Source of the DNA: Candidatus Omnitrophota bacterium
GTDB lineage: Bacteria; Omnitrophota; Gorgyraeia; Gygaellales; UBA12090
Reading direction: 5' to 3'
DNA: 54,523 nucleotides
Assembly (NCBI GenBank): GCA_030674475.1
Contig: JAUSCZ010000004.1
Span: forward strand, 1-54,523
Shown in pieces: positions 1-54,523 of this stretch (positions within the stretch are counted from its first letter, which is position 1; every line of letters starts with the position of its first letter). A program made the position numbers and the translations under genes. The notes below the pieces were generated by a model. That model was given only the letters and a program-made list of their open reading frames with translations. It did not search any database and was not told where the DNA came from.

Positions 1-521
1 GTGCCGAAGAGCTCTCCGGCTCTCTGGTAGAGCTTATTCCAGTATTCCTTGCCTTGGGGGGTCTGGGGTGAAGTGAATAGGGCGGTGTCTTGTTTGAGCT
101 TAAGGTCAGCTTCTAACATTACCTTGCCTAAGTCGGTTTTAGCTAATTCTTCATCTATTATCTGGTCTTGGGAGTCCGGTCTTAAGTTTACCCAGAACTT
201 ATCATTAGGTAGGCTTAGGCCGATCTTGAAGTAGTCTAAGAGTATAGTGGCCTCTTGTTTAAAAATATCCACCCCTTCTACACCTCGTAGGTGTAGGGAT
301 GGTTCTTGATAGTCTCCCTTGTCTAAGAGTATCTTGAAGTCATTGGTTTGAGGTTGGTAGGAGAAGTATCTTAAGCTGACGGGGCGAAATCGGTCTGAGA
401 CTGTTAGATTAGGGCCCTGGTTGAGATAGCCGGAGAGGTTAAGGGTAGCGGTGTAGGCAAAGACGGTTTGCTGGAGAAGGAAGCTTAAGGTTAGGGTTAG
501 AGAGATAAGTTTTTTAAACAT
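1..521 (-). CDS. Third giant-protein paralogue, N-terminal part only (runs off left edge)
   Basis: Reading the complement from the ATG at 521 gives an open frame to the window edge (about 173 codons), so it is missing from the ORF track. It starts MFKKLISLTLTLSFLLQQTV and continues with the same signal peptide and N-terminal module as the two giant genes to its right (SDRFRP, PNDKFWVNLR, DLGKVMLEADLKLKQDTALF). The DNA is close to identical over long stretches. It differs by a short unrelated stretch near residues 72-90. A strong GGAGG ribosome site lies just upstream, preceded by a small CCCGC-GCGGG hairpin that is also present upstream of the 2630-codon gene. The catalytic cargo lies outside the window; by analogy it would be further central-carbon enzymes, but that is only a prediction. 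Confidence 0.82.
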   Translation of the reverse strand, partial: MFKKLISLTLTLSFLLQQTVFAYTATLNLSGYLNQGPNLTVSDRFRPVSLRYFSYQPQTNDFKILLDKGDYQEPSLHLRGVEGVDIFKQEATILLDYFKIGLSLPNDKFWVNLRPDSQDQIIDEELAKTDLGKVMLEADLKLKQDTALFTSPQTPQGKEYWNKLYQRAGELFG

Positions 522-607
522 TTGGGTTACCTCCTGCTTGCCCCGCTGGAAGCGGGATTTGTTTGGTTAGACAAAAAATCATTACTGTCCAAGTTAGCCA
601 TTACACC

Positions 608-680
608 GTCATTCCCGCAATCTTTTAGCTGGAATCCACGACGACAAAATAGTCTGGATACCCGCTTTCGCGGGTATGAC
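608..680. repeat. Small palindromic REP-like repeat
   Basis: Inverted ends GTCATTCCCGC and GCGGGTATGAC enclose about 50 bp. The same type of unit recurs at 22193-22294 and 52906-52990. A second inverted repeat (ACGACGACAAAA at 638-649 with its complement at 702-713) overlaps it. The 522-873 interval otherwise holds only the upstream region of the left giant gene and the promoter of the toxin-antitoxin pair. Confidence 0.7.
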
Positions 681-825
681 AACTTTGGAATCTCAAAATG
701 GTTTTGTCGTCGTTATTCATTGACTAATTTGGTCACAAGTGAAAAAAAATTATAAGTTAATTAGAGAAAAAATGATTAGATTTTTCTCCCCTAATAACAC
801 ATTTCTTGAAATATAGAAAAGTTTC

Positions 826-854
826 TTGACAGACTAATCTGTATATGGTATTCT
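826..854 (+). promoter_or_regulatory. Promoter and possible operator of the antitoxin-toxin pair
   Basis: TTGACA (826-831), a 17-nt spacer and TATTCT (849-854) make a good sigma70-type promoter 20 nt before the antitoxin start. An inverted repeat ACAGA-CTAA-TCTGT overlaps the -35 and spacer, which fits autorepression by an RHH-type antitoxin (inference). Confidence 0.65.
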
Positions 855-873
855 TTAATTGAGGTGATAATCC

Positions 874-1113
874 ATGCAAAAAAAAGTCGGAACTATTTTA
901 GATGAAAACCTTCTAAAAATGGCTAAACAAAAGGCCCTGGCCCAGCATACCAGTTTAAGCCATCTCTTCACCGAAGCGCTTTCCAGGTATCTCCAGGAAA
1001 AACCCGAATCTTCCCTTTCTTTTTCTACCATAGAGGCCAGTTTTGGGGCCTTAAAAATCTCGAAACCTGACTTAAAATCCGTATTAAAAGAAGACCTTTA
1101 TGAAACTAACTGA
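874..1113 (+). CDS. RHH/AbrB-like antitoxin of a PIN toxin pair
   Basis: The protein has 79 residues and starts MQKKVGTILDENLLKMAKQKA, followed by a helix-rich segment ending in a low-complexity tail. This is the layout of ribbon-helix-helix antitoxins: an N-terminal DNA-binding strand and helices, then a C-terminal toxin-binding tail. A GAGGTGATAATCC ribosome site precedes the ATG. Its end overlaps the start of the PIN-domain gene by 14 nt, so the two are translationally coupled. Family assignment relies mainly on size and context. It would bind and neutralise the downstream PIN ribonuclease and repress its own promoter. Confidence 0.65.
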   Translation: MQKKVGTILDENLLKMAKQKALAQHTSLSHLFTEALSRYLQEKPESSLSFSTIEASFGALKISKPDLKSVLKEDLYETN

Positions 1114-1603
1114 GCTACCGGAAGGTGAAACTGTCTTTATAGACGCGAATATATTCATTTATCACTTCGCCGGCGCTTCTGAAGAATGTAAAGAATTCCT
1201 GAAAAACTGCGCCCAAAAGAGAGTTACTGCTTTTACTGCTACAACTGTGCTGATGGAGGTATGTCATCGTCTGATGGCCATAGAAGCGGTGAAATTAACC
1301 TTGGTGAAACCGCGACAACCCTCTTCTTATCTTCAGAAAAATCCCAACCTGGTGAAAAAATTATCCGTATATTACGCTCAGATTACCAATATCCTTAGTT
1401 GGAACATCCAGATAATTCCTCCGCCAGCGGATATTCTAATCAAAAGTCAGATTTATCGCCAACGTTTCGGGATGCTTACCAATGATTCGCTCATTCCGGT
1501 TTATATGGAAGAGGCCAATACCATCAATCTGGCCAGCGCGGATAAACTTTTTCTGACCCTCCCCACTCTTCGCCTCTACTCACCCTCTGATATACAGATT
1601 TAA
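1100..1603 (+). CDS. PIN-domain ribonuclease toxin (VapC-like)
   Basis: The protein has 167 residues. The N-terminal VFIDANIFIYHF carries the first PIN aspartate, a central Glu lies in TVLMEVCHR, and later acidic residues lie in LTNDSLIP and ASADKLF. This is the acidic Mg-binding set of the PIN nuclease fold. VapC toxins of this family cleave specific RNAs. The gene overlaps its antitoxin by 14 nt. It is somewhat longer than a typical ~130-residue VapC. The pair is one of only two plus-strand loci in the window and sits between two giant paralogues, which suggests insertion of a mobile toxin-antitoxin cassette (inference). Confidence 0.75.
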   Translation: MKLTELPEGETVFIDANIFIYHFAGASEECKEFLKNCAQKRVTAFTATTVLMEVCHRLMAIEAVKLTLVKPRQPSSYLQKNPNLVKKLSVYYAQITNILSWNIQIIPPPADILIKSQIYRQRFGMLTNDSLIPVYMEEANTINLASADKLFLTLPTLRLYSPSDIQI

Positions 1604-1642
1604 GAGAGATAAGATTTATTTTCTCTTTAACAACCTTCAAAA

Positions 1643-1740
1643 CCCCACCCCGCCTCCCCTTGTTAAGGGGAGGATTTATTCCCCACCCGCCTTATTTAAT
1701 CCCCTCCTTTACAAGGAGGGGTAGGGGAGGTAAGGGGAAG
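1643..1740. repeat. CT/AG-rich palindromic repeat pair
   Basis: Two imperfect palindromes, CCTCCCCTTGTTAAGGGGAGG (1653-1673) and CCCCTCCTTTACAAGGAGGG (from 1701), lie between the converging toxin gene and giant gene. A related block occurs at 26090-26160. On the minus strand they could end transcription of the enolase-PPDK gene, but there is no clear T-run. Confidence 0.55.
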
Positions 1741-1798
1741 ATTTTATATCCCCGGCAACAGGTAAATGTCTTATGTTTTTCTCGCACCCGTCATATTT

Positions 1799-4700
1799 TT
1801 AATTCAAGCTGTATGCACTCTGCCCACTCGCCGCTAATCTGCCCTCTTTTAAAACATACCCCCGGGTATCGGCAATGACCAAGACCTCTTTGTAGCCATT
1901 TGGGGTTTCCTTGGCCTCTAACTGTTGCTGTTCAAAGACATCTAAGAGGCAGAGTTTGAGACCGTCTATCTCCCTGCCGGTCCTTTGCCGGGCAAAGCAG
2001 ACGGCTAAGTATTCTTTTAATCTCTCATCGGAAGGGGCTATTCCGGAGCTGGCCATCTTCTGGATAGCGGCTAATTCCGTATCCAGGTCAAAAGACTCTA
2101 TCTCGGCCTTGCTTAAGGCCGGGAGGCTGAAGTCCAAGCTTGAGGAAGCAAAACTTCCCTGGGGCTGGATGAGCATATTCATCTGCCGGAAGTCAATACC
2201 GCCGGGAGCCTTAGCTTGTATCAAGTCCGGACTTACCTGGGCTTCATTAACCATCGCGCTGGAGGCTTTTCCTTCAGCTTCGGCAATAGCGTTTATTATT
2301 TTATCGTCAAAATGTCTCAACATTTTAGCGGCTTCTGGACGCTTCAAGATATAGTTTTTTATATCCTGTGCCGTTGCTCCATTTCCAAATTGAATTATAA
2401 CTTTAGTAAAAATATCCCCATTCCGTCTTTCCCACCTTGCGTCCATTTGTATTTCCCTGCCCAGTTCAGGCTTATTTTCTAAAGAAAGAAGGTAATTACC
2501 AGCTTGTATTTTCTCTAAAGCCTTCGTGAGCTTATGTATAGTCAAAGGGGCGGGTTCCTTAAGTTGAGCCTGGGCCGCGGCCAGCCAGGCGCCTAAAATG
2601 CGGTATGGCGACATACTTACATAATCCAACCCTGCTTTGTGAAAAAACTCAATGGAATCCGGGTTTCCTCCGTGCTCACCGCAAACCCCAGTTTTTAAAT
2701 CCGGTTTTACCCTTCTTCCGTCATTTACCGCCATCGTAACCAACTTCCCTACCCCTTTTTGATCCAGTTTTTCAAAAGGGTCCGCGGGGTAAATCCCCAA
2801 TTCCCTGTATAAGGCGATAATCTTCGCGGTATCATCCCGGCTAAGACCTAACGTCATCTGGGTCAAATCATTAGTGCCGAAGGAGAAAAATTCGGCTTCC
2901 TCCGCAATCTCACCGGCAGTAAGGGCCGCCCGCGGCACTTCAATCATTGTGCCTATTTTATAAGTAAAGCTAACTCCTTTTTCCTTTATTACTTCTTTAA
3001 TGGTCTCATCTACTATTGTCTTTTGATGAACAAACTCTGCCTTGGTGCCGATCAAGGGAATCATTATTTCCACATTAACTTTCTTCCCTCCCTGAATCAC
3101 GGTAACTGCCGCCTCGGCAATGGCCCGCGCCTGCATTTTAGTAATCTCCGGCATGAGTATTCCCAAACGCGCTCCCCTGGTTCCTAACATAGGATTCTGT
3201 TCATGGAGCTCATCAATCCGTTTTAAAACCTTCATTTTTTCATTAAGCTCCTCTATCAGTTTGCTATTGGTGCCGCCGGCATCGCTTAACTGCTTGCTTA
3301 ACTGAAGCATTTCTTCTTGCAATTTATCCTTTTTAGCTAAGAATTCATGCAATGGTGGATCTAAGGTGCGGATGGTTACCGGAAGTCCATCCATTGTCTC
3401 AAAGAGCGCGGTAAAATCCTTTATCTGCATTGGAAGGAGTTTATTTAAAGCACCCTGTATCTTTTCCTTGTCACCCAGATTAAGAATCATATCCCGCATT
3501 TCCGGTAAACGGTCTGGGGCAAAAAACATATGCTCGGTCCTGGTTAAACCAATTCCCTCTGCCCCTAATTCTTTAGCAAGCTCGGCATCCTCGGGAGTAT
3601 CCCCATTGGCCCGCACCCTTAAATTGCTGACCTCCTTAGCCCAGGATATATACTCTTTTACTTCCGGGCTAATAGTGGTGGGCTGGACAATTTCTTTCTC
3701 TCCCTCAATAAGCCTACCTCCTTTATCCACAGAAACACTCACGGTAACCCAATCCCCCTTGCGCAATGTCGCGATAACCTCTCCTTTTTCATTCCTAACA
3801 TAGGCAACTGAGTTCTTTTCATCAACGGTAATCTGTTCCGCTCCCACCATAACAACCTTGCCCATACCCCGGCCAACTACCGCGGCGTGAGAGGTCATTC
3901 CTCCTTTGGCGGTTACTATTGCCCGGGCTTTACGCATTCCCTCAACATCATCCGGGCTGGTTTCCTGCCTCAAAAGAACGGTTTTCTTAAAATCACTTAC
4001 CTCTTTGGCATTAAAAACAATCTGCCCGGCTCCTGCCCCAGGCCCGGCAGGAAGGCCTACAGCTAAGATATCTTTCGAACTAAGTTTGGCTTCTTCCTCA
4101 GGCGATAAATAAGGAAATAAAACTTCATCAAGATCTTCCGGCTTAATCCGCCATAAGGCTTCTTTCTTAGTGATTATTCCTTCTTTTACCAAGTCTACGG
4201 CTATTTTAACCGCGGCCGTAGCCGTGCGTTTTCCCGCCCTGGCCTGCAAAAGATACAAAATCCCGTCTTCAATAGTAAATTCATAATCCAGCATATCTTT
4301 ATAATACTTTTCTAACTGCGTGGTAATATCAATAAGCTGTTCATAAATCCCCGCCAACTCGGGATGGTCCTTTAATTTCGCTAACTTTTCCGGGGTGCGG
4401 ATACCGGCTACCACATCCTCACCCTGGGCATTGATCAGAAATTCACCGAAAGATATGTTCTCTCCCGTGCTGGGATTGCGGGTAAAACCAACTCCGGTGC
4501 CGGATTTATCATTAATATTGCCGAAAACCATAGCCTGCACCGTTACCGCTGTCCCTAAATCATGGGGAATGTTTTCGGCGTTTCGGTAAGCAATGGCGCG
4601 CTCGTTATTCCAGGACTCAAATACCCCACCAATCGCCAGAGCAAGCTGTTCCCGGACATCCTGAGGCATTTCCCGGCCTGATTTCTTTATAACCTCTTTA

Positions 4701-7700
4701 TATTCAGCTACCAATTCTTTCAGGGCCTCAACCGTTAAATCTTTGTCTTCCGCAACCTTATACTGTGCTTTCTTTTTATCGAGGACTTCCCCGAATTCTT
4801 TTTTATTAATGCCAAATACGGTAGAGCCAAACATCTGGATAAACCGGCGGTAACTATCCCAGGCAAATCTGGGATTATTGGTCCTCTTGGCTAAAATTTC
4901 AACGGTCTTATCATTTGACCCCACATTGAGAACAGTATCCATCATTCCCGGCATTGAAAATTTAGCTCCGGAACGAACCGAAACAAATAAAGGCATCTCC
5001 TCCTCATCTCCAAATTTTCTTTTCAGACTTTCCTCTATCTTTTTTAGATTCTCATCCACTAAAGCCTGTAATTGCGGCGGCCATTGTTTATTGTTTTTAT
5101 AATAATATTTACAGGCCTCGGTGGTAATGGTAAAACCCGGCGGAACCCGAACTCCGCCGTAGGTCATACGCGTCATACTGTGCACACTCTCGCCTTTTCC
5201 GCCTAAAACCTCTTTACGCCCAGGCAAGCTCAACCCAAAAAGATCCTCGGCTTCGGTTTTATTGTTTCCAAAGAAATACACAAGTTTTTCTACCGCGCTG
5301 CTGGTGGTTTCTTCTTGCGTTATCGCGCTGGCGGCGGCCGCGGTTTTTTCATTCTCTACCATTCTTTCATACTTAACCCTGCGCACCAGAGCCCTATCTG
5401 CATATTCACCGCCGGGGCCAAAATCATAGGCCGGCTGGGGATCTCCGGTTTTTAAGCCAAAGGCCTTTACCGCGTAGGCTAAATCAGCGATAGTGGTATC
5501 TAAGGTTTCCCCGGAACGATGTGAAACAATACACACAAAACCCGCTTTTTTGGCCCTTTTAATTACCTCTAAAGTTCCGCTCATTGAGCCGTTTTGATTA
5601 ACTTTTATCAAAATAGCCTTGGCCGCTTTTTTCTCTATGCCTTTTTCTAAGCGCTCTAATTGGGTAACAAAGTTATCATCGCCAATGGTCACTACGCCAA
5701 ATTCTTCCATTGCCTTGGTAAGTTTTGTCCAACCGTCCCAATCGTTTTCAGCTAAGCCGTCTTCAATGGAAATTATTTTCCCCGGGTATTTACGGGCTAA
5801 ATTCACATAGTAATTTATCATTTTATCGGAAGAAAGCATCTTACCTTGAAACTTATACTTCCCTGATTCTTTATTGTAAAAAGATGTCGCGGCAGTATCC
5901 AGGGCTAACTTAACATCAACTCCTGGCTTATAGCCCGCTCTTTCAATTGCTTTAAACACATATTCTATTGCTTCGTCGCTGCTACCGAGCCCTTTAACCG
6001 AAAAGCCGGCTTCGTCAGCGCGGGTAATTTTATCTAGGGCGAATTTCTCTAATAATATCTGTTTTAAATTAAAATCAATCTTATCCCCCATCTCTAAGGC
6101 TTCTTTCTGGCTTTTTGCTCCAACCGGAACAATCATAATTTCCTGAATAGCAATACGGTGAACGTTAAGTTCTTCTTCTTCGTCTTCTTTAGCCAGTTTT
6201 TTCTTTAAAGCATGAAAACCGCCGTTATAAATATTCATATACGGAAAGACAATATTAGGATTATCAAACACCGCCTCCGGCTCAAATTCTCGTATATATT
6301 GCCATAACTCCATATTGTGCAGTTTTGCCGCCAATACCCACAACGCCCTTGATACCGGCACAACCGCGTCGGCGCCCAGCAAAGCATAATTTTTTCCGGC
6401 CTTTTTGATTATCTCTTCTTCTATGGCCAGCAAATCCGCGTGCTTTCTTAAATCCCGGCCTTGCTTTATTTCTTCTAAAATCAAAGGGGTAATTATATCC
6501 TTTATATTTTTAATAGCGGCCTTTGCGCCGACAGTCCTGGCTTCATCTTCACCCTTTGAAGCCCCCGCGGGAACATCGCCCCGGGCCTTCACACCGTTAA
6601 TTTCCAAGGTTACTGCTACGGTCTCTTTGCCGCGGGAATCAAAAGCTATTTCGGGTTCAACCGTTATCGCCGAAGCCGCTATTTTTTGTTTTATTAATTC
6701 GTTGTTGTTCAAAAGAACTTTATCTCCGGGCATTATCGGCGAGCTGTTAATTTTTAATCCATTGTTTATCTGCTTCGGCATAAATTTTGCTATCCCCCCG
6801 CTCATATACCTGCGGATTACCTGTCCGGTAGGGGTGTAGATTGGTTCGGAGAGGTTGTATTCGCCTTCTTGGAATGATTTCTGGTAGGCATTGAAGTAGG
6901 TAATCTTGTCCCAGGCTTGTTTGGAGGTAAGGTTAGTTAAGTTGTGGGAGTTAATCAGCTTGATATAAGAGTCAGTCAGCGAACTATGCGCGCTAAAGGT
7001 CTCTTTAAACCAGCTGGCTAAGATCAGGGAGAAATAAACCTGCCTAAGATTAGCGTAGTCTTTGGAAGAGTTGACCTTTTGGGTGAGCTTGGGAAGAATC
7101 AGCTCTCGGATTAACTGGGTAGAGTATTGGTTGAGCTCTTTCATCCTGGGGTCTTTAAATTCATAGAGTTTTGAATTTTGGAATTTGGAATTTGTTTCGG
7201 ATTTCGGATTTCGGATTTCGGATTTTTCCAGATAGTCCTCTTCTAACATTACTTTGAGGTTAGCCTTGTAGATATAGGCTCCCTGGCTGGGGGTGGCCGA
7301 GCTGTCTGCGGATTCCCTGAGGATGATCTCACCCGGGACTATCCAGGGCCGGGTTAAGGTGGGGATAGTGATGTTTTCAGTGCCGAAGAGCTCTCCGGCT
7401 CTTTGGTAGAGCTTATTCCAGTATTCCTTGCCTTGGGGGGTTTGGGGTGAAGTGAATAGAGCGGTATCTTGTTTAAGCTTAAGGTCAGCTTCTAACATCA
7501 CCTTGCCTAAGTCGGTTTTAGCTAATTCCTCATCTATTATCTGGTCTTGGGAGTCTGGCCTTAAGTTAACCCAGAACTTATCGTTAGGTAAGCTTAGGCC
7601 GATCTTAAAGTAGTCTAAGAGGACACTGGCTGAACTTTTTAAATTGGTATCTGTTATATCTTTGCTATCTCCCTTGTCTAAGAGGATCTTGAAGTCATTG

Positions 7701-7876
7701 GTTAGGGACTGATAGGAGAAGTATCTTAAGCTGACCGGGCGGAAGCGGTCTGAGACTATGAGAGCAGGGCCCTGGTTGAGATAATTAGAAAGGTTGAGGC
7801 TGGCGGTGTAGGCAAAGACGGTTTGCTGGAGTCCGAAGCTTAGGGATAGGGCTAAAGAGATGATTCGTTTAAACAT
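1799..7876 (-). CDS. Giant exported polyprotein: N-module + enolase + pyruvate phosphate dikinase + C-module
   Basis: The 2025-residue protein begins with a Sec-type signal peptide (MFKR, hydrophobic stretch, then TVFA-YTA) and a ~400-residue N-terminal module of unknown function. A complete enolase follows at ~403-845. It has DSRG, E579, D660, SIEDGL with E705, GDD with D733, K758 in LIKVN, SHRSGET with H786, and K809. A complete pyruvate phosphate dikinase follows at ~862-1777. It has GGKG, RSGAKFSMPGMMD, the phospho-histidine motif GGMTSHAA with H1330, GTRGARLG, and CGEHGG with C1732. Residues ~1778-1870 are an unrecognised extension, and ~1877-2025 are the C-terminal module shared with the next giant gene. 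AGGAGG lies 8 nt before the ATG. The gene starts 98 nt after the end of the 2630-codon gene, so co-transcription is likely. The two enzymes are consecutive steps between 2-phosphoglycerate and pyruvate. The fusion and the signal peptide are both highly unusual for these families. Confidence 0.9.
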   Translation of the reverse strand: MFKRIISLALSLSFGLQQTVFAYTASLNLSNYLNQGPALIVSDRFRPVSLRYFSYQSLTNDFKILLDKGDSKDITDTNLKSSASVLLDYFKIGLSLPNDKFWVNLRPDSQDQIIDEELAKTDLGKVMLEADLKLKQDTALFTSPQTPQGKEYWNKLYQRAGELFGTENITIPTLTRPWIVPGEIILRESADSSATPSQGAYIYKANLKVMLEEDYLEKSEIRNPKSETNSKFQNSKLYEFKDPRMKELNQYSTQLIRELILPKLTQKVNSSKDYANLRQVYFSLILASWFKETFSAHSSLTDSYIKLINSHNLTNLTSKQAWDKITYFNAYQKSFQEGEYNLSEPIYTPTGQVIRRYMSGGIAKFMPKQINNGLKINSSPIMPGDKVLLNNNELIKQKIAASAITVEPEIAFDSRGKETVAVTLEINGVKARGDVPAGASKGEDEARTVGAKAAIKNIKDIITPLILEEIKQGRDLRKHADLLAIEEEIIKKAGKNYALLGADAVVPVSRALWVLAAKLHNMELWQYIREFEPEAVFDNPNIVFPYMNIYNGGFHALKKKLAKEDEEEELNVHRIAIQEIMIVPVGAKSQKEALEMGDKIDFNLKQILLEKFALDKITRADEAGFSVKGLGSSDEAIEYVFKAIERAGYKPGVDVKLALDTAATSFYNKESGKYKFQGKMLSSDKMINYYVNLARKYPGKIISIEDGLAENDWDGWTKLTKAMEEFGVVTIGDDNFVTQLERLEKGIEKKAAKAILIKVNQNGSMSGTLEVIKRAKKAGFVCIVSHRSGETLDTTIADLAYAVKAFGLKTGDPQPAYDFGPGGEYADRALVRRVKYERMVENEKTAAAASAITQEETTSSAVEKLVYFFGNNKTEAEDLFGLSLPGRKEVLGGKGESVHSMTRMTYGGVRVPPGFTITTEACKYYYKNNKQWPPQLQALVDENLKKIEESLKRKFGDEEEMPLFVSVRSGAKFSMPGMMDTVLNVGSNDKTVEILAKRTNNPRFAWDSYRRFIQMFGSTVFGINKKEFGEVLDKKKAQYKVAEDKDLTVEALKELVAEYKEVIKKSGREMPQDVREQLALAIGGVFESWNNERAIAYRNAENIPHDLGTAVTVQAMVFGNINDKSGTGVGFTRNPSTGENISFGEFLINAQGEDVVAGIRTPEKLAKLKDHPELAGIYEQLIDITTQLEKYYKDMLDYEFTIEDGILYLLQARAGKRTATAAVKIAVDLVKEGIITKKEALWRIKPEDLDEVLFPYLSPEEEAKLSSKDILAVGLPAGPGAGAGQIVFNAKEVSDFKKTVLLRQETSPDDVEGMRKARAIVTAKGGMTSHAAVVGRGMGKVVMVGAEQITVDEKNSVAYVRNEKGEVIATLRKGDWVTVSVSVDKGGRLIEGEKEIVQPTTISPEVKEYISWAKEVSNLRVRANGDTPEDAELAKELGAEGIGLTRTEHMFFAPDRLPEMRDMILNLGDKEKIQGALNKLLPMQIKDFTALFETMDGLPVTIRTLDPPLHEFLAKKDKLQEEMLQLSKQLSDAGGTNSKLIEELNEKMKVLKRIDELHEQNPMLGTRGARLGILMPEITKMQARAIAEAAVTVIQGGKKVNVEIMIPLIGTKAEFVHQKTIVDETIKEVIKEKGVSFTYKIGTMIEVPRAALTAGEIAEEAEFFSFGTNDLTQMTLGLSRDDTAKIIALYRELGIYPADPFEKLDQKGVGKLVTMAVNDGRRVKPDLKTGVCGEHGGNPDSIEFFHKAGLDYVSMSPYRILGAWLAAAQAQLKEPAPLTIHKLTKALEKIQAGNYLLSLENKPELGREIQMDARWERRNGDIFTKVIIQFGNGATAQDIKNYILKRPEAAKMLRHFDDKIINAIAEAEGKASSAMVNEAQVSPDLIQAKAPGGIDFRQMNMLIQPQGSFASSSLDFSLPALSKAEIESFDLDTELAAIQKMASSGIAPSDERLKEYLAVCFARQRTGREIDGLKLCLLDVFEQQQLEAKETPNGYKEVLVIADTRGYVLKEGRLAASGQSAYSLN
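1802..2248 (-). other. Shared C-terminal module (copy in enolase-PPDK protein)
   Basis: Residues ~1877-2025, beginning GGIDFRQMNMLIQPQGSFAS and ending SLN. The module is almost identical to residues ~2485-2630 of the neighbouring giant protein (8415-7978). It contains FARQRTGREID and EVLVIADTRGYVLKEGR. I do not recognise the fold. Its conservation after unrelated cargo suggests a common sorting, assembly or processing role (inference). Confidence 0.8.
2546..5293 (-). other. Pyruvate phosphate dikinase domain
   Basis: Residues ~862-1777, about 915 residues, close to the usual length of bacterial PPDK. All three parts can be seen. The N-terminal ATP-grasp nucleotide-binding part has GGKGESV and RSGAKFSMPG, the swivelling domain has H1330, and the C-terminal TIM-barrel PEP/pyruvate domain has C1732 in GVCGEHGG. 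PPDK interconverts PEP and pyruvate with ATP/AMP/PPi/Pi. Confidence 0.93.
5342..6670 (-). other. Enolase domain
   Basis: Residues ~403-845, full length for enolase (~430). Conserved metal and substrate residues are all present by motif: D660, E705 and D733 for Mg, E579 and K758 as acid/base pair, H786 and K809 for substrate. It is flanked on both sides by the Ala-Ser linker motif ASAI. Confidence 0.93.
6700..7876 (-). other. Shared N-terminal module with signal peptide (enolase-PPDK protein)
   Basis: Residues 1-~392. A signal peptide is followed by a module rich in Tyr, Leu and Lys with TPQGKEYWNKLYQRAGELFG and RPWIVPGEIILRES. It is nearly identical to the first ~385 residues of the 2630-residue protein and to the fragment at the left edge. 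The only strongly variable spot is residues ~217-240. The fold is not recognised. Confidence 0.8.
7195..7222. repeat. Heptanucleotide tandem repeat (TTTCGGA)4 inside giant gene
   Basis: Four exact TTTCGGA copies, followed by a related TTTTGGAATTTGG stretch, encode the variable insert SEIRNPKSETNSKFQNSK at residues ~219-236. A 28-nt array changes the reading frame if one 7-nt unit is gained or lost. Confidence 0.85.
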
Positions 7877-7974
7877 TTATATTTCCTCCTAATAGTTTGG
7901 TTGATTAGTTGGTTAGGATGAAACTAAGTTATCTCAGCCAACGTTTTTAACTCATCGCTTATAATTTCTTTTAT

Positions 7975-10900
7975 TTAATTTAAGCTTACCGTATTCTGTT
8001 TACTTGCCGCGAATCTACCCTCTTTTAAGACATACCCGCGGGTATCGGCAATGACCAAGACCTCTTTGTAGCCATTGGGGGTTTCCTTGGCTTCTAACTG
8101 TTGCTGCTCAAAGACATCCAAGAGACAGAGTTTGAGGCTGTCTATCTCCCTGCCGGTCCTTTGCCGGGCAAAACAAACCGCTAAGTATTCTTTTAGCCTT
8201 TCATCAGAAGGAGCCATTCCGGAGCTGACCATCTTTTGGATAGCGGCTAATTCCGTATCCAGGTCAAAAGACTCTATCTCAGCCTTGCTTAAGGAAGGGA
8301 GGCTAAAGTCCAAGCTTGAGGAAGCAAAGCTCCCCTGGGGCTGGATGAGCATATTCATTGTCCGTAAGTCTATACCACCAGGATTGGTAACGGCTTCTTT
8401 TGTCATCATAGCGGAGCTTGCGGCTCTAAAATGCTTTAATGACTCTTCGATTATTTTTACGAAGTCCGCGATTTTTAAAGATGCTCCGCCGATAAGCCCG
8501 CCATCAATGCTCGGTTGAGCAATGAGAGAAGCGATATTATCCGCTTTTACGCTTCCGCCATACTGAATCGGCATTTTAGAAGCAGTTTCATAACCGTAGG
8601 TATTTAACAGTAACGCCCTGATAAAACGATGAACTTCATTGGCCTGCTCTGGGGTCGCGGTCTTGCCGGTTCCGATGGCCCACACCGGCTCATAGGCAAT
8701 GATAATTTTCTGGATTTGCTCTGGGGTTAAATCCTTTAAACTATCAAGAGTTTGTTCAGCGATAATACTGAAAGTTTTTCCTGCTTCTCTTTCGTCAAGA
8801 GTCTCTCCTACGCAAACAATCGGTAACAACCCTTCCTGGAGAACCAGCTTAACCTTTTTGTTTACACTCTCGCTTGTTTCGGCAATTTCTGAACGCCGTC
8901 TTTCGGAATGCCCTAAAATCACATATTCAACGCCTGAGCTTTTAAGCTGTTTAGCGGAAACTTGACTTGTCCAGGCCCCGGGCTCGTTTAATGAAACATC
9001 TTGAGCGGCTAAACGAATGATTCCTTCAACTCCTAAGCGCTTAATCTCAGCATTAACCGCCGATATATGAACAAAAGAAGGAGCTATGGGAATAACGATA
9101 TCAATATTATCTTTGTTAACAAAGAGGCGGTTTTGTTTGATTGTCTCAACTATGCCTCTCACTATCCTAAGAGCGTCATCTTCGGTATTTACCGCCATCT
9201 TCCAATTGCCGCCGATAACATATTCCCGCTTTTGCTCTTCGGCTTTTTTTAAGGCCGCGGGAATAGAATCATTAGGATTTCCCAATACTTTTAATTCATT
9301 TTTAGTAGGCTCCGTATTATTTCGCAAAGTAGTATTATCGGGCGCCTTTTCCAATTCTTTTTCGATATACTCAATCCTTGACTTAAGCCACGCGTGTCTC
9401 TTCACGCGATCAATCCAATCAGCGGTTATTGGATCTTTGTCGACTTCATCTGCCACTATCGCCGAGGCCGCGCTAAACATCTCCTGCATTGCCTGAGGCC
9501 GGGAGGATAAAGGCGCGACAAGTAATGGGATAATCTCCTTGACTAATTCTCCGGTATTCTCTACCGCCAGGCTTCTCATAGTGTGAGAGAATTTTATTGC
9601 CAGCTGGTCTCCGATTCTCTCTTGGCTTTCCTTAGGCAGATTATAGACGGACTCTTTAATCAAGGTAAGGGAATTACGGAATTCAGCGGCCTTTTCCCAT
9701 AGCGCATCCTCTGATTTTCCGGTCTTGCTCATGGAATCTTTTAGGATGGCTTGATAAACATCCTGATGATTTGCTTTTAGATCCCTTAAGACCACGGTCA
9801 TATAATCGGTGGCTAAATGCACCTCGCCGGCACCGTTCTCCATAATCTTGCTGAATTCACTCTCTGGAAGCGTGGAGGCTCCGTGCTGAACCACCACGAC
9901 TCCGTATTCTTTACCTATTTCTGCCAATGCCTTTATTGTCGCAAAATCAATCTGCCCGCCTACTCCATGGGCGGTGCCGGTCTGAATAGCTATTTTGCGC
10001 AGGCCTTCCACATTCTGATACTGATTATATTTGGTTTTTAGGGCATCTAATACTTCTTTACTCCAGATTTCCTTTGACGCGCCTACGATCTGAAGAATCT
10101 CACTTTCTTTTCCTTGAGCAATCTTCATTTTCATAAACCCTAACATTGCATTATAAAGCTCAATGAAAGCGACGAATTCCCCGGGCTCACTATTCTTTTT
10201 ACCTACCTCCCCAATCTCTCCGCCCACGGTTACCGTAATGCCTTTAGGCTCAAGGGCCCTGACCTGGAGGGTATCCATAGCGGTCTCCTGGGCATTGATA
10301 ATCTGGTCCCGGACGATTTCTCTTGCTAAACCGAGAGTATCCTCTTTTATTCTTTGGGTAAATCTTTCCATAGTCTCCCGGAGCTTTAGTAACCCGGCTT
10401 TTTTATCGGCCTTGGTCTCGCTAGCCAGCTTTTGATCACATTCATTTATAATCCGGGCATAATACCCTGATAAAGTATAATTAAAAAGGGTATTTGCGGT
10501 CTCATCCATAATACGATTTAAAGCATTTTTTAAAGCTGTTTCAGTGGACCAGCGTGCAAAAATTTCATCAGCATACTCTAAAAGCTTTTTCTGAACTTCC
10601 AGCTTCGCCGCGGTTTCCTTGGTCTTGCTTTCTGTCGTAGATACCTCCCCTTCAAGGTCCTCTATGTCTTCTTTAAGGCCACTTCTGACTTCTTCATTAG
10701 GCACAAGGGTTGAATTGTCGCTGTCAATGCCATAATAACCGCCCTCAATAATGGCTTCTTTTATCTCTTTAAAACTTTTTTCTCTTACTTCATCCCTACT
10801 CTTAACATACTTCTCCGCGTTCTTCTGATAATGATCCGCCTGTAAGAAGATACGGCCTTGATAACCTTCCATTATGGCGGCGGCGGTCGCTATAGCCCAA

Positions 10901-13900
10901 TATTCCGCGGGTGGTTGAGCCGTGTATCCTTTTTCTGAAAGGGCGAGCTCAAAAATAATGGCTCCCGCGTTTATTTTACCCGCCTCCCGGAAAATCCTAC
11001 GCATTGATTCTAAGGTTAAGGTCCGGATATTAAAAGCCGGCACGGTAAACTTCTTGAGAGCGCTGTCTTCTTTGGCCATTTTCTTGTAAAGGCTGTTAAT
11101 GGAGGCGGGGATAATCCCGCGCTGTAAACCTATTTCCTGTAAAATCCTCCGGGCTGAGGCCTTCACATCGGGATTATTAGCTACCGCGGCCGCCTTGGCT
11201 AAAATTTCCGCGCCTTCGGATTTAAAACGAGGCTCATTTAAGATTATGATATTATTAGGGGTTACTTTAATGATCCCGGTCAGGGATTTGGTGAAATTTG
11301 CTTTTTCTTCTGTGGCTTCTATTGCGGAAGATGCGATTTCAATATTTTTAAGTTTCTCTATTGTCGCATTAACGTTATCAGTACTCAATTTCGTTTTAAC
11401 TGCAAAAGCCCCATCCTTAGTTACTACTATAGTATTTGTTATAAATACCCCTTCGCTGCTATCTGCTTTTCTTTCAATCGTAATCCTTGACAATAATTCG
11501 GCAAATGTTTTACCGTAGATATCCGGTGCGGCACCGGTTATAGCAGTTGCCGCAAAAATACCACCTTCTCCTTTAAAATCTGCTGTCTTATGTTCCTGCG
11601 TATAATCCTTCTCGCTATATCCTAATCTTCTGAATTCTGATATATCCTCCTCAGTGAATTGTAGCGCGGTTTCTTTATTTACACTTTTAGAGGTCATTTT
11701 CTCTGAAACAACTTTATGAGTAAATTGTCCGCGCCCATTACGTGCTAATTTAGCAATAAGATAGGCCATTTTTGCCTCTGCCGATCCCATGCGGTCTATA
11801 ACTATCATATGTTTACCATCCATTTTAAGACCTAAGATAGCATATAGGCTAGGTATCAAATTTCCATCACCAGGGGTACGAATCGTAAGGTTTGGATATT
11901 TCTCTCTAAGTTTTTTGGCATCATCAATAATCTTTCCATGCCGGGCATTACCTGACTGCTCATCAGCTTTTGACAAATCTCTCGTACGTTCACCTAATGC
12001 CACAAAAATGAGATTATTAATATAGTCTGCTTTAAATGCCTCAAGCGCTTCTGCATCATCAAACCCGATTCCTTGTTCCTTTGCCAAAGCCCTGACAATT
12101 TTATCTATTGCTTCACTTGGTAAATCGGAATACTCTACGCCTGCATCTGTTGATGCGTTATAACGCGGACCCCAAACACGAGCATTATCCCAGATAGCAT
12201 GTGTTACATCTCGATCATTATCAATGAAAGAAGTGACCGACCAAGTGCTAGTTGGATTAATTTTTGCACTCTCACCAACCATACCATTAGTATGTTCAAC
12301 ACCATCAGTGGCAACAAAACGAACCCTGATACTCTTTTCACGTAAGCGCAAAATTTCATTTTTATAAGTTTTAAAGAAGTTCTTGGGATCGGGATCTGGG
12401 TCTTGATATCCATTTGTATATCCAGACCAATAAATACGGCCTATAGGAAGAATACTTTTAACTCCATCTCGAACACCTTCTTCAGCAACCACCGCCATAG
12501 CCACATTAGGATTTGCTCTGGTATAGTCTAAAATACTTAAAACAGTATTCTGCCCTGCTTTACTATCAATTACTTCCTTACGCTTACTTATCTCTTCTTT
12601 ACCAATTCCCTCGGGGATACCTACATCAGGAAAACCGGCTAACCCTTGAACAGCAGAGGTCAATACAACCTGCCGCACATCAGAATCTTTTAGAGCTTCA
12701 TCCACAGATGGCAGATTTCCATCCGGCGTATCTACATCTAATCGTATTGCTTCCATGCTCTCAACCTTCAAGCCATAGCGATTAAACACTTCCTTATTTT
12801 CTTTAGGTGCCGTTATCGCCGAGGAGACGCCGCTAAACATCTCCTGCATCACCTGTGGCCGGGCAGGTAAAGCGGGGGGAAGCACCTGAACAATAGTTTT
12901 GACTAATGTTTTAGTATTCTCAACCCCCAGGCTTCTCATGGTGTTGGAGAATTTTAATGCCAGCTGGTCTCCGATTCTTTCCTGGCTTTCTTTAGGCAGA
13001 TTATAGACAGACTCTTTGATCAGGGTAAGGGAATTGCGGAATTCGGCCGGTTTTTCCCATAATTCATCCTCTGATTTTTTTGTCTTTTCCATGGAATCTT
13101 TCAGGATGGCTTGATAAACATCCTGATGATTTGTTCTTAGATCCCTTAAGACCACGGTCATATAATCGGTGGCTAAATGGACTTCGCCGGCGCCATTCTC
13201 CATAATCTTGCTAAACTCACTCTCCGGAAGCGTGGAGGCTCCGTGCTGAACCACCACGACTCCGTATTTTTTACCTATTTCCGCCAAGGCCTTGATTGTC
13301 TCAAAATCAATCTGCCCGCCTACCCCGTGGGCAGTGCCGGTCTGAATGGCTATCTTGCGCAGGCCTTCCACCCCCTTATACACATAGTATTTTATTTTTA
13401 GGGTATCTAATACTTCTTTACTCCAGATTTCCTTTGATGCGCCTACGATCTGAATAATCTCACTTTCTTTTCCTTGAATAATCTTTGTTTTCATAAACCC
13501 TAACATTTGATTATAAAGATCAATGAAAGCGGCAAATTCCCCGGGTTCACTGTTCTTTTTACCTACCTCCCCAATCTCTCCACCCACGGTTACCGTAATG
13601 CCTTTAGGCTCAAGGGCCCTGACCTGGAGGGTATCCATAGCGGTCTCCTGGGCATTGATAATTTGATCCCGGACTATTTCTTTCGCTAAACCGGAGGGAT
13701 CCTCTTTTATTCTTTGAGTAAATCTTTCTATGGTCTCCCGGAGCTTTATTAACCCGGCTTTTTTATCAGCCTTGGTCTCGCCGGCAAGTTTTTGATCACA
13801 TTCATTTATAATCCGGGCATAATACCCTTGTTGATTATATTCTTTAAGGGTATTTGCTGTCTGATGTATAACAGCTTTTATGGCTATCTGGTTAGACCAG

Positions 13901-15867
13901 CGCGCAAAGATTTCATCAGCATACTCTAAAAGCTTTTTCTGAACTTCCAGTTTCGCCGCGGTTTCCTTGGCTTTGCTTTCTGTCGTAGATACCTCCCCTT
14001 CAAGGTCTTCGATGACTTCTTTACTGGGCACAATGGTTGAGTTATCGCTGTCAATGCCATAATAACCGCCCTCAATGGCTTCTTTTATCTCTTTAAAACT
14101 CTTTTCTCTTACTTCATCCCTATTCTTGACATACTTCTCCGCGTTTTTCTGATAATGGTCGGCCTGTAAAAAGATATGGCCGTAGTAATTTTCCATTATG
14201 GCGGCGGCATTAGCTATAGCCCAATATTCCGCCGGTGGCTGAGCCGTATATCCTTTTTCTGAAAGGGCAAGTTCAAGAATAATGGCTCCCGCGTCTATTC
14301 TTTTAGCCTCTCTTAAAATCCTGCGCATTGATTCTAAGGTCAAGGTCCGGATATTAAAAGCCGGCACAGTAAACTTCTTGAGAGTGCTGTCTTTTTTGGC
14401 CATTTCTCTATAAAGGCTGTTAATGGAGGCAGGGATAATCCCGCGCTGTAATCCTATCTCCTGCAAAATCCTCCGGGCTGAGGCCTTTACATCAGGATTA
14501 GCGGCTACAGCCGCGGCCTTGGCTAAAATCTCCACGCCTTCAGATTTAAAACGAGGCTCGTTTAAAATTATAATATAATTAGAGGTTACTTGAATGATCC
14601 CGGTGAGGGATTTGAGGAAATTGGCTTTTTCTTCTCCGGCTTCTATTGCAGAGGCTGCCATCTTTGGTGTTGTTAACTCTACAGGAGCTTCCGCGGCGGT
14701 TGATTTCTGGATATTGAGCTCGGCCTTCATCAAAAGAACCTTATCTTCGGGCATTATCGGCGAGCTGTTAATTTTTAATCCATTGTTTATCTGCTTCGGC
14801 ATAAATTTTGCTATCCCCCCACTCATATACCTGCGGATTACCTGTCCGGTAGGGGTGTAGACCGGTTCAGAGAGGTTGTATTCGCCTTCTTGGAATGATT
14901 TCTGGTAAGCATTGAAGTAGGTAGTCTTGTCCCAGGCTTGTTTGGAGCTAAGATTGGTTAAGTTATGGGAGTTAATCAGTTTGAGGTAGTCTCCTTGGGC
15001 GGCTTGGTTATCCTTGAAGGTCTCTTTAAACCAGCTGGCTAAGATCAGGGAGAAATAAACCTGCCTAAGATTAGCGTAGTCTTTGGAGGAGTTGACCTTT
15101 TGGGTGAGTTTGGGAAGAATCAGCTCTCTGATTAACTGGGTAGAATATTGGTTAAGCTCTTTTAAGCGGGGATCAGAAAAGTTATACTGCTGAGAGCTGA
15201 TAGCTGAGGGCTGATGGCTTAAGTAGTCTTCTTCTAACATTACTTTAAGGTTAGCCTTGTAGATATAGGCACCCTGGGAGGTTTTTGAGGAGTTGTCTTG
15301 AGATTCTCTAAGAATAATCTCACCCGGGACTATCCAGGGTCTAGTTAAGGTGGGGATGGTGATGTTTTCGGTGCCGAAGAGCTCTCCGGCTCTCTGGTAG
15401 AGCTTATTCCAGTATTCCTTGCCTTGGGGGGTCTGGGGGGAGGTGAATAAGGCGGTGTCTTGTTTAAGCTTCAGGTCAGCTTCTAACATCACCTTACCTA
15501 AGTCAGTTTTAGCTAATTCATCATCTATTATCTGGTCTTGAGAATCCGGTCTTAAGTTAACCCAGAACTTATCATTAGGTAAGCTTAAGCCAATCTTGAA
15601 GTAGTCTAAGAGGACACTGGCTGAACCTTTTAAATTGGTATCTGTTATATCTTTGCTATCTCCCTTGTCTAAGAGTATCTTGAAGTCATTGGTTAAGGGC
15701 TGATAGGAGAAGTATCTTAGGTTGATTGGGCGGAATCTATCCGAGACTGCTAGATTAGGGCCTTGATTGAGATAGCCGGAGAGGTTGAGGCTGGCGGTAT
15801 AGGCAAAGACGGTTTGCTGAAGTCCGAAGCTTAGGGTTAAGGCTAAAGAGATGAGTCTTTTAAACAT
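7975..15867 (-). CDS. Giant exported polyprotein: N-module + aldolase + GlpX-like FBPase + aldolase + triosephosphate isomerase + C-module
   Basis: The 2630-residue protein has the same Sec signal peptide and N-terminal module as its neighbour (1-~400). Class II fructose-bisphosphate aldolase-like domains lie at ~404-1013 and ~1514-2133. Each has four candidate zinc ligands: H571, E764, H847, H875 and H1679, E1884, H1967, H1995. A ~495-residue GlpX-like class II fructose-1,6-bisphosphatase lies between them. A complete triosephosphate isomerase follows (~2213-2480) with NWKM K2223, GHSERR H2320 and AYEPVW E2393. The shared C-terminal module ends the protein. AGGAGG precedes the ATG. A consensus promoter lies at 16099-16126, with a terminator-like hairpin in the leader. 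The cargo would run from triose phosphates through fructose-1,6-bisphosphate to fructose-6-phosphate. It is probably co-transcribed with the enolase-PPDK gene. Confidence 0.9.
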   Translation of the reverse strand: MFKRLISLALTLSFGLQQTVFAYTASLNLSGYLNQGPNLAVSDRFRPINLRYFSYQPLTNDFKILLDKGDSKDITDTNLKGSASVLLDYFKIGLSLPNDKFWVNLRPDSQDQIIDDELAKTDLGKVMLEADLKLKQDTALFTSPQTPQGKEYWNKLYQRAGELFGTENITIPTLTRPWIVPGEIILRESQDNSSKTSQGAYIYKANLKVMLEEDYLSHQPSAISSQQYNFSDPRLKELNQYSTQLIRELILPKLTQKVNSSKDYANLRQVYFSLILASWFKETFKDNQAAQGDYLKLINSHNLTNLSSKQAWDKTTYFNAYQKSFQEGEYNLSEPVYTPTGQVIRRYMSGGIAKFMPKQINNGLKINSSPIMPEDKVLLMKAELNIQKSTAAEAPVELTTPKMAASAIEAGEEKANFLKSLTGIIQVTSNYIIILNEPRFKSEGVEILAKAAAVAANPDVKASARRILQEIGLQRGIIPASINSLYREMAKKDSTLKKFTVPAFNIRTLTLESMRRILREAKRIDAGAIILELALSEKGYTAQPPAEYWAIANAAAIMENYYGHIFLQADHYQKNAEKYVKNRDEVREKSFKEIKEAIEGGYYGIDSDNSTIVPSKEVIEDLEGEVSTTESKAKETAAKLEVQKKLLEYADEIFARWSNQIAIKAVIHQTANTLKEYNQQGYYARIINECDQKLAGETKADKKAGLIKLRETIERFTQRIKEDPSGLAKEIVRDQIINAQETAMDTLQVRALEPKGITVTVGGEIGEVGKKNSEPGEFAAFIDLYNQMLGFMKTKIIQGKESEIIQIVGASKEIWSKEVLDTLKIKYYVYKGVEGLRKIAIQTGTAHGVGGQIDFETIKALAEIGKKYGVVVVQHGASTLPESEFSKIMENGAGEVHLATDYMTVVLRDLRTNHQDVYQAILKDSMEKTKKSEDELWEKPAEFRNSLTLIKESVYNLPKESQERIGDQLALKFSNTMRSLGVENTKTLVKTIVQVLPPALPARPQVMQEMFSGVSSAITAPKENKEVFNRYGLKVESMEAIRLDVDTPDGNLPSVDEALKDSDVRQVVLTSAVQGLAGFPDVGIPEGIGKEEISKRKEVIDSKAGQNTVLSILDYTRANPNVAMAVVAEEGVRDGVKSILPIGRIYWSGYTNGYQDPDPDPKNFFKTYKNEILRLREKSIRVRFVATDGVEHTNGMVGESAKINPTSTWSVTSFIDNDRDVTHAIWDNARVWGPRYNASTDAGVEYSDLPSEAIDKIVRALAKEQGIGFDDAEALEAFKADYINNLIFVALGERTRDLSKADEQSGNARHGKIIDDAKKLREKYPNLTIRTPGDGNLIPSLYAILGLKMDGKHMIVIDRMGSAEAKMAYLIAKLARNGRGQFTHKVVSEKMTSKSVNKETALQFTEEDISEFRRLGYSEKDYTQEHKTADFKGEGGIFAATAITGAAPDIYGKTFAELLSRITIERKADSSEGVFITNTIVVTKDGAFAVKTKLSTDNVNATIEKLKNIEIASSAIEATEEKANFTKSLTGIIKVTPNNIIILNEPRFKSEGAEILAKAAAVANNPDVKASARRILQEIGLQRGIIPASINSLYKKMAKEDSALKKFTVPAFNIRTLTLESMRRIFREAGKINAGAIIFELALSEKGYTAQPPAEYWAIATAAAIMEGYQGRIFLQADHYQKNAEKYVKSRDEVREKSFKEIKEAIIEGGYYGIDSDNSTLVPNEEVRSGLKEDIEDLEGEVSTTESKTKETAAKLEVQKKLLEYADEIFARWSTETALKNALNRIMDETANTLFNYTLSGYYARIINECDQKLASETKADKKAGLLKLRETMERFTQRIKEDTLGLAREIVRDQIINAQETAMDTLQVRALEPKGITVTVGGEIGEVGKKNSEPGEFVAFIELYNAMLGFMKMKIAQGKESEILQIVGASKEIWSKEVLDALKTKYNQYQNVEGLRKIAIQTGTAHGVGGQIDFATIKALAEIGKEYGVVVVQHGASTLPESEFSKIMENGAGEVHLATDYMTVVLRDLKANHQDVYQAILKDSMSKTGKSEDALWEKAAEFRNSLTLIKESVYNLPKESQERIGDQLAIKFSHTMRSLAVENTGELVKEIIPLLVAPLSSRPQAMQEMFSAASAIVADEVDKDPITADWIDRVKRHAWLKSRIEYIEKELEKAPDNTTLRNNTEPTKNELKVLGNPNDSIPAALKKAEEQKREYVIGGNWKMAVNTEDDALRIVRGIVETIKQNRLFVNKDNIDIVIPIAPSFVHISAVNAEIKRLGVEGIIRLAAQDVSLNEPGAWTSQVSAKQLKSSGVEYVILGHSERRRSEIAETSESVNKKVKLVLQEGLLPIVCVGETLDEREAGKTFSIIAEQTLDSLKDLTPEQIQKIIIAYEPVWAIGTGKTATPEQANEVHRFIRALLLNTYGYETASKMPIQYGGSVKADNIASLIAQPSIDGGLIGGASLKIADFVKIIEESLKHFRAASSAMMTKEAVTNPGGIDLRTMNMLIQPQGSFASSSLDFSLPSLSKAEIESFDLDTELAAIQKMVSSGMAPSDERLKEYLAVCFARQRTGREIDSLKLCLLDVFEQQQLEAKETPNGYKEVLVIADTRGYVLKEGRFAASKQNTVSLN
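7978..8415 (-). other. Shared C-terminal module (copy in aldolase-FBPase-TIM protein)
   Basis: Residues ~2485-2630, almost identical to the module ending the neighbouring giant protein. The DNA is also near-identical, so the duplication is recent or the copies are homogenised by gene conversion. Confidence 0.8.
8428..9231 (-). other. Triosephosphate isomerase domain
   Basis: Residues ~2213-2480, full length for TIM. Catalytic Lys (GNWKM), His (GHSERR) and Glu (YEPVWAIGTG) are present, as are the phosphate-binding motifs YGGSV and GGASL. It is preceded by a ~75-residue charged linker (2137-2212) and followed by AASSAM. Confidence 0.95.
9469..11328 (-). other. Class II fructose-bisphosphate aldolase-like domain, copy 2
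   Basis: Residues ~1514-2133. VPAFNIRTLT, FLQADHYQ, GYYGIDSDNST, GGEIGEVG, GTAHGVGG and VVQHGAS follow the class II aldolase order. About 170 residues of mostly helical sequence are inserted between the DSDNS and GEIGEVG motifs compared with ordinary ~300-residue enzymes. It is highly similar to copy 1. Confidence 0.8.
11335..12819 (-). other. GlpX-like class II fructose-1,6-bisphosphatase domain
   Basis: Residues ~1017-1511. The order of motifs matches GlpX as I remember it. AEEGVRDG corresponds to the GEGE-DEAP region, TDGVEHT (D1188, E1191, T1193) to DPxEGT, TPGDGN to PDGD, GSAEAKM (E1364) to GGAPEG, and GGIFAATAITG to the IFAATGIT segment. It is divergent, so activity is uncertain. Its position between two aldolases supports the call, because aldolase makes the FBPase substrate. 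Confidence 0.6.
12829..14658 (-). other. Class II fructose-bisphosphate aldolase-like domain, copy 1
   Basis: Residues ~404-1013, with the same motif order and the same large insertion as copy 2. All four candidate zinc ligands are present. It is introduced by MAASAI and ends with MQEMFSGVSSAI; copy 2 ends with MQEMFSAASAI. Confidence 0.8.
14670..15867 (-). other. Shared N-terminal module with signal peptide (aldolase-FBPase-TIM protein)
   Basis: Residues 1-~400, collinear with the module of the enolase-PPDK protein. Differences cluster at residues ~217-230, where this copy carries SHQPSAISSQQ encoded by a degenerate heptamer-like repeat (CTGAGAG, CTGATAG, CTGAGGG, CTGATGG at 15189-15217). 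Confidence 0.8.
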
Positions 15868-15961
15868 TTTGTTACCTCCTGCTTGCCCCGCTCATTAGGC
15901 GGGAGTGGTTTACTTTGGTAAAACAAAAGTTATAATTTCTTTTCTTAAATTTAGGCCCTAC

Positions 15962-16008
15962 AAAAAACAAATCGGGATTGACCATTTGGACCGTGGCTCA
16001 ATCCCGAT
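15962..16008 (-). terminator. Terminator-like hairpin inside the giant-gene leader
   Basis: On the minus strand, an 11-bp stem (ATCGGGATTGA with its complement, extendable by 3 bp past a one-base bulge) is followed directly by TTTGTTTTTTG. It lies downstream of the promoter at 16099-16126 and about 95 nt before the giant-gene ATG. It would therefore attenuate that gene rather than end the upstream efflux operon. An upstream stem TCTGCTT...AAGCAGA (16030-16059) could be part of a sensing or anti-terminator structure. Confidence 0.6.
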
Positions 16009-16098
16009 AGAATTTACTTAGAAGCTGGCTCTGCTTAAGTCTCTCCAAACCCAAGCAGAAATATTCGGATTGTAAATTAATTTTAAATAACTAAAAGA

Positions 16099-16126
16099 AG
16101 TATAACATACAAAAATATCTTGTCAA
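16099..16126 (-). promoter_or_regulatory. Sigma70-type promoter of the 2630-codon giant gene
   Basis: On the minus strand, TTGACA, a 16-nt spacer and TATACT lie between the RND gene end and the giant gene. The predicted start gives a 5' leader of about 225 nt. The 15868-16175 interval holds this promoter, the leader hairpin and a CCCGC-GCGGG mini-hairpin upstream of the ribosome site. Confidence 0.7.
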
Positions 16127-16175
16127 GTATTTTTTTTAAAAAAAATTTGCGAGGCTTATAATACCTTCATATACT

Positions 16176-19100
16176 TTAGGTTGAGGCTTCTGTAGGGACA
16201 GAACATTGTTCTGTCCCTACGTTAACCTTAGACTTTTTATTTTTAAAACCAGCGTAAACCACCGGCACCAGAATCAGAGTAATAAAGGTAGACAAGGAAA
16301 GGCCGCCGAGCATACTCACCCCCAGGGGCCGCCAGAGCTCGGAACCTTCGCCTTTACTTAAGGCTAAAGGAAGCATACCGAAAAGGGTAGTGATGGTGGT
16401 CATCAGCACCGGCCTGAGCCGATTAGCGCCTCCGGTAATAACCGCTTCTTTTAAAGACATACCTCCGCGACGCAGAATATTGATATAATCCACCAGGACT
16501 ATGGCGTTATTCACCACAATACCGGCCAGCATCACCAGACCCAAAAAGGCCAGCACGCTTAAACTCACTCCGGTAAGTAAAAGCCCAAAAGCCACCCCGG
16601 TCCAGGCAAAAGGCACAGAAAACATCACTATAAAAGGGTCAAGCAAAGATTCAAATTGAGCCGCCATAACCATATATACCAATAAACCGCCCAGGATAAA
16701 AAGCAGAATTAACTCCTTAAAGGCCTTTTGCTGTTCTTCAATATCCCCGCCTAAACGGACCATCATCCCTTCCGGGACATTAAGCGCCTCAACAACCTCG
16801 CGGATATCCTTAGCAATATCCCCCAGGGCGCGGCGAAAGGTATTAGCCTCTACCTTAACCACTCTTTCCTGATTCTGCCTCTCTATCTCAATGGGGCCGC
16901 TCTGCTGAACCACCTTGGCAATATTGCTTAAGCTGATTATCTTTCCGCTATCAGCGGTAAGCGGAACATCTAATATGTCTTTCATGCTCTTGCGGTCATC
17001 TTCTTTTAAACGCAGGAATATATCATACTCGTCGCCGGATTCGCGGTATTTAGTTACTGCTTTTCCGTAAAAATATGTCCTCAAGGTCTGGGCGATATTA
17101 TCCATACTCACCCCCAAAGACGAGGCCTTAAGCCTATCCACCTCCACCCGCAGTTCCGGCCGGCCAAAGTCCCGCGAGGTGCTGATATCCACCACCCCTT
17201 TTATCTTAGAGAGTTCAGCTTTTAATTCATTGGCCAGGGAGCTGGTTGCCTCCAGGTCATGGCCGAATATCTCCACGGAAACCGCCTTTCCCCCGCCAAA
17301 AAGGATTCGGGAAAAGGGGCTTCCGGCCCGGATACCCACCCTTTTTACCCCTAAAAGTCCGGTTATCTTCGGCCGGATATCCTCGGCAATCTCTTTTATC
17401 GAACGCTGGCGCTCGGCAAGCGGGCGAAGCTTAATTCCCAGGGTAATAACATTAGAGCCCAGCCGGTAGCCAAAGCCCGCGGCAAAACGGGCCGCCCCGG
17501 AGACCCCGGCCCGGTAAAACAAGGTCTGGGTCTCCGGGATATCTTTTTCAATGATAGCTTCTACCTGCTGGGCAATCTTGTGGGTCTCTTCCACTCTAGT
17601 TCCTACCGGAAGTTCTACCTGCAGGTTTAGGTCTCCGGTATCTTCCTCAGGGATAAGTTCAGTCCCGATTTTAGGAATTAACATCAGGCTAAAAATAAAC
17701 ACCCCCAAGGCAGTTAAAATAACCTTCTTTTTGTTTTCCAGGGCCCAGCTTAAAACCCGGGAATATAAACTTTCCCATCTTCCCATAAATTTAACATGGG
17801 ATGCCGGCCTCACTAATATCTTAGAACAAAGCATGGGGCTAAAGGTAAGCGCTGTAAACAGCGAGGCCAAAAGAGTAACCGTTACTATTATTGCCAGCTG
17901 TTTAAACATTATCCCGGTGATCCCGCTTAAAAAGGCCATCGGCAGAAACACGATTACCGTGGTAAAGGTAGAGGCTGAAACAGCCATTCCGACCTCGGAC
18001 GCGCCTTTTATCGCCGCCTCTTTAATAGACAGTCCCTTTTCCCGCCAGCGGAAGACATTATCCGTAACCACAATGGCATTATCCACCACCATCCCAATGG
18101 CAATGGCAAGGCTGGAAAGAGTCATAATATTAATGGTGTATCCCAGGAAATACATAAAGATAAAGGCAATAATCAGGGAGAAAGGAATGGTGAGGGCGAT
18201 GATCAGACTGGGCCTTAACTGACGCAGGAATAAAAAAACCACCAGGATGACAAAGACCCCTCCCCAGTAAATAGTCTGGCTAAGGTCATTGATGGACTGG
18301 CGGATGTGTTCAGAGCTGTCTAAGAGGACGGAGAACTTAATATCCGAAGGGAGCTTGCCGGTTAAATCCTTAATTTTTTCCCGGATTCTTTTAGCCACCT
18401 CCACGGTGTTGGCTCCGGAGCGCTTCTGGACCATCAGCATCATCCCGGTCTCTCCGTTAGCGCGGACGATCATTGTCTCTTCCTTGAAAGAGTCTTCTAC
18501 TTTAGCCACATCCTTAAGGTAGACTATCTTTTGTCCCTCGGAGGCAATAATAATATTCTTAATTTCTTCGGGTGTAGAAAATTCTCCGGGAAGGCGCAAG
18601 GTATAATCTAAGTATCCGGTCTTTAAGTTGCCCGCGGGCAAGGTGATGTTTTCTTCTCTAAGCCGCTTAGCGATTCTTTCCACGGAAAGGTTATGCCCCT
18701 GGAGCTTGGCTTTATCCAGCTCCACATTAATCTGGCGCTCCAGGCCGCCGTAGATCTGCACCGCCCCCACCCCGGGTATTCTTTTAAGATAGTCGCTGAT
18801 CTGTTTATTTACCAGATGATACAACTGCGGATAATATTCTTTAGAGGAGCTTACTCCCATAAACAGAACCGGCAGGCTGGAAGTATTAAATTTAAAGACA
18901 ATCGGAGTATCTATCTCCTCCGGGAGGCTCTTTTTGGAGAATTCAAGGCGATCCCGGATATCATTAGAGGCCTCATCTAAGTTTACCCCCCATTTAAAAC
19001 GACAGCTGACTAAGGATAGCCCTTCCTGACTGCGGGAGGTAAGCTTGTCTAAGTTAGAGATAATAGATAAGTCGTTCTCAATAATCTCGGTAACCTTAGT

Positions 19101-19280
19101 CTCCACATCCTCGGCCGAGGCCCCTTCATACACCGTAATCACCGAGATTACCGGCGGCTCAATCTCCGGCATCAGGTCAATAGGCAGTTTGCTTAGAGAA
19201 ACTACCCCCAAGACCAGGATGGCCAGGAAAATCATTATGTTAGTAACCGGGAATCGGACTCCGAATTCTGGCAGACGCAT
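16176..19280 (-). CDS. RND-family efflux pump inner-membrane transporter (AcrB/CusA-type)
   Basis: The 1034-residue protein is full length for the RND family. TM1 lies near the N-terminus (MIFLAILVLGVVSLSKLPIDLMPEIE), followed by two large periplasmic porter/docking regions and two groups of TM segments, including GMVVDNAIVVTDNV in TM4 and GIVVNNAIVLVDYI in the second half. It exports substrates using the proton gradient with the HlyD adaptor and TolC channel encoded just upstream in the same operon (35-nt gap to the adaptor). Specificity is not evident. Its last residues (GTEQCSVPT) are encoded by a mobile palindrome, so the native C-terminus was probably altered. Confidence 0.92.
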   Translation of the reverse strand: MRLPEFGVRFPVTNIMIFLAILVLGVVSLSKLPIDLMPEIEPPVISVITVYEGASAEDVETKVTEIIENDLSIISNLDKLTSRSQEGLSLVSCRFKWGVNLDEASNDIRDRLEFSKKSLPEEIDTPIVFKFNTSSLPVLFMGVSSSKEYYPQLYHLVNKQISDYLKRIPGVGAVQIYGGLERQINVELDKAKLQGHNLSVERIAKRLREENITLPAGNLKTGYLDYTLRLPGEFSTPEEIKNIIIASEGQKIVYLKDVAKVEDSFKEETMIVRANGETGMMLMVQKRSGANTVEVAKRIREKIKDLTGKLPSDIKFSVLLDSSEHIRQSINDLSQTIYWGGVFVILVVFLFLRQLRPSLIIALTIPFSLIIAFIFMYFLGYTINIMTLSSLAIAIGMVVDNAIVVTDNVFRWREKGLSIKEAAIKGASEVGMAVSASTFTTVIVFLPMAFLSGITGIMFKQLAIIVTVTLLASLFTALTFSPMLCSKILVRPASHVKFMGRWESLYSRVLSWALENKKKVILTALGVFIFSLMLIPKIGTELIPEEDTGDLNLQVELPVGTRVEETHKIAQQVEAIIEKDIPETQTLFYRAGVSGAARFAAGFGYRLGSNVITLGIKLRPLAERQRSIKEIAEDIRPKITGLLGVKRVGIRAGSPFSRILFGGGKAVSVEIFGHDLEATSSLANELKAELSKIKGVVDISTSRDFGRPELRVEVDRLKASSLGVSMDNIAQTLRTYFYGKAVTKYRESGDEYDIFLRLKEDDRKSMKDILDVPLTADSGKIISLSNIAKVVQQSGPIEIERQNQERVVKVEANTFRRALGDIAKDIREVVEALNVPEGMMVRLGGDIEEQQKAFKELILLFILGGLLVYMVMAAQFESLLDPFIVMFSVPFAWTGVAFGLLLTGVSLSVLAFLGLVMLAGIVVNNAIVLVDYINILRRGGMSLKEAVITGGANRLRPVLMTTITTLFGMLPLALSKGEGSELWRPLGVSMLGGLSLSTFITLILVPVVYAGFKNKKSKVNVGTEQCSVPTEAST
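16192..16220. repeat. Dispersed palindrome forming the 3' end of the RND gene
   Basis: Perfect 14-bp arms GTAGGGACAGAACA around a single central base. The same architecture (AACA-N-TGTT core, CCCTA ends) occurs at 52117-52149 and 53068-53100. Confidence 0.8.
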
Positions 19281-19315
19281 CTTTTACTTTACCTTTTTAC
19301 TTTTTCCTTTTTACT

Positions 19316-20227
19316 TTACTCTGCAACTTTCACTAAGGCCCCGTCTCTCAAGCCCTGCTGGCCAAAGACAATCACCTTTTGGTTCTCCTCTAATCCTTTA
19401 AGTATCTCTACTTTATCGTTAGAGATTCCGATTTCCACCTTAACTTTTTTTGCCTTACCGCCTTCCACTACAAAGGCATAATAACTACTGTCTTCTTTGG
19501 ATAGGGCATCCTGGGGCAGGGCCAGGACCCGCTCGCGTTTTCCGGCCAGGATATCTATCCGGGCAAACATCCCGGATTTTAATTTATTATCCGGATTGGC
19601 CAGGATTATTTCAACATCCAAGGTGCGGGTGGCGGCATCTAAAACCTCGCTTGCTTTAGAGACCTCACCGGTAAAGACCTCCCCCGGATAGCTATCCAGC
19701 TTAAGCATGGCCTTTAGCCCTTTACTAATATAGGAAATATCCTGCTCCGGGATACCTATTCTTACTACTACCTCAAGCGCGTCCACCACCAGGGCCACCG
19801 GTGTAGACTGGGCCAGGATATTTTCTCCTTTATCTAAGAAAACCTTTCCCACTATCCCATATATAGGAGAGCTGACCTTAGCCAATTCATATTTTAATCC
19901 GGTTTCATCCCTTTCCACCAAGGCCACAGTCTCGTCCTTTTGGACCTTGTCTCCTTCATTTAAGACATAGCTATCCAATTTTCCGTTGACCTTGGAATAG
20001 ACCCTGGCCTCACTCCTGGCCTTAATATTGCCGACATAAGAAAAAACCAGGTCCAAATCCTCTCTTTTTAACGAAACCGCTCGCACAGTAAGGGCCTCAA
20101 TGGCCGCGCCTTTACCTTTAAAAGACGTCTCCTTATCCGCCGGCTTAGAGAAGAATATCCGCTTTAAGAAAAATATACCCACAATGTGGGCGATGATTAA
20201 GAAAATAACCGCTTTTTTTATCTTCAC
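19316..20227 (-). CDS. Periplasmic adaptor (membrane fusion protein) of RND efflux pump
   Basis: The 303-residue protein has an N-terminal membrane anchor (AVIFLIIAHIVGIFFL). A lipoyl/barrel-sandwich segment (GNIKARSEARVYSKVNGKLDSYVLNEGDKVQKDETVALV) follows, then beta-barrel and membrane-proximal parts ending KVIVFGQQGLRDGALVKVAE. The alpha-hairpin is short or absent, as in compact HlyD/RND adaptors. Its ATG overlaps the TolC stop by 4 nt, and the RND gene follows after 35 nt. It would bridge the inner-membrane pump and the outer-membrane channel. Confidence 0.88.
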   Translation of the reverse strand: MKIKKAVIFLIIAHIVGIFFLKRIFFSKPADKETSFKGKGAAIEALTVRAVSLKREDLDLVFSYVGNIKARSEARVYSKVNGKLDSYVLNEGDKVQKDETVALVERDETGLKYELAKVSSPIYGIVGKVFLDKGENILAQSTPVALVVDALEVVVRIGIPEQDISYISKGLKAMLKLDSYPGEVFTGEVSKASEVLDAATRTLDVEIILANPDNKLKSGMFARIDILAGKRERVLALPQDALSKEDSSYYAFVVEGGKAKKVKVEIGISNDKVEILKGLEENQKVIVFGQQGLRDGALVKVAE

Positions 20228-21633
20228 CCCGCACCTTCTTTCTTATTCGTCCCCGTTGCCCTGTCCAGTCTGGCTTTAGAGACCAAGCAGTCATACAAAG
20301 CCTCTTTATGATTAAAGTCGGAAACCGCCAGACTCAAGCGGGCATCCTTTAAATCCAGCTCACTCACTATTCCTTCTTGATATTTAGTCTCTATGGTCTT
20401 TAGATTATCCTGATACACATCTATATCCATTCGCGTAGGCGCCAGCCGGGCAATAGCGCTTTTTAAGGCCAGATAGGCGTCTTTTACCTCTACCACAATC
20501 CCGGTCTTTAATTTATCTTTGAGGATTTCATCCTGTTTTAGAGTGCTGATAGCCTGCTCCACCTTAGCCTTAGTCAGCCAGCCGTCAAATATCGGCCAGC
20601 TCATTGTCCACCCAACCACATTATAATCCTGCCAGCCCTTGCCTGGGGAAAAACTAAGCGAGGTGGTGGAACGGCTGGTATAATCAAAAGAGCCGTAGAT
20701 GCTCGGCCGGTTAGCCGCCTTGGCTATTTCTATCCCGGCCTTATCAACATTCATCTGGGCTTCATATTGCCGGATCTCCTGCCTTTGGCTTAAGGCCTCT
20801 AAGATAGCCGCGTCAACCGCTAGTTCTCTGGGATGATACTCAAAATCTCCTTCTATGTCAAGACGGCTATTCTGTTCAATATAAAGAATGGACTTAAGTA
20901 ATTCCCCGGCCAGCTCTTGCTGATTACGCGCCGCTTCAGAGAGAGAATCGGCTTCAGACAGCCGGTATTCAGCCTTCTTGACCTCGCTTTCGGGAAGCTC
21001 GCCTTTTAAGTAACGCTCTTTTAAAGAATCCAGGTATCTCTGACGGTTTTCCTGAATCTCATTATTCAACCAGCTAAAGTCTTTAGCCAAAAGCAGGGTA
21101 TAAAAGGCCTCTTTTGCCTTTAATACTGTCTGGGATCGAGTATTCTCTAACACCGCCTCCTGGGCCTCTCTTTTATGTCGTGACTCCTTAAGGGTATTCA
21201 GGCTCTTTTTGCCTTTATACACATACTGCTTTAGCCCGGCGGTAAAAGAATAACTGACAATATCTTTCCTATATAAACCCCGGGTGTCCACGGCGGTCCC
21301 GCCCAGGGTCAACTCCGGCAGGAAAGCGCTCTTAGATTCCTCAATTTTCTGTTTTGCCTGGGCTAATTTTTCTTCATCCAGCAGGATATCCCGGTTGTCC
21401 CGCAAGGCTATAACTACGGCCTCATCCAGGGTTAAGACAATCTTTTCTTGCGCGCAAAATGCCGAAGGCAAGACGCAGAAAGAGAAAATAAAAACAAGAC
21501 TTAATGACACTAAAAGTTCTAAGCTGTCATTGCGAGCGAAGCGAAGCAATCTCTTTAACAAAAGATTGCTTCGTCGTCCCGATGAATGCCAGGACTCCTC
21601 GCAATGACAATTAGCGTAATTAGCTATGCCCAT
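20224..21633 (-). CDS. TolC-family outer membrane efflux protein with repeat-encoded N-terminus
   Basis: The mature region starts after a clear signal peptide (LLVSLSLVFIFSFCVLPSAFCA). It shows the TolC pattern of two long helical repeats with TLDEAVVIALRDNRDI and AKANRPSIYGSFDYTS near the repeat starts. The annotated ATG at 21633 overlaps the marR stop, but residues ~8-36 (CHCEESWHSSGRRSN...) are the translation of a mobile palindrome at 21526-21608. The real start could be this coupled ATG, giving an unusually long n-region, or a GTG near 21510 that lacks a visible ribosome site. It forms the outer-membrane channel of the efflux operon. Confidence 0.88.
   Translation of the reverse strand: MGIANYANCHCEESWHSSGRRSNLLLKRLLRFARNDSLELLVSLSLVFIFSFCVLPSAFCAQEKIVLTLDEAVVIALRDNRDILLDEEKLAQAKQKIEESKSAFLPELTLGGTAVDTRGLYRKDIVSYSFTAGLKQYVYKGKKSLNTLKESRHKREAQEAVLENTRSQTVLKAKEAFYTLLLAKDFSWLNNEIQENRQRYLDSLKERYLKGELPESEVKKAEYRLSEADSLSEAARNQQELAGELLKSILYIEQNSRLDIEGDFEYHPRELAVDAAILEALSQRQEIRQYEAQMNVDKAGIEIAKAANRPSIYGSFDYTSRSTTSLSFSPGKGWQDYNVVGWTMSWPIFDGWLTKAKVEQAISTLKQDEILKDKLKTGIVVEVKDAYLALKSAIARLAPTRMDIDVYQDNLKTIETKYQEGIVSELDLKDARLSLAVSDFNHKEALYDCLVSKARLDRATGTNKKEGAG
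21526..21608. repeat. REP-like palindrome inserted in the 5' end of the tolC-like gene
   Basis: Ends GTCATTGCGAG and CTCGCAATGAC with an inner AGATTGCTTCG inverted pair. It is in frame, so the open reading frame continues through it. Confidence 0.8.
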
Positions 21634-22072
21634 CTTTTTTTAAATGCTGGTGTATCTTGGTTAAGATTTCCAGGTATTTCTTCCGGTCCTCGGCGCTTAA
21701 GTGGCCGAACATATCCATAATGGCTTTGTGCCGGGCGCGGTTATGCCGTTGGATGACCTTTCTTCCTTTAGCGGTAATGCTGATGTTAACTACCCTGCGG
21801 TCACCGGGAACACTGCCGCGCAGAACAAAACCGCTCTTTACCAGCTTATCCGCGATTCCGGTAACCGCGGCCATACTTACCGACAGATGCCCGGCCAGCT
21901 CCCCCATACGCATTGAGGGCCTGTCTTTTAATACATCCAGGATAAAAACCTGGGGCAAAGAGATATTGCCCTGGACCACCTCTTTAGTCTGGCGCTTCAA
22001 GAATTTGCGCATAACGTCCGAGAGCATCCTTGAGACATCGTCGGCAAACCGGACAATCGTATCGTGCGGCAT
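21620..22072 (-). CDS. MarR-family transcriptional regulator
   Basis: The 150-residue protein has a winged helix-turn-helix: MRMGELAGHLSVSMAAVTGIADKLVKSGFVLRGSVPGDRRVVNISITAKGRKV, the standard MarR core with the DRR wing. It is the first gene of the efflux operon and overlaps the tolC-like frame. A consensus promoter and a TTTAG-TTG-CTAAA inverted repeat lie upstream, consistent with autorepression that is relieved by a pump substrate (inference). Confidence 0.9.
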   Translation of the reverse strand: MPHDTIVRFADDVSRMLSDVMRKFLKRQTKEVVQGNISLPQVFILDVLKDRPSMRMGELAGHLSVSMAAVTGIADKLVKSGFVLRGSVPGDRRVVNISITAKGRKVIQRHNRARHKAIMDMFGHLSAEDRKKYLEILTKIHQHLKKDGHS

Positions 22073-22106
22073 ATTTAACTTAAATAATATTTAACTATAT
22101 TAACTA

Positions 22107-22147
22107 TTTAGCAACTAAAATATATCATAAAATTAAAGGCTTGTCAA
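22107..22147 (-). promoter_or_regulatory. Promoter and candidate MarR operator of the efflux operon
   Basis: On the minus strand, TTGACA (22147-22142), a 17-nt spacer and TATATT (22124-22119). A 13-bp inverted repeat TTTAGTTGCTAAA directly abuts the -10. Confidence 0.7.
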
Positions 22148-22162
22148 GGGCGGAGGTTAAGT

Positions 22163-22337
22163 ACAGTTCAGCTTCTGGAAGTAAATCAGATTGTCATTCC
22201 CGCGAAAGCCAGCGGCCTTGCCGCTAGGCAGGCGGGAATCCACTACGAGATTAATGTTTTACCTGGATTCCCGATTAAAGCATTCGGGAATGACAAATTC
22301 TTATATCTCGTCGGAGCACTTCCAAGAGCTGAACTGT
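22163..22337. mobile_element. MITE-like element with nested REP unit
   Basis: Outer 19-bp inverted arms (ACAGTTCAGCTTCTGGAAG and its complement, two mismatches) enclose a GTCATTCCCGC...GGGAATGAC unit (22193-22294). There is no coding capacity. It fills most of the gap between the MarR and PadR genes and ends 2 bp before the PadR stop codon. Confidence 0.6.
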
Positions 22338-22339
22338 TA

Positions 22340-22855
22340 CTATATCTTCTCTGCCAGGCGGGTGATGAATTTTATTTCGGCATCCAGGAGTTCCTGATTA
22401 TGCTCAAAGATGGCAGAGAGGTTAGGAGAGGGTAGAGATTGGCTGATTTTTAAATCCTGGATGGATTTCTTTAAGCGGTTAAGCAGTTTAATCCGGATCT
22501 GAAGATAATGCCTCTTAGGCTGAACGGGGATATGGTGCAGAAAATACAAAGATAAGTCAATGCTGAAATAGGGTTTTTCAATAGTGAGGATATTGCTTAA
22601 TAAAAGTTTTTTGAATTCGTCTTTTCCTTTTTGGGTAATCTTATAGGTATATTTAAGGGGGCGGTTTCCTTCTTTGCCCGATACCTGGGTAACCAGGCCG
22701 TTCTTAAGCATCTTCTGAAGAGGATAATATATAGAGTCGGTTTTTATTAACCCGGTAAAGGTAACCGAAATATCCCGCGTCAGCTTCTTTAATTGATAGC
22801 CGTGTTTGGGGCCATCCTGAAGAAGTCCTAAGAATAATAGCTCTTGTTCTTTCAT
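22340..22855 (-). CDS. PadR-family transcriptional regulator
   Basis: The 171-residue protein has ELLFLGLLQDGPKHGYQLKKL, then a winged helix (SIYYPLQKMLKNGLVTQ...YTYKITQKGKDEFKKLL), the PadR N-terminal domain. A ~90-residue helical C-terminal dimerisation part follows. The target is unknown. It stands alone between the efflux operon and accA. A MITE-like element abuts its 3' end. Confidence 0.85.
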   Translation of the reverse strand: MKEQELLFLGLLQDGPKHGYQLKKLTRDISVTFTGLIKTDSIYYPLQKMLKNGLVTQVSGKEGNRPLKYTYKITQKGKDEFKKLLLSNILTIEKPYFSIDLSLYFLHHIPVQPKRHYLQIRIKLLNRLKKSIQDLKISQSLPSPNLSAIFEHNQELLDAEIKFITRLAEKI

Positions 22856-22925
22856 TTAATAGACACGGATAATCACGGATTAAAACGCACGAATAAAATC
22901 TGCGCTAATTCGCGTTTACCAAAAA

Positions 22926-23861
22926 CTAATTTACAAAGACGCCCATTTTACGGAATTTTTGATAGCGTAAAGGAATGAGCTTATCGGCGGGTATCTGCTT
23001 TAATTCCTGGAGGTGTTTTTTTAGAACTGCCTTTAAGTTTTTGCCGGATATCTGGGGGTCGCGATGGGCTCCGCCTTGCGGCTCGGGAATAATATCATCA
23101 ATAATCCCCAGCTTGAGCAGTTCGGGCGCGGTTAATTTCAAGGCCTCAGCCGCGAACTCCGCCTTAGCTGAATCTTTCCAAAGGATTGCCGCGCAGCCTT
23201 CGGGCGAGATAACCGAGTAATAAGCATTCTCCATCACGCAGACCCGGTCGCCTATGCCAATACCTAAGGCCCCTCCGGAGCCGCCTTCACCGATCACCGC
23301 CACTACTATCGGCACCGCGATATCCGACATCTCCCTCAAATTTAAGGCGATGGCCTGGGCCTGGCCTCTTTCTTCCGCTCCGACTCCGGGATACGCCCCA
23401 GGGGTATCCACCAGGGTAATTATAGGAACGCCAAACTTCTGGGCTAATTGCATCAGGCGCAGGGCCTTACGATAGCCTTCGGGATGGGCACAGCCGAAAT
23501 TGCGCATCAGATTTTCTTTGGTATCCCTCCCTTTTTGATGCCCCATAACCAAAACCTTCTCGCCGTCAAGCTTGGCTAAACCCGCGATTAAGGCTTTATC
23601 GTCGCCAAAAAGCCTGTCACCGTGAAGCTCATAAAAATCGGTGAAGATCGTATTGATATAATCCAGAGTATAGGGGCGGTTGGGATGCCGGGCAATTTTT
23701 ACCTTCTGCCAGGGAGTGAGATTCTGGTAAGTATCACCCTTCTTTTTCTCCAGCTCTATCTCCAGGCGCCTAATTACCTCCTTATCCGCGGTAATATGCC
23801 TGAGCTCTTCAATCTTTCTTTCCAGTTCTAATATTGGGCGTTCAAAGTCTAAACCAGCCAT
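22926..23861 (-). CDS. accA: Acetyl-CoA carboxylase carboxyltransferase subunit alpha
   Basis: The 311-residue protein is full length for AccA. It has an N-terminal helical segment ([11 protein letters not shown]), then the crotonase-fold core: [48 protein letters not shown] and [15 protein letters not shown]. With AccD (not in the window) it transfers the carboxyl group from carboxybiotin to acetyl-CoA to make malonyl-CoA. No obvious Shine-Dalgarno precedes the ATG. Confidence 0.95.
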
Positions 23862-23948
23862 ATTTTTAGTTTATAGTTTCCGCCGAAGGCGGACCAGCCT
23901 ACGGCTGACATAGTTGATAGTTTATGGTTTATAGCTAAAAGATACAGT

Positions 23949-24782
23949 TTAATCAACGATGGTAACCTCAGTGCCTTGAGGCAGAAAGGTATATAATTCT
24001 TCAACTTCGTTATTCAGCATCCGCACGCATCCGGCAGTGGCCTGCTTGCCGATACTCTCGGGTGAGGTGGTACCGTGGATACCGTAACCCTCAAGGTCAA
24101 AACCCATCCATCTGGTGCCTAAGATATTTTCCGGTGAGTCCGGAGGGACTACTGCCCCGGATTTATACCAAACCGGATTAACCAGTTTGGTGGTTATTTT
24201 AAAGGTGCCTACAGGGGTAGAATTGTTTAAACCGGTTGAGACGTTGTAGGTCTTGATTATCTCATCGTTACATTTAAGCATCAGGATATTCTGGGATTTA
24301 TCCGTCAGGACGCTGAATTTTCCGGTCCAGATTTTAAGCTTCTTCCCCGGGTTTATCTTATCCGAAGCAAGGTTATTGATTCTTTTTATCAAGTCTATAG
24401 TGGTATAAAACTGCTTGGATATCTTAGTCAGGTTATCCAGTGGCTGGATGATATATTCCTGGCTTAAGCCGGGGACAGCCTGGGAAGAAAGAATAATCTT
24501 AATATTGGTCTCATCTAATTTCTTCTGCCAGGTCCCCACATCCTTATTTCCGGAAAAATCATTAATCAGTTTTTGATAGACGGATTTTAGGCCCACAAAG
24601 TCGGACTTCTTTTCCAATTCCACTGCCTCAGCCAAAAGCGGAGCTTCGGTTTCGGTTTTAAACTGAACCTCGTTTTCTAATGCTATGTCCTTCTTCGTTT
24701 GGTTAAATTTAAAAACCGCTGCCGCCGTCAAAGCCGCGATGAAGATTATGCCCGCGATAATAAATATAAGCCTATTTTTCAC
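23949..24782 (-). CDS. LysM and L,D-transpeptidase (YkuD) protein
   Basis: I prefer the GTG at 24782 to the track start at 24821, because GGAGG lies 6 nt upstream and the protein then opens with a normal membrane anchor (VKNRLIFIIAGIIFIAALTAAAV). A LysM domain (EYIIQPLDNLTKISKQFYTT...INPGKKLKIW) leads to a YkuD domain with HGTTSPESIG and the catalytic TAGCVRM motif. It would form 3-3 crosslinks in peptidoglycan or attach proteins to it, in the periplasm. The length is 277 residues from this start. Confidence 0.9.
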   Translation of the reverse strand: MKNRLIFIIAGIIFIAALTAAAVFKFNQTKKDIALENEVQFKTETEAPLLAEAVELEKKSDFVGLKSVYQKLINDFSGNKDVGTWQKKLDETNIKIILSSQAVPGLSQEYIIQPLDNLTKISKQFYTTIDLIKRINNLASDKINPGKKLKIWTGKFSVLTDKSQNILMLKCNDEIIKTYNVSTGLNNSTPVGTFKITTKLVNPVWYKSGAVVPPDSPENILGTRWMGFDLEGYGIHGTTSPESIGKQATAGCVRMLNNEVEELYTFLPQGTEVTIVD

Positions 24783-24842
24783 TAAAGCCTCCTCTTCTTG
24801 CCAAAAACATAAAGGCCGCAAAAACCTGAAAATTTAAATAAA

Positions 24843-25292
24843 TTAATATAGCGCTATAGCAATCAACGCCCCGATAATTGAGCCGGCCAAAACCTGAATC
24901 GGGGTATGGCCCAACAATTCCCTGACCTTACCTTCTTTAATTTTACCCTGGAAATAAATATCCTCCAGGATTTTATTCAATATTTCCGCCTGTTCCCCGG
25001 CGGAACGGCGCACCCCCTGGGCGTCAAACATAGTTACTATCGCGAAGACAAAAGCCAGGGCGAAAATCGGAGAGGAAAAACCTAATTCTAACCCGCTGGA
25101 AAGAGCCAGAGAGGTGGCCCCGGCGGCGTGAGACGAGGGCATGCCGCCAGTTCCGATAAGCCAGCGGAAGTTAAATTTCTTCTCCCGAATCACCCCCAGG
25201 GTAACCTTGACCGTCTGGGTAAAAATCCAGGCCATAATGGTTACCGAAAGGATATGATTTTTCATAAAAAAATTGATAAATGTTTCTCTCAT
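24843..25292 (-). CDS. Divergent PAP2-family membrane protein (DUF212/YuiD-like)
   Basis: The 149-residue protein has the family motifs GGMPSSHAA and VRRSAGEQAEILN...LGHTPIQVLAGSIIG. Several TM segments are visible. DUF212 proteins are divergent relatives of PAP2 phosphatases, and their substrate is not established. It overlaps the coiled-coil gene by 4 nt and precedes the L,D-transpeptidase by 60 nt, so an envelope role is plausible. Confidence 0.85.
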   Translation of the reverse strand: MRETFINFFMKNHILSVTIMAWIFTQTVKVTLGVIREKKFNFRWLIGTGGMPSSHAAGATSLALSSGLELGFSSPIFALAFVFAIVTMFDAQGVRRSAGEQAEILNKILEDIYFQGKIKEGKVRELLGHTPIQVLAGSIIGALIAIALY

Positions 25293-25915
25293 AATAATGG
25301 CTTCACCTCGATTTTTACCCGGCCTTTGTAAGTAGGAACGCCGTTCTTAATAATAAAACCGGAATTGCCGTTTATGCCTTCCTCATCCCAAGACTGTTTC
25401 TCTTCTTTAAACCGCATTGGCTTAAGCTTGTAATTATATCCGGACTTATTCGTCTTGAGCTTAAGCTTGAGCTCAGCAATCGCCTTTTTTAATTCCAAGA
25501 CTGAATTCAAGCGAGCCTCAAGCTCAATGTTTTTACCCAGCAAAGCGTCTAATTTATCCTGGGTTTGAGCCAGTTCTTCCTTAACCCTGGAATTATGGCT
25601 CTCCATAGACTCAATTTCTTTGACTAAAGAAAAAATGTGTTCCTGGAGTTGGGAGTTTTTGGCGTTAAGATTGAGGTTGGCTTCCTTGGTCTCTTTAAGG
25701 CTATCGCTAAGGACAGCTTTCTCCTCATCCAGCTTTTGGCGCAGTTCGGTTTCCTGCCTAAGATTACCTTCTAAAAATCCCACCTGTATCTTTACTTCCT
25801 TAAGCTGAGATTCTATCTTTTTCTTCTCCTGGATGAGATTTATATAGCGCAAGGTAAGAAAAAATCCGCCAAAAACAAAAAAACATCCTAATAAAAATAT
25901 AGTCTTCTTGGGCAT
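25289..25915 (-). CDS. Membrane-anchored coiled-coil protein
   Basis: The 208-residue protein has an N-terminal TM helix (TIFLLGCFFVFGGFFLTLRYI), then a long heptad-rich coiled coil (~residues 28-150, KKIESQLKEVKIQVGFLEGN...ELEARLNSVLELKKAI), then a short beta-like tail ending KIEVKPLL. The family is not recognised. It is first in a three-gene unit with DUF212 and the L,D-transpeptidase, so it is perhaps a cell-envelope scaffold. Confidence 0.75.
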   Translation of the reverse strand: MPKKTIFLLGCFFVFGGFFLTLRYINLIQEKKKIESQLKEVKIQVGFLEGNLRQETELRQKLDEEKAVLSDSLKETKEANLNLNAKNSQLQEHIFSLVKEIESMESHNSRVKEELAQTQDKLDALLGKNIELEARLNSVLELKKAIAELKLKLKTNKSGYNYKLKPMRFKEEKQSWDEEGINGNSGFIIKNGVPTYKGRVKIEVKPLL

Positions 25916-25929
25916 AAAATCTTTATCCT

Positions 25930-25969
25930 GCGCCTTCTATCGGAGTTTAATGCCCCGATTAGAAGGCGC
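25930..25969. promoter_or_regulatory. Strong hairpin in the leader of the coiled-coil gene
   Basis: Arms GCGCCTTCTATCGG and CCGATTAGAAGGCGC pair over 14 bp with one bulge. There is no T-run, and it ends about 15 nt upstream of the ATG, so it may control translation or RNA stability. Confidence 0.45.
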
Positions 25970-26048
25970 GGGATTTATTTTCTTGATTGTAAGGTATTTT
26001 TATGTTACCTTAAATTATAACTCATTCAATCCCTTTTGCAAGGTTTTT

Positions 26049-26198
26049 GTAATCAGTCAGTAAGCGAGAGTAAATATTTTCCCGCTATTCCTCTCCCCTC
26101 GTGGGAGAGGTTAGAAATCCTCCCCTTACCAAGGGGAGGCCGGGAGGGGTTAGGTGAGGGGAAAAATTGCGAGTTTTCCCTGATAACTGACCGATTAC
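26049..26198. mobile_element. MITE-like element with palindromic core
   Basis: Outer 13-bp inverted arms (GTAATCAGTCAGT and its complement, one mismatch) enclose palindromic CCTCTCCC and CCTCCCCTTACCAAGGGGAGG blocks related to 1643-1740. It lies in the divergent gap between the coiled-coil gene and yifB, which holds nothing else apart from the hairpin. Confidence 0.5.
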
Positions 26199-26255
26199 AG
26201 ATTTTTTAACCTAAAAACGCCTTCCTGATGAGTAAACATAACAAATCCGGGTTAA

Positions 26256-27791
26256 ATGCTTTCTAAAATCTTAAGTTACGGCTTAGTGGGCATTGAGGCC
26301 TATCCGATTGAGATTGAAGTGGATGTGCGCCAGGGCCTGCCCTCAATAAACTTTGCCGGACTGCCGGACCAGGCCACCAAAGAAAGCAAAGACCGCATCA
26401 AATGCGCCATCAATAACAGCGGCTTTAAATACCCCGCGGAAAGAATCACCGTAAACCTCGCTCCGGCGGATATTCCTAAAAGCGGCCCGGCTTTTGATTT
26501 GGCTATAGCCTTAGGGATATTGGCCTCATCCTCCCAGATAAACCCGGAAAGCCTGGCAAATTTTGCCTTTTTAGGAGAGCTTTCTCTGGATGGAAGCATC
26601 CGTCCGGTCAAAGGCAGCCTGCCCATAGCCATAACTATGCGCCGGGATAAAAATTCCTGCCGGAGATTAGTTCTCCCGCGGATAAATTGCGCCGAAGCGG
26701 GAATTATCCGGGAAATTTCAGCCTTCGGGGTAAAAAATCTAAAAGAAACGGTGCATTTCCTCTCTGAGCCGGATAGTCTATCCCCAACCAAAATAGATAT
26801 TCAGGAAGTTATTACCGACTCCGGCTATCCCTTTGACTTTCAAGAGGTAAAAGGCCAAGCCCTGGCCAAAAGGGCGCTGGAAATAGCCGCGGCCGGCTCC
26901 CATAATGTGCTGATGATTGGGCCTCCGGGCAGCGGTAAAACTATGCTGGCCAAAAGGCTTCCCTCAATATTACCCGACATCAGCTTAGATGAAGCGCTGG
27001 AAACTACCACCATTCATTCCAGTTTAGGCCTGGTTCCCAGCGGAATCGGGCTGATTACCCAACGCCCCTTTTACGCGCCTCATCATAGCATCTCGGATGC
27101 GGCCATGGTCGGCGGAAGTCAAATTCCCCAGCCAGGGGAGATAAGTTTAGCCCATAACGGAGTATTATTCTTAGATGAGCTTCCGGAATTCCGGCGCAAT
27201 GTCCTGGAGGCACTCAGACAGCCTTTGGAGGAAGGAATAATAAGGATATCCCGAGTAAATAAATCCTTAAGTTTTCCGGCCAAGTTTATGTTAGTCGCGG
27301 CCATGAACCCCTGCCCCTGCGGTTTTTATACTGACCCCCATAAACAATGCCGCTGTAATACCACCAAGATCGAACGCTATCTCTCCAAAATCTCCGGGCC
27401 GCTTTTAGATAGAATTGATATCCATATTGAGGTCCCGGCCATAAAATTCAAGGAGCTGGCCAGTTCGGATAATCCTGAGACTTCAGCGGAAATAAGAAAA
27501 CGGGTCAAAAAAGCCCGGGACATCCAGCTCAAGCGCTTTAAAGACGACGGAATCTTCGCCAACTCCCACATCGGCACTAAACAACTGAAGAAATATTGCG
27601 CTTTAGACCAAGAAGGGCAGGACCTGCTGAAGGCGGCGATTGAAGAATTAGGCTTTTCCGCCAGAGCCTACGACAAAATCCTCAAAGTAGCCCGCACCAT
27701 CGCGGACTTAGACGAAAGCGACCCCATCCAGGTCGAACACATCTCCGAAGCCATCCAATACCGCTCCTTAGACCGGAAATTGTGGGGATAA
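26256..27791 (+). CDS. comM: YifB/ComM family Mg-chelatase-like AAA+ ATPase
   Basis: The 511-residue protein is full length. It has an N-terminal ChlI-like S5 fold (SINFAGLPDQATKESKDRIKCAI), Walker A GPPGSGKTMLAKRLP, Walker B GVLFLDELPEF, the MNPCPCGF sequence, and a C-terminal Mg-chelatase domain (SARAYDKILKVARTIADLD). ComM is a hexameric helicase that promotes branch migration during integration of transformed DNA. The gene is monocistronic, on the plus strand, with no clear Shine-Dalgarno. Confidence 0.93.
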   Translation: MLSKILSYGLVGIEAYPIEIEVDVRQGLPSINFAGLPDQATKESKDRIKCAINNSGFKYPAERITVNLAPADIPKSGPAFDLAIALGILASSSQINPESLANFAFLGELSLDGSIRPVKGSLPIAITMRRDKNSCRRLVLPRINCAEAGIIREISAFGVKNLKETVHFLSEPDSLSPTKIDIQEVITDSGYPFDFQEVKGQALAKRALEIAAAGSHNVLMIGPPGSGKTMLAKRLPSILPDISLDEALETTTIHSSLGLVPSGIGLITQRPFYAPHHSISDAAMVGGSQIPQPGEISLAHNGVLFLDELPEFRRNVLEALRQPLEEGIIRISRVNKSLSFPAKFMLVAAMNPCPCGFYTDPHKQCRCNTTKIERYLSKISGPLLDRIDIHIEVPAIKFKELASSDNPETSAEIRKRVKKARDIQLKRFKDDGIFANSHIGTKQLKKYCALDQEGQDLLKAAIEELGFSARAYDKILKVARTIADLDESDPIQVEHISEAIQYRSLDRKLWG

Positions 27792-27799
27792 TCCCATTA

Positions 27800-27879
27800 G
27801 GGGTCAGACCTCAACCTTAGAACTTATCTGATCTACCCCCTCATTAAAACCTTATCTTCTAAGGTTGAGGTCTGACCCC
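27800..27879. mobile_element. 80-bp non-autonomous derivative of the RAYT element
   Basis: Perfect 23-bp inverted ends (GGGGTCAGACCTCAACCTTA...) are identical to both ends of the RAYT element at 28492-29505. The left ~37 bp match that element's left end, including the codons for the transposase C-terminus. This is an internally deleted copy about 610 bp from its parent. Confidence 0.85.
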
Positions 27880-27934
27880 ATTCTTACTCCACAATAATTA
27901 CAAAAGAACCGTAAAATCTAACAGGTAATTTTCA

Positions 27935-27968
27935 ATTAAAAAAGGCTGAACAGTTAAGTTCAGCCTTT
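27935..27968 (-). terminator. Intrinsic terminator of the PEP-CTERM gene
   Basis: A 10-bp stem (AAAGGCTGAA with TTCAGCCTTT) is followed on the minus strand by TTTTTTAATTG, about 20 nt after the stop codon. Confidence 0.75.
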
Positions 27969-27988
27969 AACATCTCTTAGTGCAAGAT

Positions 27989-28450
27989 TCAGAGAAGCGT
28001 CTTCTTCCTCTTTAATACTGCTATCGCTAATCCACCAATACCAAACAATAATATAGAAGCGGGCTCAGGTACGGGTGTTGTATACACTTCAAGATAGGGA
28101 TGAAGATTATTCTGATTCTCTTTTGATGCAAAACTTGAGACTAACCACCAACTTGAAGACTTATTTAATGAATTAGGAACCATTGCTAATGAAAAATAGT
28201 TTGGATTATCATTAATTCCGCCAATAGCAAAAGCATCTGACGAAAACCCCCATGTATACCATTGATTTATCCCATCTTCATTTTCAGAGGCAGGATACTC
28301 GTCGTAACCAACCTGATTGTCATATGTCATGCCATCTAAAGGATTGAAAGAATTGATGCCAGTCCAATTAAGATATGGGCCTTCCCACCAATTATCATTA
28401 TTCACATAGTGAATGCTCGTCGTAACATCCCCTATTACCGCATCACCCAT
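27989..28450 (-). pseudogene. PEP-CTERM protein, truncated at its 5' end by the RAYT element
   Basis: The 153-residue frame ends with a classic PEP-CTERM sorting signal: VPEPASILLFGIGGLAIAVL followed by KRKK. It should be cleaved by an exosortase encoded elsewhere. No signal peptide is found. The reading frame extends ~12 codons upstream of the ATG to a TAA three codons from the boundary of the RAYT element at 28492, so the original 5' end was lost on insertion. The Trp/Asn/Tyr-rich ectodomain (WWEGPYLNWTGINSFNPLDG) suggests a secreted matrix protein. It is probably non-functional. Confidence 0.7.
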
Positions 28451-28495
28451 TGCAAAATTCCTAACATTATAAGCATGGAGCCTACATTATTGGGG

Positions 28496-29443
28496 TCAGA
28501 CCTCAACCTTAGAACTTATCTGATCTACCGCTTTTACCAAAGTCTTTTTCTTTTTCATTTCCAATTCAAAGCTTATGGCCGCCTTGCTAATTGCGGCAGG
28601 TTTCATATCAAATAATTCTCCTATTTGAGTATTGGTTAATCCGGTTTTCCGCCGTAAAAGATAAATAGCCGTTCTTTTGGCGGTCATTGGCCGGCTACGG
28701 CTCCGGCACATCTGTTCTGGGTCTAATTTAAAATAATCGGCTACAGCTGCAATAAGCCTTTGCGGGCCTATTGTGTTCTTTACGGCTCTTTTATAAGCAA
28801 AGTCTTTGGATTCAACCTCTGTCTGTAATTGTTTAAGCTTATCTTTGATGAAGGCAGTGCCGCCCAAGATACATCCGGCATACACCTTCTTGAAGGGATC
28901 TTTTTGATCCTTGATTCCGCCTTGGATAAACTGATGATACGCGGAGGAATCCATAGCCAACAATTCTTGGCCTTTTTCTTTATTAATAAGGTCGCCGGAT
29001 CCTTTGCTTAAATATGTTTTATAGCTTGACCACGGGTATTCTTCCGCGCTATTTGTCATTTTTGCCTTTACCGGATTCAGGTGAATATATCTGGTTAATT
29101 CAGCAAAATAACTGTCTGCTTCAATAAGGATTGATTTAAACCTTCCCTGAAAAAGATGGCCGTGGCGCTTATGTTTAGTGTTGTAATAGATAGTATAAGC
29201 GGTATTGAGATACTGCATTATCTGAGACAGGTTGGCCTGGCTTGTCTCAAGAAGAAGATGATAATGGTTATCCAGCAAACAATAGGCATACAGATAAAAG
29301 TTGAATTTCTCTTTAGCCTTTTTGAGATATGCCAGGAATTTCCGGAAGTCTGTTTCGTTTAAGAAAATCTTTTTGCGGTCATCGCCGCGGCTGGTGATGT
29401 GATAAAAGCAATTCGGGGCTTGTAATCTATGCTGTCTGGCCAT
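28496..29443 (-). CDS. REP-associated tyrosine transposase (Y1/HUH family)
   Basis: I place the start at the ATG at 29443 (MARQHRLQAPNCFYHITSRG), not the upstream TTG. The protein has 315 residues. It contains the Y1 transposase motifs YHITSRG, the HUH motif in DNHYHLLLE, GHLFQGRFKS and the nucleophile tyrosine in RYIHLNPVKA. A C-terminal DnaA/HTH-like region follows (AIYLLRRKTGLTNTQIGELFDMKPAAISKA). RAYTs mobilise short palindromic elements. The cognate ends flank this gene and an 80-bp copy lies nearby. A consensus promoter places the transcription start at or next to the ATG, so the mRNA may be leaderless. Confidence 0.9.
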   Translation of the reverse strand: MARQHRLQAPNCFYHITSRGDDRKKIFLNETDFRKFLAYLKKAKEKFNFYLYAYCLLDNHYHLLLETSQANLSQIMQYLNTAYTIYYNTKHKRHGHLFQGRFKSILIEADSYFAELTRYIHLNPVKAKMTNSAEEYPWSSYKTYLSKGSGDLINKEKGQELLAMDSSAYHQFIQGGIKDQKDPFKKVYAGCILGGTAFIKDKLKQLQTEVESKDFAYKRAVKNTIGPQRLIAAVADYFKLDPEQMCRSRSRPMTAKRTAIYLLRRKTGLTNTQIGELFDMKPAAISKAAISFELEMKKKKTLVKAVDQISSKVEV

Positions 29444-29449
29444 AGCGTT

Positions 29450-29477
29450 ATTATATAGCAACAGCCATTTTTGTCAA
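29450..29477 (-). promoter_or_regulatory. Consensus promoter of the RAYT gene
   Basis: On the minus strand, TTGACA, a 16-nt spacer and TATAAT, with the -10 ending 6 nt before the ATG. Confidence 0.75.
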
Positions 29478-29535
29478 TTACTTTCTAAGGTTGAGGTCTG
29501 ACCCCTATTTGCCAGGCCGGAGATTGTGGGGGTGA

Positions 29536-29568
29536 CTACCCTTTCCACCTACGCGGTGGAAAGGGTAG
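29536..29568. terminator. Long hairpin just after the rpmA stop
   Basis: A perfect 14-bp stem (CTACCCTTTCCACC with complement) with a 5-nt loop begins a few bases after the stop codon on the minus strand. There is no T-tract, so it is a processing or stability hairpin or a weak terminator. Confidence 0.5.
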
Positions 29569-29571
29569 AAA

Positions 29572-29826
29572 TTACTTTACGGCGGGTTTTACGTTGATCA
29601 GGGTGTATTTTTTCTTGGTCCTATAGGTGCCGGGGCGGGCGGAAAAATAGATGGTGCCATCGCATAAGGCGTATAAACTGCTTTTACCGCCTACATTGAG
29701 CCCGGCCTTCCATTTATTGCCCTCGCGGGTGAGAATCGTGCCTTTTTTAACGCTTTGTCCACCGGATGTTTTCAGTCCTTTAGTCTCCGCGTAATGCTTA
29801 TGAGTTACTCCTCCTACACCAATCAT
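29572..29826 (-). CDS. rpmA: Divergent ribosomal protein bL27
   Basis: The 84-residue protein has GGQSVKKGTILTREG-NKWKAGLNVGGKSSLYALCDGTIYF, which follows the bL27 core (GGQ-V--G-I--RQ-G---HPG-NVG-G-D-TLFAL-DG-V-F). The N-terminus (MIGVGGVTHKHYAETKG) does not show the usual KKGGGSTRNGRDS arm that reaches the peptidyl-transferase centre. AGGAGG lies 9 nt before the ATG, so the start is secure. It is not next to rplU, unlike the usual order. It is either the genuine, diverged L27 or a paralogue. Confidence 0.7.
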   Translation of the reverse strand: MIGVGGVTHKHYAETKGLKTSGGQSVKKGTILTREGNKWKAGLNVGGKSSLYALCDGTIYFSARPGTYRTKKKYTLINVKPAVK

Positions 29827-29869
29827 TTTTATTTTCCTCCTGTTTAATTTTTCTAATGAAAAATCTGGT

Positions 29870-30304
29870 TTACATACTTGTCAGAAATTCCGGCCGGACA
29901 CCGGAATTTTTCCAGACTATGATAATCCTCTTCATGAACACGCAATAACCTAAAACCAAAGAAAACAATATCGCCACCAACACCACCCCGGCGGCAACAT
30001 CCTTGATTATTTTAACCTGGGGATGGAATTCCCGGGTAATCAGGTTAGTCATATCTTCAATAATGGTATTGATAACCTCGGCGATAAAAACCACTATCAT
30101 CGCCACCCCTAAAACAAACAACTCTAAATTAGATATTCGAAGGTAGAAACCCAGGAGAATCGCGAAGATAAAAAATAAAAATATCAGCCGGGCATTATAA
30201 TGATGGTTTAAGATATGCCGGATACCGTTAAAGGCGTGCCTTAGGCTGGATAACAAATTCGGATTTTTCCAGTTATCCTTTAACTCTTTTTTATCCATAG
30301 CCAT
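29870..30304 (-). CDS. dgkA: Diacylglycerol/undecaprenol kinase
   Basis: The 144-residue protein has three TM helices and the DgkA signature EVINTIIEDMTNLITREFHPQVKIIKDVAAG. It phosphorylates a lipid alcohol (diacylglycerol or undecaprenol) in the inner membrane. Its start overlaps the folE stop. It carries a slightly longer C-terminal tail than most members. Confidence 0.88.
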   Translation of the reverse strand: MAMDKKELKDNWKNPNLLSSLRHAFNGIRHILNHHYNARLIFLFFIFAILLGFYLRISNLELFVLGVAMIVVFIAEVINTIIEDMTNLITREFHPQVKIIKDVAAGVVLVAILFSLVLGYCVFMKRIIIVWKNSGVRPEFLTSM

Positions 30305-30858
30305 TATTTCATTAACGCCAGGGCCTCAGAGCGGGTCTTGAAATTTTCCTTAAAAACACCTCTCACCGCCGAGGTTACGGTAAGAGTGCCCGGCTTCTGC
30401 ACCCCGCGCATTGACATGCACATATGTTCAGCCTCAATGACCACCATTACCCCTAAGGGATTAAGCTTGGACATTATGATTTCGGCGGTCTGGGTGGTCA
30501 ACCGCTCCTGAATCTGGGGCCGGCGGGATAAAATATCCACTACCCGGGCAATCTTGCTTAATCCGGTAACCCGGCCGTGTTTGGGAATATAAGCAATATG
30601 GGCCCGGCCCAGAAAGGGAAGCAGGTGATGCTCGCAGATGCTGTATAAAGGGATATTTTTTAACAAGACTATCTCTTCATGCTTTTGCTCTAAAATTACC
30701 TCCAGCTCTTTGGCCGGATCCTTGTGCACGCCGGAAAAAATCTCTTCGTACATCTCGGCCACCCGTGAAGGGGTATCCAAAAGGTCTTTTCTCCTGGGAT
30801 TTTCTCCTATGGCCTCCAAAATATCCCGGACCGCCTTTTCTATCTTTTTTTTATCCAT
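30304..30858 (-). CDS. folE: GTP cyclohydrolase I
   Basis: The 184-residue protein is full length. Zinc and active-site motifs are present: [43 protein letters not shown] and [16 protein letters not shown]. It converts GTP to 7,8-dihydroneopterin triphosphate, the first step of folate synthesis. It lies in the same run as folC, mnmE and purH, a folate/one-carbon-linked group. Confidence 0.95.
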
Positions 30859-30875
30859 ACTGCGTGGTCCCGTGA

Positions 30876-32279
30876 TTATTTCCCTATACAGAATTGGCTA
30901 AATATCTTATCTAATATATCTTCGCCCGCGCTCGCGCCGATAATCAAACCCAGGCTCTCTTGAGTAAGCCTTAGGTCCTCAGCAATAAATTCTATGGAGA
31001 GTTTATCTTTAAGGGAATCCCTGGCCCTGGCTAAGGCCTCTTTGGCTTTCTTTAAGGCCTGGATATGCCGGGCATTACTGATAATCAACTCATCCGAGGC
31101 CTCTAACTTGCCTTCCCAAACACTCTGAACTATTTTTTCCTCTAATTCTTTTAAGCCTTTTCTCTTTAAGCTGGAAATTTTAACCAGACGGTCAAAATGT
31201 ATTTTAATTTCGGCTTCTTCTATTCTTGGCTTAAGGTCGCACTTATTCAGCACCGCGATTGTGGTTTTGGCCCTGGCCTTTTTAATCAAGAGCCGGTCTT
31301 CCGGGGTAAGCCTGGAGCTGGAATCAAAAACCAATAAAACCAAATCCGCCTTATCGAAATATCTGCGGGTGCGCTTTAGGGCCTCTTGCTCAATTAGGTC
31401 TTTAGGTTCTATTATACCTGCTGTATCGGCAATCTTCAAGGGAATTCCTCGGATATCCAGAATTTCCTCAACCGCGTCCCGGGTGGTGCCGGCAACCGGA
31501 CTGACGATAACCCGTTCTTCTTTAAGCAGGGCATTGAGCAAAGAAGACTTGCCGGTATTGGCCCGGCCTAAGATTACCGCGCTTAAACCCTCGCGCAGGA
31601 TTTTTCCGTGGACAGCCGAATCTAACAGTTTATCTACCTCATTCTTTATAAAAGCAACATCAGAATTAACCTTTTCCAGGTTCGCCGGGGTAATCTCCTC
31701 CTCAGGAAAATTAATATTCGCCTCTAATAAAGCGCTAACCTCGATAAGTTTATCCTTGAGCTGATGGACTTCCTTAGATAAACTTCCCCTCAATTGGCTA
31801 ATACTGCTTTCTAAGGCGTATCTGGTCTTGGCATTGATCACATCCAGGACTGCCTCGGCCCGGCTCAAATCAATCCTTCCGTTTAGAAATGCCCTTTTGG
31901 TAAACTCTCCTCTTTGAGCCGCTCGCGCGCCCTTAGCCAGCACCAAATCTAAAATCTCCCTTAACACCACAATCCCGCCGTGACAGCTGATTTCTACAAT
32001 ATCCTCTTTGGTATAACTTCTGGGCGCGCGCATCACGGTCAATAAGACTTCGTCAACTATTTTTTCCTTTTGACTTTTTACTTTTGCCTTTTCCACAATC
32101 CATCCGTAATGCACAGTATGGCTTTTATACCTTGAAGGTTTAACGCCGTCTTTGGCCGTAAATATTTCATCAGCAATCGCCAGGGCTTTTTTTCCGCTCA
32201 GGCGCACTATCCCTATCCCTCCCTGACCAAGAGGGGTAGCAATAGCCGCGATGGTATCAAATAAGTTTATATCTTTCAA
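30876..32279 (-). CDS. mnmE: tRNA modification GTPase MnmE
   Basis: The 467-residue protein has an N-terminal folate-binding TrmE domain ([22 protein letters not shown]), a helical domain, and an inserted G domain ([25 protein letters not shown]). It has the diagnostic C-terminal FCIGK. With MnmG it makes carboxymethylaminomethyl-U34 in tRNAs using methylene-tetrahydrofolate, which fits its place among folate genes. Confidence 0.96.
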
Positions 32280-32388
32280 CTGAAAATCCCCTTGCAGGTG
32301 CGATAAATCGCACCGCTACACGATACGAATAATCCAGGCTATATCTTCATGCTCATTGGTGCCACGACTTTGGCGGGACATGACTGCT

Positions 32389-33777
32389 TTATCTTGAATT
32401 CCCGCTAAAAAAATCTCTGGCTTCGCCCACCACAAATAAGGATCCGGTAACCAGAAGCAGATCTTTGGCCTCAGCTATCTTCAAGGCAAGATGGAGCGCT
32501 TCCCGCACCCCCGCGGTGAGGGAAGGTTTATCGGTTTTGAAGTATCTGATTAAGGCTTGCGGGCTTTCCGCCCGGGAGCTGTTTGCCTTGGTGAAAATCA
32601 CTTGATCCGCCCAGCCATTTAACTGCCGGCAGATACCGGGGATGTCTTTATCCGAGGAAATCCCCAATATCAAAATCAGCTTTTTATATTTAAAATTGTC
32701 GTTGATTGTCTCTTTCAGGGCTTTAACCGAGGCTGAATTCTGGGCCCCGTCTAAAATTACTAAAGGCTTCTTTAATACTACCTCGCATCTTCCCGGCCAG
32801 ACTGCCTCATTAAGCCCTTTTCTTATTGAGCCCGAATTTATCTTAACCCCAAAAAATCTCAAAGCTTCAATTACACCTACGGCGGTAAGCGCGTTAATTA
32901 ATTGATGTTCACCCAAGAGCCTTATCTTTAAATTATCATATCGGCCAAAAATACCCTTTATGGAAAAACCATTTTTGTTTTTTTGACAAACAATATCTTT
33001 CCCCACCTCGAACAATCTCGCCTTTGCCTGCCGGCATTTTTCTCTGATTACCGCAAACGCCTCTTTCTTCTGCGGCGCTGTAATCACTACCGTCTTGCGG
33101 TTTTTAATTATTCCCGCCTTCTCAGCGGCAATTTTTCTAAGGGTGTTTCCTAATTTGTCCGTATGCTCGTAGCTTATCGGGGTTACGGCGCAGACCAGCG
33201 AATTAACGGTGTTAGTGGCATCTAATCTTCCGCCTAAGCCGGTCTCTAAAACCGCGAAATCCACCTTCTTTTCCTTAAAATACAAGAAAGCTAAAGCGGT
33301 ATAGGCCTCAAAAAAGGTCAGGCTGTCCTTTTTTAGATTTCGGTTATATTCTTCTATGTAGGGTTTTAATCTATTAACTAAATCGGTCAATTCTCTCTTA
33401 GAAATCATTCCTTCAAAATCCGCGCCGCGCGTTCGGCTGGCCAGAAGGCCGTGGTTGGGCCTCCGATGGCCCAAGCCACTATCGGCTATCGGCTTTAATA
33501 CGCGAATTCTTTCTCGGAAATCTATCAAGTGCGGAGAGGTATATAAACCAACCCGGAATCCGGCCTGCCTTAAAATATAGGCGGCAAATACACAGGTAGA
33601 ACCCTTACCCTTGCTTCCGGCAATATGCAGGCACTTCAGGCCTTTTTGCGGCTCACCCAAAAGCCGTAAAAAACCTTCTACCCTTTCCAATTCAAAAGAA
33701 TCTAAGTAAGGATAATTACTTTTCTGCTCGTAGTTAGTAAGGGAATTAAGATAGCGGAGAGCTTCGGGGTAGGTCAT
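32389..33777 (-). CDS. folC: Folylpolyglutamate synthase / dihydrofolate synthase
   Basis: The 462-residue protein has the Mur-ligase-type P-loop GSKGKGSTCVFAAYILRQ, then YTSPHLIDFRERI and ETGLGGRLDATN. The C-terminal domain has LDGAQN. It adds glutamate to dihydropteroate/folates. It is slightly longer than usual because of a loop near residue 125 (IADSGLGHRRPNHGLLASRT) that resembles a mobile-repeat translation. Confidence 0.93.
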   Translation of the reverse strand: MTYPEALRYLNSLTNYEQKSNYPYLDSFELERVEGFLRLLGEPQKGLKCLHIAGSKGKGSTCVFAAYILRQAGFRVGLYTSPHLIDFRERIRVLKPIADSGLGHRRPNHGLLASRTRGADFEGMISKRELTDLVNRLKPYIEEYNRNLKKDSLTFFEAYTALAFLYFKEKKVDFAVLETGLGGRLDATNTVNSLVCAVTPISYEHTDKLGNTLRKIAAEKAGIIKNRKTVVITAPQKKEAFAVIREKCRQAKARLFEVGKDIVCQKNKNGFSIKGIFGRYDNLKIRLLGEHQLINALTAVGVIEALRFFGVKINSGSIRKGLNEAVWPGRCEVVLKKPLVILDGAQNSASVKALKETINDNFKYKKLILILGISSDKDIPGICRQLNGWADQVIFTKANSSRAESPQALIRYFKTDKPSLTAGVREALHLALKIAEAKDLLLVTGSLFVVGEARDFFSGNSR

Positions 33778-33852
33778 CTTGAGTTACTTGAGTTCATTGA
33801 GTTATTTGAGTTAATTCAATGAACTCTACAAACTCAGCAAACTTTAATGCTA

Positions 33853-35415
33853 TTAGTGTTTAAAGTGCCTGATTCCGGTAAAAACCATAGCGATATGGTG
33901 TTGATCCGCGGTTTTTATAATTTGCTCGTCGGCAATTGAGCCGCCGGGCTGGATTATGGCCTTAATGTGGTATTTCGCGGCCAACTGCACCGCGTCTTCT
34001 TTAGGAAAGAAGGCATCCGAAGCCAGCACTGAACCGGGAGTATGTTTATCCGCTTTCTTAGTGGCGATAAACACCGAATCCACCCGGGACATCTGTCCCG
34101 CTCCTACGCCCACCGTCTTGGTCCCTTTGGCCAGAATTATGGCATTGGATTTGGTATGCTTGGCTATCTTCCAGGCAAAGACCAGCGATTCCATTTCCTT
34201 CTTGGCGGGTTTTTGTTTAGTAACTACTTTTAGATTCTTTTCATCCAAAGTCAAGATATCCTCATCTTGAACCAAGGCCCCGCCCCAAACCCTTTTAACA
34301 TCCAATTGCTTAGAGCCTTCCTTTAGCTGAGGAAGTTCCAGGAGCCTTAAGTTCTTTTTGTCTTTTAACATACCCAAGGCCTCCAGGCTGAACTTAGGGG
34401 AAATCACACACTCTAAAAATCCACTTTTAGCAATCAGCTTGGCCAGCGCTAAATCCACATCCCGATTTATAGCCACAATCCCGCCGAAGGCCGAAAGACG
34501 GTCGCAGGACCAGGCCTGTTTATAGGCCTTAAGGATGTCCGCGTTTTGGGCGGCCCCGCAGGGATTATTATGCTTGATAAACACCACCGCCGGATTACTA
34601 AACTCCTTGACGATGTTAACCGCGGAATTTAAATCCAGGATATTATTAAAAGAAAGCTCCTTACCTGCGAGTTGTTTCATTGCCGCCAGGCCATTTGTTT
34701 CATTCCCATCGCGGTAAAACGCGGCTTTCTGGTGCGGATTCTCACCATAACGCAAATCCTGTACCTTGACAAAATTAAGACTCACACAATGAGGAAAATC
34801 ATTCGCCGCGCTTTCTTTTTCTAAAATATGGGCCTTTAGATAACGGTGTATCGCCACGTCATAATGGCTGGTCTCTTTAAATACCTCTATGCCTAATTCC
34901 TGAAGCGTCTTTTCCGAAAGGCCTCCCTGATTTTCTCTTAATTCTGCCGCGATTGAAGAATAGTGGCTCGTATTACAGACCACGGCAACCGAGCGGTGGT
35001 TCTTGGCTGCTGAACGCAGCATACTCGGGCCGCCGATATCAATATTTTCAATTACTTCCTCTATGGAAACCCCTGGCTTTTGGGTTGTTTTTTCAAAAGG
35101 GTATAAATTAACCACCACCATATCAATCAGGCCGATAGTATGCTCTTTTAAGCTTTCCATATGTTTAGGATTATCGCGCAAAGCCAGGAGTCCGCCGTGT
35201 ATCTTGGGATGCAGGGTTTTTACCCTGCCGTCCAGCATTTCCGGAAAACCGGTATAATCGGAAACCTCAATTACCGGTATTTTTGCCTCCCGTAACGCCT
35301 TTGCAGTGCCGCCGGTAGACAAAATCTCAATCCCGAATTTCCGTAATTCCAGAGCGAAATCCACAATTCCGGTTTTATCCGAAACACTGATCAGCGCCCG
35401 TTTTATTTTTATCAT
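33853..35415 (-). CDS. purH: Bifunctional AICAR transformylase / IMP cyclohydrolase
   Basis: The 520-residue protein is full length. The N-terminal IMP cyclohydrolase part is MGS-like (SDKTGIVDFALELRKFGIEILSTGGTAKAL). The C-terminal AICAR transformylase part has RYGENPHQKAAFYRD and the catalytic KHNNPCGAA. It catalyses the last two steps of purine synthesis using 10-formyl-tetrahydrofolate. Confidence 0.97.
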   Translation of the reverse strand: MIKIKRALISVSDKTGIVDFALELRKFGIEILSTGGTAKALREAKIPVIEVSDYTGFPEMLDGRVKTLHPKIHGGLLALRDNPKHMESLKEHTIGLIDMVVVNLYPFEKTTQKPGVSIEEVIENIDIGGPSMLRSAAKNHRSVAVVCNTSHYSSIAAELRENQGGLSEKTLQELGIEVFKETSHYDVAIHRYLKAHILEKESAANDFPHCVSLNFVKVQDLRYGENPHQKAAFYRDGNETNGLAAMKQLAGKELSFNNILDLNSAVNIVKEFSNPAVVFIKHNNPCGAAQNADILKAYKQAWSCDRLSAFGGIVAINRDVDLALAKLIAKSGFLECVISPKFSLEALGMLKDKKNLRLLELPQLKEGSKQLDVKRVWGGALVQDEDILTLDEKNLKVVTKQKPAKKEMESLVFAWKIAKHTKSNAIILAKGTKTVGVGAGQMSRVDSVFIATKKADKHTPGSVLASDAFFPKEDAVQLAAKYHIKAIIQPGGSIADEQIIKTADQHHIAMVFTGIRHFKH

Positions 35416-35471
35416 AACTCTTTACTCCTTCATAAACTAATAATCTTAGCTCTTAATTCTTAGTTCTGCTT

Positions 35472-36164
35472 TTATGTCCTCACATTCAAAAGGTCGGCGT
35501 CCTTCATTACATACTCTTTTCCTTCAAGATGCATATATTGTTTGGCTTGGGTTAAGCCTCCGGCCTTAACCACATCGTCATAGCTGATAATCTCAGCCTT
35601 AATAAATTTCTGCTGAATAGCCGAATGTATGGCCCCGGCCGCGTCATAGGCGGTAGCTCCTTTTTTAATCGGCCAGGCCTTAAGCTCCTTATCTTTGGCT
35701 CCGGTAATAAAACAAATCATCCCAAAGGAGTAATAACTCTCAAACATTATATCCGGGTAACTTTTTCCCTGGCTTTTATCCGCGAAATATATCGGCTTAA
35801 GGCTGGCAAGATTAGAATTAAGCAGATTTTTTCTTTCTTCATCGCTGAAACTTTCTTCATAAAGGCAGTTGTTTTTTTCCAGAATCTCTTTTGCCCGCAG
35901 TAAAAGCTTGCTATCCTCGCCTTCCCGAAGGCGCTCCAGGCGGCCTTCCACAATCTCCAAATCATTAATAACTAGGTCCAGCTTGGAACCTTTCTCGCAT
36001 ATTATCGCGTCGGCATCTTTAAAACTTCCGGCATCCAAAAAATCTATTGACAGATAAGTGGTCTTAGCTGGCTTAATCAACGGCTCCAGGCTTGTAAGTC
36101 TTTGGTCAACAATTGGTTTCTTACCTAAAGGAAAATCCTCTAAGCCTAATACGGCAATTTTCAT
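35472..36164 (-). CDS. YchF/OLA1 C-terminal (TGS) domain protein lacking the GTPase domain
   Basis: The 230-residue C-terminal half (AWPIKKGATAYDAAGAIHSAIQQKFIKAEIISYDDVVKAGG...LEGKEYVMKDADLLNVRT) clearly follows the C-terminal domain of YchF/Ola1. In that protein it sits after a P-loop GTPase and coiled coil. Here the N-terminal 95 residues have no G1-G4 motifs. Residues ~65-125 look like the helical part of YchF (LVINDLEIVEGRLERL). The function is unknown; it perhaps binds ribosomes or a nucleotide without hydrolysis. Its ATG overlaps the stop of the MFS gene by 4 nt. Confidence 0.8.
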   Translation of the reverse strand: MKIAVLGLEDFPLGKKPIVDQRLTSLEPLIKPAKTTYLSIDFLDAGSFKDADAIICEKGSKLDLVINDLEIVEGRLERLREGEDSKLLLRAKEILEKNNCLYEESFSDEERKNLLNSNLASLKPIYFADKSQGKSYPDIMFESYYSFGMICFITGAKDKELKAWPIKKGATAYDAAGAIHSAIQQKFIKAEIISYDDVVKAGGLTQAKQYMHLEGKEYVMKDADLLNVRT

Positions 36165-37330
36165 TTGGTCTCCTTAATAAATATTAAGATACACATTGAT
36201 AATATGGTTAAAACAAAAGAAAGATAAAATGGCGCGGCCAGGCCAACCTTATCCCACAGCAGGCCGGCAATAAGCGATGCCGGCAGGGCGCAGAGGCCAA
36301 TGGCCATCTGAAAGCCGCCTAAGATACTGGCCTTGTATTCCGAGGGGGCAAGTTCGGACACCAGGGTCTTCTGGACCGGGTCCAGGGCGGCCTTATGCAA
36401 TCCGTATAACACAAAACCACCAATAACGCTAAGATAACCGCGGAATAAAATAAAACCTAAGGCTGCCAAGGCCCAAAAAGCATAGGCCAAAAACAAAACC
36501 GGCTTTCGACCTATTTTATCCGAAAGCTGGCCAAAAGGCAAAGAAAAAGCCGCCGCGACCAAGGTAAACAGCAAATATAACACCGGAATAAAACCAACCT
36601 TAAATCCACATTCCTTAGCATACACCAGCAAAAAGGAATAACTAAACGCTCCCAGGGCAAAGACGGAACTTAAAAAAAGGAATAATTTAAAATTATTGTC
36701 TAAATGCTTGAAGGAAATCCCTTTGTAAACCTGGATATTTTCGGCCTTTCTTTCCTTGATCCGGGAAAAAATCAAAAATGAACTGACTAACGAAGGAATT
36801 GCCGCCAGCAAAAATAAATTCCTATACCCCAGCAGATTAAGGAAAAGGATGCTGATAACTATGCCGCAGACCGCCCCCAGATTATCCATGGCCCTTAACA
36901 AGCCGAAATTCCTTCCCCGGTTTTCGGCGGTAGAGATATCGGCGATAATGGCATCCCGGGGGGCGCCGCGGATTTTCCCAGCCCGGTCTAAAACCTTAAA
37001 CACCGCCAGATGCGCGCCAGACGTAGACAGGCTATAGCCTATTCTGGATAATCCTCCGCACAAATAGCCAACCCAAACAAAGACCTTTCTCTTTTTTATC
37101 CGATCCGAGACATATCCTGAAACCGCCTGGGATATTGAAACAATAGCCTCGCCTAATCCGTCAATAAGGCCCAGCACCGCCATATTAGCCCCCAAAACCG
37201 AGGTAACAAATAACGGCCAGATAGGATAAATAATATCCGAGCCTAAATCATTAAGAAATGAGCCCCAGGCAAATATCCGGATTGTTTTTTTTGCCTGCCT
37301 GCCGGTAGGCAGGGATTCGTTTTGTTCCAT
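36161..37330 (-). CDS. MFS transporter
   Basis: The 389-residue protein has 12 predicted TM segments and MFS loop motifs (SGYVSDRIKKRK after TM2, GQLSDKIGRKPV in the middle loop). It belongs to the drug/metabolite exporter-like group. The N-terminal SLPTGRQA is encoded by a small mobile palindrome (37291-37316), so the native N-terminus is only approximate. It is downstream of kamA and the two ATP-grasp genes and could export their product (inference). Confidence 0.88.
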   Translation of the reverse strand: MEQNESLPTGRQAKKTIRIFAWGSFLNDLGSDIIYPIWPLFVTSVLGANMAVLGLIDGLGEAIVSISQAVSGYVSDRIKKRKVFVWVGYLCGGLSRIGYSLSTSGAHLAVFKVLDRAGKIRGAPRDAIIADISTAENRGRNFGLLRAMDNLGAVCGIVISILFLNLLGYRNLFLLAAIPSLVSSFLIFSRIKERKAENIQVYKGISFKHLDNNFKLFLFLSSVFALGAFSYSFLLVYAKECGFKVGFIPVLYLLFTLVAAAFSLPFGQLSDKIGRKPVLFLAYAFWALAALGFILFRGYLSVIGGFVLYGLHKAALDPVQKTLVSELAPSEYKASILGGFQMAIGLCALPASLIAGLLWDKVGLAAPFYLSFVLTILSMCILIFIKETK

Positions 37331-37346
37331 AGTTACATAGTTAAAA

Positions 37347-37441
37347 TCAGGGCCACCCTGCCCAAAGGCGGTGTGGCCCTGAGGTCCACCCCATTAGAAA
37401 CATCTTATTGCTTGCCGATTTTTCTACAGTTTCTAACGGGG
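37347..37441. repeat. Two inverted repeats between kamA and the MFS gene
   Basis: TCAGGGCCAC/GTGGCCCTGA (about 37347-37382) and CCCCATTAGAAAC/GTTTCTAACGGGG (37389-37441, one mismatch). They could fold in the kamA 3' region. No T-run makes either a clear terminator. Confidence 0.5.
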
Positions 37442-37463
37442 TCCACTTATTCTACCAGAAATC

Positions 37464-38615
37464 TTACTCTATGTAAGTATAAATCTTTCCCCGGTAATTA
37501 CGCAGGACATACTTTCCTTTGGCCTGGGAAAGCATATAATTCGGCGACACCGGAATCTTTCCCCCTCCGCCGGGCCCGTCAATCACATAAGTAGGAACGG
37601 CGTATCCGGAGGTATGCCCCCGCATCTTTTCAATAATGTTTATTCCCGCGGCTACGGGGGTGCGAAAATGCGCCGTGCCTTTCACGGGATCACACTGGTA
37701 GATATAATATGGCCTCACCCTTATCTCCAGCAACTCGTGCATCAGCCGGCGCATCACATAAGGCTTATCGTTTATACCCCTTAAAAGCACAGTCTGACTG
37801 CCTAAAGGAAACCCGTTATCCGAAAGCATATCGCAGGCCAGCTTAGTGCGTTTATTTATCTCCTTGGGATGGTTAAAATGGATACTCAGCCAGATAGGCG
37901 AGTATTTCTTAAGCATCTTAATAAACTTCTCATTTATCCTCTGGGGAAGGCTCACCGGGATACGGGTTCCAATACGCAAGAATTCCACATGCGAAATAGA
38001 ACGCAGATTCTTTAAGATTTCCTCCAGATTATCATCCTCAAGCATAAAGGGATCACCGCCGGAAATAAGCACATCGCGGATCTTCCGGTTAGCCCGGATA
38101 TATTCAAAGGCCTGTTCAAACTTGGAAGGCGCGGCGGTGGCGGAGTGGTCTCCGACCAGGCGGCGGCGGGTGCAGTGGCGGCAGTAAGCGGCACAGGACT
38201 CAGTGGCTAAAAATAAAACCCGGTCCGGATAGCGGTGCACCAGGCCGGGCACAGGAGAATCCCGGTCCTCAGCGCAAGGATCCGACATCTCATGCGGGCT
38301 GGTCTGAAATTCAGCGGCCAAAGCCACAAATTGCCGGCGCACCGGGCAATTCGGGTCATTGGGATCCATCAGGGTGGCCAAATGCGGGGTAATCGCCAAA
38401 CCTAATTTTCCACTAGCCTTACGGATACCCATCTCCTCCTCTTTGGTCAGATTGATAACCTTAGCCAGGGCCTCTTTAGAACGAATCCGGTTTTTCATCT
38501 GCCAATGCCAATCCTCCCAATCCAGAGGATTCACATCCTTAAATAGTTCAATATCATGATAATCAATTCCGGTTCTGCGGGATAATTGGTTGGCAGGTAA
38601 AAATGGCAGAGCCAA
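37464..38615 (-). CDS. kamA: Lysine 2,3-aminomutase
   Basis: The 383-residue protein has the radical SAM cluster motif CAAYCRHCTRRRLVG (CxxxCxxC) and the family sequences GGDPFMLEDD and RIGTRIPVSLPQRI. The C-terminal PLP/metal region has PVAAGINIIEKMRGHTSGYAVPTYVIDGPGGGGK. It converts L-lysine to L-beta-lysine. It lies 35 nt after two D-Ala-D-Ala-ligase-like genes. EpmB is a related alternative, but length and the C-terminal region favour KamA. Confidence 0.9.
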   Translation of the reverse strand: MALPFLPANQLSRRTGIDYHDIELFKDVNPLDWEDWHWQMKNRIRSKEALAKVINLTKEEEMGIRKASGKLGLAITPHLATLMDPNDPNCPVRRQFVALAAEFQTSPHEMSDPCAEDRDSPVPGLVHRYPDRVLFLATESCAAYCRHCTRRRLVGDHSATAAPSKFEQAFEYIRANRKIRDVLISGGDPFMLEDDNLEEILKNLRSISHVEFLRIGTRIPVSLPQRINEKFIKMLKKYSPIWLSIHFNHPKEINKRTKLACDMLSDNGFPLGSQTVLLRGINDKPYVMRRLMHELLEIRVRPYYIYQCDPVKGTAHFRTPVAAGINIIEKMRGHTSGYAVPTYVIDGPGGGGKIPVSPNYMLSQAKGKYVLRNYRGKIYTYIE

Positions 38616-38650
38616 CTGACTTCTTAACCTCTCAATTAAAATTGTATTGT

Positions 38651-39706
38651 TCAGCTTAGGCCTCCTGTTCTTGAGTTAGCATATACCCGCTCAGTATACG
38701 GATGCATACCGTATCTTCGCGCCGCGTTGTCTATTATAAATTTGACCAAATCCTTATATTCTATTCCCTGGGCCCGGCTGATTTTGGGAAAATTTGATTC
38801 CTTGGGGTCAAGTCCGGGCAAAGGATTAACCTCTAATACATAAGGAATATTGTCCTGGCTTAGGCGAATATCCACCCGGGAGATATCAAAACAGCCCAGC
38901 GCCCGATGGGCCTTTAAGGCTGTTTCTTTTACCTTATCCGCGACCTCGTCCGGGAGCCGGGCCGGACAATAGAAAACCGGGGCCAGCCCCAACTCTTCAT
39001 TGCCTTGAAATTCTTTTACCTTCCAGGAATAAAAATACTCCCCGCTTTTTTTACAGGTTGAGAAATCAATCTCTAATATCGGAAGCACCTGAGTTTTACC
39101 GTTCTCTAATATGCCAACCGTGAGTTCCTTGCCTTCAATAAACTCCTCAACCAACGCCTCCTGCCGATAGCCGGATAAGACATCACCTATCTGCCGATAA
39201 AGATCGCCTTCATTACGCACCACACTGGAAACACTAATACCTTTGCCCGAACCTTCATAATTCGGCTTGACTATTAAGGGAAATCTTAAGTCCGGGTCCA
39301 GCTTTGGATTCGGCGAATTGTCAAATATCTGGAATTTAGGGGTAGGGATGCCTTCGCATTTAAATATCTTCTTGGCCATCGCCTTATTCAGAGCCAGAGC
39401 CAGAGATAGAAAATTGGAGCCGGTATAGGGTATATTAAGATAATCTAACAGGGCGGGAACCTCAGATTCCCTAAAACGTGAACCGGAACCTTCGGCGATA
39501 TTGAAGACTAAGTCAACCGGGTTATTCTGGAAGAAGTTGATTAAATTCCGGCTTTCGTTGGCCTCAACAATAACTACTTCATAGCCCAGGCTTTTGATGG
39601 CTGAAGCAATGCTCAGGACCGTCTCCTCGGAGTCAAACTCGGAGAAATGGTCGGGAGGTTTATCGGAATCTTTCTTTTTGACGCTGCAACACAGCGCTAT
39701 CTTCAT
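38651..39706 (-). CDS. D-alanine-D-alanine ligase-like ATP-grasp protein (second copy)
   Basis: The 351-residue protein has the pre-ATP-grasp motif FNIAEGSGSRFRESEVPALLDYLNIPYTGS, the ATP-grasp core (FPLIVKPNYEGSGKGIS, EEFIEGKELTVGIL), and the Mg-binding RVDIRLSQDNIPYVLEVNPLPGL. The GEDG of true Ddl is replaced by a FNIAEG...RES pattern, shared with the adjacent copy. It probably joins two amino acids with ATP, but the substrate need not be D-Ala. It is separated from its sister gene by 5 nt. Confidence 0.85.
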   Translation of the reverse strand: MKIALCCSVKKKDSDKPPDHFSEFDSEETVLSIASAIKSLGYEVVIVEANESRNLINFFQNNPVDLVFNIAEGSGSRFRESEVPALLDYLNIPYTGSNFLSLALALNKAMAKKIFKCEGIPTPKFQIFDNSPNPKLDPDLRFPLIVKPNYEGSGKGISVSSVVRNEGDLYRQIGDVLSGYRQEALVEEFIEGKELTVGILENGKTQVLPILEIDFSTCKKSGEYFYSWKVKEFQGNEELGLAPVFYCPARLPDEVADKVKETALKAHRALGCFDISRVDIRLSQDNIPYVLEVNPLPGLDPKESNFPKISRAQGIEYKDLVKFIIDNAARRYGMHPYTERVYANSRTGGLS

Positions 39707-39711
39707 CTGTT

Positions 39712-40707
39712 TTAGTTTAATCCGTATCTTAAAAAGGCCGCGTCCAACATGCGGCTAATCATCGTAGAATAAGAAACCTTTAAATAATCAGCCAGACACA
39801 TAAAAACATCTTCTCCGGATAAGCTGGGCAAAGGATTTATCTCTAAGACATAGGGATTATTATCCTCATCCACTCGGAAATCCACCCGGCCAAAATCCCG
39901 ACAATCTATGGCCTTATAAGTCCGTAAAGCCAAATCCATAAGCTTATCCTTTAAAGATTTATCCAGTTTATCCTGGCAGACATATTCCAAGCGGCCGGAA
40001 TGTATCCGGGCAAAGGTATAAAACTTATCCCCCAGCTTTAATTTTCCGTCTATCTTTATCTGCACCGGAGGAAACACCTCCGGCTGGTTATTTCCGATAA
40101 TAGCCACGGTATATTCGCTTCCCGAAATAAATTCCTCAACCAGTGCTGACTGTTTGTAAGTTTTGACGATATACTCAACCTGTTCTTTTAACTGTTCCAA
40201 ATTCTCTACCCGGGACTTCTCGCTTAAGCCCTTAGACGAGCCCTCATAGCGCGGCTTGACAATCAGGGGAAATTTAACATTCTTAAGCTTAAGCAGATTA
40301 TCGTCCGGATCATCGGTCTCGAAAAATTTAGGGGTGGGGATTCCGTCGGAAATAAGGATTTTCTTGGCCATCACCTTATCTAAGCTTAAACCCAGGGTCA
40401 GGCCGTCGGAGCCGACAAAAGGTATATTCATCATCTCTAAGATTATCGGCACCTGGGACTCCCGGTTTCTTCCAAAAAGCCCCTCGGATATGTTAAAAAC
40501 AATATCCACCTTCAGGCTGCCCATCTTCTTCAGCAGGTTTTCCACATTGCCGATTCTTACTATCTTATGCCCTAAAGACTCAATTGCCTTAGAAATCAGA
40601 TCAATAGTGAGCGGATGGTCAAACTCGGCGTTGGCGTCCGGCGGATCGCTGTCCTTAAAAATATACTCGGTCTTTAAATCGTAGGCCAGGCCTATCGTCT
40701 TTCCCAT
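39712..40707 (-). CDS. D-alanine-D-alanine ligase-like ATP-grasp protein (first copy)
   Basis: The 331-residue protein has the same order of motifs as the next gene: FNISEGLFGRNRESQVPIILEMMNIPFVGSDG, FPLIVKPRYEGSSKGLS, EEFISGSEYTVAII, RVDFRVDEDNNPYVLEINPLPSL. The two copies are diverged, so they probably have different substrates. It is first in a run leading to kamA and an MFS exporter. A terminator-like hairpin lies about 25 nt upstream of its ATG. Confidence 0.85.
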   Translation of the reverse strand: MGKTIGLAYDLKTEYIFKDSDPPDANAEFDHPLTIDLISKAIESLGHKIVRIGNVENLLKKMGSLKVDIVFNISEGLFGRNRESQVPIILEMMNIPFVGSDGLTLGLSLDKVMAKKILISDGIPTPKFFETDDPDDNLLKLKNVKFPLIVKPRYEGSSKGLSEKSRVENLEQLKEQVEYIVKTYKQSALVEEFISGSEYTVAIIGNNQPEVFPPVQIKIDGKLKLGDKFYTFARIHSGRLEYVCQDKLDKSLKDKLMDLALRTYKAIDCRDFGRVDFRVDEDNNPYVLEINPLPSLSGEDVFMCLADYLKVSYSTMISRMLDAAFLRYGLN

Positions 40708-40730
40708 ATCTTTCTAAAAATTAAACACAC

Positions 40731-40766
40731 AATAAAAAAGAGACACTTAATTTCTTTGTGTCTCTT
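40731..40766 (-). terminator. Terminator-like hairpin in front of the ATP-grasp genes
   Basis: On the minus strand, AAGAGACAC...GTGTCTCTT followed by TTTTTATTG. It is only ~25 nt upstream of the ATG. It either ends sulP transcription or attenuates a transcript from a promoter near 40849-40877. Confidence 0.7.
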
Positions 40767-40848
40767 AAAGCGTATACCCGGTTTTAAAACTTCATTTTCC
40801 TCTGATTGGCGATTATTTATTTTAACTACCTATTGTGTTGTTATGCTT

Positions 40849-40877
40849 TTTTTATCACAATATATCCGCATTGTCAA
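40849..40877 (-). promoter_or_regulatory. Possible promoter upstream of the ATP-grasp/kamA run
   Basis: TTGACA with a 17-nt spacer and a weak -10 (TAAAAA) on the minus strand. It would give a ~135-nt leader containing the hairpin at 40731-40766. Confidence 0.35.
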
Positions 40878-40881
40878 GTAA

Positions 40882-41160
40882 AATCTGCCTCTGGCGCTTA
40901 GATTTTACTTGATTCTGAGCTATGCGAAGAATCTTAAAAAGAGAATCTGCCTCTGGCGCTTAGATTTTACTTGATTCTGAGCTATGCGAAGAATCTTAAA
41001 AAGAGAATCTGCCTCTTGAGCGCTAAAGATTTTACTTGATTCTGAGCTCTGCGAAGAATCTTAAAAGAGAATCTGCCTCTTGAGCGCTAAAGATTTTACT
41101 TGCCTGCCGGCAGGCAGGATTCTGAGCTCTGCGAAGAATCTTAAGAAATAATCTGCCTCG
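40882..41160. repeat. Tandem repeat of ~62 bp (4 copies plus the sulP 3' end)
   Basis: Units start at 40882, 40944, 41006, 41070 and (partial) 41150, each beginning AATCTGCCTC. Spacings are 62, 62, 64 and 80 bp; the last is longer because it contains a GCCTGCCGGCAGGC palindrome. Each unit contains two small hairpins (GATTCT...AGAATC and AAATCT...AGATTT). The outermost unit merges into the last codons of sulP, so the array seems to have grown from the gene end. It accounts for most of the 40708-41140 gap. Confidence 0.9.
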
Positions 41161-42802
41161 CCTTACTCAGAGCTTCGGAGAGTTCGGGAATAATCCGGTC
41201 TTCGGGCAGGAATTTAACGATGGCGCTGTTTTTTATTACTGCCAGCGGTTGGCTCTGAACCCCACAGAGGATAATCTTAACCTTTTCCCGGCTAAAAGTC
41301 CTGAGCGCGTCTTCTAGGGCGTTTAACCCTGAGGCGTCCATTACCGGCACATGGCGCATCAGAATAATCAACGCTTGAGGATACCGCTTAAGCTGGCCGA
41401 GCGCGTTTTTAAAGGTATCCACCGCCCCAAAGAAAAAAGGGCCGGTGATTTCATAAATCTCTACTCCGAGAGGGATGCTTTCTTCGCCAAAGGCTTTTTG
41501 GTCTTCCGGGTTTTCTTCATCGGATAAAGAACCGTTCAGGACATTCACCTGAGTTACCTCGGTCATTCTTCTTACAAAAAGAAGCGCGGACAAAACCACC
41601 CCCACCTCAATAGCCACGGTTAAATCAACTAAAATAGTAAGAAGAAATGTAGCCAGCAGAATAAAAACATCGCTCTTAGAAGTGCGCAGTATTTTCATAA
41701 ACAGATGCCATTCGCTCATATTATACGCCACCACCACCAGAATCCCGGCCAAAGTTGCCATAGGGATAAGCGAAGCCAGCGGCCCCAGAAAGACAAAAAG
41801 GATACATACGGTTACCGCGTGAATAATTCCGGAGATAGGCGTCTTGCCGCCGTTTTTGATATTGGTCGCGGTCCGGGCTATGGCCCCGGTGGCCGGGATG
41901 CCTCCAAAAAGAGGCGAGGCAATATTAGCTATGCCCTGGGCAACCAGCTCCATATTGCTGCGGTGGCGCCTGCCGGTCATCCCGTCGGCAACCACCGCGG
42001 AAAGAAGCGATTCGATTCCGGCCAAAAGGGCGATAGTAATTGCCGGTGAGGTTAAACTAAGAATAGTCTTCAGGTGAATCTCGGGGATTCTGGGCATAGG
42101 GATGTGATTAGGCACCACGCCAAAACGCAATCCAATGGTTTCTACCGGCAAATGAAATAACTTTACAATAAGAGTGGTAACAATAATGGCGATCAAGGGG
42201 CCGGGCAGTTTATCGGTAATCTTTCTCCACATTACTATAATAAGAATGGTCAAGATACCCAAACCAAAGGCATGGAGATTAAAAGAGGACAGATGGGTAA
42301 AATAACTCAGGCATTTTTCCAGAAAATGATTCGGTAATCCCGCGATATTCAGGCCGAAGAGATCTCGCACCTGAGTAACAAAAATAATTACCGCGATTCC
42401 GCTGGTAAAACCCACGGTTACCGGATAAGGGATAAATTTAATCGCGTCACCCAATCGGGCAAGGCCCATAATAATGAGTAGAACCCCGGCCATAATAGTC
42501 GCCAGGGCCAGGCCTTCGTAGCCGTACTTTTGGACTATACCAAAGACAATTACGATAAAAGCCCCGGTGGGACCGCCGATTTGAACCCGGCTTCCGCTAA
42601 AAATAGAAATCAAAAATCCGGCGATCACCGCGGTGATCAGCCCCTGCTCAGGCTTCACTCCCGAGGCAATGGCAAAGGCGATAGCCAAAGGAAAGGCCAC
42701 AATCCCCACGATAATTCCGGCCAGGGCATCCCGAAAAAACATTTTAAGGGTCAACCCTTCTTTTAATAAAGAAACAAATTTTGGCTCAAATGTCTTTTGC
42801 AT
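41141..42802 (-). CDS. SulP-family anion transporter with STAS domain
   Basis: The 553-residue protein has multiple TM helices with the SulP motifs GLITAVIAGFLISIFSGSRVQIGGPTGAFIVIV and GGIPATGAIARTATN. A C-terminal cytosolic STAS domain (~residues 440-545) contains MDASGLNALED. It transports sulfate, bicarbonate or other anions; the substrate cannot be read from sequence. Its stop codon lies in the first unit of the tandem repeat. Confidence 0.93.
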   Translation of the reverse strand: MQKTFEPKFVSLLKEGLTLKMFFRDALAGIIVGIVAFPLAIAFAIASGVKPEQGLITAVIAGFLISIFSGSRVQIGGPTGAFIVIVFGIVQKYGYEGLALATIMAGVLLIIMGLARLGDAIKFIPYPVTVGFTSGIAVIIFVTQVRDLFGLNIAGLPNHFLEKCLSYFTHLSSFNLHAFGLGILTILIIVMWRKITDKLPGPLIAIIVTTLIVKLFHLPVETIGLRFGVVPNHIPMPRIPEIHLKTILSLTSPAITIALLAGIESLLSAVVADGMTGRRHRSNMELVAQGIANIASPLFGGIPATGAIARTATNIKNGGKTPISGIIHAVTVCILFVFLGPLASLIPMATLAGILVVVAYNMSEWHLFMKILRTSKSDVFILLATFLLTILVDLTVAIEVGVVLSALLFVRRMTEVTQVNVLNGSLSDEENPEDQKAFGEESIPLGVEIYEITGPFFFGAVDTFKNALGQLKRYPQALIILMRHVPVMDASGLNALEDALRTFSREKVKIILCGVQSQPLAVIKNSAIVKFLPEDRIIPELSEALSKARQIIS

Positions 42803-42824
42803 ATATTTTCTCTATCAATAAAAT

Positions 42825-43448
42825 TTACGCCTGGGACAAGAAGTAGGTGAGGTTAAAAAGTTCGGTGGAGAGGTCAACATTGCGCAGTTTTACCTTGGGC
42901 GGCACGGATAATTTAACCGGAGCGAAATTCAGGATTGCCTTGATATCGCAGGAAACCAGCCGGTCCACAATTGCCTGGGCGGCATTTACCGGGGCGGCAA
43001 TTATGGCTATTTCTATACAGGAAGACCGAATTATCTTTTTCATGTCTTCCAAGGGATAAATAGTAATCCCGCCTTTTTTCTTATAAATTTTTTTAGGGTC
43101 CGCGTCAAAGCAGGCGGATATATTCAGGTTTTGTTCCTTAAAGCCTTTGTAAGCCAAAAGGGCTGAACCCAGGTTCCCTGCTCCACAGATACAAATATTC
43201 CATCTTTTGTTTAGGCCCAGAATTTCGCTTATTTTATTCTTCAGGCTATCAATGGAATAACCTACGCCCCTCCTGCCAAACTGGCCAAAATACCAGAGGT
43301 CGCGCCGGAGCTGGTCCGGGCTGATATTTAATTCTTTGGATAATCCTAAAGAAGAAATCGTGGGTGAAGCCTGAGTCTGGGATAACTCCTGCAGGGCGCG
43401 TAGATATAAAGACATCCGGCTGATGGTATCTCTTGAAGGTTTTTTCAT
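42825..43448 (-). CDS. rex: Redox-sensing transcriptional repressor Rex
   Basis: The 207-residue protein has an N-terminal winged helix (ISRMSLYLRALQEL, SKELNISPDQLRRDLWYFGQFGRRGVGY) and a C-terminal Rossmann fold (NICICGAGNLGSALLAYKGF). It binds NADH/NAD+ and represses fermentative and respiratory genes when NAD+ is high. It lies 22 nt upstream of sulP in the same direction. No Rex-box search was done. Confidence 0.94.
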   Translation of the reverse strand: MKKPSRDTISRMSLYLRALQELSQTQASPTISSLGLSKELNISPDQLRRDLWYFGQFGRRGVGYSIDSLKNKISEILGLNKRWNICICGAGNLGSALLAYKGFKEQNLNISACFDADPKKIYKKKGGITIYPLEDMKKIIRSSCIEIAIIAAPVNAAQAIVDRLVSCDIKAILNFAPVKLSVPPKVKLRNVDLSTELFNLTYFLSQA

Positions 43449-43464
43449 TTAATGAGCATATAAC

Positions 43465-44127
43465 TTACCTGGAGGTGGTAACACCTATCTGGCGGCAATA
43501 CCTTTCAATGGCGCAATGGGTGCATAGAGGAGATACGGGTTTACAGATATTCTGGCCCCAGGTTACCAATAAGGTATTATATTCTATCCAGTATCTCTTT
43601 GGCAACTTATTTCTTAGGCAGAATTCGGTCTGTTGAGGATTTTTAGTCCGGCACAAGCCTAAACGATTAGTAATTCTATGCACATGGGTATCCACGCATA
43701 CCCCTAATTTGCCGAAGCCTTCGGTCAAAACCAGATTCGCGGTCTTACGGCCTACCCCTTTTAGAGTTAATAAATCCTCTAGGCTATCCGGCACCCGGGA
43801 AGAAAATTTCCCTATCAGCGCCCGGCAAATCTCTTTTATCCTTTTGGCCTTAACCCGATAAAAGCCCACCGGATATATCGCTTTTTCAATCTGACCGACG
43901 GAAAGCCCCAACATTTCCTGGAGGCTGGCGGCTAAATTAAAAAGCCTTTCGGAAGCAGAGGCGGTAGTTTCATCCTTGGTGCGCAGAGACAATAAACATG
44001 AAATCAAAACCAAAAACGGCTTTTGAACAGATGCCCCCTGGGCTATCCGGCTGACGATAGGAACCTTAAACTTCCGGGTTTCTCTCCTTAAAATACTGAT
44101 AACCGCTTCAATATCGCATCCCGGCAT
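43465..44127 (-). CDS. nth: Endonuclease III
   Basis: The 220-residue protein has the helix-hairpin-helix LKGVGRKTANLVL with catalytic Lys and Asp in VDTHVHRI. The C-terminal 4Fe-4S motif is C-x6-C-x2-C-x5-C (CKPVSPLCTHCAIERYC). It is a DNA glycosylase/AP lyase for oxidised pyrimidines. It ends 17 nt before rex. Confidence 0.95.
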   Translation of the reverse strand: MPGCDIEAVISILRRETRKFKVPIVSRIAQGASVQKPFLVLISCLLSLRTKDETTASASERLFNLAASLQEMLGLSVGQIEKAIYPVGFYRVKAKRIKEICRALIGKFSSRVPDSLEDLLTLKGVGRKTANLVLTEGFGKLGVCVDTHVHRITNRLGLCRTKNPQQTEFCLRNKLPKRYWIEYNTLLVTWGQNICKPVSPLCTHCAIERYCRQIGVTTSR

Positions 44128-44147
44128 ATAAAATACTCAAAATATTG

Positions 44148-45068
44148 CTATCGCAGCTTTTCCGTATATTCTTTTATCGCTTCAAATACAGGCTTGATAT
44201 ACGCGGATAGAAATATGTTATGTTCTGCATCGCATCTTAAGAGCGCGGCCTTTGACTTTTTTGCGATGTATTTATAGATTTTATGCTGTCTTATCGGGTC
44301 AAGTAAAGTATCGTGTTTGGGCAACATAACCAATAGCGGATAATCTGCTGTCTTTCCGCTTAAGATTATCTTTTTGATATTTGTGCTCAAAAGAAATTCA
44401 GAAGACTTGGTGTTAATCCATACGCTCAAGGAATTCATTGAAGAATCTTGAGCATGTCTTGCTTTGCTAAAATACGGGTATATAGGAAGCGGAAAATCTA
44501 TAAGTTTGCCAATTTGAAAAAGATGCCTCCAGTTGAGAAACCTGTAATTCGGCCAAACCTTTCTCAATTCTATTATTATATTGGTAACGGTGGCACAGAT
44601 GATTCCTCCGGCGATGTCAATATTCATTTCGTCTATGAAATTTTTATATTTATCTCCGAAGATTAACTTGAGATGCTCTATAGTTGAGGCGCTATGGCTG
44701 AATATAACCACTTTCCCTTTAAAATTTCTCACTAATTTAAGCCCTTCTATGAATTGTTGTTCTGCTTCTTCCTGGGTAAAACGTCTAAAATGACGGTTGA
44801 ATATTCCGCTGCAACCAAGCTCATACACAACAGAAATATTCGCCCTCAATTCTTTGCATAGGTTATATGGGAAATGTCCGAAATACTTAACAGCAGGCGT
44901 GATGTTCAGGCCGACAAAGATTAGTACCTCTAAGGATGGTTTTGTGTCAGGAAGATATCGTTCTACAAAGACGCGTTTATTCAGGAATATTTCCTGGCAG
45001 GTTACTCCTTCATATATTTCGTTTATCTCGGATATGTCTAAATGTTCACTGCCACCGGCTTTTTTCAT
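44148..45068 (-). CDS. Alpha/beta-hydrolase-like protein
   Basis: I choose the ATG at 45068 (MKKAGGSEHLDISEINEI) because its A is shared with the TAA of the preceding radical SAM gene (TAATG). The track start at 45143 would overlap that gene by 76 nt. The protein has 306 residues and a probable Ser-Asp-His triad: nucleophile elbow IFSHSAS, acid in LPKHDTLLDP and histidine in EHNIFLS. The substrate is unknown. Strict coupling to the radical SAM gene suggests they act on one metabolite. Confidence 0.7.
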   Translation of the reverse strand: MKKAGGSEHLDISEINEIYEGVTCQEIFLNKRVFVERYLPDTKPSLEVLIFVGLNITPAVKYFGHFPYNLCKELRANISVVYELGCSGIFNRHFRRFTQEEAEQQFIEGLKLVRNFKGKVVIFSHSASTIEHLKLIFGDKYKNFIDEMNIDIAGGIICATVTNIIIELRKVWPNYRFLNWRHLFQIGKLIDFPLPIYPYFSKARHAQDSSMNSLSVWINTKSSEFLLSTNIKKIILSGKTADYPLLVMLPKHDTLLDPIRQHKIYKYIAKKSKAALLRCDAEHNIFLSAYIKPVFEAIKEYTEKLR

Positions 45069-46681
45069 TAAGAATAACGAAGCAGAGTTCTGTATTTTAT
45101 TTTCATCCTGAAGGGTATCAGCATAAACATATCCCAGGCCCACCTGTATTTAGAAATGCTAAAAGTTAACTCAAGGAACCTGAACAGCCGGCATAGCCGG
45201 TATAAAATGTACAATCTATTAATAAAAAGCTTTCTTCTCTCAATTATTTTAATAAGAAAATTAGGGAATAAAGTGTACTGCGCTAGGGAAAACAGAAAAT
45301 AATAGTATTCATGCCTCCGCAAGAAGCCGCGATATTCCTTTTTTTCATCAAAGGTGGTAATCCAGTTATTGGCTGAGGTTTTCACATTACCTTCAATATC
45401 TTTTTCCGAGATATAACCGTTTTGAAGAAAATGCTTAGTGATGGGATAATTCGGGAAGAAAGACAAATTAAACGCCTGGAAGACAAAACCTTTGGGGAAT
45501 TTTAAAAATAAAGCCAGGCTTTCCGCGAGGTCTTTCTTACCTTCCAGAGGATTGTTCTTCACATAATCATAATATATGTTGAAATATGGTTTCCGGCTTT
45601 TTACTTTTCTAAGTCCGGCCATATTTCTGGCCGCTTCTAAAATCTTTTCATTAGTTTCATTGCGGGCGTATAATGTTTTCCTAAGATTGTAACTGCCGCT
45701 CTGTATGCCCATTACCGTAATCGTCCAGCCGGCCTTTCTTAAAGGCACCAGGATTTCCATATCGCTGCAAAGAGGATGGCTGTAAGTAAAGAACGGCAAA
45801 TCTATTTTCCGTTTATATTCTTCTGAAAATTCCAGGCACCAGTTCTTATTGACCGCGAAGATATTGTCCCAGAAGAATATCCATCTTAAATTCGGGTTGT
45901 TATTTTTGGCCTGCTCCAGTTCCTCAATGACGTTAGCAACGCTACGACGCCGGAATTTATCGTGCTGGAGAGAATTTATGCAGAAGGAGCAATGCATAGG
46001 GCAGGCAAAAGAAGTCATTGTCTGATAAAATACTATCCGGGGCGCGTCGGTAAATCCAAACCCGAAATAATCTATATTCTTGTCCTTTTGAACCTTGCCT
46101 TCGTCAATGTAAATCTTGTTTTCAGGAGCATAGCTGGCAAAGGGCAATATATCCAAGTCATTTATAAACGGCCTGGCGGGATTTTTGATTATGCTTCCAT
46201 TTTTATTTATCCATAGGTTGTTAATCTTATCGTACGGCCTGCCATTTAGTATATTCGTGGATAATTCAAGCAAGGCATCAAAACCTTCTCCTACGCATAC
46301 GATATCAGTATGTCCTATACAAGTTTCCGGGGCTATTGTGGGGTGATCTCCGCCCCAGATGACCGGAGCCTTAAACCTTTCTTTTATCCGGGCGGTTAAA
46401 TCTTTGGCTAACTGAAGATGGCTGGATTTAAACCCTATGCCGATTAAGGAAGGATTTATATTATCTATCTGCTGGAGCAAGGTTTTTATGTCTTCTTCTG
46501 TTACCTGATCATGAAAATCATGCATTTCTACATAGTCATTTTTTAGGGTTTTCGTCGCCTTTTGCTTCATTCTCTTAAAAGCTATATAATAGACAGAGAT
46601 GTTGTGTTTTTTAAGATAAGAAAACAAAAGCCGCATTGCGAAATTATCGTAATGATATAAGGAAATTAGTGCGATAGACAT
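45068..46681 (-). CDS. B12-binding-domain radical SAM protein
   Basis: The 537-residue protein has an N-terminal Rossmann/B12-binding-like domain (VIWGGDHPTIAPETCIGHTDIVCVGEGFDALLEL) that lacks the DxHxxG histidine. A radical SAM domain follows with CPMHCSFC (CxxxCxxC), TVMGIQSGS and the usual HPNxLRKTLYARN-type segment. The C-terminal ~80 residues are Arg/Tyr/Phe rich. It resembles lipid or natural-product modifying enzymes, but the reaction is unknown. A terminator-like hairpin sits ~20 nt upstream of the ATG. Confidence 0.85.
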   Translation of the reverse strand: MSIALISLYHYDNFAMRLLFSYLKKHNISVYYIAFKRMKQKATKTLKNDYVEMHDFHDQVTEEDIKTLLQQIDNINPSLIGIGFKSSHLQLAKDLTARIKERFKAPVIWGGDHPTIAPETCIGHTDIVCVGEGFDALLELSTNILNGRPYDKINNLWINKNGSIIKNPARPFINDLDILPFASYAPENKIYIDEGKVQKDKNIDYFGFGFTDAPRIVFYQTMTSFACPMHCSFCINSLQHDKFRRRSVANVIEELEQAKNNNPNLRWIFFWDNIFAVNKNWCLEFSEEYKRKIDLPFFTYSHPLCSDMEILVPLRKAGWTITVMGIQSGSYNLRKTLYARNETNEKILEAARNMAGLRKVKSRKPYFNIYYDYVKNNPLEGKKDLAESLALFLKFPKGFVFQAFNLSFFPNYPITKHFLQNGYISEKDIEGNVKTSANNWITTFDEKKEYRGFLRRHEYYYFLFSLAQYTLFPNFLIKIIERRKLFINRLYILYRLCRLFRFLELTFSISKYRWAWDMFMLIPFRMKIKYRTLLRYS

Positions 46682-46696
46682 TATTTTTCAACCAAT

Positions 46697-46730
46697 AAAA
46701 AACGCCGTCCCTTATTGTTAGAAGGCGGCG
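46697..46730 (-). terminator. Terminator-like hairpin upstream of the radical SAM gene
   Basis: On the minus strand, CGCCGCCTT...AAGGGACGGCG with two bulges, followed by TTTTTTATTG. It probably ends the VapBC transcript. The same TTTTTTATTG tail follows the hairpin at 40731-40766. Confidence 0.65.
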
Positions 46731-46837
46731 CTTTTTTTGCTCTTATAATTATACGGCCACAATATTTAACGCTAACCGAAATTAGTTCACCAAGCATAGA
46801 TAGATTATAGAAAGATTATTCCGCCTTGTCAAAGAAT

Positions 46838-47236
46838 TCAAGGGTTAAATAATTTCAATCCGGTGCAATCGGCGATTAAAGAAAAATCTTTGTCTTTAGA
46901 AAATACCTTTACATCGTTTTCAATCGCGGCGGCGGCAATTATGGCATCCACGGTTTTGCTTATAGTCTTGCCTTTCTTCCGGCACAAACGATAGATATCC
47001 GCCGCCAAGACATAAGTCTCCAAACTTGATGCCCTGATTACCGGAAATTGAATAAGGTATTCCTTTAATTCTTTAAATATGCCGTCATCCTTTATACCCT
47101 GAAGAATTTCGGTAAGGATAATGTCCAAAATACAGATATCCTCGTCTTGCTCAATCAGACTCTTTAATTTCGCGGCATAAATTGATGCCGGATGGTTAAA
47201 GAAATCTATCCATACCGAAGTATCCACCAAAATCAA
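46838..47236 (-). CDS. vapC: PIN-domain toxin VapC
   Basis: The 132-residue protein is typical VapC size. The acidic PIN residues are in ILVDTSVWIDFF, LTEILQGI, TVDAIIAAAA and FSKDKDF. It starts at a TTG that overlaps the VapB stop (TTGA), with AAGGAG upstream. It would be an RNA-cleaving toxin held by VapB. Confidence 0.88.
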   Translation of the reverse strand: MILVDTSVWIDFFNHPASIYAAKLKSLIEQDEDICILDIILTEILQGIKDDGIFKELKEYLIQFPVIRASSLETYVLAADIYRLCRKKGKTISKTVDAIIAAAAIENDVKVFSKDKDFSLIADCTGLKLFNP

Positions 47237-47433
47237 CTTCTGCTCCTTCTCATCCTTGCCAAATTACCCTCCCAGCAAGAAGAACCGGACAAGTTTAGTA
47301 TCGCCTTTCTCTTTAACCTCTTGACCATTTCCGCTAAAGCGGCATTAACCAACTCCTTCTTGGTTCGAAAATGGGTAATAGCCAGGCCTTCTTTTACCAG
47401 CTTCTCATCCAATACAATATTGGTCCTGTGCAT
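47233..47433 (-). CDS. vapB: VapB-type antitoxin
   Basis: I prefer the ATG at 47433 (MHRTNIVLDEKLVKEGLAIT) to the track start, because GGAGGAG lies just upstream. It has 66 residues. The N-terminal RTNIVLDE strand and two helices (TKKELVNAALAEMVKRL) match the VapB type II family with a ribbon-helix-helix fold. An inverted repeat ATACAC-N7-GTGTAT with a third half-site lies just upstream, a likely autorepression operator. Confidence 0.85.
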   Translation of the reverse strand: MHRTNIVLDEKLVKEGLAITHFRTKKELVNAALAEMVKRLKRKAILNLSGSSCWEGNLARMRRSRS

Positions 47434-47444
47434 ATCGCTCCTCC

Positions 47445-47474
47445 ATACACAAAGCATACACTATTCTGGTGTAT
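47445..47474 (-). promoter_or_regulatory. Candidate VapBC operator
   Basis: ATACAC (47456-47461) and GTGTAT (47469-47474) form an inverted repeat, with another ATACAC at 47445-47450. Confidence 0.55.
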
Positions 47475-47487
47475 AAATCAACTTCTT

Positions 47488-48498
47488 TCATTTTTGGGGC
47501 TGAGAATGGGGCACAATAGCAGAAGCAGGATTATTTTGCCCTTTTAATTCCTCAACTATTTTCTTTAGCCGGACCATGCGTTCAGGGCTGGAGGGGTGGG
47601 TGCTGAAGAAGTTGCGGGTCATACTCTGGGGTATCTCAATAGCAAAACGCTCCCAGACATCTACCCCGGCCTCAATATTAAAACCGGACAAATAAACATA
47701 TTTCAGGCCAAAGTAATCCGCCTCCCGCTCAAAATCCTGGGAAAACCTGGAACTAAAGGCCGCGGAAACCGAACGCATCACCGCGTCCCCGGAGCCGGGA
47801 GAAACCTTATTGGCTCCGATTCCGGCGGCAATCCCAGCTAGCATTGAAATAAGATTGATTCCTGAACCTTTCAAATGATGGCCCTTGGTAATATGGGCCA
47901 GCTCATGGCCTAAGACCGCCGCTACCTCATCGTCACTTTTGGTAAAACGCATCAAACCGTAAGTAACCACAATCAGATTGGGCATAGCTCCGGCATTTAC
48001 CTCCTGCTCATCTACCATACGGAAGGAAACATCCCAAGGCTTAGAGCCCAACCTAAAACCCAGGTTTATCTTTGCTCCCGAACGTAAAACCGCGAGTTCA
48101 ACTAATTGGCCGGGAGCCTTATGATTAAGGACATAGGCCGCGTCGGATAAATCATTAATCGGAAGATTCTCGATACTTTTAATAACATCGCCGGCAATAA
48201 CTCCTGCCATCTTGGCCGGACTGTCTTCAACTACCCCGGTAACCACCACGCCATTACTGTTTGAGAGATGATAAAGCTTAACGAAATATTCATCAATCTT
48301 GGATAGAAGTAATCCGGAGTAGACAAAATTCCCCTTGCTATCCTCTTCCGGAAGTTTCAAGAGAAGCTTGTAGCCGATGTTATTTACCTTGACTAAATAA
48401 TCTATCTGAAATTTTAGGGCCTTGACTTTCAACTCCGCGCCGGCTTGTTTGATTTCTTTTTCAGAGACATAAGGGCCGGTAACCGCGCAGCCAGACAA
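47488..48498 (-). CDS. M48 metallopeptidase with PDZ domain, predicted lipoprotein (signal peptide frame-shifted)
   Basis: The 336-residue frame starts at a TTG right in the lipobox (L-S-G-C). It contains a PDZ domain (~residues 85-150, GVVVTGVVEDSPAKMAGVIAGDVIKSIENLPI) and an M48 peptidase with zinc motif LGHELAHITKGHH and the downstream EREAD. It should be an outer-membrane-associated protease for damaged or misassembled envelope proteins. The best start is an ATG at 48563 encoding MLKLAAGKNKFFLLSAICYLL, but it is out of frame with this body because of a (TAGCAGA)4 repeat. Five copies would join them into a perfect lipoprotein signal peptide. Confidence 0.85.
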   Translation of the reverse strand: MSGCAVTGPYVSEKEIKQAGAELKVKALKFQIDYLVKVNNIGYKLLLKLPEEDSKGNFVYSGLLLSKIDEYFVKLYHLSNSNGVVVTGVVEDSPAKMAGVIAGDVIKSIENLPINDLSDAAYVLNHKAPGQLVELAVLRSGAKINLGFRLGSKPWDVSFRMVDEQEVNAGAMPNLIVVTYGLMRFTKSDDEVAAVLGHELAHITKGHHLKGSGINLISMLAGIAAGIGANKVSPGSGDAVMRSVSAAFSSRFSQDFEREADYFGLKYVYLSGFNIEAGVDVWERFAIEIPQSMTRNFFSTHPSSPERMVRLKKIVEELKGQNNPASAIVPHSQPQK

Positions 48499-48500
48499 AA

Positions 48501-48528
48501 TAGCAGATAGCAGATAGCAGATAGCAGA
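48501..48528. repeat. Heptanucleotide tandem repeat (TAGCAGA)4 in the signal-peptide region
   Basis: Four exact copies (28 bp). Seven nt per unit means copy-number change shifts the reading frame. Confidence 0.92.
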
Positions 48529-48534
48529 AAAAAC

Positions 48535-49191
48535 TTATTTTTTCCGGCGGCAAGCTTTAGCATCTTTAATGATACCTAAATCCTGGAATTCCTGTTGTAA
48601 CTCTTGGGTGGTCTTAAATTGAATTGATTTTATTCCGTAGCTCAAAGCGGCCTCAATTAAATCCAAGCGGTCATCCACATACACCACGCTCTCCCGGGGC
48701 ACACCTAAAGCCTTCAGGGCTAAATCATAAATCTCTTTATCCGGCTTGATAAATCCGGTCCGAAAAGAAGGGATTATTTTATCCGACTCAAACAATCCAA
48801 TGGTAGAAGAAAATTCTTCCCGGATATATTCATAATGCAGCTGGTTGATATTGGAAAGCAAGGCTAATTTAATCCCGGAATTTAGAGAGCTGACAAAATC
48901 TTCACTCTCCGGCTTAGAGAAAAATATCTCATTCCAGATCGGCAGGAATTCCCCGTAACTTATTTTCAATTCCAGGGCGGTTTGGACCTGCTTGAAAAAT
49001 TCTAATTTGCCGGTTTTGCCTTTCTCGAATTCCTGGGTTAAATCCGAATCAAAAAATAAATCATAGATATCCCGGCTTTTCTTGGGCGTATGCTTTAATA
49101 TTTTCTTGACCGCGATAGTGTGGTCAAATCCGATTAACACATTACCCAGATCAAAAATTACCGCCTTTATTTCCTTAACATTATTTTTCAT
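48535..49191 (-). CDS. HAD-superfamily hydrolase
   Basis: I prefer the ATG at 49191 (MKNNVKEIKAVIFDLGNVL), which has GAGGAG upstream. The track start is an in-frame TTG four codons earlier. It has 218 residues. HAD motifs: FDLGNVLIGFD (motif I), LALLSNINQ (II), GFIKPDKEIYDLAL (III) and VVYVDDRLDLIEAA (IV). It is a YihX-like phosphatase and the substrate is unknown. Its last codons overlap the alternative ATG of the M48 gene. Confidence 0.88.
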   Translation of the reverse strand: MKNNVKEIKAVIFDLGNVLIGFDHTIAVKKILKHTPKKSRDIYDLFFDSDLTQEFEKGKTGKLEFFKQVQTALELKISYGEFLPIWNEIFFSKPESEDFVSSLNSGIKLALLSNINQLHYEYIREEFSSTIGLFESDKIIPSFRTGFIKPDKEIYDLALKALGVPRESVVYVDDRLDLIEAALSYGIKSIQFKTTQELQQEFQDLGIIKDAKACRRKK

Positions 49192-49208
49192 TATGCTCCT
49201 CAACGCGC

Positions 49209-50204
49209 CTAATTAAGCTTTTTTTCTTCGCTGGCTTTGGGTTTTTTAAAAAGGTCGAGGAAGCGGTCTTCGTATTCTTTATAGACATTCCAATGATCCA
49301 ACTCTCTTTTTAATTCCGCGGCCTTGGAAATATTAGATTTAACCTCGGGAAAAAGCTTCTCAATCTTTTCCCGGGCGGATTGAGGAAGCTTAGTCTGTAG
49401 ACTCAGGGATTTCTTAATCTTATCAATCTCATCCTGGCCTATCGGGCCGGGGCCGCTTTCAGAGGGAATCTGCTGAATAAACTCAATAATCTTATCAATC
49501 TCCTGCTCCATTAGCTTGGCCGATTGAGTTAAACCGCTGAGATCAATATCAATTCTTAACAGGCGGCTAAGTTTATTTAATATGGCTAAAGATGCCTTGG
49601 GATTATCCATCTGAATAGTAAAAAGAGGAATCTCGCCCAGAAAGCAGGCCCCCTCAAAACTGAATTCTTTGGCTACCCCCAAAAATAATCCGTTCAGCCC
49701 GCTCACCTGGCCGGCGCTAAGGATCTTCAGCCCGAGATTAAGGCTGTTCAGTTCATCAAATAACTTTTTACTGGTGGCGCAAAACCAGACCTGAGATTCA
49801 AGGGTATGGTCAATCGGCTGAGGCATCGCGGCAAAGCTGAATATTCGATAGACTTTTAAATCTTTAGCCGTCAAAAGTATTTTTTTGCAGTATTCATAGG
49901 CGTGCTCTAAAAGCGGCTGGGCATCGCTTAAAAAAACAATCAAGTCGGATGATCCGGTCTTATTCTTATAAAAATAAAATTTCCCGATTCCGGCCTTGGG
50001 TAGCTGCACCAGATTATTCTCAATCCAGATGCCCGTGGGAGGAAACAACTCCGGAGCCAGCAGTGTCCCGAATTCCTCCATCTTAAGTTTATCCCTTAAG
50101 TATAATCCTAATTTAAAAGCTACTTCTCCCATCCCCGGCCAGGCGCAAATGAGAATCGGTTTTTTTAATCTCGGTTTTTTGGTTAGTGACAATGAAATTT
50201 TCAT
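49209..50204 (-). CDS. PAC2-family protein
   Basis: The 331-residue protein has ICAWPGMGEVAFKLGLYLRDKL, SDAQPLLEHAYEYCKKIL and GQVSGLNGLFLGVAKE, which follow the PAC2 (proteasome-assembly-chaperone-like) family, common in actinobacteria and candidate phyla. The function in bacteria without a proteasome is unknown. A ~90-residue helical C-terminal tail is extra. Its ATG overlaps the M20 stop by 4 nt. Confidence 0.8.
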   Translation of the reverse strand: MKISLSLTKKPRLKKPILICAWPGMGEVAFKLGLYLRDKLKMEEFGTLLAPELFPPTGIWIENNLVQLPKAGIGKFYFYKNKTGSSDLIVFLSDAQPLLEHAYEYCKKILLTAKDLKVYRIFSFAAMPQPIDHTLESQVWFCATSKKLFDELNSLNLGLKILSAGQVSGLNGLFLGVAKEFSFEGACFLGEIPLFTIQMDNPKASLAILNKLSRLLRIDIDLSGLTQSAKLMEQEIDKIIEFIQQIPSESGPGPIGQDEIDKIKKSLSLQTKLPQSAREKIEKLFPEVKSNISKAAELKRELDHWNVYKEYEDRFLDLFKKPKASEEKKLN

Positions 50205-51325
50205 CTTTCTCCTTTTAAAAATTCCTCTAAAGCCCTCGCGCCTTGATAGAGGGTATCTATTTTCACATACTCGTCATTGATATGGGCACAGGTCCGGGAG
50301 CCGAATCCGGTAGCCACCGCCGGAATCCCTCTTTCCTTGAAAAAGGTAATAACCGTAGCTCCTTCTGAACCTTTCAGGCCGGCGGATTTTTTGTGTTTGC
50401 GCCAAATTTTTAATAAAGAACTGACTAACTCGTGATTTCGCTCAATTTCGTAAGGATTTTGAATCCCATCTATCTTTAGAGTGAATCTTTTTGCCCTTTT
50501 AGCGATAACTTTTTTAAAATCGCTCAGGATATCCTGGGCCGACATTCCGGGGAGATAACGAACATCAAGTTCAAACTCACACCAATCCGCCACCATATTC
50601 ACTTTGTCCCCGCCGTGTATGGTGCCGATGTTAATTGTCGGAGGATGCAAAAGAGGGTGCTTTTTATATTTAAATTTGTAGCCTTCCAAATCCTCTATTA
50701 CGCGGCTGGCGATATTTATGGCATTTATTCCCCGCCAGGGATACGCCCCGTGGGCCTTGCGCCCGGATACGCGGACTTTAAAATGAATCAGGCCTTTTTG
50801 GGCAACTATTATATCAAACTCATCCGAATCTAAGATAAGGGCATAATCCGCTCTTAAAATATTTTTCTTGAGCAAAGGAATCAGCCCCAGACTTGAGCCG
50901 GTTTCCTCATCAGCAGTCGCGGCAAAAAGGATGTTGTTTTTTATTTTTGTCTTATCCTCGACCAGGCTGTGTAAGACCTCAATAGCCACAGCCAGGTTTC
51001 CCTTACAATCAGTTGTCCCCCGGCCGTAAATCTTATCGCCTTTAATCGTGCCTTTAAAAGGAGGATATTTCCAGCCTGAGCCGGCGGGAACCGTATCCAA
51101 ATGCGGACTGATAAGAATGGTCCTGGCGCGAGGACTATCGGATTCTAACCGGCAGATTATATTCGGCCTGTTTTTAGCAAACTCATAAATCCTGGATTTT
51201 AGGCCAAAGCTGTCTAAATACTCCCGGATAAATCTAACCATCTCAAACTCATTACCCGGGGGATTCTGGGAATCTATCCGAATCAGCTTTTGGGTTAATG
51301 CTATCAGCCTCTTACGATTGATCAT
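50201..51325 (-). CDS. M20-family metallopeptidase (ArgE/DapE-like)
   Basis: The 374-residue protein has the zinc ligands and catalytic motifs ISPHLDTVPAG (HxD), GRGTTDCKGN, ATADEETGSS and a C-terminal H in CAHINDEY. It deacylates an amino acid or cleaves a succinyl-diaminopimelate-type substrate. Exact specificity is not clear. Confidence 0.9.
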   Translation of the reverse strand: MINRKRLIALTQKLIRIDSQNPPGNEFEMVRFIREYLDSFGLKSRIYEFAKNRPNIICRLESDSPRARTILISPHLDTVPAGSGWKYPPFKGTIKGDKIYGRGTTDCKGNLAVAIEVLHSLVEDKTKIKNNILFAATADEETGSSLGLIPLLKKNILRADYALILDSDEFDIIVAQKGLIHFKVRVSGRKAHGAYPWRGINAINIASRVIEDLEGYKFKYKKHPLLHPPTINIGTIHGGDKVNMVADWCEFELDVRYLPGMSAQDILSDFKKVIAKRAKRFTLKIDGIQNPYEIERNHELVSSLLKIWRKHKKSAGLKGSEGATVITFFKERGIPAVATGFGSRTCAHINDEYVKIDTLYQGARALEEFLKGER

Positions 51326-51547
51326 CTAATGAGCGCAGGTTGAGCAATTACTCCCGGCGCATCCGGCGCAAGATGAACCCGATACGGTTGTGCCTGAGGC
51401 GCCTTTGGAATAAAAGGCGAATGCCGAAACCTTACGAATTATTCTTTCCGAATTACAGGCCACACACGCCACTTTTTCCGACTGACTGCGCAGAAAATAT
51501 TCAAAATCCTTGTCACATTTATCGCAATGGTACTCGTAGATGGGCAT
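51326..51547 (-). CDS. FmdB-family zinc-ribbon protein
   Basis: I prefer the ATG at 51547 (MPIYEYHCDKCDKDFEYFLR) to the longer track start. It has 73 residues. The N-terminal zinc ribbon CDKC...CVAC and the Gly/Ser/Cys-rich tail SSCAGCAGSNCSTCAH are typical. It is a putative regulator of unknown target and abuts the M20 gene. Confidence 0.88.
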   Translation of the reverse strand: MPIYEYHCDKCDKDFEYFLRSQSEKVACVACNSERIIRKVSAFAFYSKGASGTTVSGSSCAGCAGSNCSTCAH

Positions 51548-51583
51548 AGAATAAATTAAAATATCAAAAATCAAATAGCAAAA

Positions 51584-51973
51584 TTACGTTTGGCTGGATA
51601 GTTTCTCTTTGACTTCCCGGGGGATCCCTATGGGTTGGATATCCTTATCCACGCACACCATGACAGTCGAACCTGTAGCGATAAGCTGAGCAGTATTTTT
51701 ATTCTTTACCGCGTATTCAAAAGTAAAGCTGGCGTTGGAAATTTTAGAGACTTTTGTTTCAATATGTAAGATGTCGCCATAGCGTCCGGGAGCCTTATAA
51801 TCTATATCCTGATGCGCCACCACAAAAGAGAAGCCTCTGGACAGGCACTCCTTGACGAATATATCCCTGGACTCCAGATATTCAGTGCGGCTCCTTTCAA
51901 AATACCTGAGGTAGTTGGCATAATAGACAATCCCGCCACAATCAGTATCTTCATAATAAATACGGATATCCAT
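51584..51973 (-). CDS. ybgC: YbgC-family acyl-CoA thioesterase
   Basis: I prefer the ATG at 51973 (MDIRIYYEDTDCGGIVYYANYLRYFERSRTEYL). It has 129 residues. The hotdog-fold active-site Asp in YEDTD and the YYANYLRYFE motif are present. YbgC-type enzymes hydrolyse acyl-CoA and are often linked to the Tol-Pal envelope system. Confidence 0.9.
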   Translation of the reverse strand: MDIRIYYEDTDCGGIVYYANYLRYFERSRTEYLESRDIFVKECLSRGFSFVVAHQDIDYKAPGRYGDILHIETKVSKISNASFTFEYAVKNKNTAQLIATGSTVMVCVDKDIQPIGIPREVKEKLSSQT

Positions 51974-52116
51974 AAAACATATTTTAATATAATTCAGTAA
52001 TATTGCAAGCCAAAACAAAGTAGGGTTGCCAATCCAAATTTAGAAATGTCAGGTTCAGCGTCAAAAGGCCAGGTCAGTCAATGGGTGGCCCCTTCTTTGT
52101 CTTGCCTTGTTAAAAG

Positions 52117-52210
52117 ACATAGGGGCTGAACAGTGTTCAGCCCCTATGTGCGCTATGTTGAGAAATAGAATCGTCCCCTTTTCTCGTCAGATAATTAGTG
52201 TTGTGTCCCC
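52117..52210. repeat. Direct-repeat unit A with 16-bp palindrome
   Basis: Perfect 16-bp arms ACATAGGGGCTGAACA around one base (52117-52149), then a tail containing GATAATTAGTGTTGTGTCCCC. It is homologous to 53068-53163. The 52019-52260 gap holds nothing else that I can identify. Confidence 0.75.
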
Positions 52211-52260
52211 CGATTCTCTCTGCGGCTCTCTTTTCATTATCGCCAACATCAAATACGAAT

Positions 52261-52488
52261 TTAAGAAAGTTGAAATACAGGCACTTGGATGGTTCTGGAG
52301 GAACGATGCAGCTCTATTACCTTCTGAATTTTATCTACGATATCTGGGGAAAAATATTCTTCGCCGCAATTTTGGCATACATCTGCAGGCACATTCTCAA
52401 CCGCAATCAATTCACCTTGATACCATTGCGTATAAGTGATATTCTTAGAAATAGTTTCGCTATGACATGCAGAACATTTTTTATTCAT
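52261..52488 (-). CDS. YgiT-type zinc-finger antitoxin-like protein
   Basis: The 75-residue protein has CSACHSE...CQNCGEEYFSPDIVDKI, the two-CxxC N-terminal zinc domain of MqsA/YgiT. The HTH part of full MqsA is missing. It overlaps the preceding DUF4258 gene by 4 nt. In such pairs the YgiT protein is the presumed antitoxin. Confidence 0.85.
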   Translation of the reverse strand: MNKKCSACHSETISKNITYTQWYQGELIAVENVPADVCQNCGEEYFSPDIVDKIQKVIELHRSSRTIQVPVFQLS

Positions 52489-52793
52489 AGTCTTTTTCTC
52501 CTTATTTTATTATCAATCCATTTGCTTGTGTCAGGTTCATATACCGTTACAATACTAAGAATGGGCAAAAACGCTACTTGAATGTGCAAAACCTTTCCCC
52601 CTTTAGTTTTACCATAGATAAGAGAACTCGGTCCATATTTATCAAAAGGATAATCTTCAAGTATTTCACCGTTCAGAATGGCTTGTTCAATCTCTTCGCC
52701 GGTTATGTGGCGATTAATTCTTTGTTCAACACCATGTTTGGTGTAACGAAATTTCTTCTCGATAATACTCTTACGAATCTCTATAATTTCCAT
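52485..52793 (-). CDS. DUF4258 protein (putative toxin of YgiT pair)
   Basis: I prefer the ATG at 52793 (MEIIEIRKSIIEKKFRYTKHG). It has 102 residues. The KHGVEQRI and VTVYEPDTSKW motifs are the DUF4258 signature, a RelE/MqsR-like ribonuclease fold by family knowledge. It is cotranscribed with the YgiT gene. The module is flanked by direct repeats (52117-52210 and 53068-53163). Confidence 0.8.
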   Translation of the reverse strand: MEIIEIRKSIIEKKFRYTKHGVEQRINRHITGEEIEQAILNGEILEDYPFDKYGPSSLIYGKTKGGKVLHIQVAFLPILSIVTVYEPDTSKWIDNKIRRKRL

Positions 52794-52885
52794 TAAGATA
52801 ACCTTACCACAACAAGATTGAGATGTCAAGAATCCCTATTCGGTTGTCTGGAAATGATACTATAGATCGTTACCCCCCTACTCAC

Positions 52886-53030
52886 AGACTGGGTCAAATG
52901 GTTATGTCATTCCCGCGAAAGCGGGAATCCACGACGATAGATTCTGGATCCGTCCCCGCGAAGGCGGGGATTAAAGCATTCGGGGATGACAAAAACCTCT
53001 CGTCGAAACCATATTCATTTGACCCAGTCT
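52886..53030. mobile_element. MITE-like element with nested REP unit
   Basis: Outer 15-bp perfect inverted arms AGACTGGGTCAAATG (52886-52900 and 53016-53030) enclose a GTCATTCCCGC...GGGGATGAC unit (52906-52990) with two small stems (CCCGCGAAAGCGGG, CCCCGCGAAGGCGGGG). Confidence 0.75.
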
Positions 53031-53067
53031 CTCATAGAAGGGAGTTAAAGGGCTGCGTTAAAAAAGC

Positions 53068-53163
53068 CGTAGGGGCTAAAACAATGTTCTAGCCCCTACG
53101 CGTGCGATAGGTTGAAAAATAGAAGCGCTTCTTTGTTGTCAAGATAATTAGTACTGTATCCCC
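53068..53163. repeat. Direct-repeat unit B with 16-bp palindrome
   Basis: Arms CGTAGGGGCTAAAACA and TGTTCTAGCCCCTACG (one mismatch, single central base), followed by a tail matching unit A (GATAATTAGTACTGTATCCCC). The 52830-53181 gap holds this unit and the MITE-like element. Confidence 0.75.
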
Positions 53164-53181
53164 TAATTAGTCTAATTACCC

Positions 53182-54523
53182 TTATTTGTCCAGCTTAATC
53201 TCCCCCGTGCTTTTTCCGGACACATTACCGGCGGCATCCTTAAACCAAACAAAAACAGTCTTTTTGTTGTTTCCGGGGCTTACCAGCTTGTACTTAAAAA
53301 TTCCCTGCCCATAGGCAGTAGCTACGGTAGTAAGGTCAGTCCAGCCGCCATCAGTCGCCTTGGGCTTTGCTACTCTATCGGCTTCAGTGGCCTTATAATC
53401 ATATAAATAATAGCCGGCTACCCCTACACTATCCGTCGCCGAAAGACTGACGCTTATGGTCCTATTCTTGGTCGGCGATGAGGTATGAATTGTTAGGCCC
53501 CCGGAAGGCGCGGAGGTGTCCGAGCTATAGGTTACTGCCAGGGTATCGCTGGCGCTGTTACCGGCGGTGTCGGTAGCGGTGACGGTGATGGTGTTGGTGC
53601 CGTCAAGCAGGCTAATGCCGGTAATTAACCAGGAGGTTATTCCGCTGGCGGTGCCGCTTTCTCCTTTATCATTAGACCAGGTTACTGCTTTCGTGTCCCC
53701 AGCGGCTGAACCGCTCAAGCTGATAGTGCTTGAAGACGATTTATATTTCGCGTCTGATGTTGGGCTGGTAATGGTAATTGTGGGAGCGGTGGTATCCAGG
53801 GTAATCTTCCTCGTGCTTTTATTAGACACATTACCGGCGGCATCCTTATACCAGACATAAACAGTCTTTTCGTTGTTTCCATCGCTTACCAACTTGTAAT
53901 CCATACTTCCAAATACATATCCAATAACTGGTATGGTAAAGTTAAGCTCCACCCAGCCGCTTTCACTGGCCTTAGGAGCTGATATTATCTCCGTGGCCTT
54001 ACAATCATATAAATAATAGCCGGTTACCCCTACATTATCCGTCGCCGAAAGACCGACGCTTATGGTCTTATTCTTGGTCGGTGATGAGGTATTAATTGTT
54101 AGGCCCCCGGAAGGCGCGGAGGTGTCCGAGCTATAGGTTACTGCCCGGCTATCGCTGGCGGAATTGGCAGAAACAGAATCTTTACTTGATTGAGAATCAG
54201 ATGAGTTAAAACCCTTAGAGGTGGCTATGGCGGATAATGTACTATCCAAAATTATCATGGTATTCGCCCTATCGGATATGTTCCTTGCGGCATCCTTATA
54301 CCAGGCATAGACATATTTATTTCCATCACCTGTGCTTAAGGTATAGCTTATGTTTGCGCTGTAACTGGTAGTTGAGCTTACTGCTACCCATCCGCTTGCC
54401 CCTAACAATGGCGTATCGCTATCTTCAGACGCATAATACGCGGTAACTCCTTTATCATCTGTTGCTGAAAGATTTAAGGTTACGTTTCCACTATCGGCAT
54501 ACATTTTTCCGCTATTAATAGTA
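53182..54523 (-). CDS. Ig-like repeat surface protein, C-terminal part (runs off right edge)
   Basis: The frame is open past the track start to the window end (upstream codons read TINSGK-MYADSGNVTLNL), so this is the C-terminal ~447 residues of a longer protein. At least three bacterial Ig-like (Big/FN3-like) repeats appear, with the recurring pattern SVSLSATDSVGVAGYYLYDYKATE...TVFVWFKDAAGNVSGKS. One HYR/cadherin-like unit (APTITITSPTSDAKYKSSSSTISLSGSA...NTITVTATDTAGNSASDT) is also present. There is no sorting signal at the C-terminus (ends KSTGEIKLDK). It is probably a secreted or surface adhesin or filament. Confidence 0.85.
   Translation of the reverse strand, partial: TINSGKMYADSGNVTLNLSATDDKGVTAYYASEDSDTPLLGASGWVAVSSTTSYSANISYTLSTGDGNKYVYAWYKDAARNISDRANTMIILDSTLSAIATSKGFNSSDSQSSKDSVSANSASDSRAVTYSSDTSAPSGGLTINTSSPTKNKTISVGLSATDNVGVTGYYLYDCKATEIISAPKASESGWVELNFTIPVIGYVFGSMDYKLVSDGNNEKTVYVWYKDAAGNVSNKSTRKITLDTTAPTITITSPTSDAKYKSSSSTISLSGSAAGDTKAVTWSNDKGESGTASGITSWLITGISLLDGTNTITVTATDTAGNSASDTLAVTYSSDTSAPSGGLTIHTSSPTKNRTISVSLSATDSVGVAGYYLYDYKATEADRVAKPKATDGGWTDLTTVATAYGQGIFKYKLVSPGNNKKTVFVWFKDAAGNVSGKSTGEIKLDK

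Follow-up and report, generated by a model that had tools for sequence, protein, structure and literature searches.

The question raised by this locus is why the gene of a predicted surface-anchored peptidase has an intact body that is out of frame with its start codon, and whether the heptanucleotide repeat that separates the two acts as a switch. The preliminary description of the sequence proposed a contingency locus in the OFF state or, alternatively, a repeat-count error in the assembly. The window (the whole stretch of 54,523 nucleotides that was analysed) is contig C23 of a 2.19-Mb draft MAG of 42 contigs from a Candidatus Omnitrophota bacterium.

The gene is encoded on the minus strand, and its product contains an M48 peptidase domain (PF01435, E 2.3e-26, 93.2 bits against a cut-off of 20.3) and a PDZ domain (PDZ_2, E 3.3e-13). 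The frame of the body (47488..48534) is open and intact, without a proper start codon, and the HExxH motif and downstream Glu ligand characteristic of the M48 family are conserved as HELAH and EREAD, both invariant in the alignment. Upstream on the same strand are located genes encoding an M20 (ArgE/DapE-type) peptidase (50201..51325; PF01546, E 5.4e-29; TIGR01910, 267.8 bits, above the cut-off), which overlaps the start of a PAC2-family gene (49209..50204; PF09754, E 5.9e-32), and a HAD-family hydrolase (48535..49203; PF00702, E 6.2e-15) ending in TAA at 48537-48535; the M20, PAC2, HAD and M48 genes form an apparent operon. A VapB/VapC-type toxin-antitoxin pair (VapB antitoxin and PIN protein; 46838-47457, minus strand) lies directly downstream of the M48 gene. 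The M48 lipoprotein peptidases LoiP and BepA share with the Omnitrophota protein an M48 metallopeptidase domain with HExxH, and LoiP is lipid-anchored, as this protein is predicted to be. However, the LoiP and BepA NCBIfam cut-offs are far from reached (64 of 365 and 63 of 570 bits, respectively) and, unlike these enzymes, the Omnitrophota protein carries a PDZ domain; it belongs to a family separate from LoiP/BepA.

Between the start codon and the body lies a tandem array, (TCTGCTA)4.1 in coding-strand units, at 48500..48528 of the minus strand, which was detected by TRF (100% matches, score 58) and also read directly. According to first-order Markov simulations, 0.05 period-7 arrays of this strength are expected per window, vs the two that were observed. 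Because 7 equals 1 modulo 3, a heptamer array gives the same heptapeptide, rotated, in every frame; at this locus it is SAICYLL, which is hydrophobic in all of them, and therefore any in-frame unit count yields a usable signal core.

Translation from the ATG at 48561..48563 (minus strand), which gives a 29-nt overlap with the end of the HAD gene, begins MLKLAAGKNKFFLLSAICYLL and then leaves the peptidase frame within the array, producing 44 aa, MLKLAAGKNKFFLLSAICYLLFCLAARLPALMSLKKKSNKPARS, before a stop codon (48429..48563 in the ORF listing); the peptidase is in another frame, which reads VFSAICYLLSAILSGCAVTG. When the number of units was varied in silico from one to nine, 2, 5 or 8 units joined this ATG to the body, giving lipoproteins of 353, 360 or 367 aa with a signal ending in LSGC, and with 1, 3, 4, 6, 7 or 9 units the ATG was not joined to the body and the products were of 31-51 aa. 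The L-S-G-C lipobox was read directly at 48487..48498 (minus strand; cysteine codon 48489-48487); its Gly and Cys are invariant in seven homologues, and the whole motif is common to both congeneric genomes, G001 and G002. As judged by eye, a basic n-region, a hydrophobic core and the lipobox Cys come together only with 2, 5 or 8 units and in both congeners, and the four-unit product does not qualify as a lipoprotein signal. As in simple-sequence contingency loci, a unit not divisible by three thus stands between start codon and body.

The frame of the body is closed upstream by the TAA at 48537-48535, which is the stop codon of the HAD gene read in the same frame, and the sole ATG, GTG or TTG available in it as a start, TTG 48498, would yield MSGCAV..., lacking a signal peptide. 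This codon was rejected as the real start since it is not conserved (congener G001 has TTA) and its use would mean losing the signal peptide. The preliminary description had stated that four TAGCAGA units put ATG 48563 out of frame, that five would give a perfect lipoprotein signal and that the present frame has no good start; the array found by TRF, the ORF frames and the in silico unit counts bear out all of this. A T6 run (48528..48533, minus strand, read directly) immediately precedes the array, and a -1 ribosomal slip on it might bring the ATG frame into that of the peptidase, providing a possible leak.

In both congeners the M48 gene is in frame from the equivalent ATG and shows the same overlap with the HAD gene, the N-terminal sequences being MLKPPAGKNKFLLLSVICYLLSVFLSGC in G002 and MLKPPAGKNKSLLSVILILSFVIILSGC in G001. 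ATG 48563 is the ancestral start, to judge from this shared position. The distance from the ATG to the lipobox Cys is 77 nt in the window vs 84 nt in both congeners, that is, exactly one unit fewer, and in the alignment the 7-nt gap falls in the array and the end of the HAD gene is unchanged. A homopolymer indel was rejected as the cause of the frame shift, as neither the A6 run nor the HAD stop has changed and the 7 nt that are lacking belong to the array. G002 has its own array at the same place, with CTGTTAT as unit, and G001 has none; the units differ uniformly between the two arrays, being CTGCTAT here vs mostly CTGTTAT in G002. Copy number therefore differs by a whole unit from that of the array-bearing relative, at the species level only: the congeners are different species (dS 0.16 and 0.42) and in-frame alleles were compared only across species. 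In G003, G006 and G007, which belong to other genera, the gene starts in the same HAD-overlapping region and has no array there, and in G013, from another family, a (CTATCTA)3 array occupies the same signal peptide in frame. No M48 ortholog was detected in G005 and G008, which are 89% and 65% complete, respectively. Among the relatives compared, none was seen to keep the frame of the window with another functional start, in agreement with the initial account.

The body of the gene has been preserved. Changes private to this genome amount to 15 synonymous vs 2 non-synonymous (~228 and 771 sites, respectively), pairwise dN/dS is 0.15 with G001 and 0.08 with G002, there are no internal stops and the catalytic motifs are intact. 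These substitution patterns indicate that purifying selection acted on the M48 protein along almost the whole of its own branch and, since the body is also intact, the off state looks recent or intermittent.

The array is not an isolated feature. Perfect arrays of at least 19 nt were counted in a 1.32-Mb sample (~60% of the genome), in which 54 had a period of 7 vs two for periods 2-6 together (0-1 each) and no more than four for any other period, evidencing a genome-wide, period-7-specific, STRR-like family. The density, ~41 per Mb, can be set beside 33 and 58 per Mb in G002 and G006, which belong to the same family, and three arrays in ~420 kb of other families of the order. Sequence outside called genes is ~8% of the sample, yet it holds 19 of the 54 arrays; three more overlap gene ends and the remaining 32 fall within genes as called. 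Genes were called with a simple script, which makes the individual assignments approximate, and any array placed within a called gene is necessarily in frame; broken genes were therefore sought separately, by scanning for bodies that lack a start. Among the genes with coding arrays are housekeeping genes, including those for AlaRS, DXS, korA, hisF, gltD and others, all of them in frame; the identities of AlaRS, DXS, GltD and HisF are presumed, the proteins having been recognised from their sequence without a family search.

The units differ from locus to locus instead of being one or a few shared sequences, although some related units recur across loci (e.g., ATAGTTG/GTTGATA). The possibility that the M48 array is a copy of a dispersed element was rejected, as (TAGCAGA)3 is found nowhere else in the whole genome. 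The AlaRS arrays of this genome, G002, G001, G005 and G007 occupy regions of equal length but have different units (GCTATCC; GACTATT-like; GAACTATC-like), and those of DXS are equally long in this genome, G001 and G005, the units of G005 being changed. Units turn over across relatives and length is kept, so arrays are repeatedly made and rewritten and selection keeps the coding ones in frame.

The window has one other perfect heptamer array, (TCCGAAA)4.4 at 7195..7225 (minus strand), which reflects the same repeat process as the M48 array. It lies in frame, with no frame damage, inside a 2025-aa ORF (1799-7876, minus strand) with enolase N and C, PPDK_N, PEP-utilizers and PEP-utilizers_C domains, an apparent fusion of enolase with a pyruvate-phosphate-dikinase-type enzyme. 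A neighbouring ORF of 2630 aa (7975-15867, minus strand) contains triosephosphate isomerase and class II fructose-bisphosphate aldolase domains, which suggests that the two may be giant fused glycolytic enzymes; stretches related to the shared region recur in L050, L076, L084 and L147. The window also contains a tandem array with a 62-bp unit at 40882-41102 (3.5 copies, 96% matches by TRF).

Among the ~30 coding arrays sampled, that of the M48 gene is the only one that breaks a gene in the 60% of the genome covered. A scan for further out-of-frame exact arrays returned, besides M48, only one plainly intergenic case, and when imperfect arrays were allowed only intergenic cases were obtained, with a start of their own downstream; the latter scan omitted the M48 locus, probably because its looser array boundaries include the TTG start. 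Frame-breaking slips are evidently rare or removed, because every other coding array sampled is in frame. In the literature collection that was searched, nothing relevant to tandem repeats or phase variation in Omnitrophota was found.

Arrays adjacent to the start codon are present in four other genes, korA (POR_N), a MOSC-domain gene, a PyrK-like gene (L146:14724; the name is inferred, and the piece tested gave no Pfam match) and a TPR lipoprotein, and all four are in frame. The TPR (YfiO-like) lipoprotein (L152:10490; region 10467-10540, contig C41 of the same genome) has a signal-peptide core made up of a heptamer array, (CGCTATC)3, which is in frame and follows a GTG overlapping the upstream stop. 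In other genera too, the N-terminal regions of korA and the MOSC gene contain heptamer-like stretches, the units of which are unrelated (L105, L106, L117, L120 and L122). Because the other N-terminal arrays are in frame and M48 is the sole exception, a general slippage process is a better frame for the M48 finding than a dedicated switch.

Altogether, the M48 gene of this genome probably represents a potentially reversible off allele that arose through slippage loss of one unit in a heptamer array typical of the family. According to this explanation, one of the many heptanucleotide arrays pervading this genome and its family came to lie between the start codon and the lipobox, where it would specify the hydrophobic signal-peptide core. 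One 7-nt unit may then have been lost by slipped-strand mispairing, the deficit itself being observed against both congeners. With this loss the conserved ATG would be out of frame and the gene, in the genotype as assembled, would be OFF or almost OFF. The state should be reversible in principle, because gain or loss of units to 2, 5 or 8 would in each case restore a good signal. Against this explanation, the congeners are other species, so no ON allele has been seen within the same species; the consensus count of a draft MAG might reflect an erroneous or a minority allele; an array of four or five units is short for high-frequency slippage; and some expression at a low level may occur through -1 slippage on the T6 run.

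A second explanation, considered doubtful, is that the gene is a young pseudogene, in which ordinary slippage led to a fixed, unreversed loss of function in this lineage. The fact that the M48 array is the sole broken one in the sample is consistent with such a lesion, and the gene may be dispensable, given that no ortholog was found in G005 or G008 and that the genome has another M48 gene, on contig C21. On the contrary, the undecayed body, with its two non-synonymous vs 15 synonymous changes and no stops, and the ease with which a slip in a repeat is reversed argue against a fixed loss.

That the locus is a true contingency locus, whose array is maintained by selection and lets part of the population switch a surface lipoprotein ON and OFF as in Neisseria opa or Escherichia coli neuO, appears unlikely. 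The non-triplet unit lies in the signal peptide of a surface-anchored protein, the gene is now out of frame while its body is under purifying selection, and arrays occur in the same signal peptide in G002 and in G013. However, repeats are not concentrated in surface or adaptive genes: they are common in the housekeeping genes named above and right after the starts of korA, the MOSC gene and the PyrK-like gene, so that position alone is no sign of selection. Besides, G001 and other members of the family have no array at the M48 gene, a protease is an atypical antigenic target and the array is short. Of the proposal of a contingency locus switched OFF, the ancestral ATG and the frame break of one heptamer were therefore upheld, but the arrangement can hardly be called its signature at ~41 arrays per Mb, many of them in housekeeping enzymes. 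A broader and more speculative hypothesis, for which the likelihood is low, is that an unusual form of replication slippage in 7-nt steps keeps creating and rewriting arrays of arbitrary sequence in this Omnitrophota family, essential genes included, and that those falling between overlapping operon starts and gene bodies might constitute distributed reversible frame switches, of which the M48 lipoprotein would be one caught off.

A repeat-count error in the assembly, the real genome having five units, is improbable: the genome is a draft MAG, all other coding arrays found are in frame and the M48 gene is in frame in both congeners, but a 29-bp array would fit well inside one short read and collapse would be unlikely, the loss of a whole unit is the expected product of slippage, and other arrays of this assembly, as long as 34 bp, keep the frame of their genes. 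Equally improbable is expression despite the break, either by -1 ribosomal or transcriptional slippage on T6 (AAG TTT TTT CTG), which would give MLKLAAGKNKFFSAICYLLSAILSGC, a usable lipoprotein signal compatible with the conserved body, or from TTG 48498 after the HAD stop, since the T6 run is short, forms a non-canonical heptamer (G TTT TTT) and is absent from the congeners, and no ribosome-binding site is evident for the TTG, which is not conserved and as a start would eliminate the signal peptide.

To our knowledge, repeats that switch the reading frame have been described almost exclusively in cultured bacteria associated with hosts. An M48 gene lying one unit out of frame suggests that environmental MAGs also carry such states, which are missed by annotation pipelines, as these would call the gene without its signal peptide or start. 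The closest parallel in position is found in the opa genes of Neisseria, which contain CTCTT pentamers in the signal-peptide coding sequence (PMC4534519). Both systems have a non-triplet tandem repeat in this region, and a surface protein changes frame when units are gained or lost; the M48 locus differs in having a heptamer in 4-5 units and a lipoprotein protease of an uncultured environmental bacterium, and in being known from sequence alone. In E. coli K1, neuO carries an AAGACTC heptanucleotide in its 5' coding region, with 3-53 copies, commonly ~20, and measured mixed populations (PMC13001214). As at the M48 locus, the heptanucleotide lies close to the start codon, every third copy number is ON and the copy number found in genomes decides the state; in contrast, the M48 array has four copies, fewer than most neuO alleles, and encodes the core of a signal peptide. 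The hmw1A and hmw2A genes of Haemophilus influenzae likewise have heptanucleotide repeats of variable copy number (13-38) that control a surface protein, but these are located in the promoter and tune transcription instead of switching the coding frame (PMC2651432).

At the genome level, heptameric repeats have been described in Xanthomonas and Nostoc (PMC4692102) and TAACTGA repeats in Beggiatoaceae, in a study that cites the suggestion that a 7-nt contact of the DNA polymerase favours heptamer slippage (PMC4679880). These repeats and the cyanobacterial STRR resemble those of the Omnitrophota genome in the excess of period 7, the few units, the intergenic enrichment and the 7-nt steps between close strains. 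They differ in that they consist of one or a few shared units and are mostly intergenic, whereas the Omnitrophota units are locus-specific and about half of the arrays are coding, and in frame. A family-wide period-7 process that rewrites the arrays of core enzymes at constant length is relevant to the question of why bacteria favour heptamers as long repeats.
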